Origin: Blakeslea trispora | Taxonomy: Eukaryota; Mucoromycota; Mucoromycetes; Mucorales; Choanephoraceae | Length of the DNA stretch: 64,000 nt | Assembly: GCA_025331445.1 (NCBI GenBank) | Contig: JAIWNE010000017.1 | Coordinates: 310,001-374,000, forward strand | Direction: 5' to 3' | In this document: positions 1 to 64,000 of the stretch, one piece after another | Layout of the letters: every line of letters begins with the position of its first letter | How positions within the stretch are numbered: the first letter of the stretch is position 1 | The notes under the pieces: generated by a model | The model's database searches: none | Seen by the model: only the letters and a program-made list of their open reading frames with translations | Told to the model about the DNA's origin: nothing | Position numbers and translations under genes: made by a program

Positions 1-1091
1 TTCCATTTTGTCATTTATAAGATTGATCTCTAGTAAATCAGATGTGAATTCGGCTAAGTATTGTTATTTGGAGAGTGAAAGTATTGTCTTCAATAAACTG
101 AAGTGATAAAAGCAGTTACCATAAGTTGAAGGTGCATTCCGAATGTTTAGGTTGATTCAATCAGAAATGATAATGACTCCATACTACCTTCAAAGGTTTA
201 TATGTGAGTCAGGTAATCAATCGTAGAAATGGAACAATACCTTACCATGCTTCAAAGATCCATTGGGCTTCTTCATAAAACAATCATCTAACAGTGTGAC
301 TAATACATTATCTATTTTCATGAAATGTTAGATTATAAAGCCATATGTAATACCATCGAGTTGCTTACCTTTGCTTTATATTAAGCGCGATTAAAAGAAG
401 TCTCATGTTAGTGTAATCATCTCCATTACTGATGATTTCGAAAATGGTGTAATTATTGATCCTTTTCAAGTGATTTAGTTATGGCGTGTTTAAAAAACTG
501 CATTGTCTGCTTTGTGATGGTAAGATGAGTGACTGTATAATAAAGACTTGAGCTGCCCAAATTGATCGTGAACAAACCCAAAAAATAAACCTCTTTCTAG
601 ACAGATAAAGGAATGGATAAGTCAGCGATCATGTTGAATGACTAGAGTAAATCACCTTAAGCTAGAAAGAAAAGATCGTCGAGATTCAGGAAAAAAAGGG
701 TGCAGTAATCAATAGAGTGAAAAAAAAAGGCGAGAAAAAAAAGAAAGAAAACAGAAGAGATGCAAAAAAAGAGAGAGTAATGTCACCCCCATAAATAACG
801 CGGAATTTTGGGGGGCAATTTACCTTTAAAGCACGTGAGCTATCTTAATATAGGTAAAGAGAGAAAAGACCTGGAACTTTCTTAGAAATTGGCCAATCAG
901 AACACTGGATTTTCTGTCACTAAGAAAAAGAAATAAGGTAAATGTTAATGATTTGGTTCATATTTCTGTTTGCATCATACGCTTCAACCAAGAAAAAAGA
1001 GTTTTTGTGATAGTAATGAACTCAATTATTCACTTCAAAAGAATGAAGTATAGTTAAAAAAGAATTACATCTGAATTGTAGAGAAAAAAAG
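1..1091. other. AT-rich flank, no gene recognised
   Basis: I find no supported coding region here. The stretch is AT-rich with A-runs around 690-780. It contains a short C5/G6 inverted pair near 784-816 and a CCAAT-like box near 894. It is the left flank of the Helentron, and the T-run on the minus strand just outside position 1091 is the apparent insertion site. Confidence 0.6.
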
Positions 1092-1100
1092 CTAGCCAAG

Positions 1101-1117
1101 GGATTTGAGCGAAATCC
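1101..1117 (-). terminator. Helentron 3'-terminal hairpin
   Basis: Six-base stem GGATTT/AAATCC with a 5-nt loop, read on the minus strand, followed 5 nt later by CTAG (1095-1092). Helitrons end in a short hairpin a few bases before a CTRR 3' end, where it acts as the replication terminator. The stem is perfect. Its place just past the endonuclease stop codon supports this as the element's 3' end. Confidence 0.7.
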
Positions 1118-1123
1118 TATGCC

Positions 1124-1134
1124 GGGCGTTTTCT
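1124..1134. repeat. Helentron subterminal inverted repeat, 3' side
   Basis: GGGCGTTTTCT, an exact inverted match to 20222-20232 at the other end of the element, 19.1 kb away. It lies inside the 3' hairpin, so the two repeats are asymmetrically placed relative to the element ends, as known for Helitron2/Helentron. Confidence 0.6.
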
Positions 1135-1182
1135 GTTAAATATGAATTAATATTTATGCTTTATTCGAATTGCTAATTATAT

Positions 1183-1667
1183 TTATAAGTTAAAGTGCAT
1201 GAACAATGGATCATGGTAGCTAGTATATGAAATGTATCTGCCATCAGTACTATCAGCAATGTTCGTAAAAATGTTATCTATAAATGTTCCATATTTTGTT
1301 GTGCTTGTGATGTTTTCATCTAGACAGGACTTCAAACCATACTGAGAAAAGATATCTACGACTGGGTTTCGCTCGTCATCAAAATGTGAATTAAAGTCAC
1401 CTGCGACAATCCTATGTGTTGTTTCAATCTTCAGCAAATCTTCTAACTCTATCAAACATCTGTCTAAGCTAAATTTCGGTGATCGATAAACTGATGCAAC
1501 AAGTAAATCATTGTATATGAATGCTGATATTGACATCTTATGATTATCGTCATCTGTTACAAGCCTTTGATAAACATTTGTTATCAACTCAAAATCTAAA
1601 GTATTGTTATTGATAAAGCAAATACTTCCATTTGCACGAGGAGTAGATCCTGCAACATTTGTACGAG
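1183..1667 (-). pseudogene. Helentron endonuclease domain, C-terminal part
   Basis: This is the end of the Helentron protein: an exonuclease-endonuclease-phosphatase fold related to LINE AP-endonucleases. The AGDFNSHFD motif (the GDFN signature) lies near 1380-1406 on the minus strand, and a YHDP motif near the C-terminus stands where SDH is usual. The frame is open from 1667 down to the stop at 1183. The piece starts abruptly at 1667 because a chromovirus is inserted there. The preceding residues of the same domain lie at 14142 and upward, on the far side of the insertion, in the matching frame and sharing the 5-bp target duplication. Confidence 0.75.
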
Positions 1668-1962
1668 TATTGCATACAACGGCCTCTTTCAGAGCAATAA
1701 AATAAAGTAAAGATCAGATTAGGCTTATTGTGACCAGTCTATTTCTATATATGGAATTCTCAGGCTGTTGCGTTCAAACGGTACAAACACTGGATACAAT
1801 GTATCCAGGTTACAGGCAATGTATACATTGTGCTCAAGTTACTCAGTTATCATACCAGTATTTCCCATAGTATAGATAGAGACAGAAAACATATATCTGA
1901 ATAAAACATCTTTCTTTTGGTCTGATTGACTTTTATTGTTACAAATTAGTGAATATATCACA
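1668..1962 (+). repeat. 5' LTR of outer chromovirus
   Basis: This 295-bp stretch matches 13847-14141. It starts TATTGCATAC and ends in CACA. A TATA-like TATAGATA at 1872-1879 (TATAAATA in the other LTR) followed by AATAAAA about 30 nt later suggests the transcription start region. ACGAG lies directly outside. The boundary is set by the shared sequence and by the duplication rather than by strict TG..CA ends. Confidence 0.9.
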
Positions 1963-2021
1963 TTTTTTCAATCAAGATACTCTCTGTTCTCTGTCTCTCT
2001 TCTCTCTTCACTACTTTAAAA

Positions 2022-2987
2022 ATGTCAAACTCACCTGTTTCTTCTTCTTCCCCTGCAGTCGTAGATGTCGACATGGACGTTGTTGTCCAGGAACCTCTTC
2101 CTGTTGTTGCTGCTCCTGTTGTTGCTGCTCCTGTTGTCTCTGCTTCTGTTGCTCCTGCCCCTGTGGTTGGTGTCTCTGCCCCTGTGGTTGGTGTCTCTGC
2201 CCCTGTGGTTGGTGTCTCTGCCCCTGTGGTTGGTGTCTCTGCCCCTGTTGTGGTTGATGCCTCTCTCCTCCGTCACGCCGTCAACGTTCTGAAGGCTGAG
2301 CTTGTAGTCCTGGGCTGCAAGTACCATGGCGCCAACAAGGAGGCTGACCTTGCTGATTTGCGTGGGCAAATCGACAGCAAAAAGGCTGACTTGGAGGTGC
2401 TTGTTCGCACTTTGGAGAGTGTGGATGGTCCTGCTGTGTCTCCTGCTGTGGGTGCTGCTCCTTGGTCTGGTGCTTCTTCTGTTGCTCCTGTTGCCGCTCC
2501 TTTGTCTTCTCGCGTTGTCTGCCCTTCTGCTCTCCCTCTCTTCCAGTGGGAAGGTTGTGTGCATGACAACAAGTCACGCATCTTTCCGGATGTACATGCG
2601 TGCATCATGTTCTTTGAGGACGTGATGCGCGCCAACGAGTTGGACTTGAACCAGCATTTCTTGCGGTTGGTCCCACAACTCTTGTCCTACACCGCTCGTC
2701 AGTGGTACGGACAATTCTTGTTCCAGTTTGGTTCTGCTTCGCCTTCTTGGGGTGAATTCAAGGCTGCTTTCTCTTCTCGCTTTGGGCGTACGGTCCCACA
2801 AGAACAAGCTGACTGTTCTTTGGCCTTGTCCAAGGTGGAGATGTTGCCTGGTGAAGGCTTTGAAGCCTTCGTAGACCGCTTCCGGGACTTGTGTCGTCGT
2901 TCTGGCCCTCTCTGCTTGCCCTCTCCTGTGTTGATGGACAAGTTCCAATGTGCTATACCTAGCTATCTGCTAAAAAGGTTCTCTTAG
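2022..2987 (+). pseudogene. gag: gag, N-terminal part (outer chromovirus)
   Basis: Structural protein of the retrotransposon particle. ATG at 2022 lies 60 nt after the LTR. The N-terminus is low-complexity and rich in Val, Ala and Pro, with four tandem 21-bp units (about 2159-2242) giving a repeated PVVGVSA heptapeptide. A retrotransposon gag core follows, with a WYGQF segment and a later LPGEGFEAFVDRFRDL segment. The frame stops at 2985-2987, but homologous sequence (LARAALPEHA and onward) continues in the -1 frame from about 2970, through an A-run. The related inner element carries gag and protease in one frame here, so a mutation is more likely than programmed frameshifting, although the A-run makes slippage conceivable. 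Confidence 0.8.
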
Positions 2988-5900
2988 CTCGTGCTGCTCT
3001 GCCTGAGCACGCAAGCTGGGACATTGACCAGTTGGTGGCTGTTTCTTTGCGTGTCCACAAGGACAGTCAAGACTTGGGTTCTCGTGGTTCTTTGGCTTCT
3101 GGTGGTGGCGTTGGCTCGTCCAAGTGGGCTGCCAAGTCGGGCGCTAAGGTGTCCAAACGTTCTGCTTCTTCTTCCTCCGGTCGATACTGTGAGTTGCACA
3201 GGGTGCACACTCACAACACCGCCGATTGTAAGGCTTTTTCTGTTGTGTCTGCCGCTTTGGTGAATGGTGCTTCTTCCTCTGTTTCTGCTGCTTCTTCTTC
3301 TTCGTCTGGTCCTTTGACGTCGGCCCGTCGCGCTGACAAAGGGAAGGGCAAGGAGAAGGAAAAGAAGTGTTTTCGTTATGGTGCCTTGGGTTGGTCCAAG
3401 GCACATCAGTGCAACTCTGCTGTACCTTCGGGCAATCACCGTTTCGGGATGATGTCCATCTCTGGTTCTTCGTCGGCTGCCTCTTCTTCTTCTTCGTCTG
3501 CTGTTGTTGGCGAAGGCGCCAATGAGGCTTGGTTGTCTGCTGCTGGCACTTCTGCTGCTGGCACTCCTGTTGTTTCTCCTGTCGCTGCTGGCACTTCTGC
3601 TGTTGGCACTTTGGGTGCGAGTGGTTCTCCTGCTCCTTTGTCTGGTGTTGCACACACCAATGCTGCTGTTCCTGTTGCCTCTGTGGGTGACTCCTCTGCT
3701 TTGTCTGCTTTGTCTTCTTTGTCGTCTTCTTCGGAAGACGATATGGATATCGATGAACGTGTGGTAGAGGCTGCACAGCAATGTAAGTTTGATACGGAAT
3801 TTTCGAAACTGCCAGAGTATAAATCTAACGCTCTTATCGTTCCAATTATTGTAGAAAAAGTTGCTGTGTACGCCTTGGTGGACAGTGGTGCCACTTTTAG
3901 TGTGGTTCATCCTTCGTTCTTCTCTTCCCTTGGCCTTCCTCTTGTGCCTGCCTCTGGTAGTGTACAATTGGGACACGAAAAGTCTTCTGCGCCTCGTTTG
4001 GGGCAATGCAGCCTAAAGCTTTTGTACAATAAAAAATTCTTAACCCATACTTTCGAAGTTTTCAATGCATTTTCTATTAAGGATAACGTACCTGTTATTA
4101 TTGGCTTAGATTTGATGCCTCGTTTGGGTATTTCAATTCATGGATTAGTTACTTCTTGGTTTGGCACTACAGGACCCAAATTGCCTTGTCCTATTGACCC
4201 TGAAGAAGTAAGTAATGCAGTCAATGCTAGTCCAGTCGGTACATCTACAGAAAGATTGCATTATATGAATCAGTTACAGCCATTGCTAGATGCCAATGCT
4301 AATATTGACCTCAAGTCTACTTTTTGTACGCTACCTAATGCTGTAGTCGACCTTGAAACCAAACCAGGAATGACTGCATTTCAAAAACCTTATCCAGTTC
4401 CTTTTGCTTACAAAGAAGCTGTATTAGATCAGATTCGAGCATGGATTGATGAAGGCGTTATTGAACGGTCAACGGGTCACACTGATTTCAACGTACCCAT
4501 CTTGTGTGTTGCGAAAAAAGATATCGATGGTGTTTACTCCATGATAAAACCTAGAATTGTTGCAGATGTTAGAAAATTGAACAACATCTTGGTCAGTAAC
4601 GATGTTTACCAATTGCCTCTCATCTCTGACATTCATCAACGTATGGGAAATGCGACTATCATTTCGACAATTGATATCCGTTCTTGCTTTACTTCGTTTC
4701 TCGTAAACCCTAGTCACAAACATAAACTTAGTTTTATGTGTCCTTTCACTAATCTTCGTTACCACTTCCGTAAGATGTGCTTTGGCATCACATTCATGTC
4801 TGCTTTTGTTCAAAATGTTTTGCAAAACTATTTCCATGATTTGCCTTATGTCTCTATCTACGTGGATGATATCACGGTGGCCACTTCGTCTTCGTTGGAG
4901 CATCACTTCCTTTGTCTTGGCACAGTGATTCAGCGATTGACTGACGCTAAGTTGCAGATTAATCCAACTAAATTGGTCATTGCTATGAATTCAGTTCATC
5001 TCTTGGGTTGGACTATTAGCAATGGTACCTTGTTGCCGGACTTTCGAAAGATTGCTGCAACTGCTTCTTGGGAGGATGCTCCTGCTACAGGTAAACGACT
5101 TGCCTCTTACTTGGGATTCTTGAATTACTTTCGAGAATCAATTCCAAACTACGCTACACTGGCTGCTCCACTTGACTCTCTGCGTTCTCTCAAGTCTCTT
5201 GATGGTGTCTGGACTGAAGAGCATACTATGGCTTTTAAGAAACTGAAACTGGCCTTGGCTTCCGCTGTGATCTTGTCACCTTATGATCCTAAGTATCGCT
5301 TGCATGTTGCGACTGATGCATCCAAGTATGGTATTGGTGGAGTAGTCTACTATGTCAAGGATAACAGGATTCATTATGTTGGAATGGCTAGTCGAAAACT
5401 GAACGAAACAGAGCAGCGTTACAGCACTACTCGCCGCGAGTTGCTAGGCTTCTTGTTTGTGTGTCAGCGTTTTCATAAGTTGCTATATGGTATTCGCTTT
5501 TCCGCTCATGTCGACCATCGCTCACTTGTATTTTTGAAGAGTCAAGCTGTCCCCAACCCTATGATGTTGAACTACTATGAGGCAATCTTTAGCTATGACT
5601 TTGACATCGTCCATATTCCCGGCGTTACAAACTGCTTGCCTGATGCTCTTAGTAGATTGTACTCTCCTGAGTCGTCCAATCTGGAGGAGGGTGAAACCAG
5701 CTACACTAGTTATAATGACAGACATATCTTGAAAAAGAATAACATGTCTAGAACCGAAAGAAAACAAGCGAAAGAAAACAGCTTACTTTCTGACTCTAAA
5801 CGTACTTTTTCTCATGCACGTCACGTCACTTTGTGCAATGCTGCTATGCGCCGCAAAACGAAAAATATTGAAATCACTGATAAGACTTCTTTTCCTTCCC

Positions 5901-6790
5901 GTCTTGCTACAGACGATGTGGATAATCACGAAGAATCTTCTTCTTCTACGTCGAAATCACCTTTATCGAGTAAACGTCAATCTGCCGAGTATATGACACC
6001 ACCTGAAATGGAACGTCGAGATCTTATCGAGCGTACTCATCTTCTTGGTCACTTTGGTGTGAATGCGATTGAGAAAACCTTTCATGCTGACGGTATACAT
6101 TGGACTAACTTGAGAAAAGATATTGAACGTGTTGTAAAAGACTGTACAGCTTGTCATCAACATACCATTCACAAAGTAGGCTATCATCCACCTAGACATA
6201 TCTTACCTGAAGGAGTCTTAGATCACATTTGTGTGGATCTAGGCACTTTCAATGTTACATCGTCTAGTGGAAACAACTTCTTATTACTCGTAGTTGATAT
6301 GTTCTCACGCTTTACCATTCTAAGAGCTATTCCTGATAAGAATGCATATACTATTGCAAGAGAGTTGCTCAGTATTTGGTGTTTATTTGGGTTTAGTAGA
6401 ATTATTAGTCATGACAACGGATCTGAATTTGTGAACGAAGTCTTGAAGCAATTGGCTGAGATGACTGGAGTTGATCAAAGGGTTTCATTACCTTACAATC
6501 CTGTCGGTAATTCTATATGTGAAAGATATATGGGCGTGTGCAAACAAGCCATTATCAAAGCAATTACAGCTGATGCAAAGGATCCTGAAAGTTGGGATTT
6601 ATATGTTGACATGGCTCAATACGCTGTCAACGCTCAGTTTAGACACTTGCACAGTACACGTGCATTCACGGCTATGTTTTTCAGACAGCCGAATCAATTA
6701 ACTGATTATACCGAAGTGATGCCCACTTTGACATTTGAAAAATCTGAGCACAAACGTATCAATGAGCAATTGAAACACGTTAAAGAAGTA
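2970..6790 (+). CDS. pol: gag C-terminus, protease, RT, RNase H, integrase (outer chromovirus)
   Basis: One long open frame with no ATG of its own near the start. From position 3032 the order is: two zinc-knuckle-like clusters, the second with Tyr where the second Cys is expected (CFRY instead of CxxC); aspartic protease with DSGA (3882-3893, about residue 284); reverse transcriptase with YVDD (4859-4870, about residue 610); RNase H with ATDAS (about residue 760); integrase zinc region with His-His-Cys-Cys (about residues 1003-1045); integrase core with Asp (about 1067), Asp in HDNG (about 1125) and Glu in CER (about 1163). The real coding ends at 6790, where the inner LTR starts; bases 6791-6835 read inner LTR sequence. 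The rest, including the chromodomain, is at 13091-13678. Confidence 0.92.
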
Positions 6791-7201
6791 TGTTATAATC
6801 CAATAAATCACAATGAAATAAATCCAAGGAATTAACCAGACTAAAGATAATGTTTTATTTACTTCAAAATTGATGTGCTATTTATACTTTTCATGAAGAT
6901 GATATTTCAACTGAGATTGTAAAACTTTTCTAGAGGCTTGTAGATGATTATGATAATAACAACGAATCGGATGAGAGATGAATGATGACAGTCTTGTAAA
7001 GAAGAATTACTAAAATAGAATGATTGGCCATCTGTACCTTAAACCCAGTAACTGGTAAATTATTGGCAAGATGTCAGTCCTGACCTTGAATGAAGGTTTA
7101 TCCGAATTGAATGTCAAATGAAACAAGCTGAAGTCGAATTAGAGAATGGTTGTGGATTCATAAGTGGCTAAATACTTGATCCGTACTGTATGAATACAAC
7201 A
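6791..7201 (-). repeat. 3' LTR of inner chromovirus
   Basis: 411 bp, with TG and CA ends when read on the minus strand, matching 12675-13085 throughout. A TATAAATA box (minus strand) near 6881-6888 is followed 17-26 nt downstream by GTAAATAAAA, a likely transcript start. AAGTA lies directly outside at 6786-6790. Confidence 0.95.
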
Positions 7202-7216
7202 TAGCCCCCTTCCAGA
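7202..7216 (-). other. Polypurine tract of inner chromovirus
   Basis: On the minus strand, GGAAGGGGGCTA runs directly into the 3' LTR. This is where the plus-strand primer is expected in reverse transcription. A comparable purine tract precedes the outer 3' LTR. Confidence 0.65.
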
Positions 7217-7372
7217 CGAAAGCGTGATTGCTTTGACTGATAATGTAAACTTCATTTGTTCTAAAGATTCATGTAGCCCAAAAGTTCAATGTAGTTGTTT
7301 GAAAGTAAACATCATAATTTATGCGTTAATGCATATCTGTCAGTTGTAAGATACTCCGATAAAAACCTAATC

Positions 7373-7394
7373 AAAACCCAGTGGGAAAAAGTGT
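7373..7394 (-). promoter_or_regulatory. Conserved 3' noncoding motif (inner element)
   Basis: CTTTTTCCCACTGGGTTTT, read on the minus strand, about 28 nt after the pol stop. Nearly the same string occurs about 21 nt after the pol stop of the outer element (13699-13721), although the surrounding 3' regions of the two elements differ. Its function is not known to me; position and conservation suggest a role in the RNA or in reverse transcription. Confidence 0.5.
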
Positions 7395-7421
7395 ATAGGA
7401 AAAGGAATGTATCCGTTTGAC

Positions 7422-8052
7422 TCAATTCTTATTGTGTAGAAGCCTGAGTGCTTTTCTTGTTACGAGTAGAGATCTTTCGTGTATTGACTGATTTTGGTAA
7501 AGTCTTACGATTATTGGATGAAGCTTTCTCAGCGTTACGACGTCCCCAATACAATTCAATGTGTTTGGTTGAGTCGAAGTGCTCAATAGGTTCCCAGGTA
7601 TCTTCACTAGGATCATCTTAGCCTTTCCATCTTACTCTGTACTCATAATTACCATGTTTACCTCTATGATCGATGACGGCTTGTACTTCGTAGTGATCTT
7701 CCTTGAGCTGATCAAGATTGTCAGGTGTAATGTTTGCAGCTTGCTTGTATACAATATGTGATGTGGGAACATCTCTAGACAGAAGTGTGCCAGTTTTGTG
7801 TTTCAATATATAGCTACCATTTTTAGTGATACCATGGATGTAGAATGGTCCTTCGTAGCGTTGATCAGTCTTACGTGCTCTATTTATGTTTTTGATCATG
7901 ACTTTACTTCCGATAGGATACTGATGCTCAACGATCTTATGTGTCTTGTGGAATCTTTCATGATCACGTTTTTGTGTTTCTTTGATTCGCTCAGACAATG
8001 CTGGTATCAAGACGTCTTGTACGAATTTGTACTTTTCATCAATAGTCTTATT
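7422..8052 (-). pseudogene. pol: pol C-terminus with chromodomain (inner chromovirus)
   Basis: End of the integrase plus a chromodomain, the module that tethers chromoviruses to modified histones. The frame is entered after a break near 8060. An integrase C-terminal segment of the GPF type (YEGPFYIHG) is followed by the chromodomain YRVRWKG with an in-frame TAA at 7618-7620, where Tyr is normal, then DDPSEDTWEP. A basic, Ser/Asn/Lys-rich tail ends at 7422. The stop removes half the chromodomain. The equivalent region of the outer element (13091-13678) reads through with Tyr at this point. Confidence 0.8.
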
Positions 8053-8053
8053 T

Positions 8054-10066
8054 TCAGCTTTCTCCTATCTTAAGTGTAGGTTGAACTTTAGTGTAATCCT
8101 GAAACTCATTTGGTTGTCTGTTGAATAATACTGCGTATGGTCTGGATTTGTGCAGACGTGCATATCTAACATTGAGACAATATTGAGCGTAGTTGAGGTA
8201 TGAACACCAAGACTCACCTTTTCCGCGCAACATCTTGACGATGGTCCTTTTAGCAAGTCCCACGTAAGCTTCGTTGACAGAATTACCCATTGGAGAGTAA
8301 GGTAGGGATACCCTCTTGTCAATGCCACTCATTTCCATCAGTTGGTTAACAACATCATTCACAAACTCGGCACCATTGTCGCTGTTGATGACTTTGGGGA
8401 ATCCAAACAAAGAGAATACACTGAGTAGTTCTTTTGCTATAGTTGTACTGTGCTTATCCGGTAAGGCTCTTAAGATAGTGAACCGTGAATAATAGTCTAC
8501 GAGTACTAGCATGAAGTTGTTTCCTTGATCTGATGTAACATCGAAAGAACCGAGATCCATGCACCAATGGTCTAGAGGTTGATCAGGCAGAACTGATTTA
8601 GGTGGGTGATATCCTACTTTGGCGATGTTGAATTTGTTGCATTCGAGACAGTCAGCTAGTATGCGTTCGATATCTTTTCGCATGTTTGTCCAATGTACTC
8701 CATCATGATGTAAATGGTCCTCAATACTCTGTAGCCCGTAATGACCTAATAAATGAGCTTTCAATATGAGTGTATCACGCTCGTGAAGTGGTGGTGTCAT
8801 GTACTCAGCAAACTTCAAGGCCCTCACAGTCATATCGAGGTCTGAACGTCTTGTTTGTGATGATGAAGAGTGATTGAGATTCACTTTGCTGTCCGTTAGT
8901 AACTTTCCAGAGGCACTGTTACTGTCGTCAGACGAGAAAGTTTTGGAAGAAGAAGAAGAGTTGGAATATGTGGAGGAAATAATTCGCTCTTTATTTGCCT
9001 CAAATATTTTCGTAGGGCGTGACTTGTCAAATCGATTAAGGTGCACCTTTGACGTTTTAAATCTAGCCAGCTCTTTTTCTGAATTTCTCTTACGTTTCTT
9101 TTTAATTATCGAGCCATCACTGGTAACATCAGCACAACTACCCCCCTCCAGAAGTAATGGTACTTCGTTATCTGAATAGAGTCGAGAGAGAGCGTCTGGG
9201 ATTATGTTACTGATACCTGGAAGATATACGCATGTAAACGTGTATGAGAAGATAGTTTCCCACCAGCCAAGCATAAGTGCGTTTGGCGTTTGTTGAGTGT
9301 TTAGATAGATTAAACTCTTGTGGTCCGTGTGAAGAGTGAACGGAATGAGATACAGCCATTTGTGGAACTTTGTGAAAGTATATACCACAGCCAGTAATTC
9401 ACGTTTAGTAGTGCTATAGTTGCGTTCAGAAGGCGATAATTTCCGGGATACCATGGCAACATAATGAACAGTGTTATTGATTACTTGATAAAGTATTCCA
9501 GCGATACCAGTAGCACTAGCGTCAGTTGCAACGTGAAATCTATGAGAGAGATCAGGAGCCGAGATAACGGGTGCGTTGGCCAATGCATGTTGCAAGTCCT
9601 TGAAGGCTTTTGTATGCTGATCCGTCCAAACATCCTTTAATTGCTTGTAACTGCGTAAAGCATCTAGAGTAGACGAAAGCTTAGAGTAGAATGGAATGGA
9701 AGACCGAAAGAAAGACATAAAACCAAGATAGCTAGCAAGTTGTCGTCCAGTAGTAGGGATAGGCCAAGTATGAGCGTTGGCTACCTTTCGAGGATCAGGA
9801 ATGAGTTTTCCGTTAATGAGAGACCAGCCCAAGATGTTGACACTCTTTTGTGCAAAGACTATCTTTTCAGAGTTCAAGACGAGGTTTGCTTGTGTTAATC
9901 TGCTAATTACTTCTACTACGCAATCAGTATGGTAGGATAAGGGTGGAAATGTAGAGATTATAATATCATCGACGTATACATTAACATACGGGAGATCTTC
10001 AAATAGGTTTGTCAAGCATCGTTGTACGACAGATCCGACATGAGTTATTCCAAAGCATGCTTTCAA
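8054..10066 (-). CDS. pol: RT (C-terminal part), RNase H and integrase (inner chromovirus)
   Basis: Open frame of about 670 codons, entered through a frame break just upstream. Reverse transcriptase motif YVDD is at 9965-9976 (about residue 31). RNase H ATDAS lies near residue 180. The integrase zinc region HLLGH...CLEC lies near 440-485. The integrase core carries Asp in MDLG (about 503), Asp in SDNG (about 561) and Glu in NEAYV (about 600). All catalytic residues visible to me are present. The frame ends at 8054 with a break against the next segment, which carries the chromodomain. It is closely similar to the outer element in this part. Confidence 0.9.
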   Translation of the reverse strand: MKACFGITHVGSVVQRCLTNLFEDLPYVNVYVDDIIISTFPPLSYHTDCVVEVISRLTQANLVLNSEKIVFAQKSVNILGWSLINGKLIPDPRKVANAHTWPIPTTGRQLASYLGFMSFFRSSIPFYSKLSSTLDALRSYKQLKDVWTDQHTKAFKDLQHALANAPVISAPDLSHRFHVATDASATGIAGILYQVINNTVHYVAMVSRKLSPSERNYSTTKRELLAVVYTFTKFHKWLYLIPFTLHTDHKSLIYLNTQQTPNALMLGWWETIFSYTFTCVYLPGISNIIPDALSRLYSDNEVPLLLEGGSCADVTSDGSIIKKKRKRNSEKELARFKTSKVHLNRFDKSRPTKIFEANKERIISSTYSNSSSSSKTFSSDDSNSASGKLLTDSKVNLNHSSSSQTRRSDLDMTVRALKFAEYMTPPLHERDTLILKAHLLGHYGLQSIEDHLHHDGVHWTNMRKDIERILADCLECNKFNIAKVGYHPPKSVLPDQPLDHWCMDLGSFDVTSDQGNNFMLVLVDYYSRFTILRALPDKHSTTIAKELLSVFSLFGFPKVINSDNGAEFVNDVVNQLMEMSGIDKRVSLPYSPMGNSVNEAYVGLAKRTIVKMLRGKGESWCSYLNYAQYCLNVRYARLHKSRPYAVLFNRQPNEFQDYTKVQPTLKIGES

Positions 10067-10748
10067 GTGAATGTACTGTATTCCTGTGAAAGGATTATAA
10101 TAGCAAGTTTTTCACGATCAGGTTCATGAATAGGAAACGATGTGAAGCAAGCATGGATGTCTAAAATGGTATGAATAGGTGCACTACCAATACTCTGGTG
10201 AATGGATGAGATTAATGGCAACTGTTGTCTATCAGTAACGAGGAGTTGTTGATTTAACAGACGGACATCACAAACGATTCTAGGTTTATCAAACGAGTAG
10301 TTACCCTGTGAATCTTTCTTCTTGACTACTAGTAAGGGACTGTTATATCCTGTATGGGAAGGTGCTTTCTTAATGACCCCTTCGGATAACCATACTTCGA
10401 TTTGTTTGTTAACAACATCTTTGTACGCTGCTGGTAATGGGTATTGAGCTCTATAAGCAACAGTTCCAGGTTTAGTCTTGAGATGTATGGTAGCACCAGG
10501 TAAATTACAACAAGTGTTTTTCATGTCAATCTCTGAATTTAGCTTAAGAAGATTATTAACAACTTTGAGAAAAGGTTCACGTTCACTGTTAGTGCCAAAT
10601 GGATCACTGTTAGGATTAATATTATCTGGGTCAATAGGATCAGGAATCTTAGGACCAGTCGAATCAAAGTGAGAACTTATAAGACCAGTAATTCCAATCT
10701 TCAGCCTATGTAAGATATCCATACCAAGACAAATTGGTACATTTTCAT
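10063..10748 (-). pseudogene. pol: RT N-terminal part (inner chromovirus)
   Basis: The segment between protease and the catalytic core of reverse transcriptase. It holds the RT motifs KKDSQGNYSFDKPRIVCDVR and LDIHACF, the latter with the first catalytic Asp. It is cut off from the protease upstream by a frame change at a run of seven A on the plus strand (10751-10757). It is cut off from the YVDD part downstream by another near 10095, where the frame moves to PFTGIQY. The outer element has both regions in one frame, so these are frame breaks specific to this copy. Confidence 0.82.
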
Positions 10749-12626
10749 GTAAAAAAATGAAAAGACTTCGAAAGTATGTGTAATGTTGATTTTATTATAG
10801 AAAACTTTTAATTGGGTAGAACCAACTCTGGGGACAGTTTGTTTTATATGAGCTAGTTGCACTACTCCAGTTGAAGGAGCAGATTGGATGTTGGATCCAA
10901 GAAAAGTAGCGAAAGAAGGAGAAACAAGAGATCTGTCGGCACCTGTGTCTAATAGAGCGTAGGTTTTCACGTTTTCTACAATTACCGGTAAGATAATAGA
11001 ATTGGATATCTGTTTCGGTGCTGATGAAAATCGAACATCATACTTACATTTCTGCGCTTGGGCAGCTTGCATAAGAGATTCCTCATCGGAATCAATTTCC
11101 ATGTCGTCGATGGTTGAGGAAGAGGGTCCCGGCGAGGGCACACGAGAGGAAGAAGAACCAGGGAAAGTAGCAGCAGCACGAACGTTCTCAGAGGTAGGAG
11201 CTCTGTTTGCAAAATCGCACCACTTGCTGGCACCAGTACCACCACGGAAAGAAGCACCTCGAACAGTTATGTTGTCAGCGGCAGAAGAGCGAGCGGCAGT
11301 ATCACAGCGATGCTTAGGTGTCCAACCCAAAGCACCACAACGACGACACAGGTTCTTGTTCTTGGGTTGTTCACCCCGTTCCTTAGCCTTACAGTCTTTC
11401 GTATTATGTGTGGTTACTCTGTGGAAAGAGCAGAACATTTTTTCCTTGCCTTTATCACGTTTCATGTTAGTGATCGCGGCAGAAGAAGTAGAAGAACGAC
11501 TAGCGGAAGGAGGGGAAGTAGAACCAGAAGGAAGACCAGGCTTGGATCGCTTTTGAGAAGGACCAACAGAAGACGAGGCAGAAGAGCGTTTACCAGTAGA
11601 TGGTCCTTGTTCTAGACTGCGTGACTTATTATATAAATTACGAGCCTTTGACGCTATGAATTCCAGATCTTTCTTATCAGCGGCAGAGGCGGACTCCAAA
11701 GTGATATCTAAGCGATCTAAAAGATCACTGGGAAGACCATCCATGAAATAGGCGACCAAGACATGATTGTCACGAACACCAGCACGAGCTCTCCAGGTGT
11801 TGAACCTATCTATGTACTGTTCAATAGTCTCTCTATAGTCTCGGAAGCGGATGATTTGCAATTGCTTATGAGCCAGGTTCTTGCTGTCATCCGTGGTCAT
11901 ACCATACTTGTTAATAAGCGCAGTCTTGAAAGGGTTCCATGTAAGTTCATTTATGATTTTTCCTGATCCAGCGACAAACTGGCGTAACCACAATCGTTGA
12001 TCGGGATCTAGGCGAGTAATCACCAAACGATACCAGTTGGCATCAATGTCCAGTTGGTAGCACAGCATCACATCTTCGAACTTGTGAAGACAAGCCTCGA
12101 TGTCCTGAAAAACCTGCTCCTTTGGTGCAAAGACATTTCTGCCTACCCACTAGAAGTAGGGCACCTCTCTTGGACATACAACTGTTTTGACAGACGCTGA
12201 GGTAGAGTGAGAAGAAGAAGATTGAGGCACAGGTGATGTATTAGAAGAATTGATGCGAGAGAGCATTTCATGAAGATCTACTAATTTGGATAGATCCTTG
12301 AATTTGGCATCGTAAGCATCTCGAACTTTGTTAGCAGTTTCACTGTCCGTAACCGAAGCCAATTGATCAGCTAGATCAGCGACCTCAGTTTGCAAGCGAT
12401 TGATGTTACTCCCCAAGTTAGCAGTAGAATTGCCCTTTTGTCCTGTAGAAGGCATGGGGGAGGGACCAGAAGAGGAGACAGCAGGGGTATGCGTAGAAGC
12501 ATAATCTTCAGGAGGAGGAAGTGAATCCAGTTCCATCTCTTCCTCTGCGGTAAGAGGTGCTGAGAGGATTTGGTAAGCTTCTTCGGCAGTAGGAGTAGTA
12601 GGAACCATAGGGAGTTCAGCGGCCAT
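10701..12626 (-). pseudogene. gag: gag and protease with an in-frame stop (inner chromovirus)
   Basis: ATG at 12626 starts MAAELPMVP. The frame runs to TAG at 12152-12150, then stays open in the same frame down to 10701. The residue lost to the stop is Gln (FQW) in the outer element, so this is a C-to-T nonsense change. Order: acidic N-terminus with a coiled-coil-like stretch, gag core (WYRLVITRL and WNPFKTALINKYG), two Cys/His clusters of zinc-knuckle type (CSFHRVTTHNTKDC, CRRCGALGWTPKHRC), then the protease with DTGAD (10935-10949). Unlike the outer element, gag and protease share one frame without a break. Confidence 0.85.
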
Positions 12627-12674
12627 TGTAAGTGTTTTCAAAGTAAATAAAATAAAAGATAAGGTTAAATAAAA

Positions 12675-13085
12675 TGTTATAATCCAATAAATCACAATGA
12701 AATAAATCCAAGGAATTAACCAGACTAAAGATAATGTTTTATTTACTTCAAAATTGATGTGCTATTTATACTTTTCATGAAGATGATATTTCAACTGAGA
12801 TTGTAAAACTTTTCTAGAGGCTTGTAGATGATTATGATAATAACAACGAATCGGATGAGAGATGAATGATGACAGTCTTGTAAAGAAGAATTACTAAAAT
12901 AGAATGATTGGCCATCTGTACCTTAAACCCAGTAACTGGTAAATTATTGGCAAGATGTCAGTCCTGACCTTGAATGAAGGTTTATCCGAATTGAATGTCA
13001 AATGAAACAAGCTGAAGTCGAATTAGAGAATGGTTGTGGATTCATAAGTGGCTAAATACTTGATCCGTACTGTATGAATACAACA
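12675..13085 (-). repeat. 5' LTR of inner chromovirus
   Basis: 411 bp, matching 6791-7201 at every position I compared. Read on the minus strand it runs from TGTTGTATTC to TTATAACA. The sequence just inside, TTTTATTTA, is complementary to the presumed 5' end of the transcript (TAAATAAAA in the LTR), which would fit self-priming. AAGTA follows outside at 13086-13090. Confidence 0.95.
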
Positions 13086-13090
13086 AAGTA

Positions 13091-13678
13091 GTCGTACCTG
13101 CTTTACATGAGCACATCAAAGAGCGTCAAAACACTGACCATAAAAAATACTTGAAGTCTCATAACATAGTAACTGACAGATATCCGCTCAATTCTAAAAT
13201 TATGATTATCAATGTGAATCGTAAAGCAAAGACTGAACCTCGTTACGTTGGTCCTTTCACCATCAAAGGATGGGCTAAAAGTGGTGCCTACATTCTTGAG
13301 GATCTAACCGGTGCATTGTTGTCTAGAGACATACCTACGCATCAGATCAAGATGATACAGTCAGGAGATCAACGATCCCAATCCGATGTAGCTGAAAAGC
13401 ATTACGAAGTTCAAGCTATTGTCAACCATCGTGGTACTGGCAAAAACATTGAATACTACGTCCACTGGCGTGGATATGATGATCAAGCGAAATACAATAC
13501 ATGGGAACCAGCTTCCTCATTTGACTCGCTAAAGCCAATTAATGATTATTGGGTTAGACGAAACGTGACTAATGCAGTAACTCAAGGTACAACGCTACCT
13601 GACACTGTCAACAGACGCAAAAACATTTCTTCTAATCGACGTAAGAGAAGATCTGCTCGTCACACTACAAGATTATAA
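13091..13678 (+). CDS. pol: Integrase C-terminus and chromodomain (outer chromovirus)
   Basis: Continues the outer pol after the inner insertion; the frame matches that at 6790 once one AAGTA copy is discounted. It contains a GPFTIKG integrase C-terminal segment and a full chromodomain: HYEVQAIVNHR, then YYVHWRGYDD, then NTWEPASSF. A basic Arg/Asn/Lys-rich tail ends at the stop 13676-13678. The aromatic and acidic positions of a chromodomain are intact here, unlike in the inner element. Chromodomains of this class bias integration toward silent chromatin. Confidence 0.9.
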   Translation, partial: VVPALHEHIKERQNTDHKKYLKSHNIVTDRYPLNSKIMIINVNRKAKTEPRYVGPFTIKGWAKSGAYILEDLTGALLSRDIPTHQIKMIQSGDQRSQSDVAEKHYEVQAIVNHRGTGKNIEYYVHWRGYDDQAKYNTWEPASSFDSLKPINDYWVRRNVTNAVTQGTTLPDTVNRRKNISSNRRKRRSARHTTRL

Positions 13679-13698
13679 ATAATGCTATCTTTTTCTTG

Positions 13699-13721
13699 AC
13701 ACATTTTTCCCACTGGGTTTT
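13699..13721 (+). promoter_or_regulatory. Conserved 3' noncoding motif (outer element)
   Basis: ATTTTTCCCACTGGGTTTT just after the pol stop, matching the motif at 7373-7394 of the inner element in sequence and position. The sequence around it is not otherwise alike. Confidence 0.5.
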
Positions 13722-13830
13722 TTACAAGTTTTTTCTCGATAGCATTATCAAACACAATCTTCTTTACAATCTGAACAACTGAATTAGCCACTCTGTGCCT
13801 ACCAATACTTGAACAATTGCGATGATCTGA

Positions 13831-13846
13831 TCTTGGAGGAGGGTAA
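13831..13846 (+). other. Polypurine tract of outer chromovirus
   Basis: GGAGGAGGG directly before the 3' LTR at 13847, in the position of the plus-strand primer. Confidence 0.6.
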
Positions 13847-14141
13847 TATTGCATACAACGGCCTCTTTCAGAGCAATAAAATAAAGTAAAGATCAGATTA
13901 GGCTTATTGTGACCAGTCTATTTCTATATATGGAATTCTCAGGCTGTTGCGTTCAAATGGTACAAACACTGGATACAATGTATCCAGGTTACAGGCAATG
14001 TATACATTGTGCTCAAGTTACTCAGTTATCATACTAGTATTTCCCATAGTATAAATAGAGACAGAAAACATATATCTGAATAAAACATCTTTCTTTTGGT
14101 TTGATTGACTTTTTATTGTTATTAATAGTGAATATATCACA
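13847..14141 (+). repeat. 3' LTR of outer chromovirus
   Basis: 295-bp partner of 1668-1962. Relative to the 5' LTR it has three C-to-T changes and one G-to-A change, plus small changes in the last 25 bases. The second ACGAG copy follows at 14142-14146, after which Helentron coding resumes. Confidence 0.92.
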
Positions 14142-14851
14142 ACGAGAGGATTCTTTAAACCCAGGAAGAGAAAAGCTTTGTTGGGAAGTGGCCCAGGTTT
14201 CTACAAAGAGAAGAAAGTCAGATACGAGGTATGACTTGTCATTGATGACCTGATCAATATGAGCTTTCAGACTTTGTACATTGTGAAACATCAATTGATA
14301 TGTATAATTGTTATTTTTTGTTGTGAGTTTGTCAAAAACTGTTTCCAACTGTACTGTCTTTTGTCGATTTAGCTCGATAGTGATTTCATCATGGGTTCGT
14401 GGAGGTTCGGTAGGTTCAAACGTATTACCAATGAGATACAGACCGGAAGCAGATGTTGCTCTGGAACAAGCTACGTACAAAAGAGATCGATTCAATGCTC
14501 TGCCACTTACATCAATACATACTCGATTGTATGTAGAACCTTGACTTTTATGAATGGTAACTGCTTCAGCAACTGTCAAGGGGAATTGAGTTCTTTTGAC
14601 TGATAAAGAACTGTTTGTCCTTCGCTTAACAACAAGTGTAACAGGATCTATGGGTGTCCAAACAGGAGCAGACACAGAGCTAAGACTTGGGTTGCTTGAA
14701 ATTTCAGCTCGTTTCTTTTTTCCACAGTTTGCATCATCTAACAAGAGCCAAACTCTAACAGCTTGCTTTGTGGGTTCAGCACCAAGTGCCGGTGTGTAAT
14801 AGCCATAGTCAGTTTTCTTAAGTGTGCCTGTTGTTCCATTGATCAAGCCAT
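14142..14851 (-). pseudogene. Helentron helicase C-terminus and start of endonuclease
   Basis: The late PIF1-family helicase motifs: NGLINGTTG, then AVTIHKSQGSTY (motif V), then LLYVACSRAT (motif VI). A linker follows, then the start of the endonuclease domain (MFHNVQSLKAHI and FLLFVETWA). The segment is bounded on the left by the chromovirus (14141) and on the right by a solo LTR (14852). Both boundaries coincide with 5-bp target duplications, and the frame matches the neighbouring Helentron segments on either side. Confidence 0.85.
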
Positions 14852-15236
14852 TGTACTGTTTGACAGCTAAAAAAATAATAAATAAAAAACACAAGTAGAT
14901 TTAAAGGGGTTTATTCTAATACAAAAATAAAGTGAATCTGATCTAATCCTACTTCTAAATTATCTCTCTATTTATACTTTTCGAAAGCTAGGATGATTTA
15001 TAATATCTAGATTATTGTTGATCGTATATTAACATGATTCCTTCGATGTCGATATCTAGAATCTATGATAGTTCAAAGTACGCATCTAAGGTGTGGCGAG
15101 AATACTAACTTGGATAGCCTTTCGATGTCATACTCGAAATTGGAAGCATAAAGAATAATTATTATTATATTGAAATAGAAGGATTTGATTGGCTGATTTA
15201 AGAATATAGGTATCTATAGTTATGTAGTTCACTACA
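14852..15236 (+). repeat. Solo LTR (385 bp) in the Helentron helicase
   Basis: TGTACTG...CTACA with TG/CA ends and target duplication GCCAT at 14847-14851 and 15237-15241. It interrupts the helicase exactly in the SDG-LINGT motif, and the helicase frame fits across the site once one GCCAT is discounted. No internal retroelement region is present, so it is a solo LTR left by recombination. A diverged copy is at 30312-30640. Orientation is tentative. Confidence 0.88.
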
Positions 15237-15241
15237 GCCAT

Positions 15242-17011
15242 CACTGGTGTCCAAGTTGTTGGTGATCATGTATCTGCCTCCAACTTTTAGGGTGAGCGAC
15301 ATGTGTAAGCCCATTGTCTTGTGAGCTGGAATATCAGCATTTTGCATGTACTTCAGAAGACTCAGCTTAGCAACAGCACTGCCACCTTACCGACAACTTG
15401 TCATGACAATCGGACTGGAAGCACTCCCCATCAATTTGTGCAAGGATATTGCCATTACAGTTGTGACAGCATCATTTGTAGAGAACAGTCTGACAATGCA
15501 ATCATCCCTATCATTTGCATATCTTGTGGTAGATTTGGGAGCAGTCTTCTTCTAATATGTTGCATCATCTTGAGTCATACTTCCTATTGCCATGTTGTTC
15601 AGTGCTTGAGCAAATAATGCATCATCACGTTGTCTCATAATTTGAGTCAGCTTATGCACTTTAAAGCTATGCCAAATCTCTTGGACTCGTAGATTGAGAA
15701 GTAAAAGATCTGCATTGCTGGATGATGTTGAATATATTGGCGAACCCATAACAGGGGGAAGCTGAAGAAAATCACTAAAGAGAATAACATGTCTGCCACC
15801 AAAAGGTTGTTCCGAGTTAAATATGTCTCTCAATCTTTTGTCATCCATGAAAACAGTCTTGAGGATATCATGCTGATTTCGTCGATGATTACAACTTTCA
15901 TATCAGCCAATGCATACCAATAGAATGGGAGACTTCAGAACTTAATTCATTTAGTTCAGAATGGTTGACTGGAAGGTGGAAGGCTGAATGGACAGTTTGA
16001 CCATTGATGTCAAAGGCTGCTTTACCCGTAGGTGCAGTCAGAAGCACAGTAGGACTATTGAAATCTCGATTTGCATTTTCATCGTAATGTCTGATGAGAG
16101 CTTGATAGAGAGTTTTAATCAACATACTCTTGCCTGTACCAGCTCCACCTGTCACAAACAATTTCAAAGGTGCAGGACCATTAAACCATTCTTTTTATGA
16201 CGAATATGTTCTACAACATGATTAAGAAACGCACGCTGTAACAAATTCAACTTTGACAGCAGCTGTAGAACTCAACAGAGGTTAATCTGTTGGCCGAGTA
16301 TATCGATCAATTTGAGCAACGGCTGATTCTTCTGTATTTCTTTCCATGTTGGTAACATATCTGTCAGGATTAAGTTCATCACCTGTAATCATGTTGTCTT
16401 GAAAATTGACATTTAGCTCGTATTCTTGTGGTTCTTGGTTGGAGTTATTGTCAAATTGTTCAATTTTCATTGGCTATACTAGCCTGAAATGGATTTACAA
16501 CATCAGGAAGCCTCTCGTCTTCATTCGTCAAATCTTCGTCTACTTCACTATTATCCATATCAGCTTGACGTTGTGCTTCCGCAAGGAACTCCTCAATGGA
16601 CTTATCCGAAATCAAAGAAAACTCATCGCGATTTTTAGAATGACATCTTTGTTTTGTTCAAACTTATCGGCAACATCAACATTAACAAGATCATTAACTT
16701 CATCGTTCCAAGGTAAGTACAGCATCAACAAGGAGTAAAATAGACATCTGGATTCTTATCAAGTGCTTGCAAATGATATCGAATGACCTTTGTTTGCTTT
16801 CTTTTCTTCACATAGCCTAGTTCTTTCCTCAAAGCAATAAACTTGCTTCCATCACTGGGATTTTCCTCATCATCAGCATCATCGTTGGCATTATCAAGCT
16901 CATCATCAGTTTTACTAGCTCTTTTGTGGCTGTAATATCATAATTTGCAACAAACTGAGCAAGGTTCAAGTGGTTGAGTTCATCAGGCCTTGCTTGATAA
17001 TACTCAATCAT
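15242..17011 (-). pseudogene. Helentron PIF1-type helicase, N-terminal and middle part
   Basis: SF1B helicase that unwinds DNA during rolling-circle transposition. The Walker A motif GGAGTGKS lies near 16127-16150. Walker B-like LFSDFLQLPPV (with Asp rather than the usual DE pair visible) lies near 15760-15795. LTLKVGGRYMITNNLDTSDG sits just before the solo LTR. Upstream, around 16829-17011, a YYQARP...LAQFVANYDI segment matches the Helitron linker between Rep and helicase. The frame is broken repeatedly (for example near 15850-15900, 16170-16280 and 16490-16830), so this is a relic. Confidence 0.8.
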
Positions 17012-17214
17012 TCCTTTTTTTAAATGTCATGCGAAGTTCTTTCCAGGTCTTCTAAATCGTCCTTCGATTTGAGCATGCGTTTACGGTATTCAGGTGGCCA
17101 GTAGCAATAAAAGTAGTTTTTCTACTTGCTTCACACATACAAATTGTAGTAAATTGTAGGCAGCTTCTTGTGCTGATACCTCACTAATATTGTAGTATGC
17201 AGCTGCAATTTCTT

Positions 17215-18890
17215 TCATGATTTTCCGTGATCCATCTTAATTTTGAATACTTCCTTTAGAACAGCTGAAAGATGATCAGAAACGCTTCTATCACTTTTGT
17301 TAATATATTGGACAATGTATGCGCAACAGGCATATGGGTCCAATATATACTGTATATCGATGTTTGCCCTATGCATTTTGAGTATTTTCGCATTGAATTG
17401 ATTGATACAGACGTGCTTGACCTCACGTTTCAAAAAAAAATTAGACGTCCTAAGGGTCGATCTCACTGCCATCAGATATTCATTCTTGTTTAGGTTAAAA
17501 TACTTATGAATTGCTCAAAAGTAAGATCAGAAGAACTTAATGTATCATAGTTATCATCTAAGTATTTTCGTACTTGCTTTCCCCACCGTTCATAGTTAGA
17601 ATTTCTCTATCAGGTAAAGGGTCTAAGACAACTGTTTTATCCATTGGAAAGATTGGGATGGCAAATCGAAAGTTTTGGTTTTTTTGCTCTTCTTAAAGCA
17701 GGTTTTTGTATGATGATGAGATTGTCTTGAAATAATTAGTTCTTTCAGAGTGTCATCGAAATCATCATGGTGAGCATTGGAAGTCATAACTGTATCAACA
17801 AATTCACAGACTTTCTTTCTGTTGGATTCTCGAATAACAGGATCTGTTACTTCAAGATCAATGCTTGGTGCCTCATCCAACCAAATCATCATATGTGCAT
17901 GGGGAGATCCTCTATGCTGAAATTCTATGCGGAAATAATGGTCTTTGATTGCAAAGTTACCAAATGGACCATATGGAGGCTTCCAAGTATTTTTCAATAT
18001 TCTAATCCTTTTGTCGAAATATCTGGCACATGTTACAGGATCAGATTGTATTAACCTTGCTTTTTCCTCATGCGACAGATTATTTGATTCTTCCTCAGAA
18101 ATATCAACACCATCTATCACTCTTTTAAGTATCACTAATAGCTCTGGCCATCTGGATTCGGCAGCTGAAAGTGTAACAAACAGAGTGGGAGTGCCTAATT
18201 GACAAACCATTGCCATCAAATCTGACTGCTCTTTCTTCCAGAATGCAGGACTAGATCTAACTCTAGAAAGAACTTGGAATGCTTCGTCTCTCTTGAGTGC
18301 TTCGTTAAGTCCATTGTTCTGAAGAATGTTATCAGCTGTTAATGGGTTTTCAAGTCTTGATTTGGACATTCGCATCATTGTGTTCACCTGGCTAGCCAAT
18401 GTAAGCAATTGCTTTTTTCTATCCATAAAGAGCAGGAAGTCGGTTCTTTTTGCAAATCGTCGATCATGATGACGAGCTAATGACTTTACTATAGCATTGA
18501 AGCTTAGGGTAACCCTTTGTGTTTAGGATTCAGGATTTCACCGCCAAAGAGGGTCGGAAAGGCTAATGACTCGACATCTATATTAAGCAAAAGTGACATT
18601 GGACTAGAGCCTTCAGCTGGTGCAATACGAACACCTTCATCTTCCTGAATAATCCTTGCACTTAATTCACCTGCAAACATTGTTTCTTGACCACCAGGAT
18701 TCGCATCCCACATAAAGTCGTTATTAAGATCATTGGCCAAAGAATCACTTTCAATACTCAATTCAGAGAATGCTTGAACAAATTGGTCGAATATTTGACA
18801 TTGAACAATTAGAGTGCTTAGCTGATTATATTCTTCTTCTGAATCTCTGATTTTTACATTGTGTTTTAAATATGCTGCAGATTGACTCAA
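17215..18890 (-). pseudogene. Helentron Rep (HUH endonuclease) region
   Basis: Rolling-circle initiator. The N-terminal Helitron segment (18504-18890) ends with APAEGSSPMSLLLNIDVESLAFPTLF-type sequence. The next segment (17623-18426) carries the HUH motif in HRGSPHAHMMIWLD. The two-tyrosine motif AYIVQYINK lies at 17215-17472, with the Tyr residues four apart. These are the active-site parts of a Y2 Rep nuclease. Frame changes separate the three segments (near 18430-18500 and 17475-17620). The conserved order and minus orientation leave little doubt about identity. Confidence 0.85.
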
Positions 18891-19855
18891 ATACGAGCAG
18901 CAGCCCAGATCTTTTCTAGTCTTACATTTCCAGCCATATAATTGTTGCTTTGTGCTAGTCTTCGAGTCAATTTGACTTTAATGACATTAGCATCAGTGAC
19001 TAATCTTGGAACAAAAGACATGGTCTTATCAACTGAAACAGGCACATTTACAATACCCCCTTTACTTTTGTACTGACCACGTAAACTAAGTACAGTATAA
19101 ATGGATTGAAAAACATGACGAGCCGACACTAATCTTTCCTCTACCCTGTTCAGACAAGTGAGTGCTTCTGGGATTTCCGAAAGTTTAAGTCCATTTGAAG
19201 CACATAGTCTGGGTTTGTGTAGTTTTTTCACATCTAATGAACAATTGAAACAAAAAACATTTGAATTTTCATGTTGATTGAATCTGAACACATCATTAAT
19301 GAATTCTTGACTTGCATTACGTGCAAGTAATGAATCTTTTGTGACTGATTTAGTTTGGTCTGAAAACCAAAGACCACCACAACAGACACAAACTACAGTT
19401 GGGCCCTTTCTAATCTCAGATTGATACTTTTGAACAATCAGGTCAAATCCATTGGCATCATTCAGGTCACTCTTAAAATAAAATTGATGTCAGTTGAGCC
19501 TTCTAATTTGACAGAAGTCACAGTGCAAAAAGCAATTTTGTACCTGAAGTTGCCGTCTTCTTTGACGCAATGCTCTTCGATTTTCAGTATTTCTTCTTCT
19601 GGCTTCTTCGATTTGAGCTTCATTTGGTGGAGCCTCGGCTCTCCTTCTCTAACGCGATGCTCTCTGAGTTTCCCTATTTTGTCTTCTAATCCTTTCAAGG
19701 AGAGTTTCTTGATCAACTTGATCAGTGTTCTCTTGATCCTCAGTCGAACCTTGAATATGATCAGCATTTGAAGGATTGTTGTCATATACAAATTCCGGAT
19801 CCTGATTGATTCGTCTCTTTCTTCCACTTCTTCTGAGTGTTGTATCGTCTGTCAT
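18887..19855 (-). pseudogene. Helentron N-terminal cysteine-rich / DUF6570-like region
   Basis: ATG at 19855 starts an acidic and basic N-terminus (TDDTTLRRSGRKRR) followed by Arg/Glu-rich repeats. Two Cys pairs follow (CVCCGG near 19390 and CFNCS near 19240). The region LSEIPEALTCLNRVEERLVSARHVF, then GQYKSKGGIVNVPVSVD, then FVPRL resembles the DUF6570 region found upstream of Rep in many fungal and animal Helitrons. Frame changes occur near 19490-19650 and 19300. It lies about 380 nt inside the inferred 5' end. Confidence 0.7.
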
Positions 19856-19981
19856 AGTATGCAAAGCAGCGATAAAAAAAACTCAGGTCTAAAGAAGTAA
19901 TTGTAATAATAAATAAGGCACTTAAGCAATAAAAATTATTCGTTATATAAATTTTCGGTAATTATTACTGGCTCCGCGTGA

Positions 19982-20003
19982 GGGGGAGGGACAACCCTCC
20001 CCC
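19982..20003. other. G/C-rich hairpin and G-quadruplex-prone stretch in the Helentron leader
   Basis: GGGGGAGGG and CCCTCCCCC form a perfect 9-bp stem with a 4-nt ACAA loop. Including the following C-tracts (to about 20014), the minus strand has four runs of at least three G separated by 1-3 nt, which meets the usual G-quadruplex pattern. It stands out in AT-rich surroundings, about 130 nt upstream of the Helentron start codon. Confidence 0.6.
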
Positions 20004-20149
20004 ATACCCCCTCCCAGCTGGTTTGAAGCTCATTATTTGTATTTTTCTATCAGGTTCTAAATTCCAGTACATTTATTTTATGTCTTATTTGATGATTAGC
20101 AGTCACCAAAACGGAAAAGAGGGGGAAAAGTGTTTTATTTCTTTTTGTT

Positions 20150-20185
20150 TTTGTCGTGTCATATCACGTGATATGACACGACAAA
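20150..20185. repeat. 36-bp perfect palindrome with CACGTG centre
   Basis: Perfect inverted repeat with no spacer, centred on CACGTG at about 20165-20170 (half-site TTTGTCGTGTCATATCAC). It lies about 50 nt inside the Helentron 5' tip, upstream of the Rep gene. It could be a protein-binding site (CACGTG is a bHLH E-box core), a cruciform, or part of the transposition origin. Confidence 0.75.
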
Positions 20186-20221
20186 TTTTTGCGGACAAAT
20201 GTAAAAGGGCTTCTCCTACTG

Positions 20222-20232
20222 AGAAAACGCCC
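20222..20232. repeat. Helentron terminal inverted repeat, 5' side
   Basis: AGAAAACGCCC, the exact reverse complement of 1124-1134, at the inferred 5' tip. The next bases outward are an A-run (a T-run on the minus strand), in keeping with T-T insertion. Part of it can fold with GGGCTTCTC at 20208-20216. Confidence 0.6.
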
Positions 20233-20394
20233 TAAAAAGACACAATCCTTAGATTTCAATAATAATATCGTTTATGAAGCATTGATTTCATATGCTCTGA
20301 ATTGCTTTTGCATACCAAAGACTGTTAAGAAAACTCATAGCTTGTAAGAAATACATATTCCTTTAGTTAAAAAAGTTGACTTCTATGAGCATAT

Positions 20395-20902
20395 GTTAGC
20401 TTTCTCGCTGCTCATCTGTTCGGCATGTCGACATCTCAAACTTACATGAGCATGCAAGATGGTAAGCTATCTCGGATGTCGTGTTTGGCTTGTCTGAACA
20501 TGAACTCCTTAAGAATTGAAGTCTATAATTGTATATAAAAATCTACATTATAATTGGATTAAGTAATCCCACCAACATTATGTCAGTCTAGAATGATTTC
20601 ATAAGCAAGTGCTATGAATCTGGACTGAAGAAGATGATAAGCAATAAGTCTTGCTAAAGAAAGTAAAATGTCAATATGTCATTAAAGGTGACACAAACTA
20701 GTTTATGACATTGTTCTCTTGAATATCCAGATTTAGTAAAGAGTAAAGACTAAAGGAAGTCAAAGACGTAATAGCAATAGTAGATAGCAATGGGTATAAA
20801 TACTCTCATTTATTTTGTTCATAATAAAGGCATACATAAAAACAGTCTCAAACTATTTACTATACTTGTCCCCTTTCTATTTCTATTTACCTAAATTTCA
20901 CA
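20395..20902 (+). repeat. Probable 5' LTR of a truncated Ty3-type element
   Basis: It lies directly upstream of a gag gene. TATAAATA is at 20795-20802, an AATAAAG signal is near 20822, and the region ends CACA followed by a T-run, just as in the outer chromovirus LTR/leader junction. The left end (TGTTAGC at 20395) is a guess because no second copy exists in the window. Confidence 0.4.
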
Positions 20903-20926
20903 TTTTTTAGTTTGAATTCAATCAAT

Positions 20927-22089
20927 ATGTCTGCCTCTGAACAAACTGCTATGAACTCTCCTGTTGATGTTGAAGCTGGTGTTGCTCCCTCTCCTGTTGA
21001 ACCTGTTGATCAACCTATAGATGTTGAGATGGAATCTGCTGCTGATGAAGGTGACTCGAATGTATTCATCAACATTAATGAAAAGGCTACCACCGAGATG
21101 TTGTTGAAGTCGGCTGAAGAAGATTTGGCTATGAAGAAGAACGATTACCTGATTTTGCCTGGTCATTACCTCGCTGCCTCTAAGGTGAACCCCACTTCGC
21201 AGCATACCAAGAATGCTAGTGAAGCTCAAAAGTAAGCCCAACGGTTGTACTTGAAAGCTGAGGAGTTGTTAAAAGTGCTGAAGTCAGTACATACTCCTGT
21301 GTCAATGCCGGATGTGAAGAAGAGCATTTTAGTACCTGCTAATCTTCCCTTTCTGCAATTAAATTCTGATGTAGTCATCAGACGAGAAAAAGATTCGTAT
21401 GATTCTGTATATGATTTCTGTCAAGAATTTGTGACCATTTTGAAAGCTCATTCTTTATCACTGGATGATAACTGGGAAAGACTTTTGCCTATATGTTTAA
21501 GCAAAGAAGATCGCTCATGGTTTGAAGACAAACTGAAGAACAAGGCTTTGATTTGGAAGATGGCTGAGAGCAAGTTGCTTGATAAGTATGACACTCCATT
21601 CCGTAAGTTCTTGAATATGGGCAGGGTCTGGTCTATGAAACAAGAGAAAGATGAATCTGCTCGTGCTTTTGGTTCGAAGTTTCAAAAGTATAGAAGACAA
21701 GCAGGCCTTGAAGATGGTGTACAGTTGGTTCTTTGTTTCTGGTGGAACTTGCGTCAGGAAGTCAGTGAGGCTTGTCTCATCCCTTTGTCCGCCAACTATG
21801 GTACAAAACTGCCTTCTAAGATAGAAGACACTATTGACTTGGTGAGTGCTACCACTCGTGATTCTTCCTCTTTGTTGACGAACCCTGGTGAGTCGAAGTC
21901 TGCTGCTGTTGCTGATGAGTTCTCTGGTGACAGAAAAGGAAAGAAGCGTGCTTCGGTTGGTGAAGATAGAGGAAAGTCTAAGAAGTCTTGGACTTTCAAC
22001 CAGGCGTTGAAGAAGAAGCATTGTTATGCCTGCCATGCTCCTTGGGTCCCTGGCCACAACTGTCCAGGTAGAGAAAGAAACGCTCAAGA
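20927..22089 (+). pseudogene. gag: gag of a truncated LTR retrotransposon
   Basis: ATG at 20927 starts MSASEQTAMNS. The frame is open to a TAA at 21233-21235, then stays open in the same frame to 22089. The N-terminus is acidic. The gag core has FCQEFVTILKAHSLSLDDNWERLL, then ARAFGSKFQKYRRQAG; the zinc-knuckle-like CYACHAPWVPGHNC lies near 22022-22063. The layout resembles the chromovirus gags at 2022 and 12626, but the sequence is clearly different. Coding ends where an LTR begins at 22090, so the last codons to 22129 are LTR sequence. No protease, RT or integrase follows. Confidence 0.75.
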
Positions 22090-22517
22090 TGTTGTATACA
22101 GCCTACATTCTACCCTATCTGGGTTATAATACAGACCTAAACGTGCTCACGGCTCTACAGTTATAACTGGCTATAGCTTAATTGACATCTAAACTCAGTC
22201 TAAAATAAAAGATCGGATCACACTTCATTTGTATCAAGTACACTTGGATTGAAGCACAAATAGTGAATTATGGTTTATACACAAGAGGTACTCACTCTTT
22301 ATCCATTACACCAAAAATAAGCTATTATCCATGTCACTCAGTTAAATTAAGGATTGTTACTCAGTCATCGTAAAAAATATAAATACTAGGCACATATTTG
22401 AAATAAACGCGGATCAGATTCAGATCTATCTTTTTTGGCCGTTCTGGTTCTAATCGACTTTATTTGTCTTCACCTTTTTGTTATATTTTGTGCCTGTTAT
22501 ATTCTACGAATATAACA
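22090..22517 (+). repeat. LTR copy A (428 bp), cutting off gag
   Basis: Starts TGTTGTATAC, ends GAATATAACA, and is nearly the same as 25385-25835 in reverse orientation. A TATA-like AAATATAAATAC is near 22375-22386. The last 23 bases are an inverted repeat (TGTTATATTC / GAATATAACA). The 5-bp flanks (CAAGA and ATGAG) do not match, so this is not a clean solo LTR. It is probably the 5' LTR of an element whose remainder, with the rest of gag, has been deleted. Confidence 0.8.
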
Positions 22518-23729
22518 ATGAGTGCAGTTTTTTATTTTACCTAACTGCTGGAATGTCTGTTATTCATTTTGCCAGTCATTATTTGACTTAAAGACACTTA
22601 CAGCAACAACGAGTCCTTCTCCATGTGCTCATGTTGCTTCAGTGATGGTGATGAGAGATCTCAAGATCGGCATTTAGTCATGATCGTAAATTTCTTGTAC
22701 TACCATCTTAAAATTTAAAAGTATGAATAACAAACACCTTCTCTAAACCTTGCTATTTTATTTTTTACACTTTTTTACACTTCTTTAGCTTTCTACACCT
22801 TGTTATGATTACACAAAAAATTTAAAAATGGCTCTTCAGCCTTTGGCTTTATAATTAAATGGCTTATGCTTCTTTATCATCTCTTTCAGCTTGATATCTT
22901 TATTTTGTCATATATCTGACTTTACTTTAGGATTACCTTCCAAATACCTCTTCTTTACCTTTAAATTAAATTTGCATACATACTCTCTATTTTTTTACAC
23001 AGATTATTTCACCTCACTTGGCCCATCCCCCCATTTACCATTTTTGTACATATTTTCTGCATAAAATCTGAAATCGAACCCCCCCATTTTATTGTCTCTT
23101 CCTTTTCACTGCTATTTTGTTCCCTTTTCAGTCAAATCTCTTTCTCACAGATTATTTTTCTTAGTCTTTTTACTTATTTATGGCCTCTGACATGTAAGAA
23201 AAACCGAGATCAACTCATCTCCTCGGATCAGCTTCAAACTCGAAAACTAACCTCCCATTACCCTTTATATCACACTTCGACAAAAAAAACCTTCCCTTTT
23301 ATCATTTATTCTCTCTGTATAGCTAACCTCTAAAAGCAAAGTGAGTCTGAACTCACTTATTTTATCCTAGACTCAAACGCTGGATTTTTTAGAACTCCTC
23401 TGCGCTGTGGTGGTTGAAGTTTGGAAAAAATAATCTGCCATATATATTTCACGTTATCCTTCATTCAAATTGTATATTTGTTACATTGGTTTCATGATAG
23501 CAAACAAAGGCATGAAGCTTTTTGCTTACAATTGGTAGTCAAAATGTTTGTTACATTTGTTTCTGAGGACGTTTAAATTAGAGAGTTAACCAACCAACAT
23601 CATACAAATTAATCCATCTTTGAGATGTTCCATACAAACATCGATAGAAAGCATACTGAATAAATGGCTGTCTAAAATAGTACTACAAATAAAGGACATT
23701 TATCTCAATGATCATAAACTCTCGTAAAA
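22518..23729. other. No gene recognised
   Basis: AT-rich and, on the plus strand, T/C-rich in the middle (22740-23400). There is no supported open frame, RNA gene or repeat with a partner in the window. It is probably remnant noncoding sequence between LTR copies. Confidence 0.5.
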
Positions 23730-23734
23730 GTAGG

Positions 23735-23987
23735 TGTTATGTAACGTGTATACTTTTGTATGAGAATGTATAATAAAGACTATTGAGTACTTTTTGAGAC
23801 TGTTAGTAGCTTTATTAAAACTTCAGAGAGAGAAGAAGGATTTATAATACACGTTTAATTGCTACAGGGATAAAAGTTGAGGATTCCTAATCAGGAGATT
23901 CGTAATACATTGGGTGAACACCTCTTGTGGAGGTTAAAGGGATATTTAAATATAAGATAATCAAGAGATTAGGACCGTTCTATAACA
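23735..23987. repeat. Solo LTR (253 bp)
   Basis: TGTTATGTAACG...CGTTCTATAACA, with TG/CA ends, imperfect terminal inverted repeats and target duplication GTAGG at 23730-23734 and 23988-23992. There is no internal region. It differs in sequence from the other LTRs in the window. Orientation cannot be set with confidence. Confidence 0.75.
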
Positions 23988-23992
23988 GTAGG

Positions 23993-24769
23993 TTTGGTGA
24001 TTTACAATCTACTTTGTTTTCGTTAAAACTTGAACAACCAATTTGAATTTCAAATTAGTATGAGACAAACATCTGTTGCATTATCTTTGACGAACAGTAT
24101 TTTAACAAATGTTCTAAAGAATATCGGAAGCAAATGATTGCTTTATAATGTAATGCTGTTTATTGAATTCATCCAATAACTAACAGTATATTATAGCAAT
24201 AAAGTAATATCCACCCATCTAATCATTCCAGTTATCTAGATCAAACAGACAATGGTCAGCACATCCAGTTAGTGTGAGAACATCTATTGAGACACTACCA
24301 GAATAAGGATTTCAAGATGCATAGAACAAAAAGTTCCAGATGAAGATAATTTTATTTACAACTGAAAGTGTTAGGATGCTTTCGTTTCTTTATTACTAAC
24401 TTGACATACCTGCCGAAATGCTTAGATGTATGAGACATCGATTTTCAGAGTCTATTCGCTGTTTTATCCAAACTAACCTATCGGATTGCCCCTATTTCAA
24501 GAAAAAACTAAGCACTGACATAGATATACTTTGAATGCGAAGGCGCATGTAGGAGTATAATACCCCTTGTTATAGTAAGATGCATTGTCACATAAATTAA
24601 TAACGCTATTCTTTATTGACACATATCCTAAAGAATAGAAGAAAACAACACTTACATTTCTAACATAAGGATACTTGCTTTTTATAAATAAAAGACGATT
24701 CGAAATGATTTGGAAGCAGATTATCTTTATCTTATCGAATTTTACCTACCTATCCGTTAATTTTTAACT
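23993..24769. other. No gene recognised; 5' flank of the gene at 24770
   Basis: AT-rich with no supported coding region. The last 100 bases lead into the ATG at 24770 and may include its promoter, but no clear TATA box or other signal stands out. Confidence 0.5.
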
Positions 24770-26087
24770 ATGCCTTCAAACAGAAAAATCAGTGCTATCC
24801 TCGAGTTCTGTCGTCAAACCTCTGACAATGTCATCAGTTTGAAGAATGAACTCGCTTCTGTCAAACAAGAGATGACAGAAATGAAACAAATGATGATTGC
24901 TAACAACAATACAGGACGAAGCTTCAGTAACGATAAATTGAATTAAATGATGTAACTTTGTATTTATCTCTTTAACTTGTTTGATAAAAAACTTAGTCAA
25001 CCAAAACAGCTTCTCAATTTACCAAGATGATGATGAAGCTCCCACTGCTCCATCAATTCAATGTCCATTACCATCTCAGTTAGATAATGACAAACCAGTG
25101 TTCGATCAAAGGACTAAGTATTTTATAGAAAGCTGGTTGAAGGATGCTGTTGTTATCAGCCCTGACGATAACAGCAATGTTGTCGATGCAAAATTGGCCA
25201 AGTTAAATTCGTATAAGGAGATGATTGTCTCTTTGGGGTCTGTAGCCGTTGATATGATGACTAAAGATTTGGATTTGAGTGATGTGAACTGGCCAGCTAT
25301 ACCCTATCGAAATCTCTCTAAAGTTCAAAAAGAAAAGGCTAATCACTTCCTCCGGTCATTGTATAAAACAAAAAGCATTCCTGCTGTTATATTCGTAGAA
25401 TATAACAGGCACAAAATATAACAAAAAGGTGAAGACAAATAAAGTCGATTAGAACCAGAACGGCCAAAAAAGATAGATCTGAATCTGATCCGCGTTTATT
25501 TCAAATATGTGCCTAGTATTTATATTTTTTACGATGACTGAGTAACAATCCTTAATTTAACTGAGTAACAATCCTTAATTTAACTGAGTGACATGGATAA
25601 TAGCTTATTTTTGGTGTAATGGATAAAGAGTGAGTACCTCTTGTGTATAAACCATAATTCACTATTTGTGCTTCAATCCAAGTGTACTTGATACAAATGA
25701 AGTGTGATCCGATCTTTTATTTTAGACTGAGTTTAGATGTCAATTAAGCTATAGCCAGTTATAACTGTAGAGCCGTGAGCACGTTTAGGTCTGTATTATA
25801 ACCCAGATAGGGTAGAATGTAGGCTGTATACAACACCTGCAGATCTTTGCATTAACTCATGGCTGGAGGAAGAGATGTTAAAGCATTTCTATCATTCAAA
25901 GAGACAGTCTAGAAGAAAGAGGGTAATTTGATGTGATCCTTCTCAATCATTTTTACTGACATTACTTTAGGATATTCAACAGGCTGCATCTTCGATTGAT
26001 TTGGAAGAAATTCCAAATGCTGAGGGTTCGTTCAATAGCCTGATGAGCTATGAGAATGAAGCCAGCACAAGCCGATCTCCAAATTGA
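24770..26087 (+). pseudogene. Coiled-coil protein gene interrupted by a solo LTR
   Basis: Function not recognised. My model: exon 1 24770-24926 (MPSNRKISAILEF, then a heptad-like stretch rich in Lys, Glu and Met); intron 24927-24996 (GTAACG...CTTAG); exon 2 24997-25384 resuming at 25841-25922; intron 25923-25970 (GTAATT...TTTAG); exon 3 25971-26087. The frame is open throughout and fits across both introns and across the LTR once one CCTGC is discounted, which strongly supports a real gene. Exon 2 has a Trp-containing alpha-helical segment (VNWPAIPYRNLSKVQKEKA) and a basic stretch (KRQSRRKR) before intron 2. The coiled-coil-first layout resembles the accessory genes of the Tnp2 element next door, so it may also be transposon-derived. 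Confidence 0.65.
25385..25835 (-). repeat. Solo LTR copy B (451 bp) inside a gene
   Basis: Reverse-orientation partner of 22090-22517, with TG/CA ends and target duplication CCTGC at 25380-25384 and 25836-25840. It carries one extra tandem copy of a 23-bp unit (CTGAGTAACAATCC...) around 25540-25585 that copy A has once. It sits in exon 2 of the gene at 24770-26087. Confidence 0.9.
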
Positions 26088-26253
26088 AGGTAGTGTATAG
26101 AAAGCTTCTAATGCTTGAATTTATTTTTGTTTAGGTTAAAAGGGGGCCTGTGCACACTGGGCCCAAATTTGTAATATGTTGTAGCCGGAGCTTCAAAACC
26201 TATATTCTGAAAGTTTCCGAATATGGTAATCAATATTGACGGAGTTCTGACCA

Positions 26254-26530
26254 CACTACGGGTAAAAGCTTGTCTGTTTTATATCTGAAAAACCCTGTTT
26301 GGGATATCTAACCGACTTTGTCGGTTAACGACAGAAAAAGACAAAACACAGACTAATCGGTTTAAGGGTTTATTAGGCCTTTAACCAACAATTTTCTCGC
26401 TGCTTAAAAATTGTCGGTTAAAGGGTGTTTTAGACTTTTAACTGACAGGAAATTTATGCCCGTTAAAGGGTGTTTTAGGCTTTTAACTGACAGATAATGC
26501 ATGTCGGTTAAAGGGCAATCCTTTGATCTT
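26254..26530. repeat. Left tip with subterminal GTCGGTTAAAGG repeats
   Basis: The CACTACGGG tip is followed by several copies of a TTAACCGAC / GTCGGTTAAAGG motif in both orientations (near 26308-26328, 26414-26425, 26468-26480 and 26505-26517), including TAACCGACTTTGTCGGTTA. CACTA elements carry arrays of short subterminal repeats bound by their own accessory protein. The right tip (40740-41012) mirrors this. Confidence 0.75.
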
Positions 26531-27752
26531 ATTTGCTTTCTTGATTAAAACACCCTTGATACCATTGGCTTAAAAGACCTCTTGTACTTCTTTCGGTCTT
26601 TATATCCCTTTACTCCCATAGGATCTCTCACGTTACATTATTACACAATTTTTTCAATTACACTCCTTTGCTATTTGACCCTAGTGTAAAGATGTATGCT
26701 CTATTTGGCAGTTGTTGCTTTTCTTTATTGGCTAGTATGCTTTCGTTACTACTCTTTTCGTACTCGGTTAAAATATATTACGGAAGGCTTTTTTTAAATT
26801 CTTTTATATAATTGGTTTATTCATAATCATTATTACTATATACGATCTATCTATGGGATTTGTGTCCATATATTATTGGCTAATCCAATGCTCAATATAC
26901 TGGGTCCCCCGTACTCATTTGTACCTCTTTACCTAGCCTTGGGTATTGCAGTATTCATATTTTGTGCTTACCTTTAGAACCGTTGTTTTCAGAGCTATAC
27001 GTTTATTATTCAGTCAGGGAACCAGAATAAGACAGAAGCAGTTTGTATCTCTTCTTGAGGCCATTAGACGATCTTTGTAAAAGAAAAAGAATATAGTGAA
27101 ATAAAAAGAAAGGGTTATTAGAATCATTGCAAACGCAAATGTTAGAAATTATTTACCTTTTCATTATGATAAACATCACCTTCGCAGTAAGATCCATCAG
27201 ATAGAACATCTACAAAATATATCAAATGCAAAATTAGATCGAGCTTATTCAGTTGCATCTTATTTTTTTATCTTTACTTACAATTTGAGAGTATTAAAGG
27301 ATTGGGCTTTCTTCACACACTTTAGGAAGGGCAAGGTAAATAGTTATGACTATCAAAAGAAAGCGTTAGCTTCGTTTCAATGAGAAGATTCTATCATTTA
27401 CCTTTTTTGCGAAAAGTAACAGGAACGAAAACTTGTACTTGCACGATAATACTATACAGTAATTCATATTAATAATTGTTTTCTTTTTATTTTTAGTAAT
27501 AGATACATACCATGAACCACTATAAATAGTTTAAAGAAAGAACGAAAGGAAAAAGAAACTAAAAAATTTTAATTGGTTTTTAACGATTTAAATGTTTTGT
27601 CCTAAGCCACTTGGTGTTTAAACATGTTTCATTCAAATTCCGATTGTGTCAAATCAATTCAAATCAAAGTATCTAATGCTGACAGTATAAAAGACTTTGT
27701 GCCTGATTTCATTTTGTTGATTGTCTTTATCATCATTTTATATAATTCAAAC

Positions 27753-28837
27753 ATGTTTCACACTACCACTTCCAACAACACCAACGCTAATGCCGTTGCT
27801 GTTCCCATTCCTGTACCTAACGCTGTCAGCATCAGCGGTACTGTCTCTACTCCTCGCCAGAACAACACGGCCATCAACAGAGAGTACAAGAGTTGAAGCG
27901 AGCCCTTGCTAACACCAATCAGCAGCTTCAAAGTGTCGAGGCCAAGAACAACCAGCTATCTCGCCAGCTGAGTGACTTGAATGAGAAATTTACTACCAAC
28001 TCACTGCCATAATACCAAGTTTGATTCCCTGGCACTAAAGACGATTTAAGATACTCCGTGTTAGTACTATCCATAATCTATTCTTTCGGCTTTACTCATC
28101 GTTTCTATTTAGTGTCTTAAATCGATATTAAAAGAGAACAGCTCGGCGAAGATGGCTGGAGACTAGATGAGACACTAATCAATGGTCCTTACAATGGACA
28201 AAAAGTGAAGACAATCATCAGCAATTTTGAAGTACATCACACGTACTTTATTATTCTTCGTGATAAAGTCTGGAGCTCTACAGACAGAGCAAACTTTGTC
28301 AAGTATGTCCTTGGCAAACGCTTCAACAGCCTTCGTGACGAAAAAAAGAAGAAGATTTGCCAGAAGAAGCTAGAGAAGAAATGCAAAGAAAGAATATTTA
28401 TGCGACTCGCAAATCACAAGTAAGATATTTTGATTACAAGTTCTCAAATTTGCAATCGCTAACAACAATATTTTGATAAATAGATCTTGAAGAGAAGAAG
28501 AAACACGTACAGCAATTTCAAGCATCGCTTCAAGTTACTATGGAACGGATGCCGAGTGCACTTCAGTACTCGTTCAGAAATGGTTTCAGACAAGAGGATG
28601 AGTTGGATGCTGAGGTGAAGAAGTAAGATAAGAAAGACTCCAAAATACAGAACAGAAAAGGTTAGTAGACCACAGCAAACTATTGTGAATATAATAACTA
28701 ATTTGCTTAAATATTGTGACGAGTTTTTTGATGAGTTGGATGCAATTCGCAACGCCAACACAAAAGCCAGAAACCGTCGATTTATACCACCAAGATTGGT
28801 TCAAGAATTCGGAAGGATCACACACCATGACTTCTGA
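27753..28837 (+). pseudogene. Coiled-coil accessory gene, left arm
   Basis: ATG at 27753 starts MFHTTTSNNTNAN, with an Ala/Val/Pro-rich start. A coiled coil follows in shifted frames (LKRALANTNQQLQS, then NQLSRQLSDLNEKF). Later exons read NFEVHHTYFIILRDKVWSSTDRANF, a Lys-rich basic helix, and a C-terminal part with DELDAIRNANTKARNRRF, stopping at about 28837. The mirror copy at 38410-39501 shares the same order, which shows that this is a real gene of the element. I do not recognise a family. By position it could be the TnpA-like binding partner of CACTA transposases. Frame changes near 27885 and 28010-28130 break it. Confidence 0.55.
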
Positions 28838-28959
28838 AAACTTGCTGCTTTGCCAACATGGGCTATTGATAATAATTCTGTTTAGCCTTTTCTTAAATCT
28901 TTGTAATAAATATTGAAAAAAAAATATCCTTTGTTTGTTACAGAATTTTATTTGGTAAA

Positions 28960-31900
28960 TCAACAACGACATGATTTTGGAAAGGTTGTATTAACATGTG
29001 AACTAGTGAATCATTTTTTGTACTGGCAAAATTGAATAAGAACTAACATTTTCGTATTACATCGAAAAGGACGCATATAAGGTCCAGTGTACTGAGATAA
29101 ATTTTCTTTACCGGTACGAGGATTCTTGAACCGGTGAACGAAAGCAAAGTAATGGTTCAAGTAGCATGTTTTGCCATTGGTATCAGTAAACTGTGCCTGA
29201 TGACAAAAAAGTAATCGACTGATCCAGCACGCAGATGCTCGGTAGTGTCTGTATATTGAACCTCCAAATCATCGTTTTCGAAATCATCCTGCGAAAGGCA
29301 TTGAAATCGATGCCGACATTGCTTCCTGTTAGTCTAGAACTGTAAGTGGATCCAAGCACATCGATCTTTTTGAATTTTTGACGTTGTTGATAACGACAAT
29401 CGGTTTACTGTATTGTCTTCCGTAATATTCAACTAAACATTGAAAGTGTTCTGGTTTCAAGTGCTTAGGAGCCCCTCGGGCCCAAGTGAGAGGCACTCTA
29501 CCGTCTCTGGTCATGGATTCAAAGCCCATAGGATTTCCACCTTTTGTGAGTACTTGATCATATCCCCTAATGAATAAGGAATACCAGGTCCTATGATACC
29601 TGATCTTGCAATAAATCCTCACTTGTTTGAATAATATTGTTGTTGTTGTTTTCTGTAGTTTGGTTCATTTCGTAGTTGTTTGATGTATATGAAAGAAAAG
29701 TATTTCTAATAAAAAACAAATGGAATACGATTGATGCTCTAAATGTCTTGATTTAGTTGGATACTACCAATTGATTATTAGCATGGTGACACAATTCTCT
29801 TTTGGCATTATCATTCGAAAAACTCTAAAACTTTAACTGATATAATTGAGATAGGGCTGAAAGCTATTCGTAGATTTCCAAATCTTACAGTTATTGGTGT
29901 ATAACATTATGCCAACACTATTACGCTACAGGCAAAAGACAATTGTAACAAACAAAACATAAACCAAAAATGGTAAGAACGTGTCACGCTCTGTTTAAAT
30001 TTGAAGCGGAAGTTTAGTTTTAGTCTAGTTTCTTTTGGCTTTTTTTGTTTTCTCTTTTTTATGTATTAGCTTCTCTTTAATGTTGCATCTTCAATAGGCA
30101 TGACAAACCATAAACTACGCGTAGTAAATCAACCATAAACTTGGTATGCATAGGCAGTAGAAAATAAACGTGATAATAATGTAAGCAAATATGTTAAGTT
30201 TTTTTTGTTTTTATTCTAAATTTTTTTAATGATATTGATAGGTATATGTAGGTAATATATAAAAAAAAAACAATGGAAAGTCATTAAGGAGTATCCAGCA
30301 TTTAGAAGGGAGGTTGACAGCTAAAATAATAAAAAAACAAGTAGATTTAAAGGGGTATCCAATACAAAAGTAAGTGATCTGATCTAATCCTACTTCTAAT
30401 TATCTCTCTATTTATATTTTCGAAAGTAGGATGTTTATAATATCTAGATTATTGTTGATGTATAAAATGATTCTTCGATGTCGATATCCAGAATCATGAT
30501 AGTTCAAGTACGCACTAAGGGTGGCGAGAATACTAATGGAAGCTTTCGATGTCAGACTCATTGGAACGTAAATAACATTATTATATTGAATAGAAGATTG
30601 ATTGGTGATTTAGTATAGGTTCTATATTATGTATTCATACGATTTTGTATGTTTTTTCACCATGCTTGTGATTTATTTTTACATTTTTAAGAAAGAGTTG
30701 TTTCTTTCGAAGTTAAACGCCCAGAAGCAAGAGACTGGACCCCATTTATGCATACAGTCGCGGAGATGCAGCATAAATGGAAATTGGGCGGGACAGATTC
30801 AGAGTCGTAGGCAAGTTCATATTTTTGGCAAAGTTTAAGAGATGAGTGTGAACTACATCAATGTCGGAAATTTTTATAACACCAGAATCAAGGATTCGGA
30901 AAGCATGGATCAACTCCATCATGTGCATGTAAACAGAGGCATCAAGAGCGGGAGGACAAAGGAGAGCATGGGCCATAGAGGTCATAAAGTCTTTGAATTC
31001 GACTGCTTTGACATATGGGAACCCAGTTTTTGTAATCTTTTTTTGACATAGGATTGCCAGAGCTTGGGGATTGAAATCCATTGATATTGCATGATCTTTT
31101 GAACCTTCAGATAAGCATCTTCCGGCATCATTTTATTAAAGCAGTTTTGCAGCACCCAAGTACAGAACGTGAATAGGCTCAATAGCCAACAGTCTTAGGA
31201 AAGTAAGGTAACTTGAAAAGCACCGAAAAACGAACACCACTTTCTTGCTCTAATTCTTGTCGGTGTTTTGCTGTCACAGCCTTCTTCCAAGCACGAGAGC
31301 TGCCTCTGTTTTCTCTCGGGTTCTTCTTCTCCAAGTGTCACAATTCCAGTTGCAATAGTTTCTTTGGTTGCCAGGTCCTGCAATGCTTGGAAACTGTGTA
31401 TGACACAAGTGACAACCGAAATTACTATTGAAGGACATGCTACTTGCTAGTTTTTGGTTGCTGGAAGATCCAACAGATTGTAGCTAGGCACGCCCTACAT
31501 TGTTTTTGACAACTGAACCATCTTTCATCCATTACCATTTCCACACCTTCTAACAAACGAGCAACTCATCCACCAATGGCTTCAAGTAATGATTGAATGC
31601 CGTAGGTAGGAGGTTCTTTAGGACCAGGAATGACTCCTACGAGTATCATGTTCTTTTTGAGGTCACGGCCGTTGGCTTTAGGTAAGTTTTGTATAGTGAG
31701 GTATATACACCCTACACTATAATGGGCATAAATGGACCAAACCAGTCAACGTTCAGAGTGAGGAGCAGTTATAGTCACCGAGGAAGGCGAAAGGAAGAGG
31801 ATCGTTTGGAAGTGCCTTAACTCAGCGAAACCAGTACCATCGTAAATGTAAGCATATAGCCAGGAACAGTCTCGCGCTTTCCATTCGTTAATCTGGTCAG

Positions 31901-32948
31901 CAAACCTTGGCGCAGAAAGAATTTTTGAGTGTGGAATGATTGAGCAGTACGGATATTCTTTTGAGGGACAAGTCTTGCAACTCTCTTGTGTAACGTAGTC
32001 ATATACTTTGCCTGTACAGTATCTTTCTGACTTCTTTGGCTTGAATACTGCATTTTGAAGTCTTGGTTGCAAACAATATCTCACCTCCAGGCTGGTTCTT
32101 CTTGTTCATAGAGATGTGGCAACTGGTACAGACATTGTAGAATTTTATACCATCATTACTCAGTTTGAAAAGTGGCTTCTTTTCAAGAACGTTGCCAATG
32201 TTCTTGGAAAGCGGAATGCATCGTTTTGGAATTTCCAACAAACTGTTAAGATCTTGCATGTATTTTTCGATCTGGTTGCGAGGAGTACTGTTGTTGAACA
32301 TGTCAGTAACCAGCTGAAAGAGGATCTTGGAAGAAGGGCTTTGAGGAAGTTTATCAGCTAAGTTGAGAAAATAAACGAGTTGGTATTAGACTACTTGTAC
32401 TAAAACAGCTATTATAGAACTACTTACATAGAAGATCAAATTCAGAAGGTGTAGCAGGCTCAGGCTCAGGCTCGGACTCAGCTGGAGATGCAGTTGTAGG
32501 CTCAGGTTCAGTTGCAGTTACTGGCTCAGGCTCAGTAGAAGCATTAACAGGCTCTTCTATTTCATCAATTTGCATTGGATCTACTGAAGATAATTTTATC
32601 AGTTCTTTCTCTTTATGCAGACATCACAGTTTAACAAATTTACCAGAGTTTGATGGTTGTTCAGCCAATTCAGTTGTTGGATTAAGGAAATGAGGAGTAC
32701 GTCTGTTGATTGAGTTCTCTATGGATTGAGAGGTAAAGAATTAGAATTAAATGTGAATTGACTGAATCAGAGATAGATCACTTACTGTTGATTTCAAGCC
32801 ATTCTTGATAGGGCATCTTATCATACTTGTTGTGAATTTTATGAGAACGATGGGTAGAAGGCTTGATGAACTTGGCCTCTTCAGGTCTGATTTTGCAGAT
32901 GTCACAAAAACAGTAGATCAAAGTGTTTCTAGTAGGCATAGCAGGCAT
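28960..32948 (-). pseudogene. Tnp2-type transposase, left arm
   Basis: ATG at 32948 (MPAMPTRNTLIYCFCDICK) starts a Cys-containing N-terminal exon ending near 32790 at a GTAAGT donor. Further exons carry an acidic Glu/Pro-repeat linker, STPRNQIEKYMQDLN, YNVCTSCH, a decayed core near 31750-32100, FPYVKAVEFKDF (31000-31040), and a C-terminal part including PVQESSYR-like sequence near 29100. It is clearly more broken than its mirror copy at 34531-38260. A diverged LTR (30312-30640) interrupts its C-terminal region. The family call rests on the right-arm copy. Confidence 0.7.
30312..30640 (+). repeat. Decayed LTR copy in the left arm
   Basis: Matches the solo LTR at 14852-15236 over most of its length in the same orientation, starting from the shared TTGACAGCTAAAA. 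It lacks a base or a few bases relative to that copy about every 10-20 nt. It has no counterpart in the right arm, so it arrived after the arms formed. The ends are too decayed to identify a target duplication. Confidence 0.75.
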
Positions 32949-32989
32949 TTCAAGGTAAATTAAATAGAATGTGAGATGGATAGTAGTTT

Positions 32990-34530
32990 TATTTTGTTTT
33001 TCTGTGAGTCTTTTATATCTTTTTCTTTTGTTTGAACTGCCACTACCCTGTTACTAATCAAAAGGATTGCACAGAATTTCATTTGTTCTTTGAATGTAGA
33101 CAAATCAAAAGTCTTTTTGCTTAGAAATCATTGATCGGAAGCAATGTTTTTGGTTAATGAATATTCTTCTTCAATGTTTGGTTCCTTTCTGTCAACAATT
33201 ATTAAAGCAAGACATATTCTAAAGCTTGACATCCGTCGATTCTGCTTGATTTTTTGTTCAGTTGAATATGCATATCAACACTTCCAAAGCTGTACCAGTA
33301 AGTTGTAAGTTGTTCTAATCATTCCTTCTGCTCTTATTTTAGACATAATGCCTTCCTAATTTGTCATGACTCAAAAATATTGTTGAAGCTCAGCTGCGCG
33401 CTGTTTAAATCAGAATGCTAAGCGATTTAAAAAATTAAATGCCTTTTTATTGGTCAAAAATATCGACATCTTTTTTTAAAAAAGAAATTTAAAGTGGTCA
33501 CAATAAAAAAAACTGGATTTTGTTAAAAATGGCGGTTCTTAAATTAGAGTCGATAAATGCTCAAATTGAATGCTTCTAAACGCATAGAAAATGATAGTAA
33601 AAACAACAATCTTCTTACATATTTACATTCTATATAGTTATAGACATTACTGCGTCAAATTTCATTCAGTTTTGATCATTTTTATAAAAATACATTTTAC
33701 TGCTTAAAATGACCCCTTTAACCGACATAGAACCGACAAAAAAATTTAGTCGGTTAAAGGGGTCGTTTCAAACAGTAAAATGTAAATTTATGAAAATTGG
33801 TCAAAACTGAATGAAATTCAAAACAGTGATGTATGTAGCTATCTAGAGTATATCCATGCAAAAAAAAAACGCTACTTTTACCATCATTTTCTATGCTCTT
33901 GCAAGCGTTCAATTTGAACATTCTTTGAATCGGTTTCAAGAGCCGCTTTTTTTTTTAACAAATTCCAGTTTTTTATTGTGACTACTTTAAATTTCATTTT
34001 TTTAAAAAAAAGTCTACGATTTTAACCAATAAAAAACTATTTGATTTTCGGACTTGTTCAGTATCACATTTTAAACGGAGCAAATCTGTGCTTTAACAAT
34101 TTTATCTATTCATGATAAATTAGGAAGGCATTCTGTCTAAAATAAGAGCAAAAGGGATAAAGAAAACAGCTTATAATCTACAGACATAGCTTTAGAAGTG
34201 CTGATATGCATATCAGATTGAATAAAAAGTTAAGCATTATCAACAAATACCAAATTTCGAAACATGTTTTGCTTTAATAATTACTGACTGAAAGGGACCA
34301 TACATTGAAGAAAAACATTTATGATTCAAAGACATTGTTTCCAATCAATGATTTCTAATCAGTAAAACTTTTGATTTGTCTATATTCAAGGAACAAATAA
34401 GATTCTGTAAAATCCTTTTGATTAGTGAAAAATAGACTGTAGCTCAGGCAGAAGAAAAAGATATAAAAGATGCAAAGAAAAATAAAGCAAAACAGCCATC
34501 TATTCGATATTTTATTTGATTTACCTTAAC
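32990..34530. other. Central region of the palindrome, noncoding
   Basis: AT-rich sequence between the two divergent transposase start codons. It is itself an imperfect inverted repeat (for example 33713-33726 pairs with 33749-33762, CCCCTTTAACCGAC against its complement), with a spacer of about 22 nt at 33727-33748 that holds one more AACCGAC copy. It must contain both transposase promoters. No clear TATA box was singled out. The subterminal-type motif at the centre suggests that former element ends were joined here. Confidence 0.65.
33727..33748. other. Centre of the 14.8-kb palindrome
   Basis: The unpaired spacer between the two arms. The first paired bases on each side are ACCGAC and GTCGGT, the same motif found at the outer tips. 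No CACTA tip remains here. Confidence 0.7.
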
Positions 34531-37500
34531 ATGCCTGCTACTCCTGTTAGAAACACTTTGATCTACTGTTTTTGTGACATCTGCAAATGCAGACCTGAAC
34601 AGGCCAAATTTATCAAGCCTTCTACCCATCGTTCTCACAAAAAATCCAACAAGTACGATAACATGCCCTATCAAGAATGGCTTGAAACCAACAGTAAGTG
34701 CTCTACATCTATTTCAGCCAATTCGCCCTCAATTCTTACTCATTACCTCATAATTTATAGAAAACAAAATCAACGGACGCACTCCATACTTTGCTAATCC
34801 AACAAGCGAATTAGTCGAACAACCATCTAGCTCTGGTAATTTTGCTAAACTGTAACGCCTACATAACGAGTAGGAACTAACAAACCAATCTTCAGTAGAT
34901 CCAATGCAAATTGATGAAGTTGAGGAACCTGTCGATGCCTTTGTTGAATCTGTAACTGTAACTGAGCCTGAGCCTGAGCTTCAGCCTGAGCCCGAGCACG
35001 AGCCTAAGTCTGCTGGACCTTCTGAATTTGATCTTTTGTGTAAGTAGTTCTAGAGCAGTCAATTTAGTACAAGTACTCTAACGCTAACTCATTTCTTCTC
35101 TCAACTTAGCTGACAAACTTCCTCAAAGCCCCTCCTCAAAGATCCTCTTTCAGCTAGTCACTGACATGTACAATAACAGCACTCCTCGCAATCAAATCGA
35201 AAAGTACATGCAAGATCTCAACCGCTTGTTAGAAATCCAAGTCGATGCTTTTCGTTTCCCAAAGACATTGACAACGTTCTTACAAAGAAGCCAACTTTTT
35301 AAACTGAGCAATGATGGTATACAGTACTACAACGTTTGTACTAGCTGCCATCATCTTCACGACCAAAAGAACGAACCTGGAGAGAATGACATCGTTTGTA
35401 ACCGAGATCTACAGAAAGCAGCATTCAAGCCAGCAAAGTCAGAAAGATACTGTAAAGGCAAAGTCTATGATTATGATTGCACTAAAAAGGTACCAAAGCT
35501 TGTGCCTCAAAAAGAGTATCCCTACTGTTCCGTTATTTCAACACTCAAAAAGTTCTTTCTGCGTCAAGGCTTTGCTGATCAGACTAACGAATGGAGAAAA
35601 CGTGAGACTGTTCCCGGCTATATGTTTGACATCTACGATGGTACCGGTTTCTCCGAATTTAAGGCACTCCCAAACGATCCTCTTCCTTTTGCTTTCCTCG
35701 GTGACTACAACCTGTTGCTCACTGTAAATGTCGACTGGTTTGGTCCCTTCAATGCCCAATATAGTGTAGGATGCATCTACCTCACTATACAGAACCTGCC
35801 CAAAGCCAATGGTCGTGACCTAAAGCAAAACATGTTATCGTAGGAGTCATTCCTGGGCCTCAAGAGCCTCCAACTACCACGTTCAATTATTATTTGAAGC
35901 ATTGGTGGATGAGTTGCTCGTGTTGTTAGAAGGTGTGGAGATGACAATGGTGATGAAAGATGGTTCAGTTGTCAATAATAAAGTCAGGGCATGCTTGGCT
36001 ACAATCTGCTCAAATCTTCCAGCAACAAAAAAGTTAGCAAGCAGCATGTCATTCAACAGCAATTTCGATTGTCACTTATGCCACACACAGTTCCCTCGTT
36101 TTGCAGGTCCGGGCATCAAAGAAACTACTGCAGCTGGAACTGCGACAATGGAGAAGAAGAACGGTAGAATAAACAGAGCAAGCTCTTGTGCTTGGAAGGA
36201 GGCCGAGACTGCAAAAAAAAAGACAAGAATTGGAACAAGGAAGTGGTGTTCGTTGTTCGGTGCTGTTCGAGTTGCCGTATTTTTCTTACGACTTGCTGGC
36301 CATCGAGCCTATGCACGTTTTGTATCTGGTGCAGCCAAGACCGCTTTGGTCCAAGATGATGCCAGAAGATGCCTATTTAAAGGTTCAAAAGGTTATGCGA
36401 TGCCATATGAGGTTTAATCCTTAGGCTCCTGGCAATCCAATGTCAAAGAAAATAACTAAAAATGGATTCCCATATGTGAAAGCAGTCGAATTCAAAGACT
36501 TTGTGACCTCTATGACCCATGCTCTCCTTTGTCCTCCCGCTCTTGATGCCTCTGTTCACATGCACATGATGGAGTTGATCCATGCACTTCGAATCCTTGA
36601 TTCTGGTGCCATCAAAAATTCTGATATGATGTAGTTCATACTCATCTGCTAAACTTTGAAAAAATACGAACAAGCCTACGGCTCTGAATCGTCCGCCTAA
36701 CTTCCATTTGATGCTGCATCTCCGCGATTGCATACGCAAATGGGGTCCAGTCTCTTGCTTTTGGGCTTTCAACTTTGAAAGGAATAATCTCTTCCTGAAA
36801 AATATCAAAACAAATCCCAAGCATGGTTTTGAGAAAACGTACATGCGTAAAATGCAAGCAATCACCTTCTCGAATGATGCTGATATTACCTCTCAAATGA
36901 ACTCTCTTAGTCGTTTTGTCTTCTTTTGTTATTATTATTAATCTATATATATTTATTAATATCATTTAAAAAATATTTAGAATAAAAACAAAAAAAACTT
37001 AACATTTTTGCTTACGTTATCATCACGCTAATTTTCTAATGCTTATGCACACTAAGTTCATAGTTGATTTACTAAGCGTAGTTTGTTGTTTGGCATGCCT
37101 ATTAAAGATGCAACATGAAAGAGAAACTTATCCATAAAAAAGAGAAAATAAAAACGAAAAGAAATCGGATTAAAACAAAATTTCCGCTCCTTTTCTGAAA
37201 AAAAATTCTCGCTCCAGACTTAAACAGAGCATAACATGATCTGGCCATTTTTGTTTATTGTTTATTCGTTATCATCGCCTTTACTCACAATGTAACAGTG
37301 CTGGCATATGATATACATCAATAACTGTGAAATTTGCAAGTCTACGAATAGCTCTTTATTCTATCTTAACTTTATCAGTCAAAGTTCAAAATCTTAGAAA
37401 TCAAAGTGCCAAAAGAGAGTTTTGTCACCATGCTGATAATCAATTGAGAGTATACAACTAAATCAAGACATTTAAAGCATCAATCATATTTATTTGGTTT

Positions 37501-38260
37501 TTATTAGAAATACTCTTCTTTCATATACATCAAACAACCACGAAATGACCAAACTACAGAAAACAATAACAATGTAATTCAAACAAGTGAGGATTTGTTG
37601 CAAGATCAGGGTATCATAGGACCTGGTATTCCTTATTCATTAGGGGATATAATCAAATATTCACAAAAAGATGAAAATTCTATGGGCTTTGAATCTATGA
37701 CTAAGGACGGTAGAGTGCCTCTCGCTTGGGCCCGAGGGGCTCCTAAGCACTTGGAACCAGCACACTTTCAATGTTTAGTTGAATATTACGGAAGACAATA
37801 TATACACTCATTGTCGTTATCAACAACGTCAAAAAGTTTAAAAAGATCGATGTACTTAATCCACTTACAGTTCTAGACTAACAGGAAGCAATGTCGGCAT
37901 CGATTTCAATGCCCTTTCGCCATGATGATTTGAAAACGATGACTTAGAAGGAGTCAATATCACCGACACTACCGAGCATCTGCGTGCTGGATCAGTCGAA
38001 TACTTTTTTTTGTCATCAGGCACAATTTACCGATATCAATGGCAAAATATGCTATATGAACCATTACTTTGCTTTCGTTCACTGGTTCAAGAATCCTCGT
38101 ACGGTAAAGAAACTTATCTCAGTACACTGGACCTTATATGCGTCCTCTTCAGTGTGAATACGAAAACATTAGTCTTATTCAATTTTGCCAGTCCAAAAAA
38201 TGTATTCACTAGTTCACATACTAAACATATCTTTTCCAAACATCATCGTCATTGTTGATT
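34531..38260 (+). pseudogene. Tnp2-type transposase, right arm (better preserved)
   Basis: ATG at 34531 starts MPATPVRNTLIYCFCDICK. Exon 1 runs to about 34694, ending at GTAAGT; exon 2 starts near 34761; an acidic linker of Pro/Glu repeats lies at 34905-35040, and the next exon starts near 35110. Core features of CACTA Tnp2 transposases follow: CTSCHHLH, then YMFDIYDGTGFSEF (DIYDG), FLGDYNLLLTVNVDWFGPF (two Asp), YLTIQNLPKANGRD, VGVIPGPQEP, VDELLVLLEGVEM, and a CHLCHT Cys pair. Further on come FPYVKAVEFKDF and HLMLHLRDCIRKWGPV...NFERNN. A last segment (37560-38260) includes VHWFKNPRT-like sequence. Frame changes near 35838, 35900 and after 36420 make this copy inactive as read. Confidence 0.78.
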
Positions 38261-38409
38261 TACCAAATAAAATTTGTAACGAACAAAGGATAATTTTTTT
38301 TTCAAAATATTATTGCACATGAATATAATAGTTAAAAAGTAAGAAGGAAAACAAAAGAAACCTAAACAAAGCTGCCGTCAACAGCCCAAGTTGGCAAAGC
38401 AGCAAGTGT

Positions 38410-39501
38410 CTCAGAAGTAATGGCGCGTGACTCCTTCCGAGTTCTTGAACCAGTCTTTGTAGGTATACATGACGGTTCTGGCTTTAGGTTGGCATTGCGA
38501 ATTGCATCCAACTCATCAAAAAACTCGTTGCACTATTCAAACAAATTGGTTAATACATTTACAATAGTTTGCTATAATCTACTAACCTTTTCTGTTCTGT
38601 ATTTTGGAGCCTTTCTTGATCTTACTTCTTCACCATCAGCATCCAGCTCATCTTCTTGATCCGAGATTATTTCAGGAACGAGTACTGAAGGCACTCACAT
38701 CCGTTCTATAGTAAGCTTCAAGACGATGCTTGAAGTTACTATATGTACTTCTTCTTCTTTTCAAGATCTATTTATCAAAATATTGTCTTAGCAGTTGCGA
38801 AACATAAGAACTTGTAATGAGAATATCTTACTTGCGATTTGCGGGTCGCATAGTTCTTCTTCCTAAGCTCTTCTTTTTTAGCTTCTTCTGGCAAATCTTT
38901 CTTCCTCTTTTCGTTAGGGATGTTGTTGAAACGTTGCCAAGTACATATTTTACGAAGTTTGCTCTGTCTGTAGAGCTCCAGACTCTGCCTTTGAGAACAA
39001 TGAAGTCGTGTGATGTACTTCAATGTTACTGATGATTGCTTTTACTTTCTGTCCATTGTAAGGGCCACCAATCAAAGTCTCGTCTAGTCTCCAGCTATCT
39101 TCACCAATCTGTTCTCTTTCAATATCAATTACAAGACACTAATAAGACGGTCAGTAAAACTAAAGGGTAATGATATGAGTAACACTAACACGAAGTATCT
39201 TTAAGTCATCTTTGGTGCCAGGGAATCGAAACTTTGTGTTAATGGTAGTCGAATTAGTAGCGAATTTCTCATTCATTTCATTCATTTGGCGAGACAGCTG
39301 GTTGTTCTTGGTCTCGACATTTCTAAGCTGCTCATTGGTGCTTTTAAGAGCTCGCTTTAACTCTTGCACCTCTCTACTGATAACTGTATTGCTCTGACGA
39401 GGAGTGGACACAATACCGCTGATACTGACAGCGTTAGCCATGGGAATAGGAACGGTGACGGCATTGTTGTTAGCATTGTCGGAAGAGGTAGTGTAGGACA
39501 T
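38410..39501 (-). pseudogene. Coiled-coil accessory gene, right arm
   Basis: Mirror copy of 27753-28837. ATG at 39501 starts MSYTTSSDNANNN. One frame covers the full coiled coil (REVQELKRALKSTNEQLRNVETKNNQLSRQMNEMNEKF) up to FPGTKDDLKILR, followed by a GTTAGT donor near 39190. Later exons are in other frames: GRVWSSTDRANFVKYVLG, a basic Lys/Arg stretch, and LVQELGR near 38440. Preservation of the first exon supports protein-level function at some time. Its product was probably a DNA- or transposase-binding helper; that is inference. Confidence 0.58.
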
Positions 39502-40729
39502 GTTTTGAGGCTAATTGAAATTTGATTTGAAAAAAGACAATCAACAAAATGAAATCAATTACCAAGTCTTTTATACTTGCAGCATTTGTCGTTTTATTCT
39601 AAAGTAATTTGACACATTCGAAATCTAAATGAAACTTGGCTTGAGCGCCGAATAGATCAGAATAGAATTTCAGGTAACTAAAAACCAATTAAAATTTTTT
39701 GAACTCTTTATCTCTTTCTTTTGCTTCTTTTTGATGTTTTAAAACTTTTCTGAGTGGTTCATGGTATGAGTCTCCTCACAAAAAATTGTTTATTAATATG
39801 AATCAATGTATAGTATGGCAAGACAAGTAACTCGTTTTAGTTGGTGCTATGTTTAGTAAGAAGGGGTAAGTGATCGATCATCTTTTTTTGAAGCAAAGTT
39901 AACAATGTTTTCCGTAGTAACTGATGGCTACTTACCTTATCCTCAAGATGTGTCTGAAGGGTTAAAGAGCTAAAGAGCTCCATTATTTGTTATACTGTAA
40001 GTAAGAAAAAAGTTTACAAATGTTTGTTTCTTTACTGATATTAACTGGGATTTATCTAATAGATGCTCTATCCTCTATCTCTATTTGGAAGGCTAGTGGC
40101 CATAGTCATTGATAGGTAATTAACTTATTTGTTGCTCATTTTTTTCGATTGTTTCTAATGACTATTTCTTTATTTTGATAGTTCTTTTCTGCTATCTATC
40201 TATTGTTTATTGGTCACAAGAAGAGATCTAGATGGATTTTACTCTATTCTGAATGAATGGCAAGAAAAATACTATCAAAACGATGTATCTAAAGGTAAGT
40301 GTAGTATGTAAAGACTACCACAGCTATGCCTGGGTGAAGAGGTAAAGAAGGGTATGGGGACCCAGTATATAGAGCATTAGATTAGCCAATGATGTACGGA
40401 TAAAGATCCAATGGATCGATCGTATAAACAATTTTTTTATTAAATAAACCAATAATATAAATGAATTCAAATGACGTTTTACGTATTATATTTTAACCGA
40501 GTGATAAATGAGTAAAAATAGAAGGCATATCAGCCAATAAAGAAAAGCAATGAGTACTAAATAAAGCATACATCTTTAAACCAAGGTCAAATAGCAAAGG
40601 AGTGTATTTGAAATGTTTGTGTAAAAATGTAACGTGGGAGAGCCTATGGGAGTTAGACAGTCTAAAGACCGAAGGAAACACAAAAGGTTTCTTTAGACCA
40701 ATAACATCAAGATTGCTTTATTCAAAGAA

Positions 40730-41012
40730 GCAAATGAGATTAGAGGATTGCCCTTTAACCGACGTGTATTATCTGTCACTTAAAAGCCCAAAAAACCCTT
40801 TAAATGACATAAATTATCTGTCGGTTAAAAGTCTGAAACACCCTTTTACCGACATTTTTTTTGCTGCTAAATCTTTGTCGGTTAAAGGCCTATTAAACCC
40901 CCAAACAGACTAGTCTATTTCATTTCTTAATGTGTCGTTAACCGACTTTGTCGGTTAAATATCCAGAATAGGGTTTTCCAGACATAAAACAGATATAATT
41001 TTTCCCGCAGTG
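40730..41012. repeat. Right tip with subterminal repeats
   Basis: Inverted counterpart of 26254-26530: CCTTTAACCGAC, CTGTCGGTTAAAAG, TTTTACCGAC, TGTCGGTTAAAGG and TTAACCGACTTTGTCGGTTAA-type copies, ending in CCCGCAGTG at 41004-41012. The next bases outward are CTA. Confidence 0.75.
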
Positions 41013-41392
41013 CTAACTTTACTATATACTTTGACATTAACCTTGCCGCATAGACAGGCTTTCTATTACTAAGACTTCCCTTGATTAACTGCTAATACGC
41101 TTAATCATTGTATCATTTATATATTTCATTTAATTTACTTATCTTTTCTTTTCACTTATATCTCTTCTTAAGGTTCGTTACCTAAACAACGTGGTGCTCA
41201 TTACATAACAATCGTTCTTCTCTTTGGTTCTATTGTATCATTGACTCTGACTCGTTACTGGCAAAATACTACTTACGTCCTGTAACAATATCCATTTGTT
41301 CTCTTTCTCAAGTTACTGCAAAAACTATCCTTTGTCCTGAAACAGCAGGCTTGATTGAAAATTAATCGCGTGAGTGGTCAAAATCAAAAGAT
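41013..41392. other. Short flank between the palindrome and tRNA, no gene
   Basis: Unique AT-rich sequence between the CACTA-type element and the tRNA gene. The last bases hold T4 runs on the minus strand just past the tRNA 3' end, which can serve as the Pol III terminator. Confidence 0.6.
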
Positions 41393-41463
41393 TGCGCGGT
41401 CGGGGAATCGAACCCCGGCCCTTCGCGTGGCAGGCGAAGATTATACCACTTAACCAACCGCGC
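41393..41463 (-). tRNA. tRNA-Gly (anticodon GCC)
   Basis: 71 nt on the minus strand. Acceptor stem GCGCGGT pairs with ACCGCGC, with discriminator A at 41393. Anticodon stem TTCGC/GCGAA holds loop CTGCCAC, with GCC at positions 34-36. The T arm is GGGGTTCGATTCCCC; the D arm contains the A box (GGTTAAGTGG). All four arms pair. Pol III T-runs follow on the minus strand near 41380-41390. A LINE is inserted directly upstream of its 5' end, but the tRNA itself is complete because the target duplication restores its first 15 nt. Confidence 0.95.
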
Positions 41464-41859
41464 GAGGTTAAGAACCGCGTAAGTCACGCGCAAACGGGTA
41501 TATTCTTTATATACACTTTTTTCAAACACCGACGAAAAAACACGTGACTTTCTGGACATTTTTACTTGCCTTTTTTGGACAACACCTTTATTTCCTTTTA
41601 CGGATACTTCTTTACAACACCTTCCTCAAAGGCCTGGCTTTTTGGAACACTTCTTTGCAACTTTTCAACACTTTTTTTCAACTTCTTTCCTGCTTGTTCT
41701 CCTCTATTCTGGCTCTACTTTTCAACGGTTTTAACGCGAAGTTGACCAGAAATAGAAACAAGTTTATTTTTACCACTATCACCGACCTCATTAATTAATA
41801 CAGCAACACTACATCAAAAAAAAAACCGTACAACACCAAAAAAAAAATATTTTTTCACG

Positions 41860-43362
41860 ATGTCAGACACCCGACCTGCATCAGTTCCCGACCTCTCAGC
41901 TCATGGTCAACAGATCATGAAGCAATTCTTTCAATACCATCACTTGGTAAGCTGTACCCCTTGCTCAAAGGCCGGTACATTAGGCTACATAGCCAACAAT
42001 ACAGATACTCCTGCACTTCCAGTGTTTCGATGCACTATTTGTAAGGATAAGCCAACCTTTGCCTCTGTTGAAAAGGCGATTCAACAAGCAATCCAGCTTT
42101 CAACACGAGGTGCCACAACATCAATCGGCAACACCTCTCCCAAAACAACCCAACAGCCGAAAAAGCGCTCGAGAGTTGCTAGCGATACCAGCAATGGCTC
42201 TCAAAAAGGTACCCCAATTGCGACACCTGTCAAAATTGGTCAACCCAAAAACAGCAACAACAACAACAACAATAGCGATGGTGATATTCACAGCACCATC
42301 AACGACAAGGAGATTGCACTCCTAAGGGAAATGCTTTTGTCTTTACAAGACAAATTGTCTGATCTTGAAAAAGAAATCAAGACAATCAAAAACCAAATGC
42401 AGATGTACATCAGCAAAAATGCTGAACTAGAACATCAGTTGCTCAGCCAACAAAAACAACAAGCAATGATCACATTGCAACAACAACAACAACATCAACA
42501 GGATCAGGATATGATTATGGGCGACGATACTGAATTTCCAGTTGTATCTGGTATCGCTCAATCCAAATACGCTCATCAGTTTGATGTTGATAAGCGCATT
42601 CAAGAGCGATCAGTAACTCCTCTTAATTATACTAAAATCATACAAAACTTACAAAAAACAAAAAATAACAAAAATACTAACAAAAACATTAACAAAAACA
42701 CTAACAAAAACACTAACAAAAATACTAACACAACCAAAAAAATCAACACTGCTGTACGTGCATTTTCCGTACCAAACTCTGACAACAATGGTTTTAGCTA
42801 CGTCTATTATCCATCCAAATCTAGAATTAGTCGAAAGATTCAAAGACAAAATTTAAAGACATTTGGTGTAACTAACGGACGGGTGTTGGATATTCACTAT
42901 CCCACTCGTAACGTAGTTGCCCTTTTGGTCTATAACGACTACCGTCAACAATTAATGGACACTCTCAAAAAAGCCAAAATAGAGCCATTAACCAACTTCT
43001 CGCCTGTGGATCCAAGCATCCTTACAAATACGGAATATTCCACTCTGTCTGTCGAAGAGAAAACTTGTATCGCAACAGAGAAACACAACCAAAGACTTGT
43101 TCGTGCCCTTCCCTTCATTCGGGATCATATTTCGAAAGCAGTAGCTTCTTTCTTTTTGAAAGAAAACCTTATTACTGCAACACAACATGAACAATTTTTG
43201 TCTAATTTCACAATAGAAGCAGCCAACTCAACTGCATCATCCACTAATACCACCACTACTACCGTCACCCCTTCCACCACATCTGTATCACAGTCCGCTG
43301 TTGATACTGAACCCACATCCACCCCACCAATTGCAACTACTGAAATGGAAACCGAGTTATAA
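41860..43362 (+). CDS. LINE ORF1 protein (zinc finger and coiled coil)
   Basis: 500 codons, intact. This is the RNA-binding partner protein of the LINE. The N-terminus has two Cys pairs (Cys32/Cys35 and Cys58/Cys61) that could bind zinc. A basic, Thr/Ser-rich stretch is followed by a coiled coil (about residues 145-215) ending in a Gln-rich tract. An Asn/Lys-rich repeat (NKNTNKNT-type, about 265-295) precedes a folded region (about 305-440) and a Thr/Ser-rich tail. Its TAA stop overlaps the ORF2 start codon as TAATG. I do not recognise a typical L1 ORF1 RRM or transposase_22 domain. Confidence 0.82.
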   Translation: MSDTRPASVPDLSAHGQQIMKQFFQYHHLVSCTPCSKAGTLGYIANNTDTPALPVFRCTICKDKPTFASVEKAIQQAIQLSTRGATTSIGNTSPKTTQQPKKRSRVASDTSNGSQKGTPIATPVKIGQPKNSNNNNNNSDGDIHSTINDKEIALLREMLLSLQDKLSDLEKEIKTIKNQMQMYISKNAELEHQLLSQQKQQAMITLQQQQQHQQDQDMIMGDDTEFPVVSGIAQSKYAHQFDVDKRIQERSVTPLNYTKIIQNLQKTKNNKNTNKNINKNTNKNTNKNTNTTKKINTAVRAFSVPNSDNNGFSYVYYPSKSRISRKIQRQNLKTFGVTNGRVLDIHYPTRNVVALLVYNDYRQQLMDTLKKAKIEPLTNFSPVDPSILTNTEYSTLSVEEKTCIATEKHNQRLVRALPFIRDHISKAVASFFLKENLITATQHEQFLSNFTIEAANSTASSTNTTTTTVTPSTTSVSQSAVDTEPTSTPPIATTEMETEL

Positions 43363-46300
43363 TGAGGAAACTCAATATAGCCTGTGTTAATGCCAATGGT
43401 AAACTTCGTCAAGAAGCCATTAACTCCATTCTGTATTATTGTATATATGTCGACATTCTTTTATCACAGAGACCTGGCTCCCTCCAGATAAATCTATACC
43501 CACCCACTGGCAACAGTTTCACATTTACGGCGAACCAGTCATCAATTCTGATCGTTGTCAGATGGGTATCTCTCTCTTTATTAACCCTCTCTTTAAATAT
43601 AACAAATTACATGTAGATACTCAAAAATCCAAATATTATATGACCTGTCATTTAGACAGCCTAAAAATACATTGTGTCTACTTACCCCCTTCCCCTTCCT
43701 TAGATAATACAACCGCTATGCAAATCCTCGACTCCATCCCTTTGACTCCGAACACTATTCTTTGTGGTGACTTTAACGCCCGCATGGGTAAGCTAACAGG
43801 TGACAGCAGATGGAATCCAAGAGGCAACAAGCTCTCCACTTTCATTAACCAACATACACTCAATAATTACAACCCACTCCTTCAATATGCCAAACCAACT
43901 CGAGTGGTCTACAAAGAAAGTACCAACATTACTGAAACCAGCATTGTTGACTATTTTATTTCACAATCCACTCTTATGCATCCCAAATTAGACATACGTA
44001 CAGACCTATCGGTTCTTGGATCTGATCACAAACTCATGGTTTTTTCCTTCACTTGGGTGAATCATGATGTGCGTGGTGATACCCCTCCAGAACCTTTACG
44101 AAAACGTTGGTAGCTCAGTAGACTTTCAGAAATGCCTGTTCGAACAGCCTACATTACTACTATGCAACAACAATTCTACAGCAAGAATCTCAATTACACT
44201 ACCCGTCAATTTGCAGATTTCTTAACCCAAACCCATTCCACTCCTTTTTCTACCACCGATACCCAGGCTAATGCCGATACTATCGAATATCTATGCTCAC
44301 AATTTTATGACTCAATCTACTATGCCTTGGATACTATCCTTACCTCTGCCTCTCCTCGTCCCAAGACTTGGAAATGGTTTTGGAGTCCAAAATTACAAGA
44401 ACATGCAAATCTCCGCCAGGCCTGTTATACCCGTTGGCGCAAGTCGGCTGGTATACAGAAACCAATATGGTGGAATAAATACAAAGATGCTGATCATCAA
44501 CTTAAAGCAGGAGTTCGCCAAGCAAGAGCGCTCGCCTACTTTAAATTTTGCTCTGATCTCAACAACGACCCCCTCGCCGCTATGCCTACTATAAAGAGGA
44601 TTATCCAGTCTAAGACTCGGAGTAAACACCGTTTTAGTAATGCAGAAGGCCCCCAACATGCAGTGAATGAGATGGCCACTTTCCTGCAAACCATCTATGA
44701 TGGTGATACCCTACCTCGGCCAATCAATATACCCCTCCACCTAAGATCTAATCCAACGGTTGGTACTAACCTTTCTGATAGGGGTAAGTATGACTTCCAA
44801 AATAGTCCTTTCACTATCGATCTCGTTAGAGCAGCCATAAGACGTCTTGCACGTCAAAAAGCCCAGGTAAAGATCACTTCACTTCCGAGATGCTCTCGCC
44901 TGTTGCCCACATCCTCAGTCCTATCCTTACCAACCTCTTCCGTTCCTGCTGGCTTACCGGGTATACCCCTATAGCTTGGCGAACTGCTCAAGTTGTGCCG
45001 CTTTTCAAGCGTGGTGATCCTCTGGATCCCTCAAGCTATAGACCAATTAGTTTGACTTCGGTCTTTCGAAAGGTTATGGAATACTGTCTACAACATCCAC
45101 TCTACGACCAGACCAACTTCATTGACATTGCACAAGGAGGTTTTAAACCTTTCCTTAGTGCCTTGGATCAAGCTGCCTGTCTAGATGAACTCGTCCACCG
45201 CTATCATGAATCTCACTACAGGTATCCAACCATTGCGTTTCTTGATATTGCAAAAGCCTATGACACTGTTGACCGTAACATCGTTTGGAATCCTATGCAC
45301 CCTCGATGTGATCCCTTGCTGTTACAAATGCTGAAAAGCCTCTTTGATAATGTGCAAGTGGAGGTCATCAATGATAACTACCATTCCTCTCCTTTTTCTC
45401 CTACTACGGGTGTACTACAAGGTTCTATCCTTGGTCCCCATCTCTATAGCATATATCAATACACTCCCTCAACTTCTTCGCTCCGACACCCCTTCAACCT
45501 CATCAATACCGCTTACCTCTATCAACTGTCTTCTCTTTGCCGACGACGTAGCTCTGCTTGCTGATCATACTCAAATGCAGCATCTACTAAACAAAGCTGA
45601 ACAGCATTCACTCCTTCTCGGATATCGTTGGTCGCCATCCAAATGCGCCATCATTTCACCCCCTTCCTCTCCTTCTAATACTTACACTCTTTACAACACC
45701 CCTATACCCGCCGTTGATACTTTCAAGTATCTCGGCATGCAATTCAACTACCGTGGAACGGACACTCAGCTGTTCATCAACTACACCAAAGACAAGGTCA
45801 AAAAGTCCATGTACCGTCTTCACAACATTGGCGCCCGGTCAAACGGGTTTTCTCCTCTACTAAGTATGCAAGTCTATCGACAATTCATTCGTCCTCAAAT
45901 CGAATATGGCCTCTGCATCACTAATATCAACATTACCAACATGCCTGCTCTTGAGCGTATGCAAGATGATTGCCTTCGTCTTATCGTCGGTGGTCATGAT
46001 ACCTCTTCAGTCAAAGCGCTGCGAGTCATGCTTAACCTGCCCACCATGGTGGAACGGTGGTATGTGCTCAACGCCAAATACAACCTTCGCCTTCCACGGC
46101 TCCCAACGGAATCCCTGATCTCTCAAATTCACAACACCAACAACAGATACAGTCGCTTGTCGCTTATCAGCAAGAAAAATCCCACATACAATACGTTTAT
46201 TGGTGATACTTCTACAAAACCTGATCATACTGTACTCAAACAAATTCTCTCTTCTTTTCGGTCGCAAGCCCTCATCAATTCTTCGGAAAAGATGATTCAA

Positions 46301-46726
46301 GCTTGTCGACACGACCTTTCCATAGATCCCATCCTTTTCTTACCTATGACTCGGAAAGAACAAAGACGACTACTAAGGTGGCGGATGAATTGGTTACCTG
46401 GTAGAAAGTCAGATTGCTATTGTGGAGGCGAAATGAGTCGATACCATTTCCTTACCTGTCCAGCAATACCACCTTCATACTGGGACCACCTTCAGCGTGC
46501 ATCCCCTAACAACATCCATCCTTTCGACATGCTTCTTCGGGAACTACCCACAAAAAAACCAACAACTGTTGAAGAAAAACAAAAATTAATACAAAAGTGG
46601 CAACCTCTTTGGACTGATCTGTTGAACATTCTTTACCTCATCGACCAGATCTGCCACAAAAGCCAAGAGCCTTTCGAACCTAAACCCGATAAGGGTCAGC
46701 TCTTCTACGATTGGCTTCTACAATAA
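43362..46726 (+). pseudogene. LINE ORF2: endonuclease, reverse transcriptase, Cys-His tail
   Basis: ATG at 43362 starts MRKLNIACVNANGKL, the first APE-endonuclease motif. ITETWLPP follows after a one-base break near 43462 (a T-run). GDFNAR lies near 43770 and SDHK near 44020. An in-frame TAG at 44111-44113 follows, then the same frame continues. Reverse transcriptase: FKRGDPLDPSSYRPISLTSVFRK, FLDIAKAYDTVD (first catalytic Asp), GVLQGSILGPHLYSIY and FADDVALLAD (45534 and on). Breaks occur near 44863 (a C-run) and 45455 (two bases of a TA repeat). The tail has CYCGGEMSRYHFLTC, the usual C-terminal Cys-His motif. No RNase H domain seen. Confidence 0.88.
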
Positions 46727-47171
46727 CAAAAAAACAAAAAAAAAAATCTACTAAAGCAAACAGAAAAAAAATAAATTTTTTTTAAAAAAAAAAAGTATCA
46801 AAATTTCAAAAATCCAAAAAAAAAAATTAAATTCATTTCCAAAATTTCCTGTCAGCCTCTGTCACTGCTCAACCTCACCACTCTCTCTCTCTCGCCCTTC
46901 CGCTGTTCAACTCACCACTTCTCATCTAGCCAAAGCATTAGCAATTCTGACCTCTGCTACCTTGTAACCTCTAATCATTCCAAAACCGAGGATAGTTCGT
47001 TCTGCGTTCAATCCTTGCTCTAGCTCCTTCTTTTTTTATTTTATTTTTCCCCTTTTGGGTTTTTTTGTATCTTTCCTTTCAATCTCAGATATCTGTATCT
47101 TATTTTGCCCGACTTATGGGATCGTTTACAGTATCCTTATTCTTGCCTGCATGAATAAACTTAACATTCAC
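46727..47171 (+). other. LINE 3' UTR
   Basis: A-rich runs (46730-46830) followed by mixed sequence with CT repeats near 46890-46900 and T-runs near 47030. It ends in TGAATAAACTTAACATTCA just before the right copy of the 16-bp duplication. No other feature seen. Confidence 0.65.
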
Positions 47172-47187
47172 CTTAACCAACCGCGCG

Positions 47188-47506
47188 GACACGAGTTTGA
47201 CAAGCTGGTGGTTGAATTGCAAAATATGTTTTTTACGCACTACAAAGTCACGTGGAGAGCTACTTATTGGCCCGGTGAATGAAAGTCATCCTTTTGAGGA
47301 CGAAGAGAAGATCGCCGTTTCGATGAAGCAGCCTTGCTGGCTTTCCAAATTTCAGATTCAGCTTACTTTCTATTTTGACATCAATGCATCCAGATCAAGT
47401 CTTTTGTTTACTTCACGATCAGTCTATTTCAAGCCTTCCGTCTATTTACTACAAACACCTTTATTTTTATTTTGTTTATCCTTGCCTTTTATTTTTGTTT
47501 TGATCA
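47188..47506. other. Former upstream flank of tRNA-Gly, no gene
   Basis: By the duplication logic this was directly upstream of the tRNA gene before the LINE inserted. No supported open frame, RNA gene or other feature. Confidence 0.5.
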
Positions 47507-47662
47507 TTTATATTTTATATTTTATATTTTATTTTTTATTTTTTATTTTTTATTTTTTATTTTTTATTTTTTATTTTTTATTTTTTATTTTTTATTTTTT
47601 ATTTTTTATTTTTTATTTTTTATTTTTTATTTTTTATTTTTATTTTTATTTTTATTTTTACT
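47507..47662. repeat. AT microsatellite, (ATTTTTT)n then (ATTTTT)n
   Basis: About 155 bp of near-perfect 7-bp units ATTTTTT passing into 6-bp units ATTTTT at the right end. It creates long Phe/Tyr/Ile-rich open frames that are not genes. Confidence 0.95.
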
Positions 47663-47868
47663 TTCTCACATCTTGTTTTTATTTTATTTATCTTTTAATG
47701 AGATCGTTTTCTTATATTTGCCTTACGTACAAACAACCTCCAAAAGGAAGATTAAGCCGAGCAAATATAAATACGAACAAAAAGAGAACTTTTGAAGAGG
47801 GACGAAAAACAAGTGGAAACAAGACAATTATTTTTTTATCAATAAATTCAAACATCTATATTTTATTT

Positions 47869-48132
47869 CTATCTTTTCTTTGAACCAGAAGAACGCCTGC
47901 AAAAAGAAAACTCACATAAGGTCTGATCTTGAAGAAGCTCTGGAATATCTTGGAAGATTGAGTCTGTCTTAGGATCTGTTGTATCGTGAAGAAAGAAGAA
48001 CTGAAAATACTGAACTGTTGAACATTTGGCTTGGTCATTGTCTGGTCTTGTCTTAGTAACTGGTTGCTCTTGGAAAGAACATACTTGGTAGTTATCTGAA
48101 GAAGGATGGAATTGGAAAGCAACTGTTAACAT
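47869..48132 (-). other. Small open frame, doubtful
   Basis: 87 codons with an ATG at 48132 and a mixed composition unlike the nearby low-complexity sequence; basic C-terminus (SSGSKKR). An acceptor-like TTAACAG just inside suggests that it could be the last exon of a gene cut off by the Ty3 element that begins about here. No family recognised. Confidence 0.2.
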
Positions 48133-48355
48133 GTTAGATTATTTTAGTTATACCTTTTTTTATTATTACTTTTAACTATCTCTGTTGTGATTACTATTTT
48201 TCTAATTTGATTGTACTGGACTTGTAAGTTGAAGATCTCTTTTGATTTTTCTGTTCGATAACTTACTTATGTCTTGTACATCAGGCTTCAAGGTTTACTC
48301 GCAATAAATACCAACTCCCTCAAATCTTTGACTGAATCACCATTATACCTTGACA
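48132..48355 (+). repeat. Probable 5' LTR of the third Ty3 element
   Basis: TGTTAG...TTGACA directly upstream of a TGGTGCGGC sequence at 48361-48369, a plausible primer-binding site since such sites begin TGG to pair with the CCA of a tRNA. No second copy is found in the window, so the left boundary is a guess. Confidence 0.4.
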
Positions 48356-48461
48356 TTTTTTGGTGCGGCTAAAGTGGAAAAGAAATCTATCATCTCGGTA
48401 TTTTGGAACACACATCAATTATCTCAGTCATTACTTTACACCGTTATATATATTATTCAAC

Positions 48462-49409
48462 ATGTCAAACAATTCGAATGAAAGCAAGTCTCGTACTAGT
48501 AGTTCGTTGGCAAATCAATCTGCTATGTCACCCTATCTCATGAAGTTCATGAGTGATCCTGTTGATTTTACTGGGGATATTCGTCGTACGAATCCCATCA
48601 ATTGGATTAAGAAACTTGACCGTATCAAGAGCTTTGGTAACCTTGATGATGAAAACATGATTATCATTGCTGCCGATCACCTGGTAGACCAAGCGAACTG
48701 TTGGTTCAATTTGACCCATCCTAACCCTGAAACTCTCACATGGAAGGACTTCAAGACTTCGTTTAAGGCTAAATACTGCAAGGGACAAACGGAGATCTGG
48801 TGGGATCAAATCAACAGTATCAAGCAAAGCTCTAGTGAAACTGTAGAAGATATAGAAATACGCATGCGAGAACTCTTCCAACTCGTCGGTGTCACTGATG
48901 AACGTATGATCAAGCGTACATTCTTGAAAGCTATTCGTCCTGATATTGCACTCGAGGTTGAACGAGGTGATGTCGATGAAAGCACTCCGTTAACCAATGT
49001 CATTGCCAAGGCGATCAAGGCGGAAAAGATACTCAAGAAGTACTAATTGACTGGTACAAGCAACGCTCCTGTCGCTATCTCAAGTGTTATTCCTGAAAAC
49101 AGTTTCAATCCATTTAATTCGCAGAAAGAACCAGAAAATGCTGCATCTGAGAAGAATTCTTCTGATGTGATGAGCGAATTGGTCAAAGAATTTCGCGAAA
49201 TGAAGATTAACCTTCTGAATGCTGCCAAAAATATTGGGAACAATGCTACTATGAATAACAACGCAAACAGAAGCTCCTACCCAAAGAGACCCATCGCATG
49301 CTATCATTGTAAAGAGGAAGGCCATAGAAAGGTGGACTGTCTTGTTCTCAAAGCCGAAAACCAGAATCACACTGCTCAACATTCGGGAAAAGGCTTAGCA
49401 CATCAGTAA
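48462..49409 (+). pseudogene. gag: gag with an in-frame stop (third Ty3)
   Basis: ATG at 48462 starts MSNNSNESKSRTSS. The capsid-type gag core has INWIKKLDRIK, NCWFNLTHPNPETLTWKDF and IRMRELFQLVGVTDERM. TAA at 49044-49046 is in frame; the same frame then continues through a linker to a classic zinc knuckle CYHCKEEGHRKVDC (about 49300-49341) and stops at 49407-49409. The first stop falls between capsid and nucleocapsid parts. A mutation is the simplest reading. Confidence 0.82.
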
Positions 49410-52267
49410 ACACTGGAGGTTCTGATGTGCAACCTAGACAAACAAATCCTCTTACTACTTCCATGAACAATGAAATTCACTATATTGAGGCCATACCACA
49501 AATGCCTGTATATAGTGCGGTGGCTAAAAAGAGAAAGACGGCGATATCAGACGCAGGTGGTCAAGGCTCAAGCAAAACCCCTTTTCCTTACGCTGCGCCT
49601 CCATATCCTTATCCACAACAAGGGGCTAGTATACATGAAGTACGTGCTGTAGCTGGCCAAGCAATCAATCCATCAGCTGCCGCAGTGAACGTACCAACGG
49701 TCATTCCGCAAACGCAAGCGAACACACAAATTCCGCCCATCAATGGTCAAACTGTTGTAAATCCTAGTCCTATGAGTCCCAAGGATAAAGGTAAACAAGT
49801 CAATAGACCTCAGGTGAATGCTGGTGCGAAAGTGCCCAAACCAAGAAAAAGAAAACCAGTACGCTATCTCCGATTGCAAAAGGATACAAGAAAGATCATG
49901 TCGGCACTTGCTGGTACCAATTCAAGCCAATCTATGTTAGACTGGGTCATGTACGATAAAGAGGCTCAAGACGACATTTTGGCTGCAGTGCGTACGATGA
50001 GGGCTACCAAAAAGAAAAAGGCTGAAATGAATCTAATGATTCAACCTGGTAATGCTGTTTCTCCTATGGAAATCAACAAGGCTGAGTTTCTAAGCACCTG
50101 GAGTACCTCTGGCCAAGCAGACCATAGATCCAATGATGAAGCTGCTTTGGATGATGATAAGAGATCAGCATATGCCTGGACATCCGATAGCGAGTCCAAC
50201 TATGAAGACTCTGATTCGGAAGAATCGGAAAGTACTAAAAGTGATGACAATGATTCTTGCATCGTTACAAGTGATGTTCAAGATTTCGACATCAACACAA
50301 TTCGTTCTAATGCTCCACTACGTGCTCCGGTGCTAATCAATGGGCGCTTGATCGAATGTATATTTGACACAGGGGCTGGTGTCAGCGTCATCAACGAAGC
50401 TCTTGCCAAGAAGTTGAACATTGAACCAACACACTTGGACGAGATGGTACTTGTGTCCTTTGACGATAAGAAGCATCGTTATCCTGCCAAAGTTAGTGCC
50501 AATGTACCATTGGATGTAGCTGGTCATAATCGTCCTGAACACTTTTGGATCCAACCTCAAATTACACAACACGATAACGACTATTGTATCATTTGTATGA
50601 CGTGGCTTAAGAAATATGACATAACCCTCAGAGTTTCTGATGACACCATATGCATACCCAACTCAACTGGTCAAGTAACTGAATTGCGTGGTGCTTCCAA
50701 TCGTATTGTCAATACTACGATTCAGAAGAAGAATGATGTCGCTGAAGTCTTTGCTGTTACCATATTTACGAACGATGTCTCTCAGGATGAGAATAAAATT
50801 GAAGTCAAAACATATGCACAAGACATCATGGACGAAGAGGCTGAATTGGCAAAACTGCTCTCCTTCGAAAACGTTGAAGATATTGAAATAAAGAATGTTC
50901 TCAATCAGTATAAAGATGTGTTTGTTGAAGTGAGCGGACCTGGATTAATAAGCTTCTTGAATCATGATATTCTACTGAAAGATGACAAACCTACTCCTAT
51001 ACGTTCAAAACCTTTCCGTTTGACTTGGAATGAAGAAGAGACTCTAAGAGGAGAGATCAAAAAGATGCTGGAATTGAATCTGATTAGACCATCTCCAGGA
51101 CTATGGTGTAGCCCATGTTTTTTCGTCAAGAAAAATAACGGAAAATTGCGGTTAGTCATTGACTATAGAAAGTTGAATTCTATGACGGTCAAGTCAGGTT
51201 ATGCCTTACCAATCATTGATCACTTGTTGGATCACTTGGGAGGAAATAAGTTTTTCTCAGTTATTGATTGTGCTAGCGGATTTTGGCAAGTTCCTCTAGA
51301 TGAACAAAGCAAGGAATACACTGGCTTTGTGACTTTACAAGGCTGTTATGAATTCAACGTAATGCCCTTTGGTCTGACCTCTGCAAGTAGCACTTTCCAG
51401 AGAATGATGCAAATATTGTTAGCACCATACATTGGTGATTTTGTCTTTGTCTTCATTGACGATGTGATCATATTCTCCAAAACCATGGAAGAGCATCGTG
51501 CTCACTGCCGCTTAGTGTTGGAAAAATGCAGAGAGCACAACTTGCGTTTGAACCTAACGAAAAGTCATTTCCTCAAGCCCAAAGTCAAGTATCTTGGACA
51601 TGAAATTTCAGCAGAGGGCATTTATCCTCACTCAAGAAACATGGACAAGATCGCAAACTTTGCTACTCCTAAAAGCTTGGATGAAGTACGGTTATTTCTC
51701 GGTACGACTGGCTACTATAGGCGTTTTGTAGATAGCTATGTAGCCATTGCACAACCGTTGAGCAAACTGACTCGTAAAGGTCAAGCCTTTGTATGGGAAA
51801 AGGAGCAACATGATAGCTTTGAATTCTTGAAGAGAGCGCTAATGACTCCACCCATACTGGCATTTCCAAGCAAGGAAGAAATCCAAATACTGACAACTGA
51901 TGCCTCAACAAAAGGATTCGCAGATATCTTATCTCAATCACCCAAAAGTGATAAAGAGGGCGAAACGGTGGTAGCCTATGTGTCTAAAACGGTATCTGCA
52001 GCTCAAAAGAATTATGCAGCAGTTCATCTGGAAGGTTATGCGATTGTCTGGGCGGTTACGCATTTCCGCCATTATCTCTTAGGAAGACACTTCATACTTC
52101 GCACTGATATTTCAGCCTTGTATCACATTCTAAGATCAGAGAATCCAAGTGTAAAACTGTCAAGATGGGCAGCGATATTGCTGGAATATGATTTTACAGT
52201 CGAGCATATTCCAGGCAAGATCAACCCAGCGGATAGTCTATCGCGACTCCTACCAGAGATCCTTTGA
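49410..52267 (+). CDS. pol: Protease, reverse transcriptase and RNase H (third Ty3)
   Basis: Open from shortly after the gag stop, in the -1 frame relative to gag, as many Ty3 elements use. A Pro/Gln-rich linker and a basic/acidic region precede the protease with DTGAGVSVI (about 50367). RT follows: KKNNGKLRLVIDYRKLN, IDCASGFWQVPL (catalytic Asp) and FIDDVIIFS at about 51453 (Phe in place of the usual Tyr before the Asp pair). RNase H has TTDAS, HLEGYAIVWAV and a Asp-containing TDISALY. It ends in HIPGKINPADSLSRL and a TGA at 52265-52267, after which the same frame continues into integrase. Confidence 0.88.
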
Positions 52268-53335
52268 CTACTGAATGGTACTCACACTCGTATGGCTATT
52301 TCTATCTTACACGAAACACAAACTGGACACTGGCGAAATGATATGGGGACCGTATCGTTTCATATTTTTATTATTTTTATAAATTCACAAATCAAGCAAA
52401 ATACATTTTCTCTTCTCCTTTTATCAATTCCTACACTTTTGCTCATGAAGTATCCCTGGTTCGTGGCTTTATATCACTATCTACTCAACAACACTTACCC
52501 TGTTGGTGTCACTAAAGTCATAAAGCAAAAGATACGTCGTCAAGCTGCTAAGTATCAAATTGCTGGTGAAGACTTGTTGGAAAAGTCAACTGGAAGAAAG
52601 CTGTTGCATGAAGCTATTAAGAATGACATTATCATGAAGCTGCACAAAGAAAATCACTTAGGAGTACGCAATCTGGCAAGGCTCTTGACTGATAATTTCG
52701 TTTGTGATGATATCCATAGCAAGGCAAAACAAATGGTGTCTAGTTGTATGATATGTCAGAAGCATGCTCGACCTCGATTTTCCAGAACTAATCTAGCTAA
52801 ACCTATCAAGACTCCGTCTCAACCATTCTACCTAGTTGGTGTTGATGCTGTGGGTCCACTTCAAGAAACTTCATCAGGCAACAAATACATTCTCACGGGG
52901 ATTGACCAATTGACACGATGGCCTATTGCTTTGGCTGTAGCCGACATCAATGAGAAAACAACAGTGCGTTTCTACTTACAATGCTTAGTCTACTGTCATG
53001 GTGTACCTCGTTACATTCTTTCGGATCGTGGTAGTAATTTTGTTTCTGAATATACGACTACTTTTCTGAAGCAAATTGGGTGCCAGAGCATACACACTAC
53101 TGCATTTAGACCACAAGTCAATGGAAGTTGCGAACGACTGAATCAAACCTTAGTGAGGATTATGGGAAAGCTATGTGCTGAACATCGAGACATTCAAGAA
53201 TGGGACCGTTATGTAGATCCTGCTCTATTGACATTACGAATCCTGGTGAATGAATCAACTGGATATTCACCCAGTCAACTCCTTTACGGTTATCAAATCT
53301 TGACACCTGTGGTGATTTCACCATATGATAAATAA
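52268..53335 (+). pseudogene. pol: Integrase (third Ty3), truncated
   Basis: Same frame as the upstream pol, separated only by the TGA at 52265-52267. A hydrophobic stretch (52350-52440) interrupts the usual linker and is probably decayed. The zinc region His-His-Cys-Cys lies near 52640-52770 (HKENHLGVRN, then CMICQKH). The catalytic core has Asp in VGVDAVGP, Asp in SDRGSNF and Glu in GSCERLNQ (about 53130). It ends at 53333-53335 after QLLYGYQ, so the C-terminal integrase domain is absent. Confidence 0.82.
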
Positions 53336-53667
53336 AAGTAGATACCGAAAATGATATCAAATAAAAGAATCGCTTATTTAAAATACGATATACAACCCAA
53401 ACTAATAGAAGCCCAACATAATGTAAAGAGTGAAAGCTCATATACACATAAGACACAGTAAGCAGTAAATGCTTACTCAGAAGAAAAAGGACAGAGAAAA
53501 TTACACAAGTTCCAAATCAAGCCATCCCAGATTTAAAGTCCTAATCCAACTGTATTCAGGAACGGTAAAAATACAGGACAATGGTAGAACACTGGAAGAA
53601 AACCTCAACCGTCATATAAAGATTATTTCCCTTATATTTTATGAGAATAAGGATTAGTAAAATCCAT

Positions 53668-54866
53668 TCACATTCGAGTAGACACAAACTTTAGAAATTG
53701 TATAAAAACCACTGTATTATTTAGTTTAGAAACATTATTCCACTTTCTAAGAATAAAGAGATTATCAAAGTACTTTCTTGTTTTTCCTTTATTCACTAAC
53801 CCATAATCATTACACTTGCTATAGTGCTGGTTCGAAATGTTCACAAAGCAATTGTTCGAAACCTGACCATTCATTTTAAGAAGATGCAGGTAGTCTAGCA
53901 TTGCAAAGTGGAATGCTTTTCTAGGTGTGACAAGACTTCCAGGCATCAATTGATTGAGCAGAAGCTGGTCAATCAGAGGATGACACTGACAGTACTTGAC
54001 AGCAACCTTTTGAATTGCTAAAAATTTACAGAAAAAAGGTTTTAGAAAACACAATCAAATCAATGACCTATATAACATACCATTCAAGAAATAAAGAGTC
54101 AGCTCAGCATGTCTTTGGTCATGACAGCAACATTCAAAAGTCCCAAAGTCAACCTTGACTTTGTAATATTTAAGGCTTATCCAACAGTTACATTAAACTC
54201 AGCTGTGAAGTAGAGAATAAGTAAGATCCTTTATTTATATGTATAATGTTATAATATGTTATTACCTGTGAAGTAGAGAATAAGTAAGATAAAGAGTTAT
54301 CCTTATTCTCTAGTTCACAGTATTTATATTTTCTATTGATACTAGCAATATTAATTGCTTTTTGCATTATTTGGTAAAGTAGAGATCGGTCTTTGAACTG
54401 GTTGTCTGGAGTATTACAGACTTAGGATAAGTCTAGCTCATCATTGAGCTCAAATGACTTGAGAAATAAGTTCTTGAGTCGATCAGACTCATCCACCCAT
54501 TGCTTGTTGACTTGAGCAGCCTGATTTTTCTTTGTCTGCTCTACATCAACCCATTGGTTGTTACCATCATCCATGTCCAGGCCATAATCCAGGTTTTGGT
54601 CTACACCATCAAATTGATTGATGGCGTAAGACGTCTGTCTGGCCAGACGCTCATCTTCTTCCTTCTCCTTTCTCTGTCTTTCTTTCTTTCTCTTTCTTGC
54701 CTCTTTCTTGCCTCAAAAGGTCTTCTTGTTCTTGTGGTTTTTTCTATTTTCTGCTATTTCTTTTCCTCGTCTGTAATATTCCTCAACCATTTCCTCGTAA
54801 GTTTCCATCTTGAATTTGGGGTATCTGAACCTGGGTAACTTGTAAGCTCTTTTGCTGTTAGGCATA
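53668..54866 (-). pseudogene. KDZ-like transposase, N-terminal cysteine region
   Basis: ATG at 54866 (MPNSKRAYKLPRFRYPKFK) starts a charged region with an early TGA, then KKERQRKEKEED, a short acidic DGVDQNLDYGLDMDD stretch and WVDESDRLKNLF. Further on, after a duplicated acceptor-like segment (54204-54300), comes KVKVDFGTFECCCHDQRHAEL. A clean intron (about 54012-54083, GTATGT...TTTAG) leads in frame to AVKYCQCHPLIDQLL and TPRKAFHFAMLDYLHLLK. The cysteine layout, followed by a PRKAFHF-type helix, resembles the CxC region of Kyakuja-Dileera-Zisupton transposases; I am moderately sure. The catalytic part is absent; the third Ty3 element lies on that side. Confidence 0.5.
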
Positions 54867-57300
54867 GTGGTAATCGAATGTATGAATGAGTTGGAATAAA
54901 AATTTTATAAAAAGAAAAGAAAAAAAAAGGTTGTTTCTGTTCCTGAATCATTTATTAATTTAATTTTTGTAAAATAGAAATTAAGATGATTTGTGACAAC
55001 TAAAACACTTTGCACTTATTATTCTACAATTCATCATGAGCAACTTTTGAATGGTACAGTTTATTTAAAATTCTATTTAGAAGTAAGCAATCCAGAAACA
55101 TAGCAGGGAAAAATAGTTATTTATGACTCTCAAAGCTTTTTCTGTTAATAAATTATGCTAATCATGAACGCATAAAATGCGATAACTCTACGAAAAATAG
55201 CTATCAAATGACAAGACTTAGTTCATATAAACTGTCTATACTTCTAGTTTAACTGTACCAAAAAGCAGAAAAAACGAAGAGAAAAAATGAAAAAAAAACC
55301 ATTTTATGTAAACTTGTTGAGATGTTTTGTATGATTAATGTCTCTAATCATGATACGAGGTGAAAAACCAACTTTTAAATTTGAGATAACTAGTTTTCTA
55401 ATAACCCTAATGTGCTTAGAATCAATGGAAGGCATTAAAATAATATTTCAACTAACTTGAGAAAAGCTCACTCAAATATCTCAAAACTTGCGTTTTCAAG
55501 CAGGTGTATAAAAAATATGCCTGTTATTCAATCAAACTAAAAAAAAAGGTAGAAAGCTGTCATTTTTTTGTCAATGCGAGATTGCTGTCAGAAAAGGGTA
55601 TACATCGATTTTTTTAGTGAATACTTGTACTTGCTCGCTCATATGTAGTAGTTTTTACATTTCATTGATGGCTATTCATTTAAAATGTGAAGGGCTAAAT
55701 TCACATTCCGAAACTCAAATATTAGAATATCTACACTTCTTAGTAACTGATAAACCTTTTGTTTAAAGAAGCCATTGCTGCAAAATGTGACTTATATACA
55801 TGTAGCTTTCAAAAATTCAACAACAGTAATGTAACTCAACAAGCTACCACTGAATAGCTCAAAGAAATATGTCTTGTGAAATTCCTGCCAACATAACAAA
55901 CCCAGGAGACTTGTTTAAAGCCTATTGAAAACTTGATATCGCAGAATGGACTATTTGTTGCGTAATTTAGCACATAGTTTCTGCTAAGTTTAGAGCATGG
56001 AATCCACTTAAAGCGAGCAACTCGACAACGTCTTTTTAAGAGTAGAAGTGTTACTTTTGAATACTTGCAACCATAACCGGCTAATAATTTATCACCTAAT
56101 AAGCCAAAGACATAATTATCTGTACTTGAAATAAATTTTTTTTTATTACTTTGAATTGCTATGACTCATATTTTTATCTAATTTACCCTTGTAGTAATTT
56201 TTTCATTCTCTTTATCCTTGTCTTTACGCCACCTCATTTCGCTGTTTATCTGGAGATGTTGTATATGTGCTAACATAAGCCTAACATAAACCACCATCTC
56301 TAAAGGAGTTCATTTTGAAGAAGTGCGCTCCTTGCTACGTCTCTACTTGTTAGTAATCACAGGCAGTTTCATCAGATGCATTCCTTTTGCTTTTTTCTTG
56401 CATCACTGTTTAGCAAGAACCCTCCACGGCTCATCTCGTCCAGAAAGTAGCTTACACGTCTGTATATATTTCCTTGCCCTTCAAGCAGTTATCAGCACAA
56501 ACAGTTGACTCGTCACAATCAAACGTTGCCTTTGCTTCAATAGAATAGCAAATTTTTTGAACACAATAATAAAACTCTTATCAAACAATATTTCACTTAT
56601 AAGCTAGTATCACTGGACTTGCTTAGGCAGTTTTTTTTTCATGAAAACTTGGTTCTTTGTTTTTTATACACAAGATAGTGTCACGAGCTTATGTCAGTCT
56701 TGAAGCTGTAAAATCATTTTAAAACAATAACAAAATATATAGAAGAAATTTAAACATTTTTATTTTAAAAAGGCTTATAATATTTCAAACAATCTTTAAT
56801 AGAAGTACAAACCAATCGTGTCTCGTAACAAACTACACTAATGTGTAGGCGTGCGTGACAACGACAGTGTCATTCAACAAGGGGTCAATCATATAGAGTA
56901 GCAAATACATACCTGGTAGCAGAGAGACTGCAGCGTGGCGGCAAGGACAACAGCAAAAGGGACTAAACTTTACAGCATTCTTACGAGATGACTTCTGGCT
57001 TATTGATAACACAAACCTACCTACGTTTGATAGAAAACATAAGCAAGCAAAACCGCTATTTCGTAGAGAGATTGAGAGAGAAAAACAGCACAAAAGGCAA
57101 GAACTTACATCACAGACTGTATAGACTCTAAATTTTGTTCGTAAATCGGAAAGAAAAACAAAAATAAAAATTAAGACATGGGGCGTAAAATAAATTACAA
57201 TTGAGTTTTAAAAAAAGGACTGTTTATTGTTGTTTGAGTGGAAGGCGAGAGCGATCAACAACTCTGATCTGACCTTTGAATAGGCTGATCGCTAACTCCA
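54867..57300. other. No gene recognised
   Basis: AT-rich with short, unsupported open frames only. The largest (56833-57093, minus) has a Cys-rich composition without a known motif, and I do not accept it. The left edge (54867-54910) probably contains the promoter side of the KDZ-like gene. Confidence 0.5.
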
Positions 57301-58520
57301 TTAGATCTGGAAGGGGAAGCTTTTGAAGTTTGTATCTGCCCCAACCAGATCACCTTCCACTCGGGGCCAAGGTTCCAAGTACTGGGCCCTGTTGGGGTTA
57401 ATAAACTCCAACCAGTCGACCTGGGGGAGTTTCTTGTTGTAGTGACACTCTACAAAGGATGTCAACATTGACTCATTTCTTGCTGATATGTACTTACCCA
57501 ATAGGGCTTTCACCGACTTTTTGATGTATTCCTCTAGGACACTCCGCTTTTTTGTTTTCCCCTTGCAACCATCGCTTACTTCAATGTCTTCAAAAGAACG
57601 GACTTGAAGCTTTTCTAAAGCGATGGCTGCAAGGTCGACGGGGCCATTGTCAACTTCTACCTTTAAAAAATAAGAAAAAAGAATTAGATGCTTAATAACA
57701 TATTGCCTCCTTTACATACCAGGTATGAGGTCGTCGGGGTTTTGGCCCTTGCGGACGATCATCCTGTAGAAGATGGATTGTACCCTTTCTTTGTTCAGGC
57801 CAGAGTTGTCCAGGCCAGAGTTGTCCAGGCCAGAGTTGTCCAGGCCAGAGTTGTCCAGGCCAGAGTTGTCCAGGCCAGAGTTGATTCGTTCCTCCAGGAG
57901 CTTGCCTATGCCTTGAATGATAGAAAAATAATCGTTATTATAAATTTGTAAGATTTTTCTGCATTACTTACTGCTATTAGCATAGAAGCCGAAATCATCG
58001 AATTGGCCAGCTCTGTCGGTGGCATACACCATGGCAATGTGAACATTGCACTCCCGCTTCAAGTACTCAAACAAGGGTTTAACCTTGGCCAAATGACGGT
58101 GAAAGGTTTCACGATCAGCGTTATGGTCCGAGGTTGAAGCTTTAATGTTTGAGACTTGAGTAGTCTGTACAAGCTCATCAAAGCCAGGTGTTTGACCCGA
58201 CTTCAATTCTTTGTACTCCTGGTGAATCTGGGCCATGTCCCCTTGGCTCATCTTTTGGCCACCTTTGAACCGCTTGCTGACCAACTGGTTCCAAGGACTT
58301 CTTCCCCTGGGAGTCTTCACGGACCAAAGAGAGTCTTGAGGGTAGGAATCCAACCCTTTGCCACCTTTCCGGCTATCAAGAGACCAGCATCTTCGGGCTT
58401 TTCTTCGGAGTGGTTTGCCAAGAACTCTTGGTAAACATCGTCGTCCTTGTCCAAAAGCTCTCTCAAATGAGGCTTTGCAGCGAGTTGTTCGGGAGTAGCG
58501 ATGAATTTGTTTCTGAGCAT
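57301..58520 (-). CDS. Multi-exon gene of unknown function with a SGLDN repeat
   Basis: Function not recognised. My model: ATG at 58520 (MLRNKFIATPEQLAAKPHLRELL) to about 58318, where the frame changes by one at FGP. It continues as TPRGRSPWNQLVSKRFKGGQKM to 57972, then intron 57971-57912 (GTAAGT...CAAG), exon 57911-57720, intron 57719-57657 (GTATGT...GTAG), last exon 57656-57301. The frames fit across both introns. Exon 57911-57720 contains six 15-bp units giving a repeated SGLDN. The middle part (WNQLVSKRF...MAQIHQEYKEL) has a helical look; NVHIAMVYATDR follows. The last exon has a basic segment and SVLEEYIKKSVKALL. It could be a lineage-specific fungal family. The break near 58318 may be a mutation or an assembly error. 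Confidence 0.6.
57797..57890. repeat. 15-bp coding minisatellite
   Basis: Six tandem occurrences of a CCAGAGTTGTCCAGG-type unit. The period is a multiple of three, so repeat number can vary without breaking the host gene (57301-58520, minus), where it codes for SGLDN units. Confidence 0.92.
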
Positions 58521-59170
58521 TTTGTTTGGATTTTAAAAATAAAGAGAAGAAAGAAATTCTCACCCTTGAATTTTATCTTTTTGAAAAAAAGGTACAGCTG
58601 AGTTCTTCTATTCGCCTAATCCCTGTTTTTCTAAAGAGGCGAATAACCTAAAGTAAGCTTTCAAAGCAAATCGATGACTTATCCAGAATATTACTCCGTT
58701 TCTGTTTATCTGTATTGAACCAAAAAAAAAGCAAATTACGAAGAAGGCATGGAATAAAAGCATTCAGAAGGACAATCATTTTCTTTAGTAAAATTTAAAA
58801 TGCAGTTGCTGTGATTTAGAAGACAGATGATGAAAAAAAACACGCAAGCCTGCTGCTTGAAATCAAAGCGTGTTGAAAGAAATTTGTCATTAGCTTGTAA
58901 AAAATTTTATTTTTTTTCCTGCAATTTTTATCTTACAACTAAATGCGGAAATAAAAAAAAACTAGGTGGAGGACAAAAACCAAAAACCAAAAAAGGAAAT
59001 TTTAAGTTTGGCGATAGCCAAACTTTTTTTGGATTTGCATTATTATGAGTTATTCAAGCACTCCAAACAATAAACTGAACTTTTGCAATGTTTTAGTTGG
59101 ATATTTATAATAGTGATGTTAGAGAGATAATTGTGTAAAATAAGTATAGAGTAATATAAGGCTGAACGAG
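58521..59170. other. Intergenic; perfect hairpin at 59004-59025
   Basis: AT-rich spacer between two minus-strand genes; it should hold the promoter of the gene at 57301-58520. The one structured item is AAGTTTGGC / GCCAAACTT, a 9-bp perfect stem with a GATA loop, followed by a T-run. I cannot assign it to a mobile element. Confidence 0.5.
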
Positions 59171-62100
59171 TTAAAGGTAGTTAATCGAGGTGGGATTTTG
59201 ACATCTCTTTTTATCCCAGATGCCCTCACACTGTTTGCTCTTGCAATTGAGACATATGGGATTCTTGCAGTTAGATCTACGCATTTTTTCATTACTCAGA
59301 AAATCACCACATCCTTTGCATGTTTTCTTTAAAGCATTTGTATCACTTGAATAAGGATGGTAGGATGTGGCAATATTGGTTTGATTGACTTGAGCTTGCG
59401 TAGATAATGGTACTGGCATTGGAATGCTTTGTACAGGAACTCCATAATAGTAGTTGCTATTATAATAGCTAATCAAATGAGAATAGCCAGGAGCTGTTGT
59501 CTCAGGTACATGTGTTTCAGGAACGACAATGCCGATAGGTGCAGTTGAAATTGTAAGCAAGTTTCTGCTGTTGTCTTGGCTTGACAATGAAGGTACTGCC
59601 AATGGCAAATGTACACTAGCAAAATTCTTCTTACAGATTTGAGACTGAATTAGCGAGATAGTACTGTGATGTGCTTGATGAGTAGTGCGAGCTAGCTTCT
59701 GCTCCTTCCAATGTCGATGATACTTTTCTAAATGTTTAAGTGTTTTATAAAACACTCTTTCTCCCTCGCAAAAGGTGTTCCATTTTTTGGCCAGAAGGTC
59801 AAAGTTAGGGATGATCCTATTTGATGTCTCAAGAACATCTTTCAACAGACGTCCAAACAAAAGCTGTTCTTCTAAAGTATGAACTTCAATTACAGCATAC
59901 TTGGTCCTTTGATGACTTGCCACAAACTGATACCGACTATTTCTCTCACGAAGAGTGGAACCAATTTTTAAGAAAACAGTGTCTTTGATATTTGGTATCG
60001 TAAGATCTTTTTCTACGTTATACACAGTACTACTTAAACTCGAACTCACTCTACTTCCTTCCACCTTCTCAATACCCAACCGCTGCATTTTCTCATCTGG
60101 CAAAGGGCATATGCCAAAAACTTCTCCGGAGCCACGACATTTCAAGGCATTGATTTCAACTGCCAAATGCTTTAGACCTCGATCAGCCATCTGCATAGCT
60201 TGGCGCAAATAATCAAGATGCTGAGTCAGCCAAGAATCATAATGATCCTTGTACTCTAATCCAAAACGATTGGAAGTTCCAACATCAAAGTTATGTCTTA
60301 ATCGGTACTCAACTAACATTGCAGAGGCAAGCTCTGGGCCTGCATCAAAGGACCCGAACTTTCTGATAAGGTTCTGGTGAACTCCTCCTTCCAATGAATT
60401 GGTTCCTCTTACACATCTATAAAGAGTGAGATCATACTTGTCTTTTTTCTGCATCTTGTAATAAAGTTGGACACCTGGTGGATCCGAGACATGGCTTAAC
60501 TGCACAGTCTTCAAGACACTCAGTGCTTGCGCCCAAGATACTTTGTCAAAAAGAGAACGTCCTGATTTGGAGCATCTCAAGGGCCCAAACGAAAAAGAAA
60601 AGAGACTGTAATACTGGCAGAAGTATAGCGGGAGAGCAAATCTTTCGTTTGACTCTTTCCCAAATCCAGTTGCGGTCATACTCTATTCTCATTTCCCAGC
60701 TTTCACCATTCTTTGCCAATGCATCTGAAACCAATTTCTTGTCATCTTCATCGAGAACAAAAAGACTATCACTAAATCTTTGAGTGAATTCCTTGTAAAG
60801 ATTGTGCTGCTTATAAGGCCTTATCATATCTATCAAATGAAATACATCCTTCACGACACGAGTAAAGACTCGTTTGTCATCATGCTGTTCATGCACTATC
60901 TCATGGCTTATTCTTAAGTTGGAGGTGAACAGCCGATAGCCATGTTCGAAGCTTTTTCTGTCAGCATTAGAAAAGTTATCAGGGTACATAGTGTTGAAAG
61001 CAATATCAACATCTGCATCATTGATCAATTCAACAACTTCAACGTTTTTCTCAGAATCGTTCAGACTAGTAACGACAACTGCATTCGGTCTCACACTGAT
61101 CCTTTGGCTTGGCGGACGGACACTACTACCAGCTTCTTGTACTTCTTCTCTTAGTGCCGTTATCAAATCAGAATTGAAAACCTTGATAACAAATCCAAGT
61201 TTAGAAAATGAGCTCAAACAAACAGGAGCTGCAGAGTTTCTGGCTTCATTGTTTTGTCTATTATTAAGATTTTTAGGATTCACCATGTAGCTTGGAATAT
61301 AGACTTTGGTTACCTTGAAAAGATAGGAGCCTTTCTCAACATGCCTGTTATCTTTGATTTGTTCAATCTGGCCGGAGGCAACCACATGTTTTAAGCCACG
61401 AGGCTTCAAAGAAACAAAGGTTCCTGGTATACAATTCTTCGAATTAATGCGCGAACCAGTCTCAGGAATAGCCTTGATTGCTTCGTAAATAGTTAAGCTA
61501 GTCCAAGCACCTATGGCTGCGTATTCTATCTGCTTGGAAGAGAGTATCTCTGAGGATCATTGAGTCTCTCGTTCTGACTTCCGAATGCCTTTCCCCAGCA
61601 CACTACTTTTTTTGAGGAGCAAAAGGATCCCAATTCAAGTTTGCCTTTGCAATTGACACACATACTTTTTGCCAATCTGCTCAAGTCACCACCTACTTGC
61701 CGCCCAACTTTCTTTATGTATTCATCCTGAATAATCATCATCAAAGAGATGGGTAAAGAAGTCCAACATCTATCAATATGGAGCACATAAACATTTTTGG
61801 CAAATGCTATCTGAATCACATCCACTCTACAGCTATCTATTCCTTCAGAATAACAGATATCCCATTCACAATCAAAGCCTGTAGCAACATCGCCTCCTTC
61901 CTCAGCTGACGACTTGATCTCTTCAAACAAAGCTCTGAGAGAAATCTCCATGGAATCTAAGTCACGACATAAATAAAGAATATTGATATCACAAGGCAAT
62001 TGAAGATATGACCTATCTGTGCTTAAAGTGTTTATCCTTTCTAAGTCTGCTGGCTCTACACCTTCTTTAAAAGAATCGAATATCCCCTCAACAAAAGACT

Positions 62101-63548
62101 GGTCACCTTTCACATTGTCAGTGAAAAAAGCGATTGGCATTTGATGCCCGTAGTCGAAGTATGCTTCCCGCATTTTCTCAAAAGAGTGCTTCAAATATGA
62201 TAGTGCCTTCGATGGCACTAATACTTGGTGTACTATCTCCTCATATTCATTTGTCATAATGTAGAGACCAGTAAACACACTGGTGTCGTCAATTTTGGCC
62301 GTATGCTTTGGGAATTTGAATGAATAATCACCCTTTAATATCTTTCCATCTAAAAGCATCATATGTTTGTCCATTCTTGGTTGAAGGACTTTTACGATAT
62401 CCGTGTAGATAGTTCGAATGTACGTGCCGGTAGGTACAAAGCCAGCATATCTCTTCTGATCATTAAACGTTGAAAAATCCTCAGGTGGCGATTTCGAGAA
62501 ATACTGAGAAATTCCACTCTGTTTGTTGTGCTCAGAGAGCAAATACTGAAGCTCAACTCTGTCATGACGAAGCATGTGAAGCTCATGAAGAATCTTTTGG
62601 AACTTTTCCGGTCTAACTAAGTTCTGAATACAAGGTCTGAGAAGGTCGGCTACTGCTTTCGAGATTCCTACTCGATGAGTAAGGATAGCTGGAAATTCCA
62701 CCTGCAATTCAAGAGGAAGCTGTTCAACAATTTCTGAGTCATGCGCATTAAATGAAGCTCCACATTTTCGATCACAACATCTATATCTAACTGACATAAG
62801 GTAAAAGCAGCTATAATTTTGAAAATGAATGAGTATGCATACTTTTAAAGAGTTATTTGTTAGTCACCTAAACATATCCACAATTCTTCGGGCATGTGGT
62901 TTTTTGTTATAACCTTTCGTTTCAAGGCTCTTCTTGCAATTTCCCTAGGACACCTTATTCCCTCCAAGCCTTAGTTGCTCAACAGGTGCGGAATCCAAAG
63001 AAAAACTCGTAGCTTATACAGATAGTTGGCGTCCTTCTTCTTTCGAAGAGCAAAAAAGGTCATCATTTGCTCAATCCAAAAGGTACAATTTTTGTACTCA
63101 AAAGGATATTCTTCGTTTGCTAGACGAGCCTGTAGTTTCTCAAAATAATCGGTCAAAACACTGTTGTCTAGAAGCGTGTCGCTAGTTTTCTCCGCGTCTA
63201 CATCTTCAACTGAATCTTCAACTGAATCTTCAACTGTTTCACTGATCTGTTCTTCGTTTCGTTCTTGGGTAATATTCTTCACTAAAACATCAGGCTCTTA
63301 AAGCCAGAATAGTGTTATTAAAACAAGCTCTTGTTTTTGTCATCTCGGAAAGCATAAATTATTTTGTTTCTGACTTCAACATAAGAGAGGTTGAAGATAT
63401 AACTTACTTCAATAGTTTGACTATCAATCCCATCTGCACTGTTTGCACGGTTAAACAAGCTTGTAAGCATTTGCTGATTCCTGTCAAATCCCCTAGTAGA
63501 GAAGAATCTCAAAGTTTTGAAGCTTTTGTTTGTTTTTTGCTTAGGCAT
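59171..63548 (-). pseudogene. Large fusion gene: cysteine-rich domain, transposase-like region, 3'-5' exonuclease
   Basis: ATG at 63548; exon 1 to 63408 ends at a GTAAGT donor and exon 2 starts near 63276. Exon 2: acidic stretch, then FWIEQMM...RVFLWIPHLL, a TAA at 62969-62971, then IRCPREIARR and WICL. An intron (about 62789-62835, GTGACT...TCAG) leads in frame to RYRCCDRKCGASF. This layout resembles fungal proteins annotated DUF6729. A transposase-like region follows (LLDGKILKGDYSF, then FFTDNVKGDQSF). Next is a DnaQ/WRN-type exonuclease: FDCEW, then VGRQVGGDLSRLAK, and after a frame break near 61540, EYAAIGAWTSL. The C-terminal half has RGTNSLEGGVHQN, LVEYRLRHN and a Cys-rich end (CKGCGDF...CLNCKSKQCEG). 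Another break lies near 60650. It is probably a decayed transposon gene. Confidence 0.65.
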
Positions 63549-64000
63549 TTAATAGCGTTAAAAAACAGTAAGGAAAGAAAAAAGACTCGAAAAGCAGAAA
63601 ACTTTGTAGTGTATCAAGGTACGAAAGTTTTAATAAGCGACGGTAATAACAACTCTTATTGGCTAACAGTGTCCAATCGTATTGCTTATTATCGTCGCTC
63701 ATTTAAGCTTTCACATGCAATGCCTTTTGATGAGTGGGCTCAAACAGAATACTACTAAAAACTACAAAATTTTCTCTCTTCTACCAAAGAAATTCATCAA
63801 GAAAATTACAGTGATTGAAAGCTTGTTCGACTACAAGTAAGAAACGAAAGTGAGTAAGACAATCAAGCTAATGAAGTAAGCCTTGTCTCAGAAACGAAGC
63901 CAGTAACATCCTTGATGTATCGTATTGAACATACATCATATAATATTCAATATACTACTAAATCAAATACAGATCTTGTTCTGTGTTACCAAACATAATT
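63549..64000. other. Upstream region of the fusion gene, no gene recognised
   Basis: An open frame on the plus strand runs to 63758, but it overlaps exon 1 of the minus-strand gene and has no recognisable motif. The region should contain the minus-strand promoter. Nothing else is supported. Confidence 0.45.

Follow-up and report, generated by a model that had tools for sequence, protein, structure and literature searches.

How does a transposon become a palindrome, and how does such a palindrome come to occupy more than one site in a genome? The window, which is the whole 64,000-nucleotide stretch of Blakeslea trispora DNA that we analyzed, raises both questions. Positions 26254 to 41012 form a single inverted structure with CACTA-type tips at both outer ends: CACTACGGG at 26254 and CCCGCAGTG ending at 41012. 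We identified 43 pairs of inverted repeats, which lie in register from the outside to the inside (77-93% complementary among the 25 longest, which were listed). BLASTN aligned one arm to the other in two stretches, of 4166 columns (77.8% identity) and 3123 columns (80.2%); by this measure, the arms are 78-80% alike, or about 20% diverged. These results confirm the preliminary description of the locus as one large diverged palindrome. Its gene order was also borne out: in both arms, TBLASTN and the open reading frames place Tnp2-type pieces running outward and another reading frame running inward. We refer to the arms as A and B; they overlap in a 16-bp weld (Table 1).

Table 1. Features of the palindrome and its right flank (window coordinates)
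Feature	Position	Strand	Remarks
Arm A, a subfamily A element (CACTA/EnSpm)	26254..33764	+	Outer end is the left tip; lacks ~21 bp at right end
Left tip of A, CACTACGGG	26254..26262	+	Identical at 8/8 other A loci with the tip read (including C78)
Subterminal repeats of A	26305..26600	+	TGTCGGTTAA three times in outer 600 bp
Arm A reading frames directed inward; candidate TnpA-like gene (putative role)	27606..28423	+	
Apparently broken Tnp2-type transposase, arm A	28984..32313	-	TBLASTN, several frames
Private insertion in arm A	30274..30645	.	372 bp versus ~70-80 bp in other A copies
Central hairpin	33711..33764	.	Two 16-bp stems (33711-33726, 33749-33764); loop oriented as in A
Weld, GTCGGTTAAAGGGGTC	33749..33764	+	A gives way to B here; A's outer stem, complementary to B's inner stem
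Arm B, a subfamily B element, inverted relative to A	33749..41012 (start approximate)	-	Right ~58 bp missing
Apparently broken Tnp2-type transposase, arm B	34486..38274	+	ORFs and TBLASTN
Arm B reading frames directed inward; weakly coiled-coil-like	38775..39510	-	
Left tip of B, CACTGCGGG on minus strand	41004..41012	-	Same on C17, C78, and C122:19406
Right flank, inner part of a dispersed repeat that we label LTR-like, cut by B	41013..41345	+	

The arms are not copies of one element. Instead, they represent two CACTA/EnSpm subfamilies, each of which also occurs in single-arm form, with a left end that differs from the right end. An in-place inverted duplication of one element is thus ruled out. 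Single-arm relatives of A are 89-98% identical to it, depending on the stretch compared; the relatives of B are on C17, C82, C247, and C240. Single A copies have the left end CACTACGGG and the right end CACTACAGGG. All nine of the A right ends that were read continue to CCCTGTAGTG, about 21 bp beyond the outer stem, and this stem is exactly GTCGGTTAAAGGGGTC in seven of them (C42 and C196 differ by one or two bases). The B right ends on C17 and C247 read ..GACCCCTTTAACCGAC-loop-GTCGGTTAAAGGCCTC..CCCTGTAGTG.

In their CAC..GTG tips, Transposase_21 (Tnp2), second gene, and subterminal repeats, these elements resemble the CACTA/EnSpm (CMC/CMCT) group. Each outer 600 bp of the palindrome contains three copies of TGTCGGTTAA and the center contains one or two, with none in the arms in between (exact matches only). 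The 3-bp target site duplication of the group is perfect in four of seven single copies (C42, C71, C38, and C17) and was not found in perfect form at the other three (C32, C196, and C99). One report classes TET-bearing Puccinia families as EnSpm by their 5'-CAC..GTG-3' termini and 3-bp target site duplications (PMC12730594). Unlike an ordinary member of the group, the element in the window is two elements fused; it has a left end on both sides, lacks any right end, and shows no clean target site duplication.

Both transposase genes in the window look broken, as judged from their sequence: TBLASTN matches to six homologues (P0001-P0004, P0063, and P0066) fall in several frames, at 32313-28984 (-) in arm A and 35154-38274 (+) in arm B, although introns could account for part of this pattern. 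Also, PF02992 (Transposase_21) matched none of the 10 window frames tested, and none of its 148 matches in the genome lies inside the window (150 of 171 candidates scored). PF02992 is present in 60 of 62 homologues, and a frame of the single A copy on C42 scores 45.6 bits (the cut-off is 28.6). As for the coiled-coil gene that had been proposed for each arm, inward frames are present, but their coiled-coil character comes from weak Pfam matches, below the cut-offs, to the B-arm frame.

The transition from A to B falls inside a 16-mer that both subfamilies share, which forms one stem of the central hairpin. The 120 bases at the center fold far better than expected (z = -9.0; 0 of 200 shuffles folded as well). 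At the weld, both arms lack their right tips. Therefore, the proposal that two elements had joined to form a composite holds and can be sharpened: they belong to two subfamilies, are joined tail-to-tail, and have both lost the right tip. Alternative transposition that joined two right tips can be rejected because the weld lies inside the tips.

A search of the genome found single-arm and palindromic loci alike. The A-B center is present at 3 of the 16 loci with a right end, namely the window (on C79), C78 (35286-36285), and C122 (26574-27569) (all 18 candidates scored), so the other copies are not all single-arm. We compared C78 and C122 to the window throughout. Across the central 1001 bp, each is 99% identical to the window, versus 93-96% for the 10 A-only and 3 B-only right ends. 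The palindrome on C78 has readable tips, is 14.9 kb long, and has flanks that are both unlike those of the palindrome in the window; its similarity to the window ends at the tip of A and no more than 6 bases from that of B. The palindrome on C122 is interrupted by the end of the contig at 33182, within an arm.

Away from the center, the palindromes are less alike. In the middle of arm B (window 37000-38400), identity to the window is 94% for C122, 93% for C17, 92% for C78, and 94% over 875 of 1401 bp for C82 (40 of 42 candidates scored), so that in this one stretch on the B side, the palindromes are as similar to the window as single B copies are. For the outer 600 bp of A, identity is 98% for C78, 96-98% for ten single copies that match over the full length of this stretch, and 90% for C32 (40 of 131 candidates scored). 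For the outer 600 bp of B, it is 95% for C78, 96% for C17, and 92% for C240 (40 of 151 candidates scored). In that same comparison, C122:18807-19406 is 98% identical, and its orientation indicates that it is a separate neighboring copy; the B arm on C122 itself seems to terminate in a different tip. Among single A copies, sequence is shared in a mosaic pattern: for example, those on C38 and C253 are 99.2% identical over the last 500 bp and 93.3% identical over the adjoining kb. We saw no sign of gene conversion between the two arms in the window, as its arm B is not more similar to its arm A than to other A copies.

The flanks of the palindrome in the window do not seem to be a single insertion site. 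Neither of the two palindromes with readable ends has a clean 3-bp target site duplication around the whole unit: the window has CCA/CTA (two of three bases match), and C78 has CGG/CTC. Arm B cuts the repeat in the right flank. In all 11 of the other copies of this repeat that we fetched, TCTCCCT lies upstream, rather than the left flank of the palindrome, and the missing half was not found at that left flank. Because the repeat has no partner on the left, the two outer flanks are not one site. This also rules out that A inserted at the right tip of B in the window, since A would then have the repeat cut by B as its left flank.

We think that these observations probably reflect one fusion of two sister-subfamily elements that spread by ectopic recombination instead of by cut-and-paste of the whole unit. 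Two elements would have lain tail-to-tail, and a single recombination event at the 16-bp sequence in the right-end subterminal hairpin of both would have deleted both right tips and the DNA between them. What resulted would be a palindrome of 14.8 kb, bounded on both sides by a left tip. It would then have reached at least three loci through recombination with single A or B copies (gene conversion, crossover, or break-induced copying). We favor recombination because the center at the other two loci is nearly identical to that in the window, the mid-arm stretch is not, and the flanks of the palindrome in the window are not one site. However, mosaicism occurs across the family (as on C38 and C253), so a 99% center with older arms is not specific to palindromes that spread by recombination. 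Also against this route, two of the three bases at the target site positions of the window do match, and three of seven single copies lack a perfect duplication too.

Could the fused transposon, with its two left ends, have moved as a whole, by cut-and-paste, to three or more sites, with its arms later overwritten by conversion from single copies? Unit transposition followed by arm conversion would look alike. The preliminary description had raised movement as a full inverted duplication, and the palindromes in the window and on C78 do have different flanks on both sides, with the same center at three loci. On C78, the match to the window ends at or near the tips; each outer end in the window retains a CACTA tip and its three TGTCGGTTAA repeats; and conversion is family-wide. 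However, transposons of known families generally need both a left and a right end. No clean duplication surrounds either readable palindrome, the right-flank repeat does not resume at the left tip of the palindrome in the window, the B arm on C122 appears to end in another tip, and identity falls from 99% at the center to 92% and 94% in the mid-arm stretch of B. Neither a clean duplication nor near-identity of the whole unit was found, and we consider this explanation rather unlikely.

Another explanation is that A-B pairs formed independently, as elements that favor each other's tips inserted tail-to-tail, and that the fused center was then copied between pairs by conversion. Back-to-back tips are common, and separate insertions would not be expected to leave a shared duplication. 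But it is much to ask that 3 of 16 loci with a right end should each have acquired a tail-to-tail A-B pair, and in the window, A did not sit at the tip of B, given that its left flank differs from the repeat that B cut. We view independent pairing as improbable. A similarly doubtful explanation is an assembly artefact in which contigs that end in A and B repeats were linked by way of the short hairpin that these have in common. The window is dense in transposons, and C122 ends inside an arm; however, the other two centers are 99%, not 100%, identical to the window, with larger differences at mid-arm and at the outer ends, so that the same mis-join would need to have happened repeatedly. A folded-back read would yield identical arms, and with about 20% divergence, the assembler is unlikely to have duplicated one arm. 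Finally, a one-off dead fusion is ruled out by the weld on C122 and the center on both C78 and C122.

Other transposons form compound or inverted structures. In macrotransposons or double elements, such as maize Ac/Ds, two transposon copies behave, or pass to offspring, as a single larger unit; in contrast, the fusion in the window has lost its inner ends, joins two subfamilies, and has its joint inside a subterminal hairpin. In inverted-repeat dimers and Foldback elements, long inverted arms flank a short center, as they do here, but the arms in the window are nearly complete coding elements that are about 20% diverged, rather than tandem-repeat arms or copies of one element. Among the titles and openings of abstracts that literature searches listed, we found no palindromic CACTA fusion and no tip-to-tip CACTA insertion.

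Long palindromes are usually unstable, yet this center recurs at three loci of one genome. Its origin can be traced to the base level, to a 16-bp match within the transposon's own subterminal hairpin, and both identifiable parents and single-arm controls are present in the same genome. How transposons give rise to palindromes, and whether these spread by recombination or by transposition, can be tested here. More speculatively, the fusion, with its two left ends and four gene copies, might be a self-propagating palindrome: hairpin recombination would weld right ends, tip-seeking insertion would supply partners, and the weld would multiply across the genome, rearranging the chromosomes it connects. 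We doubt this scenario.

At 82 places, two CACTA tips lie back to back with 2-4 bp between them, which suggests that insertion of these elements at one another's ends is frequent. There was a weak hint of a pairing preference between two tip classes, at 15 of 20 sampled junctions that were classed by eye and without a proper null. Lastly, the two arms share 278 exact 21-mers, so transcripts of the arms could possibly give rise to double-stranded RNA silencing.

The giant diverged palindrome is real: inverted-repeat pairs, an arm-versus-arm BLASTN comparison, and the fold of the centre all support it. It lies in an assembly of 37.2 Mb and 285 contigs, of which contig C79 carries the window at 310001-374000. 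Its left arm (A) and inverted right arm (B) are 78-80% identical to each other (BLASTN), and each has relatives elsewhere in the genome that are single-arm copies, with one left and one right end. The relatives of A are 89-98% identical to it, by stretch; those of B, on contigs C17, C82, C247, and C240, are 91-96% identical. Judged by these comparisons, A and B are two subfamilies, each with single-arm copies. The preliminary description offered two readings, a composite of two copies joined head to head or an element that moves as a full inverted duplication. The composite reading stands, with two subfamilies as its parts, and we rejected a single duplicated element as the source of both arms because each has its own single-arm relatives. 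The whole structure is a recurrent composite of known transposons. Arm A also carries about 290 bp that are absent from other A copies.

Coordinates of the palindrome and its surroundings, and perfect target site duplications (TSDs) of single copies
Feature	Contig	Coordinates	TSD
Arm A	window	26254-33764	
Extra sequence in arm A	window	30274-30645	
Arm B	window	about 33749-41012	
LTR-like repeat	window	from 41013	
tRNA gene	window	41393-41463	
Retroelement polyproteins (two); Helitron-like helicase domain	window	2963-6832, 17623-18519, 49328-52264	
Single copy	C42		CGG
Single copy	C71		AGT
Single copy	C38		GTT
Single copy (two ends treated as one interrupted element)	C17		GGA

Single A copies begin with the left tip CACTACGGG. 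In the nine whose right end was read, that end is a hairpin, GACCCCTTTAACCGAC - loop - GTCGGTTAAAGGGGTC; the outer stem is exact in seven, and in all nine it is followed, after about 21 bp, by the terminal CCCTGTAGTG. The B copies on C17 and C247 are built likewise, but their outer stem is GTCGGTTAAAGGCCTC. Across 33711-33764 the window has the sequence of A, namely its inner stem, loop, and outer stem; beyond 33764 it is B, inward of B's inner stem. Because the 16 bases of A's outer stem are identical to the complement of the inner stem of B, we place the exchange at this weld, 33749-33764. About 21 bp of A and about 58 bp of B were lost there, including both right tips, so the outer ends of the palindrome are two left ends. 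A deletion or template switch between the 16-bp repeats of tail-to-tail elements would give this weld.

The first genome search (19 of 320 candidates scored) suggested that only single-arm copies exist elsewhere, which is ruled out by the centres on C78 and C122: both palindromic and single-arm copies are present. The weld motif was found on C122, and a 1-kb central query (18 of 18 candidates scored) placed A-B centres at three loci: that of the window itself and one each on C78 and C122, both 99% identical to the window. The same query matched, at 93-96%, the right ends of ten A-only and three B-only copies, as well as B-like fragments on C240. On C78, tips were read at 28180 and 43063, with centre and mid-arm stretches matched in the expected places between them. 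The C122 palindrome is interrupted by the contig end at 33182. Within C122:18807-19430, 3 bp separate the end of a B copy from a second CACTA tip, at 19410; we infer a link between arm and tip, which is probably the outer end of this palindrome's B arm.

If the palindrome had recently moved as a unit by cut and paste, we would expect the entire unit to be roughly as similar as the centre, TSDs at its ends, and flanks that together form one former site. Mid-arm B (37000-38400) is no more similar to the window in palindromes (C78, 92%; C122, 94%) than in the single copy on C17 (93%) or part of C82 (94%). Among the copies scored, outer B is 95% identical on C78 and 96% on C17, and outer A is 98% identical on C78, 96-98% in ten single copies, and 90% on C32. 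The bases at the TSD positions are CCA/CTA for the window palindrome (two of three alike) and CGG/CTC for C78. Of seven single copies with both flanks read, four have a perfect 3-bp TSD; those on C32, C196, and C99 do not. On its right side the palindrome borders on an LTR-like repeat that is dispersed in the genome. In all 11 other copies fetched, from a search with 40 of 154 candidates scored, TCTCCCT lies upstream, and the window's left flank is unrelated to the upstream part of the repeat in these copies. The arm identities, TSD positions, and flanks favour spread by recombination, and the composite itself was probably born by recombination. Alternatively, the palindrome itself may be mobile, its arms having been converted after the unit transposed. 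This would leave a similar pattern, and single copies are mosaic too (C38 and C253 are 99.2% identical over the last 500 bp and 93.3% over the next kilobase), so we retain this explanation as an unlikely one.

Seven single A copies (C42, C196, C99, C253, C256, C38, and C240) are mosaics of one another. The window's A departs furthest from most of these seven within the transposase region, at 2-3.5 kb from the right end. With distance from the centre, the identity of the window's B to C17 is 98% at 1.0-1.5 kb, 86% at 3.0-3.5 kb, and 97% beyond 5 kb.

CACTA tips often lie back to back. GTAGTG-N2-4-CACTAC occurs at 82 places in the genome, versus 3 for the pattern read backwards; CACTAC-N2-4-GTAGTG occurs at none, and its backward control at 14. 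With spacers of 0-20, the first pair occurs at 110 places versus 52 backwards, and the spacer is 2, 3, or 4 in 36 of the 50 listed. The subterminal sequence differs between the two ends in all 20 junctions sampled from the 82 (L058-L077). By eye, 15 of these join a CACTACAC-type end to an end of the A-rich type, CACTACA- or CACTACG-; two CACTACAC-type ends meet in 4, and two A-rich ends in 1. Another tip lies 2 bp from single A copies in four of seven left flanks (C19 and C196 share one flank) and three of nine right flanks; C99 has a further tip 4 bp to its left, seen by pattern match only. On C38, A's TSD takes in the last base of the neighbouring tip, which is what an ordinary insertion of A at that place would give. 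Back-to-back tips may reflect a tip-directed insertion preference, among other routes.

Of 67 homologues of the transposase, three have a named source, one Circinella minor and two Blakeslea trispora, which points to a probable Mucorales host. On C42, a frame of the single copy scores above the cut-off for Transposase_21. In both arms the transposase gene appears to be broken, though introns could account for part of this. The arms have 278 exact 21-mers in common, so a read-through transcript could, on sequence grounds, pair across them.

The LTR-like repeat has at least 52 matches in the genome (40 of 154 candidates scored), and the tRNA gene lies 48 bp from it. Among 18 loci scanned, two A copies, those on C42 and C71, likewise have a tRNA close to their right tip. 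The retroelement polyproteins and helicase domain make for dense transposon surroundings.
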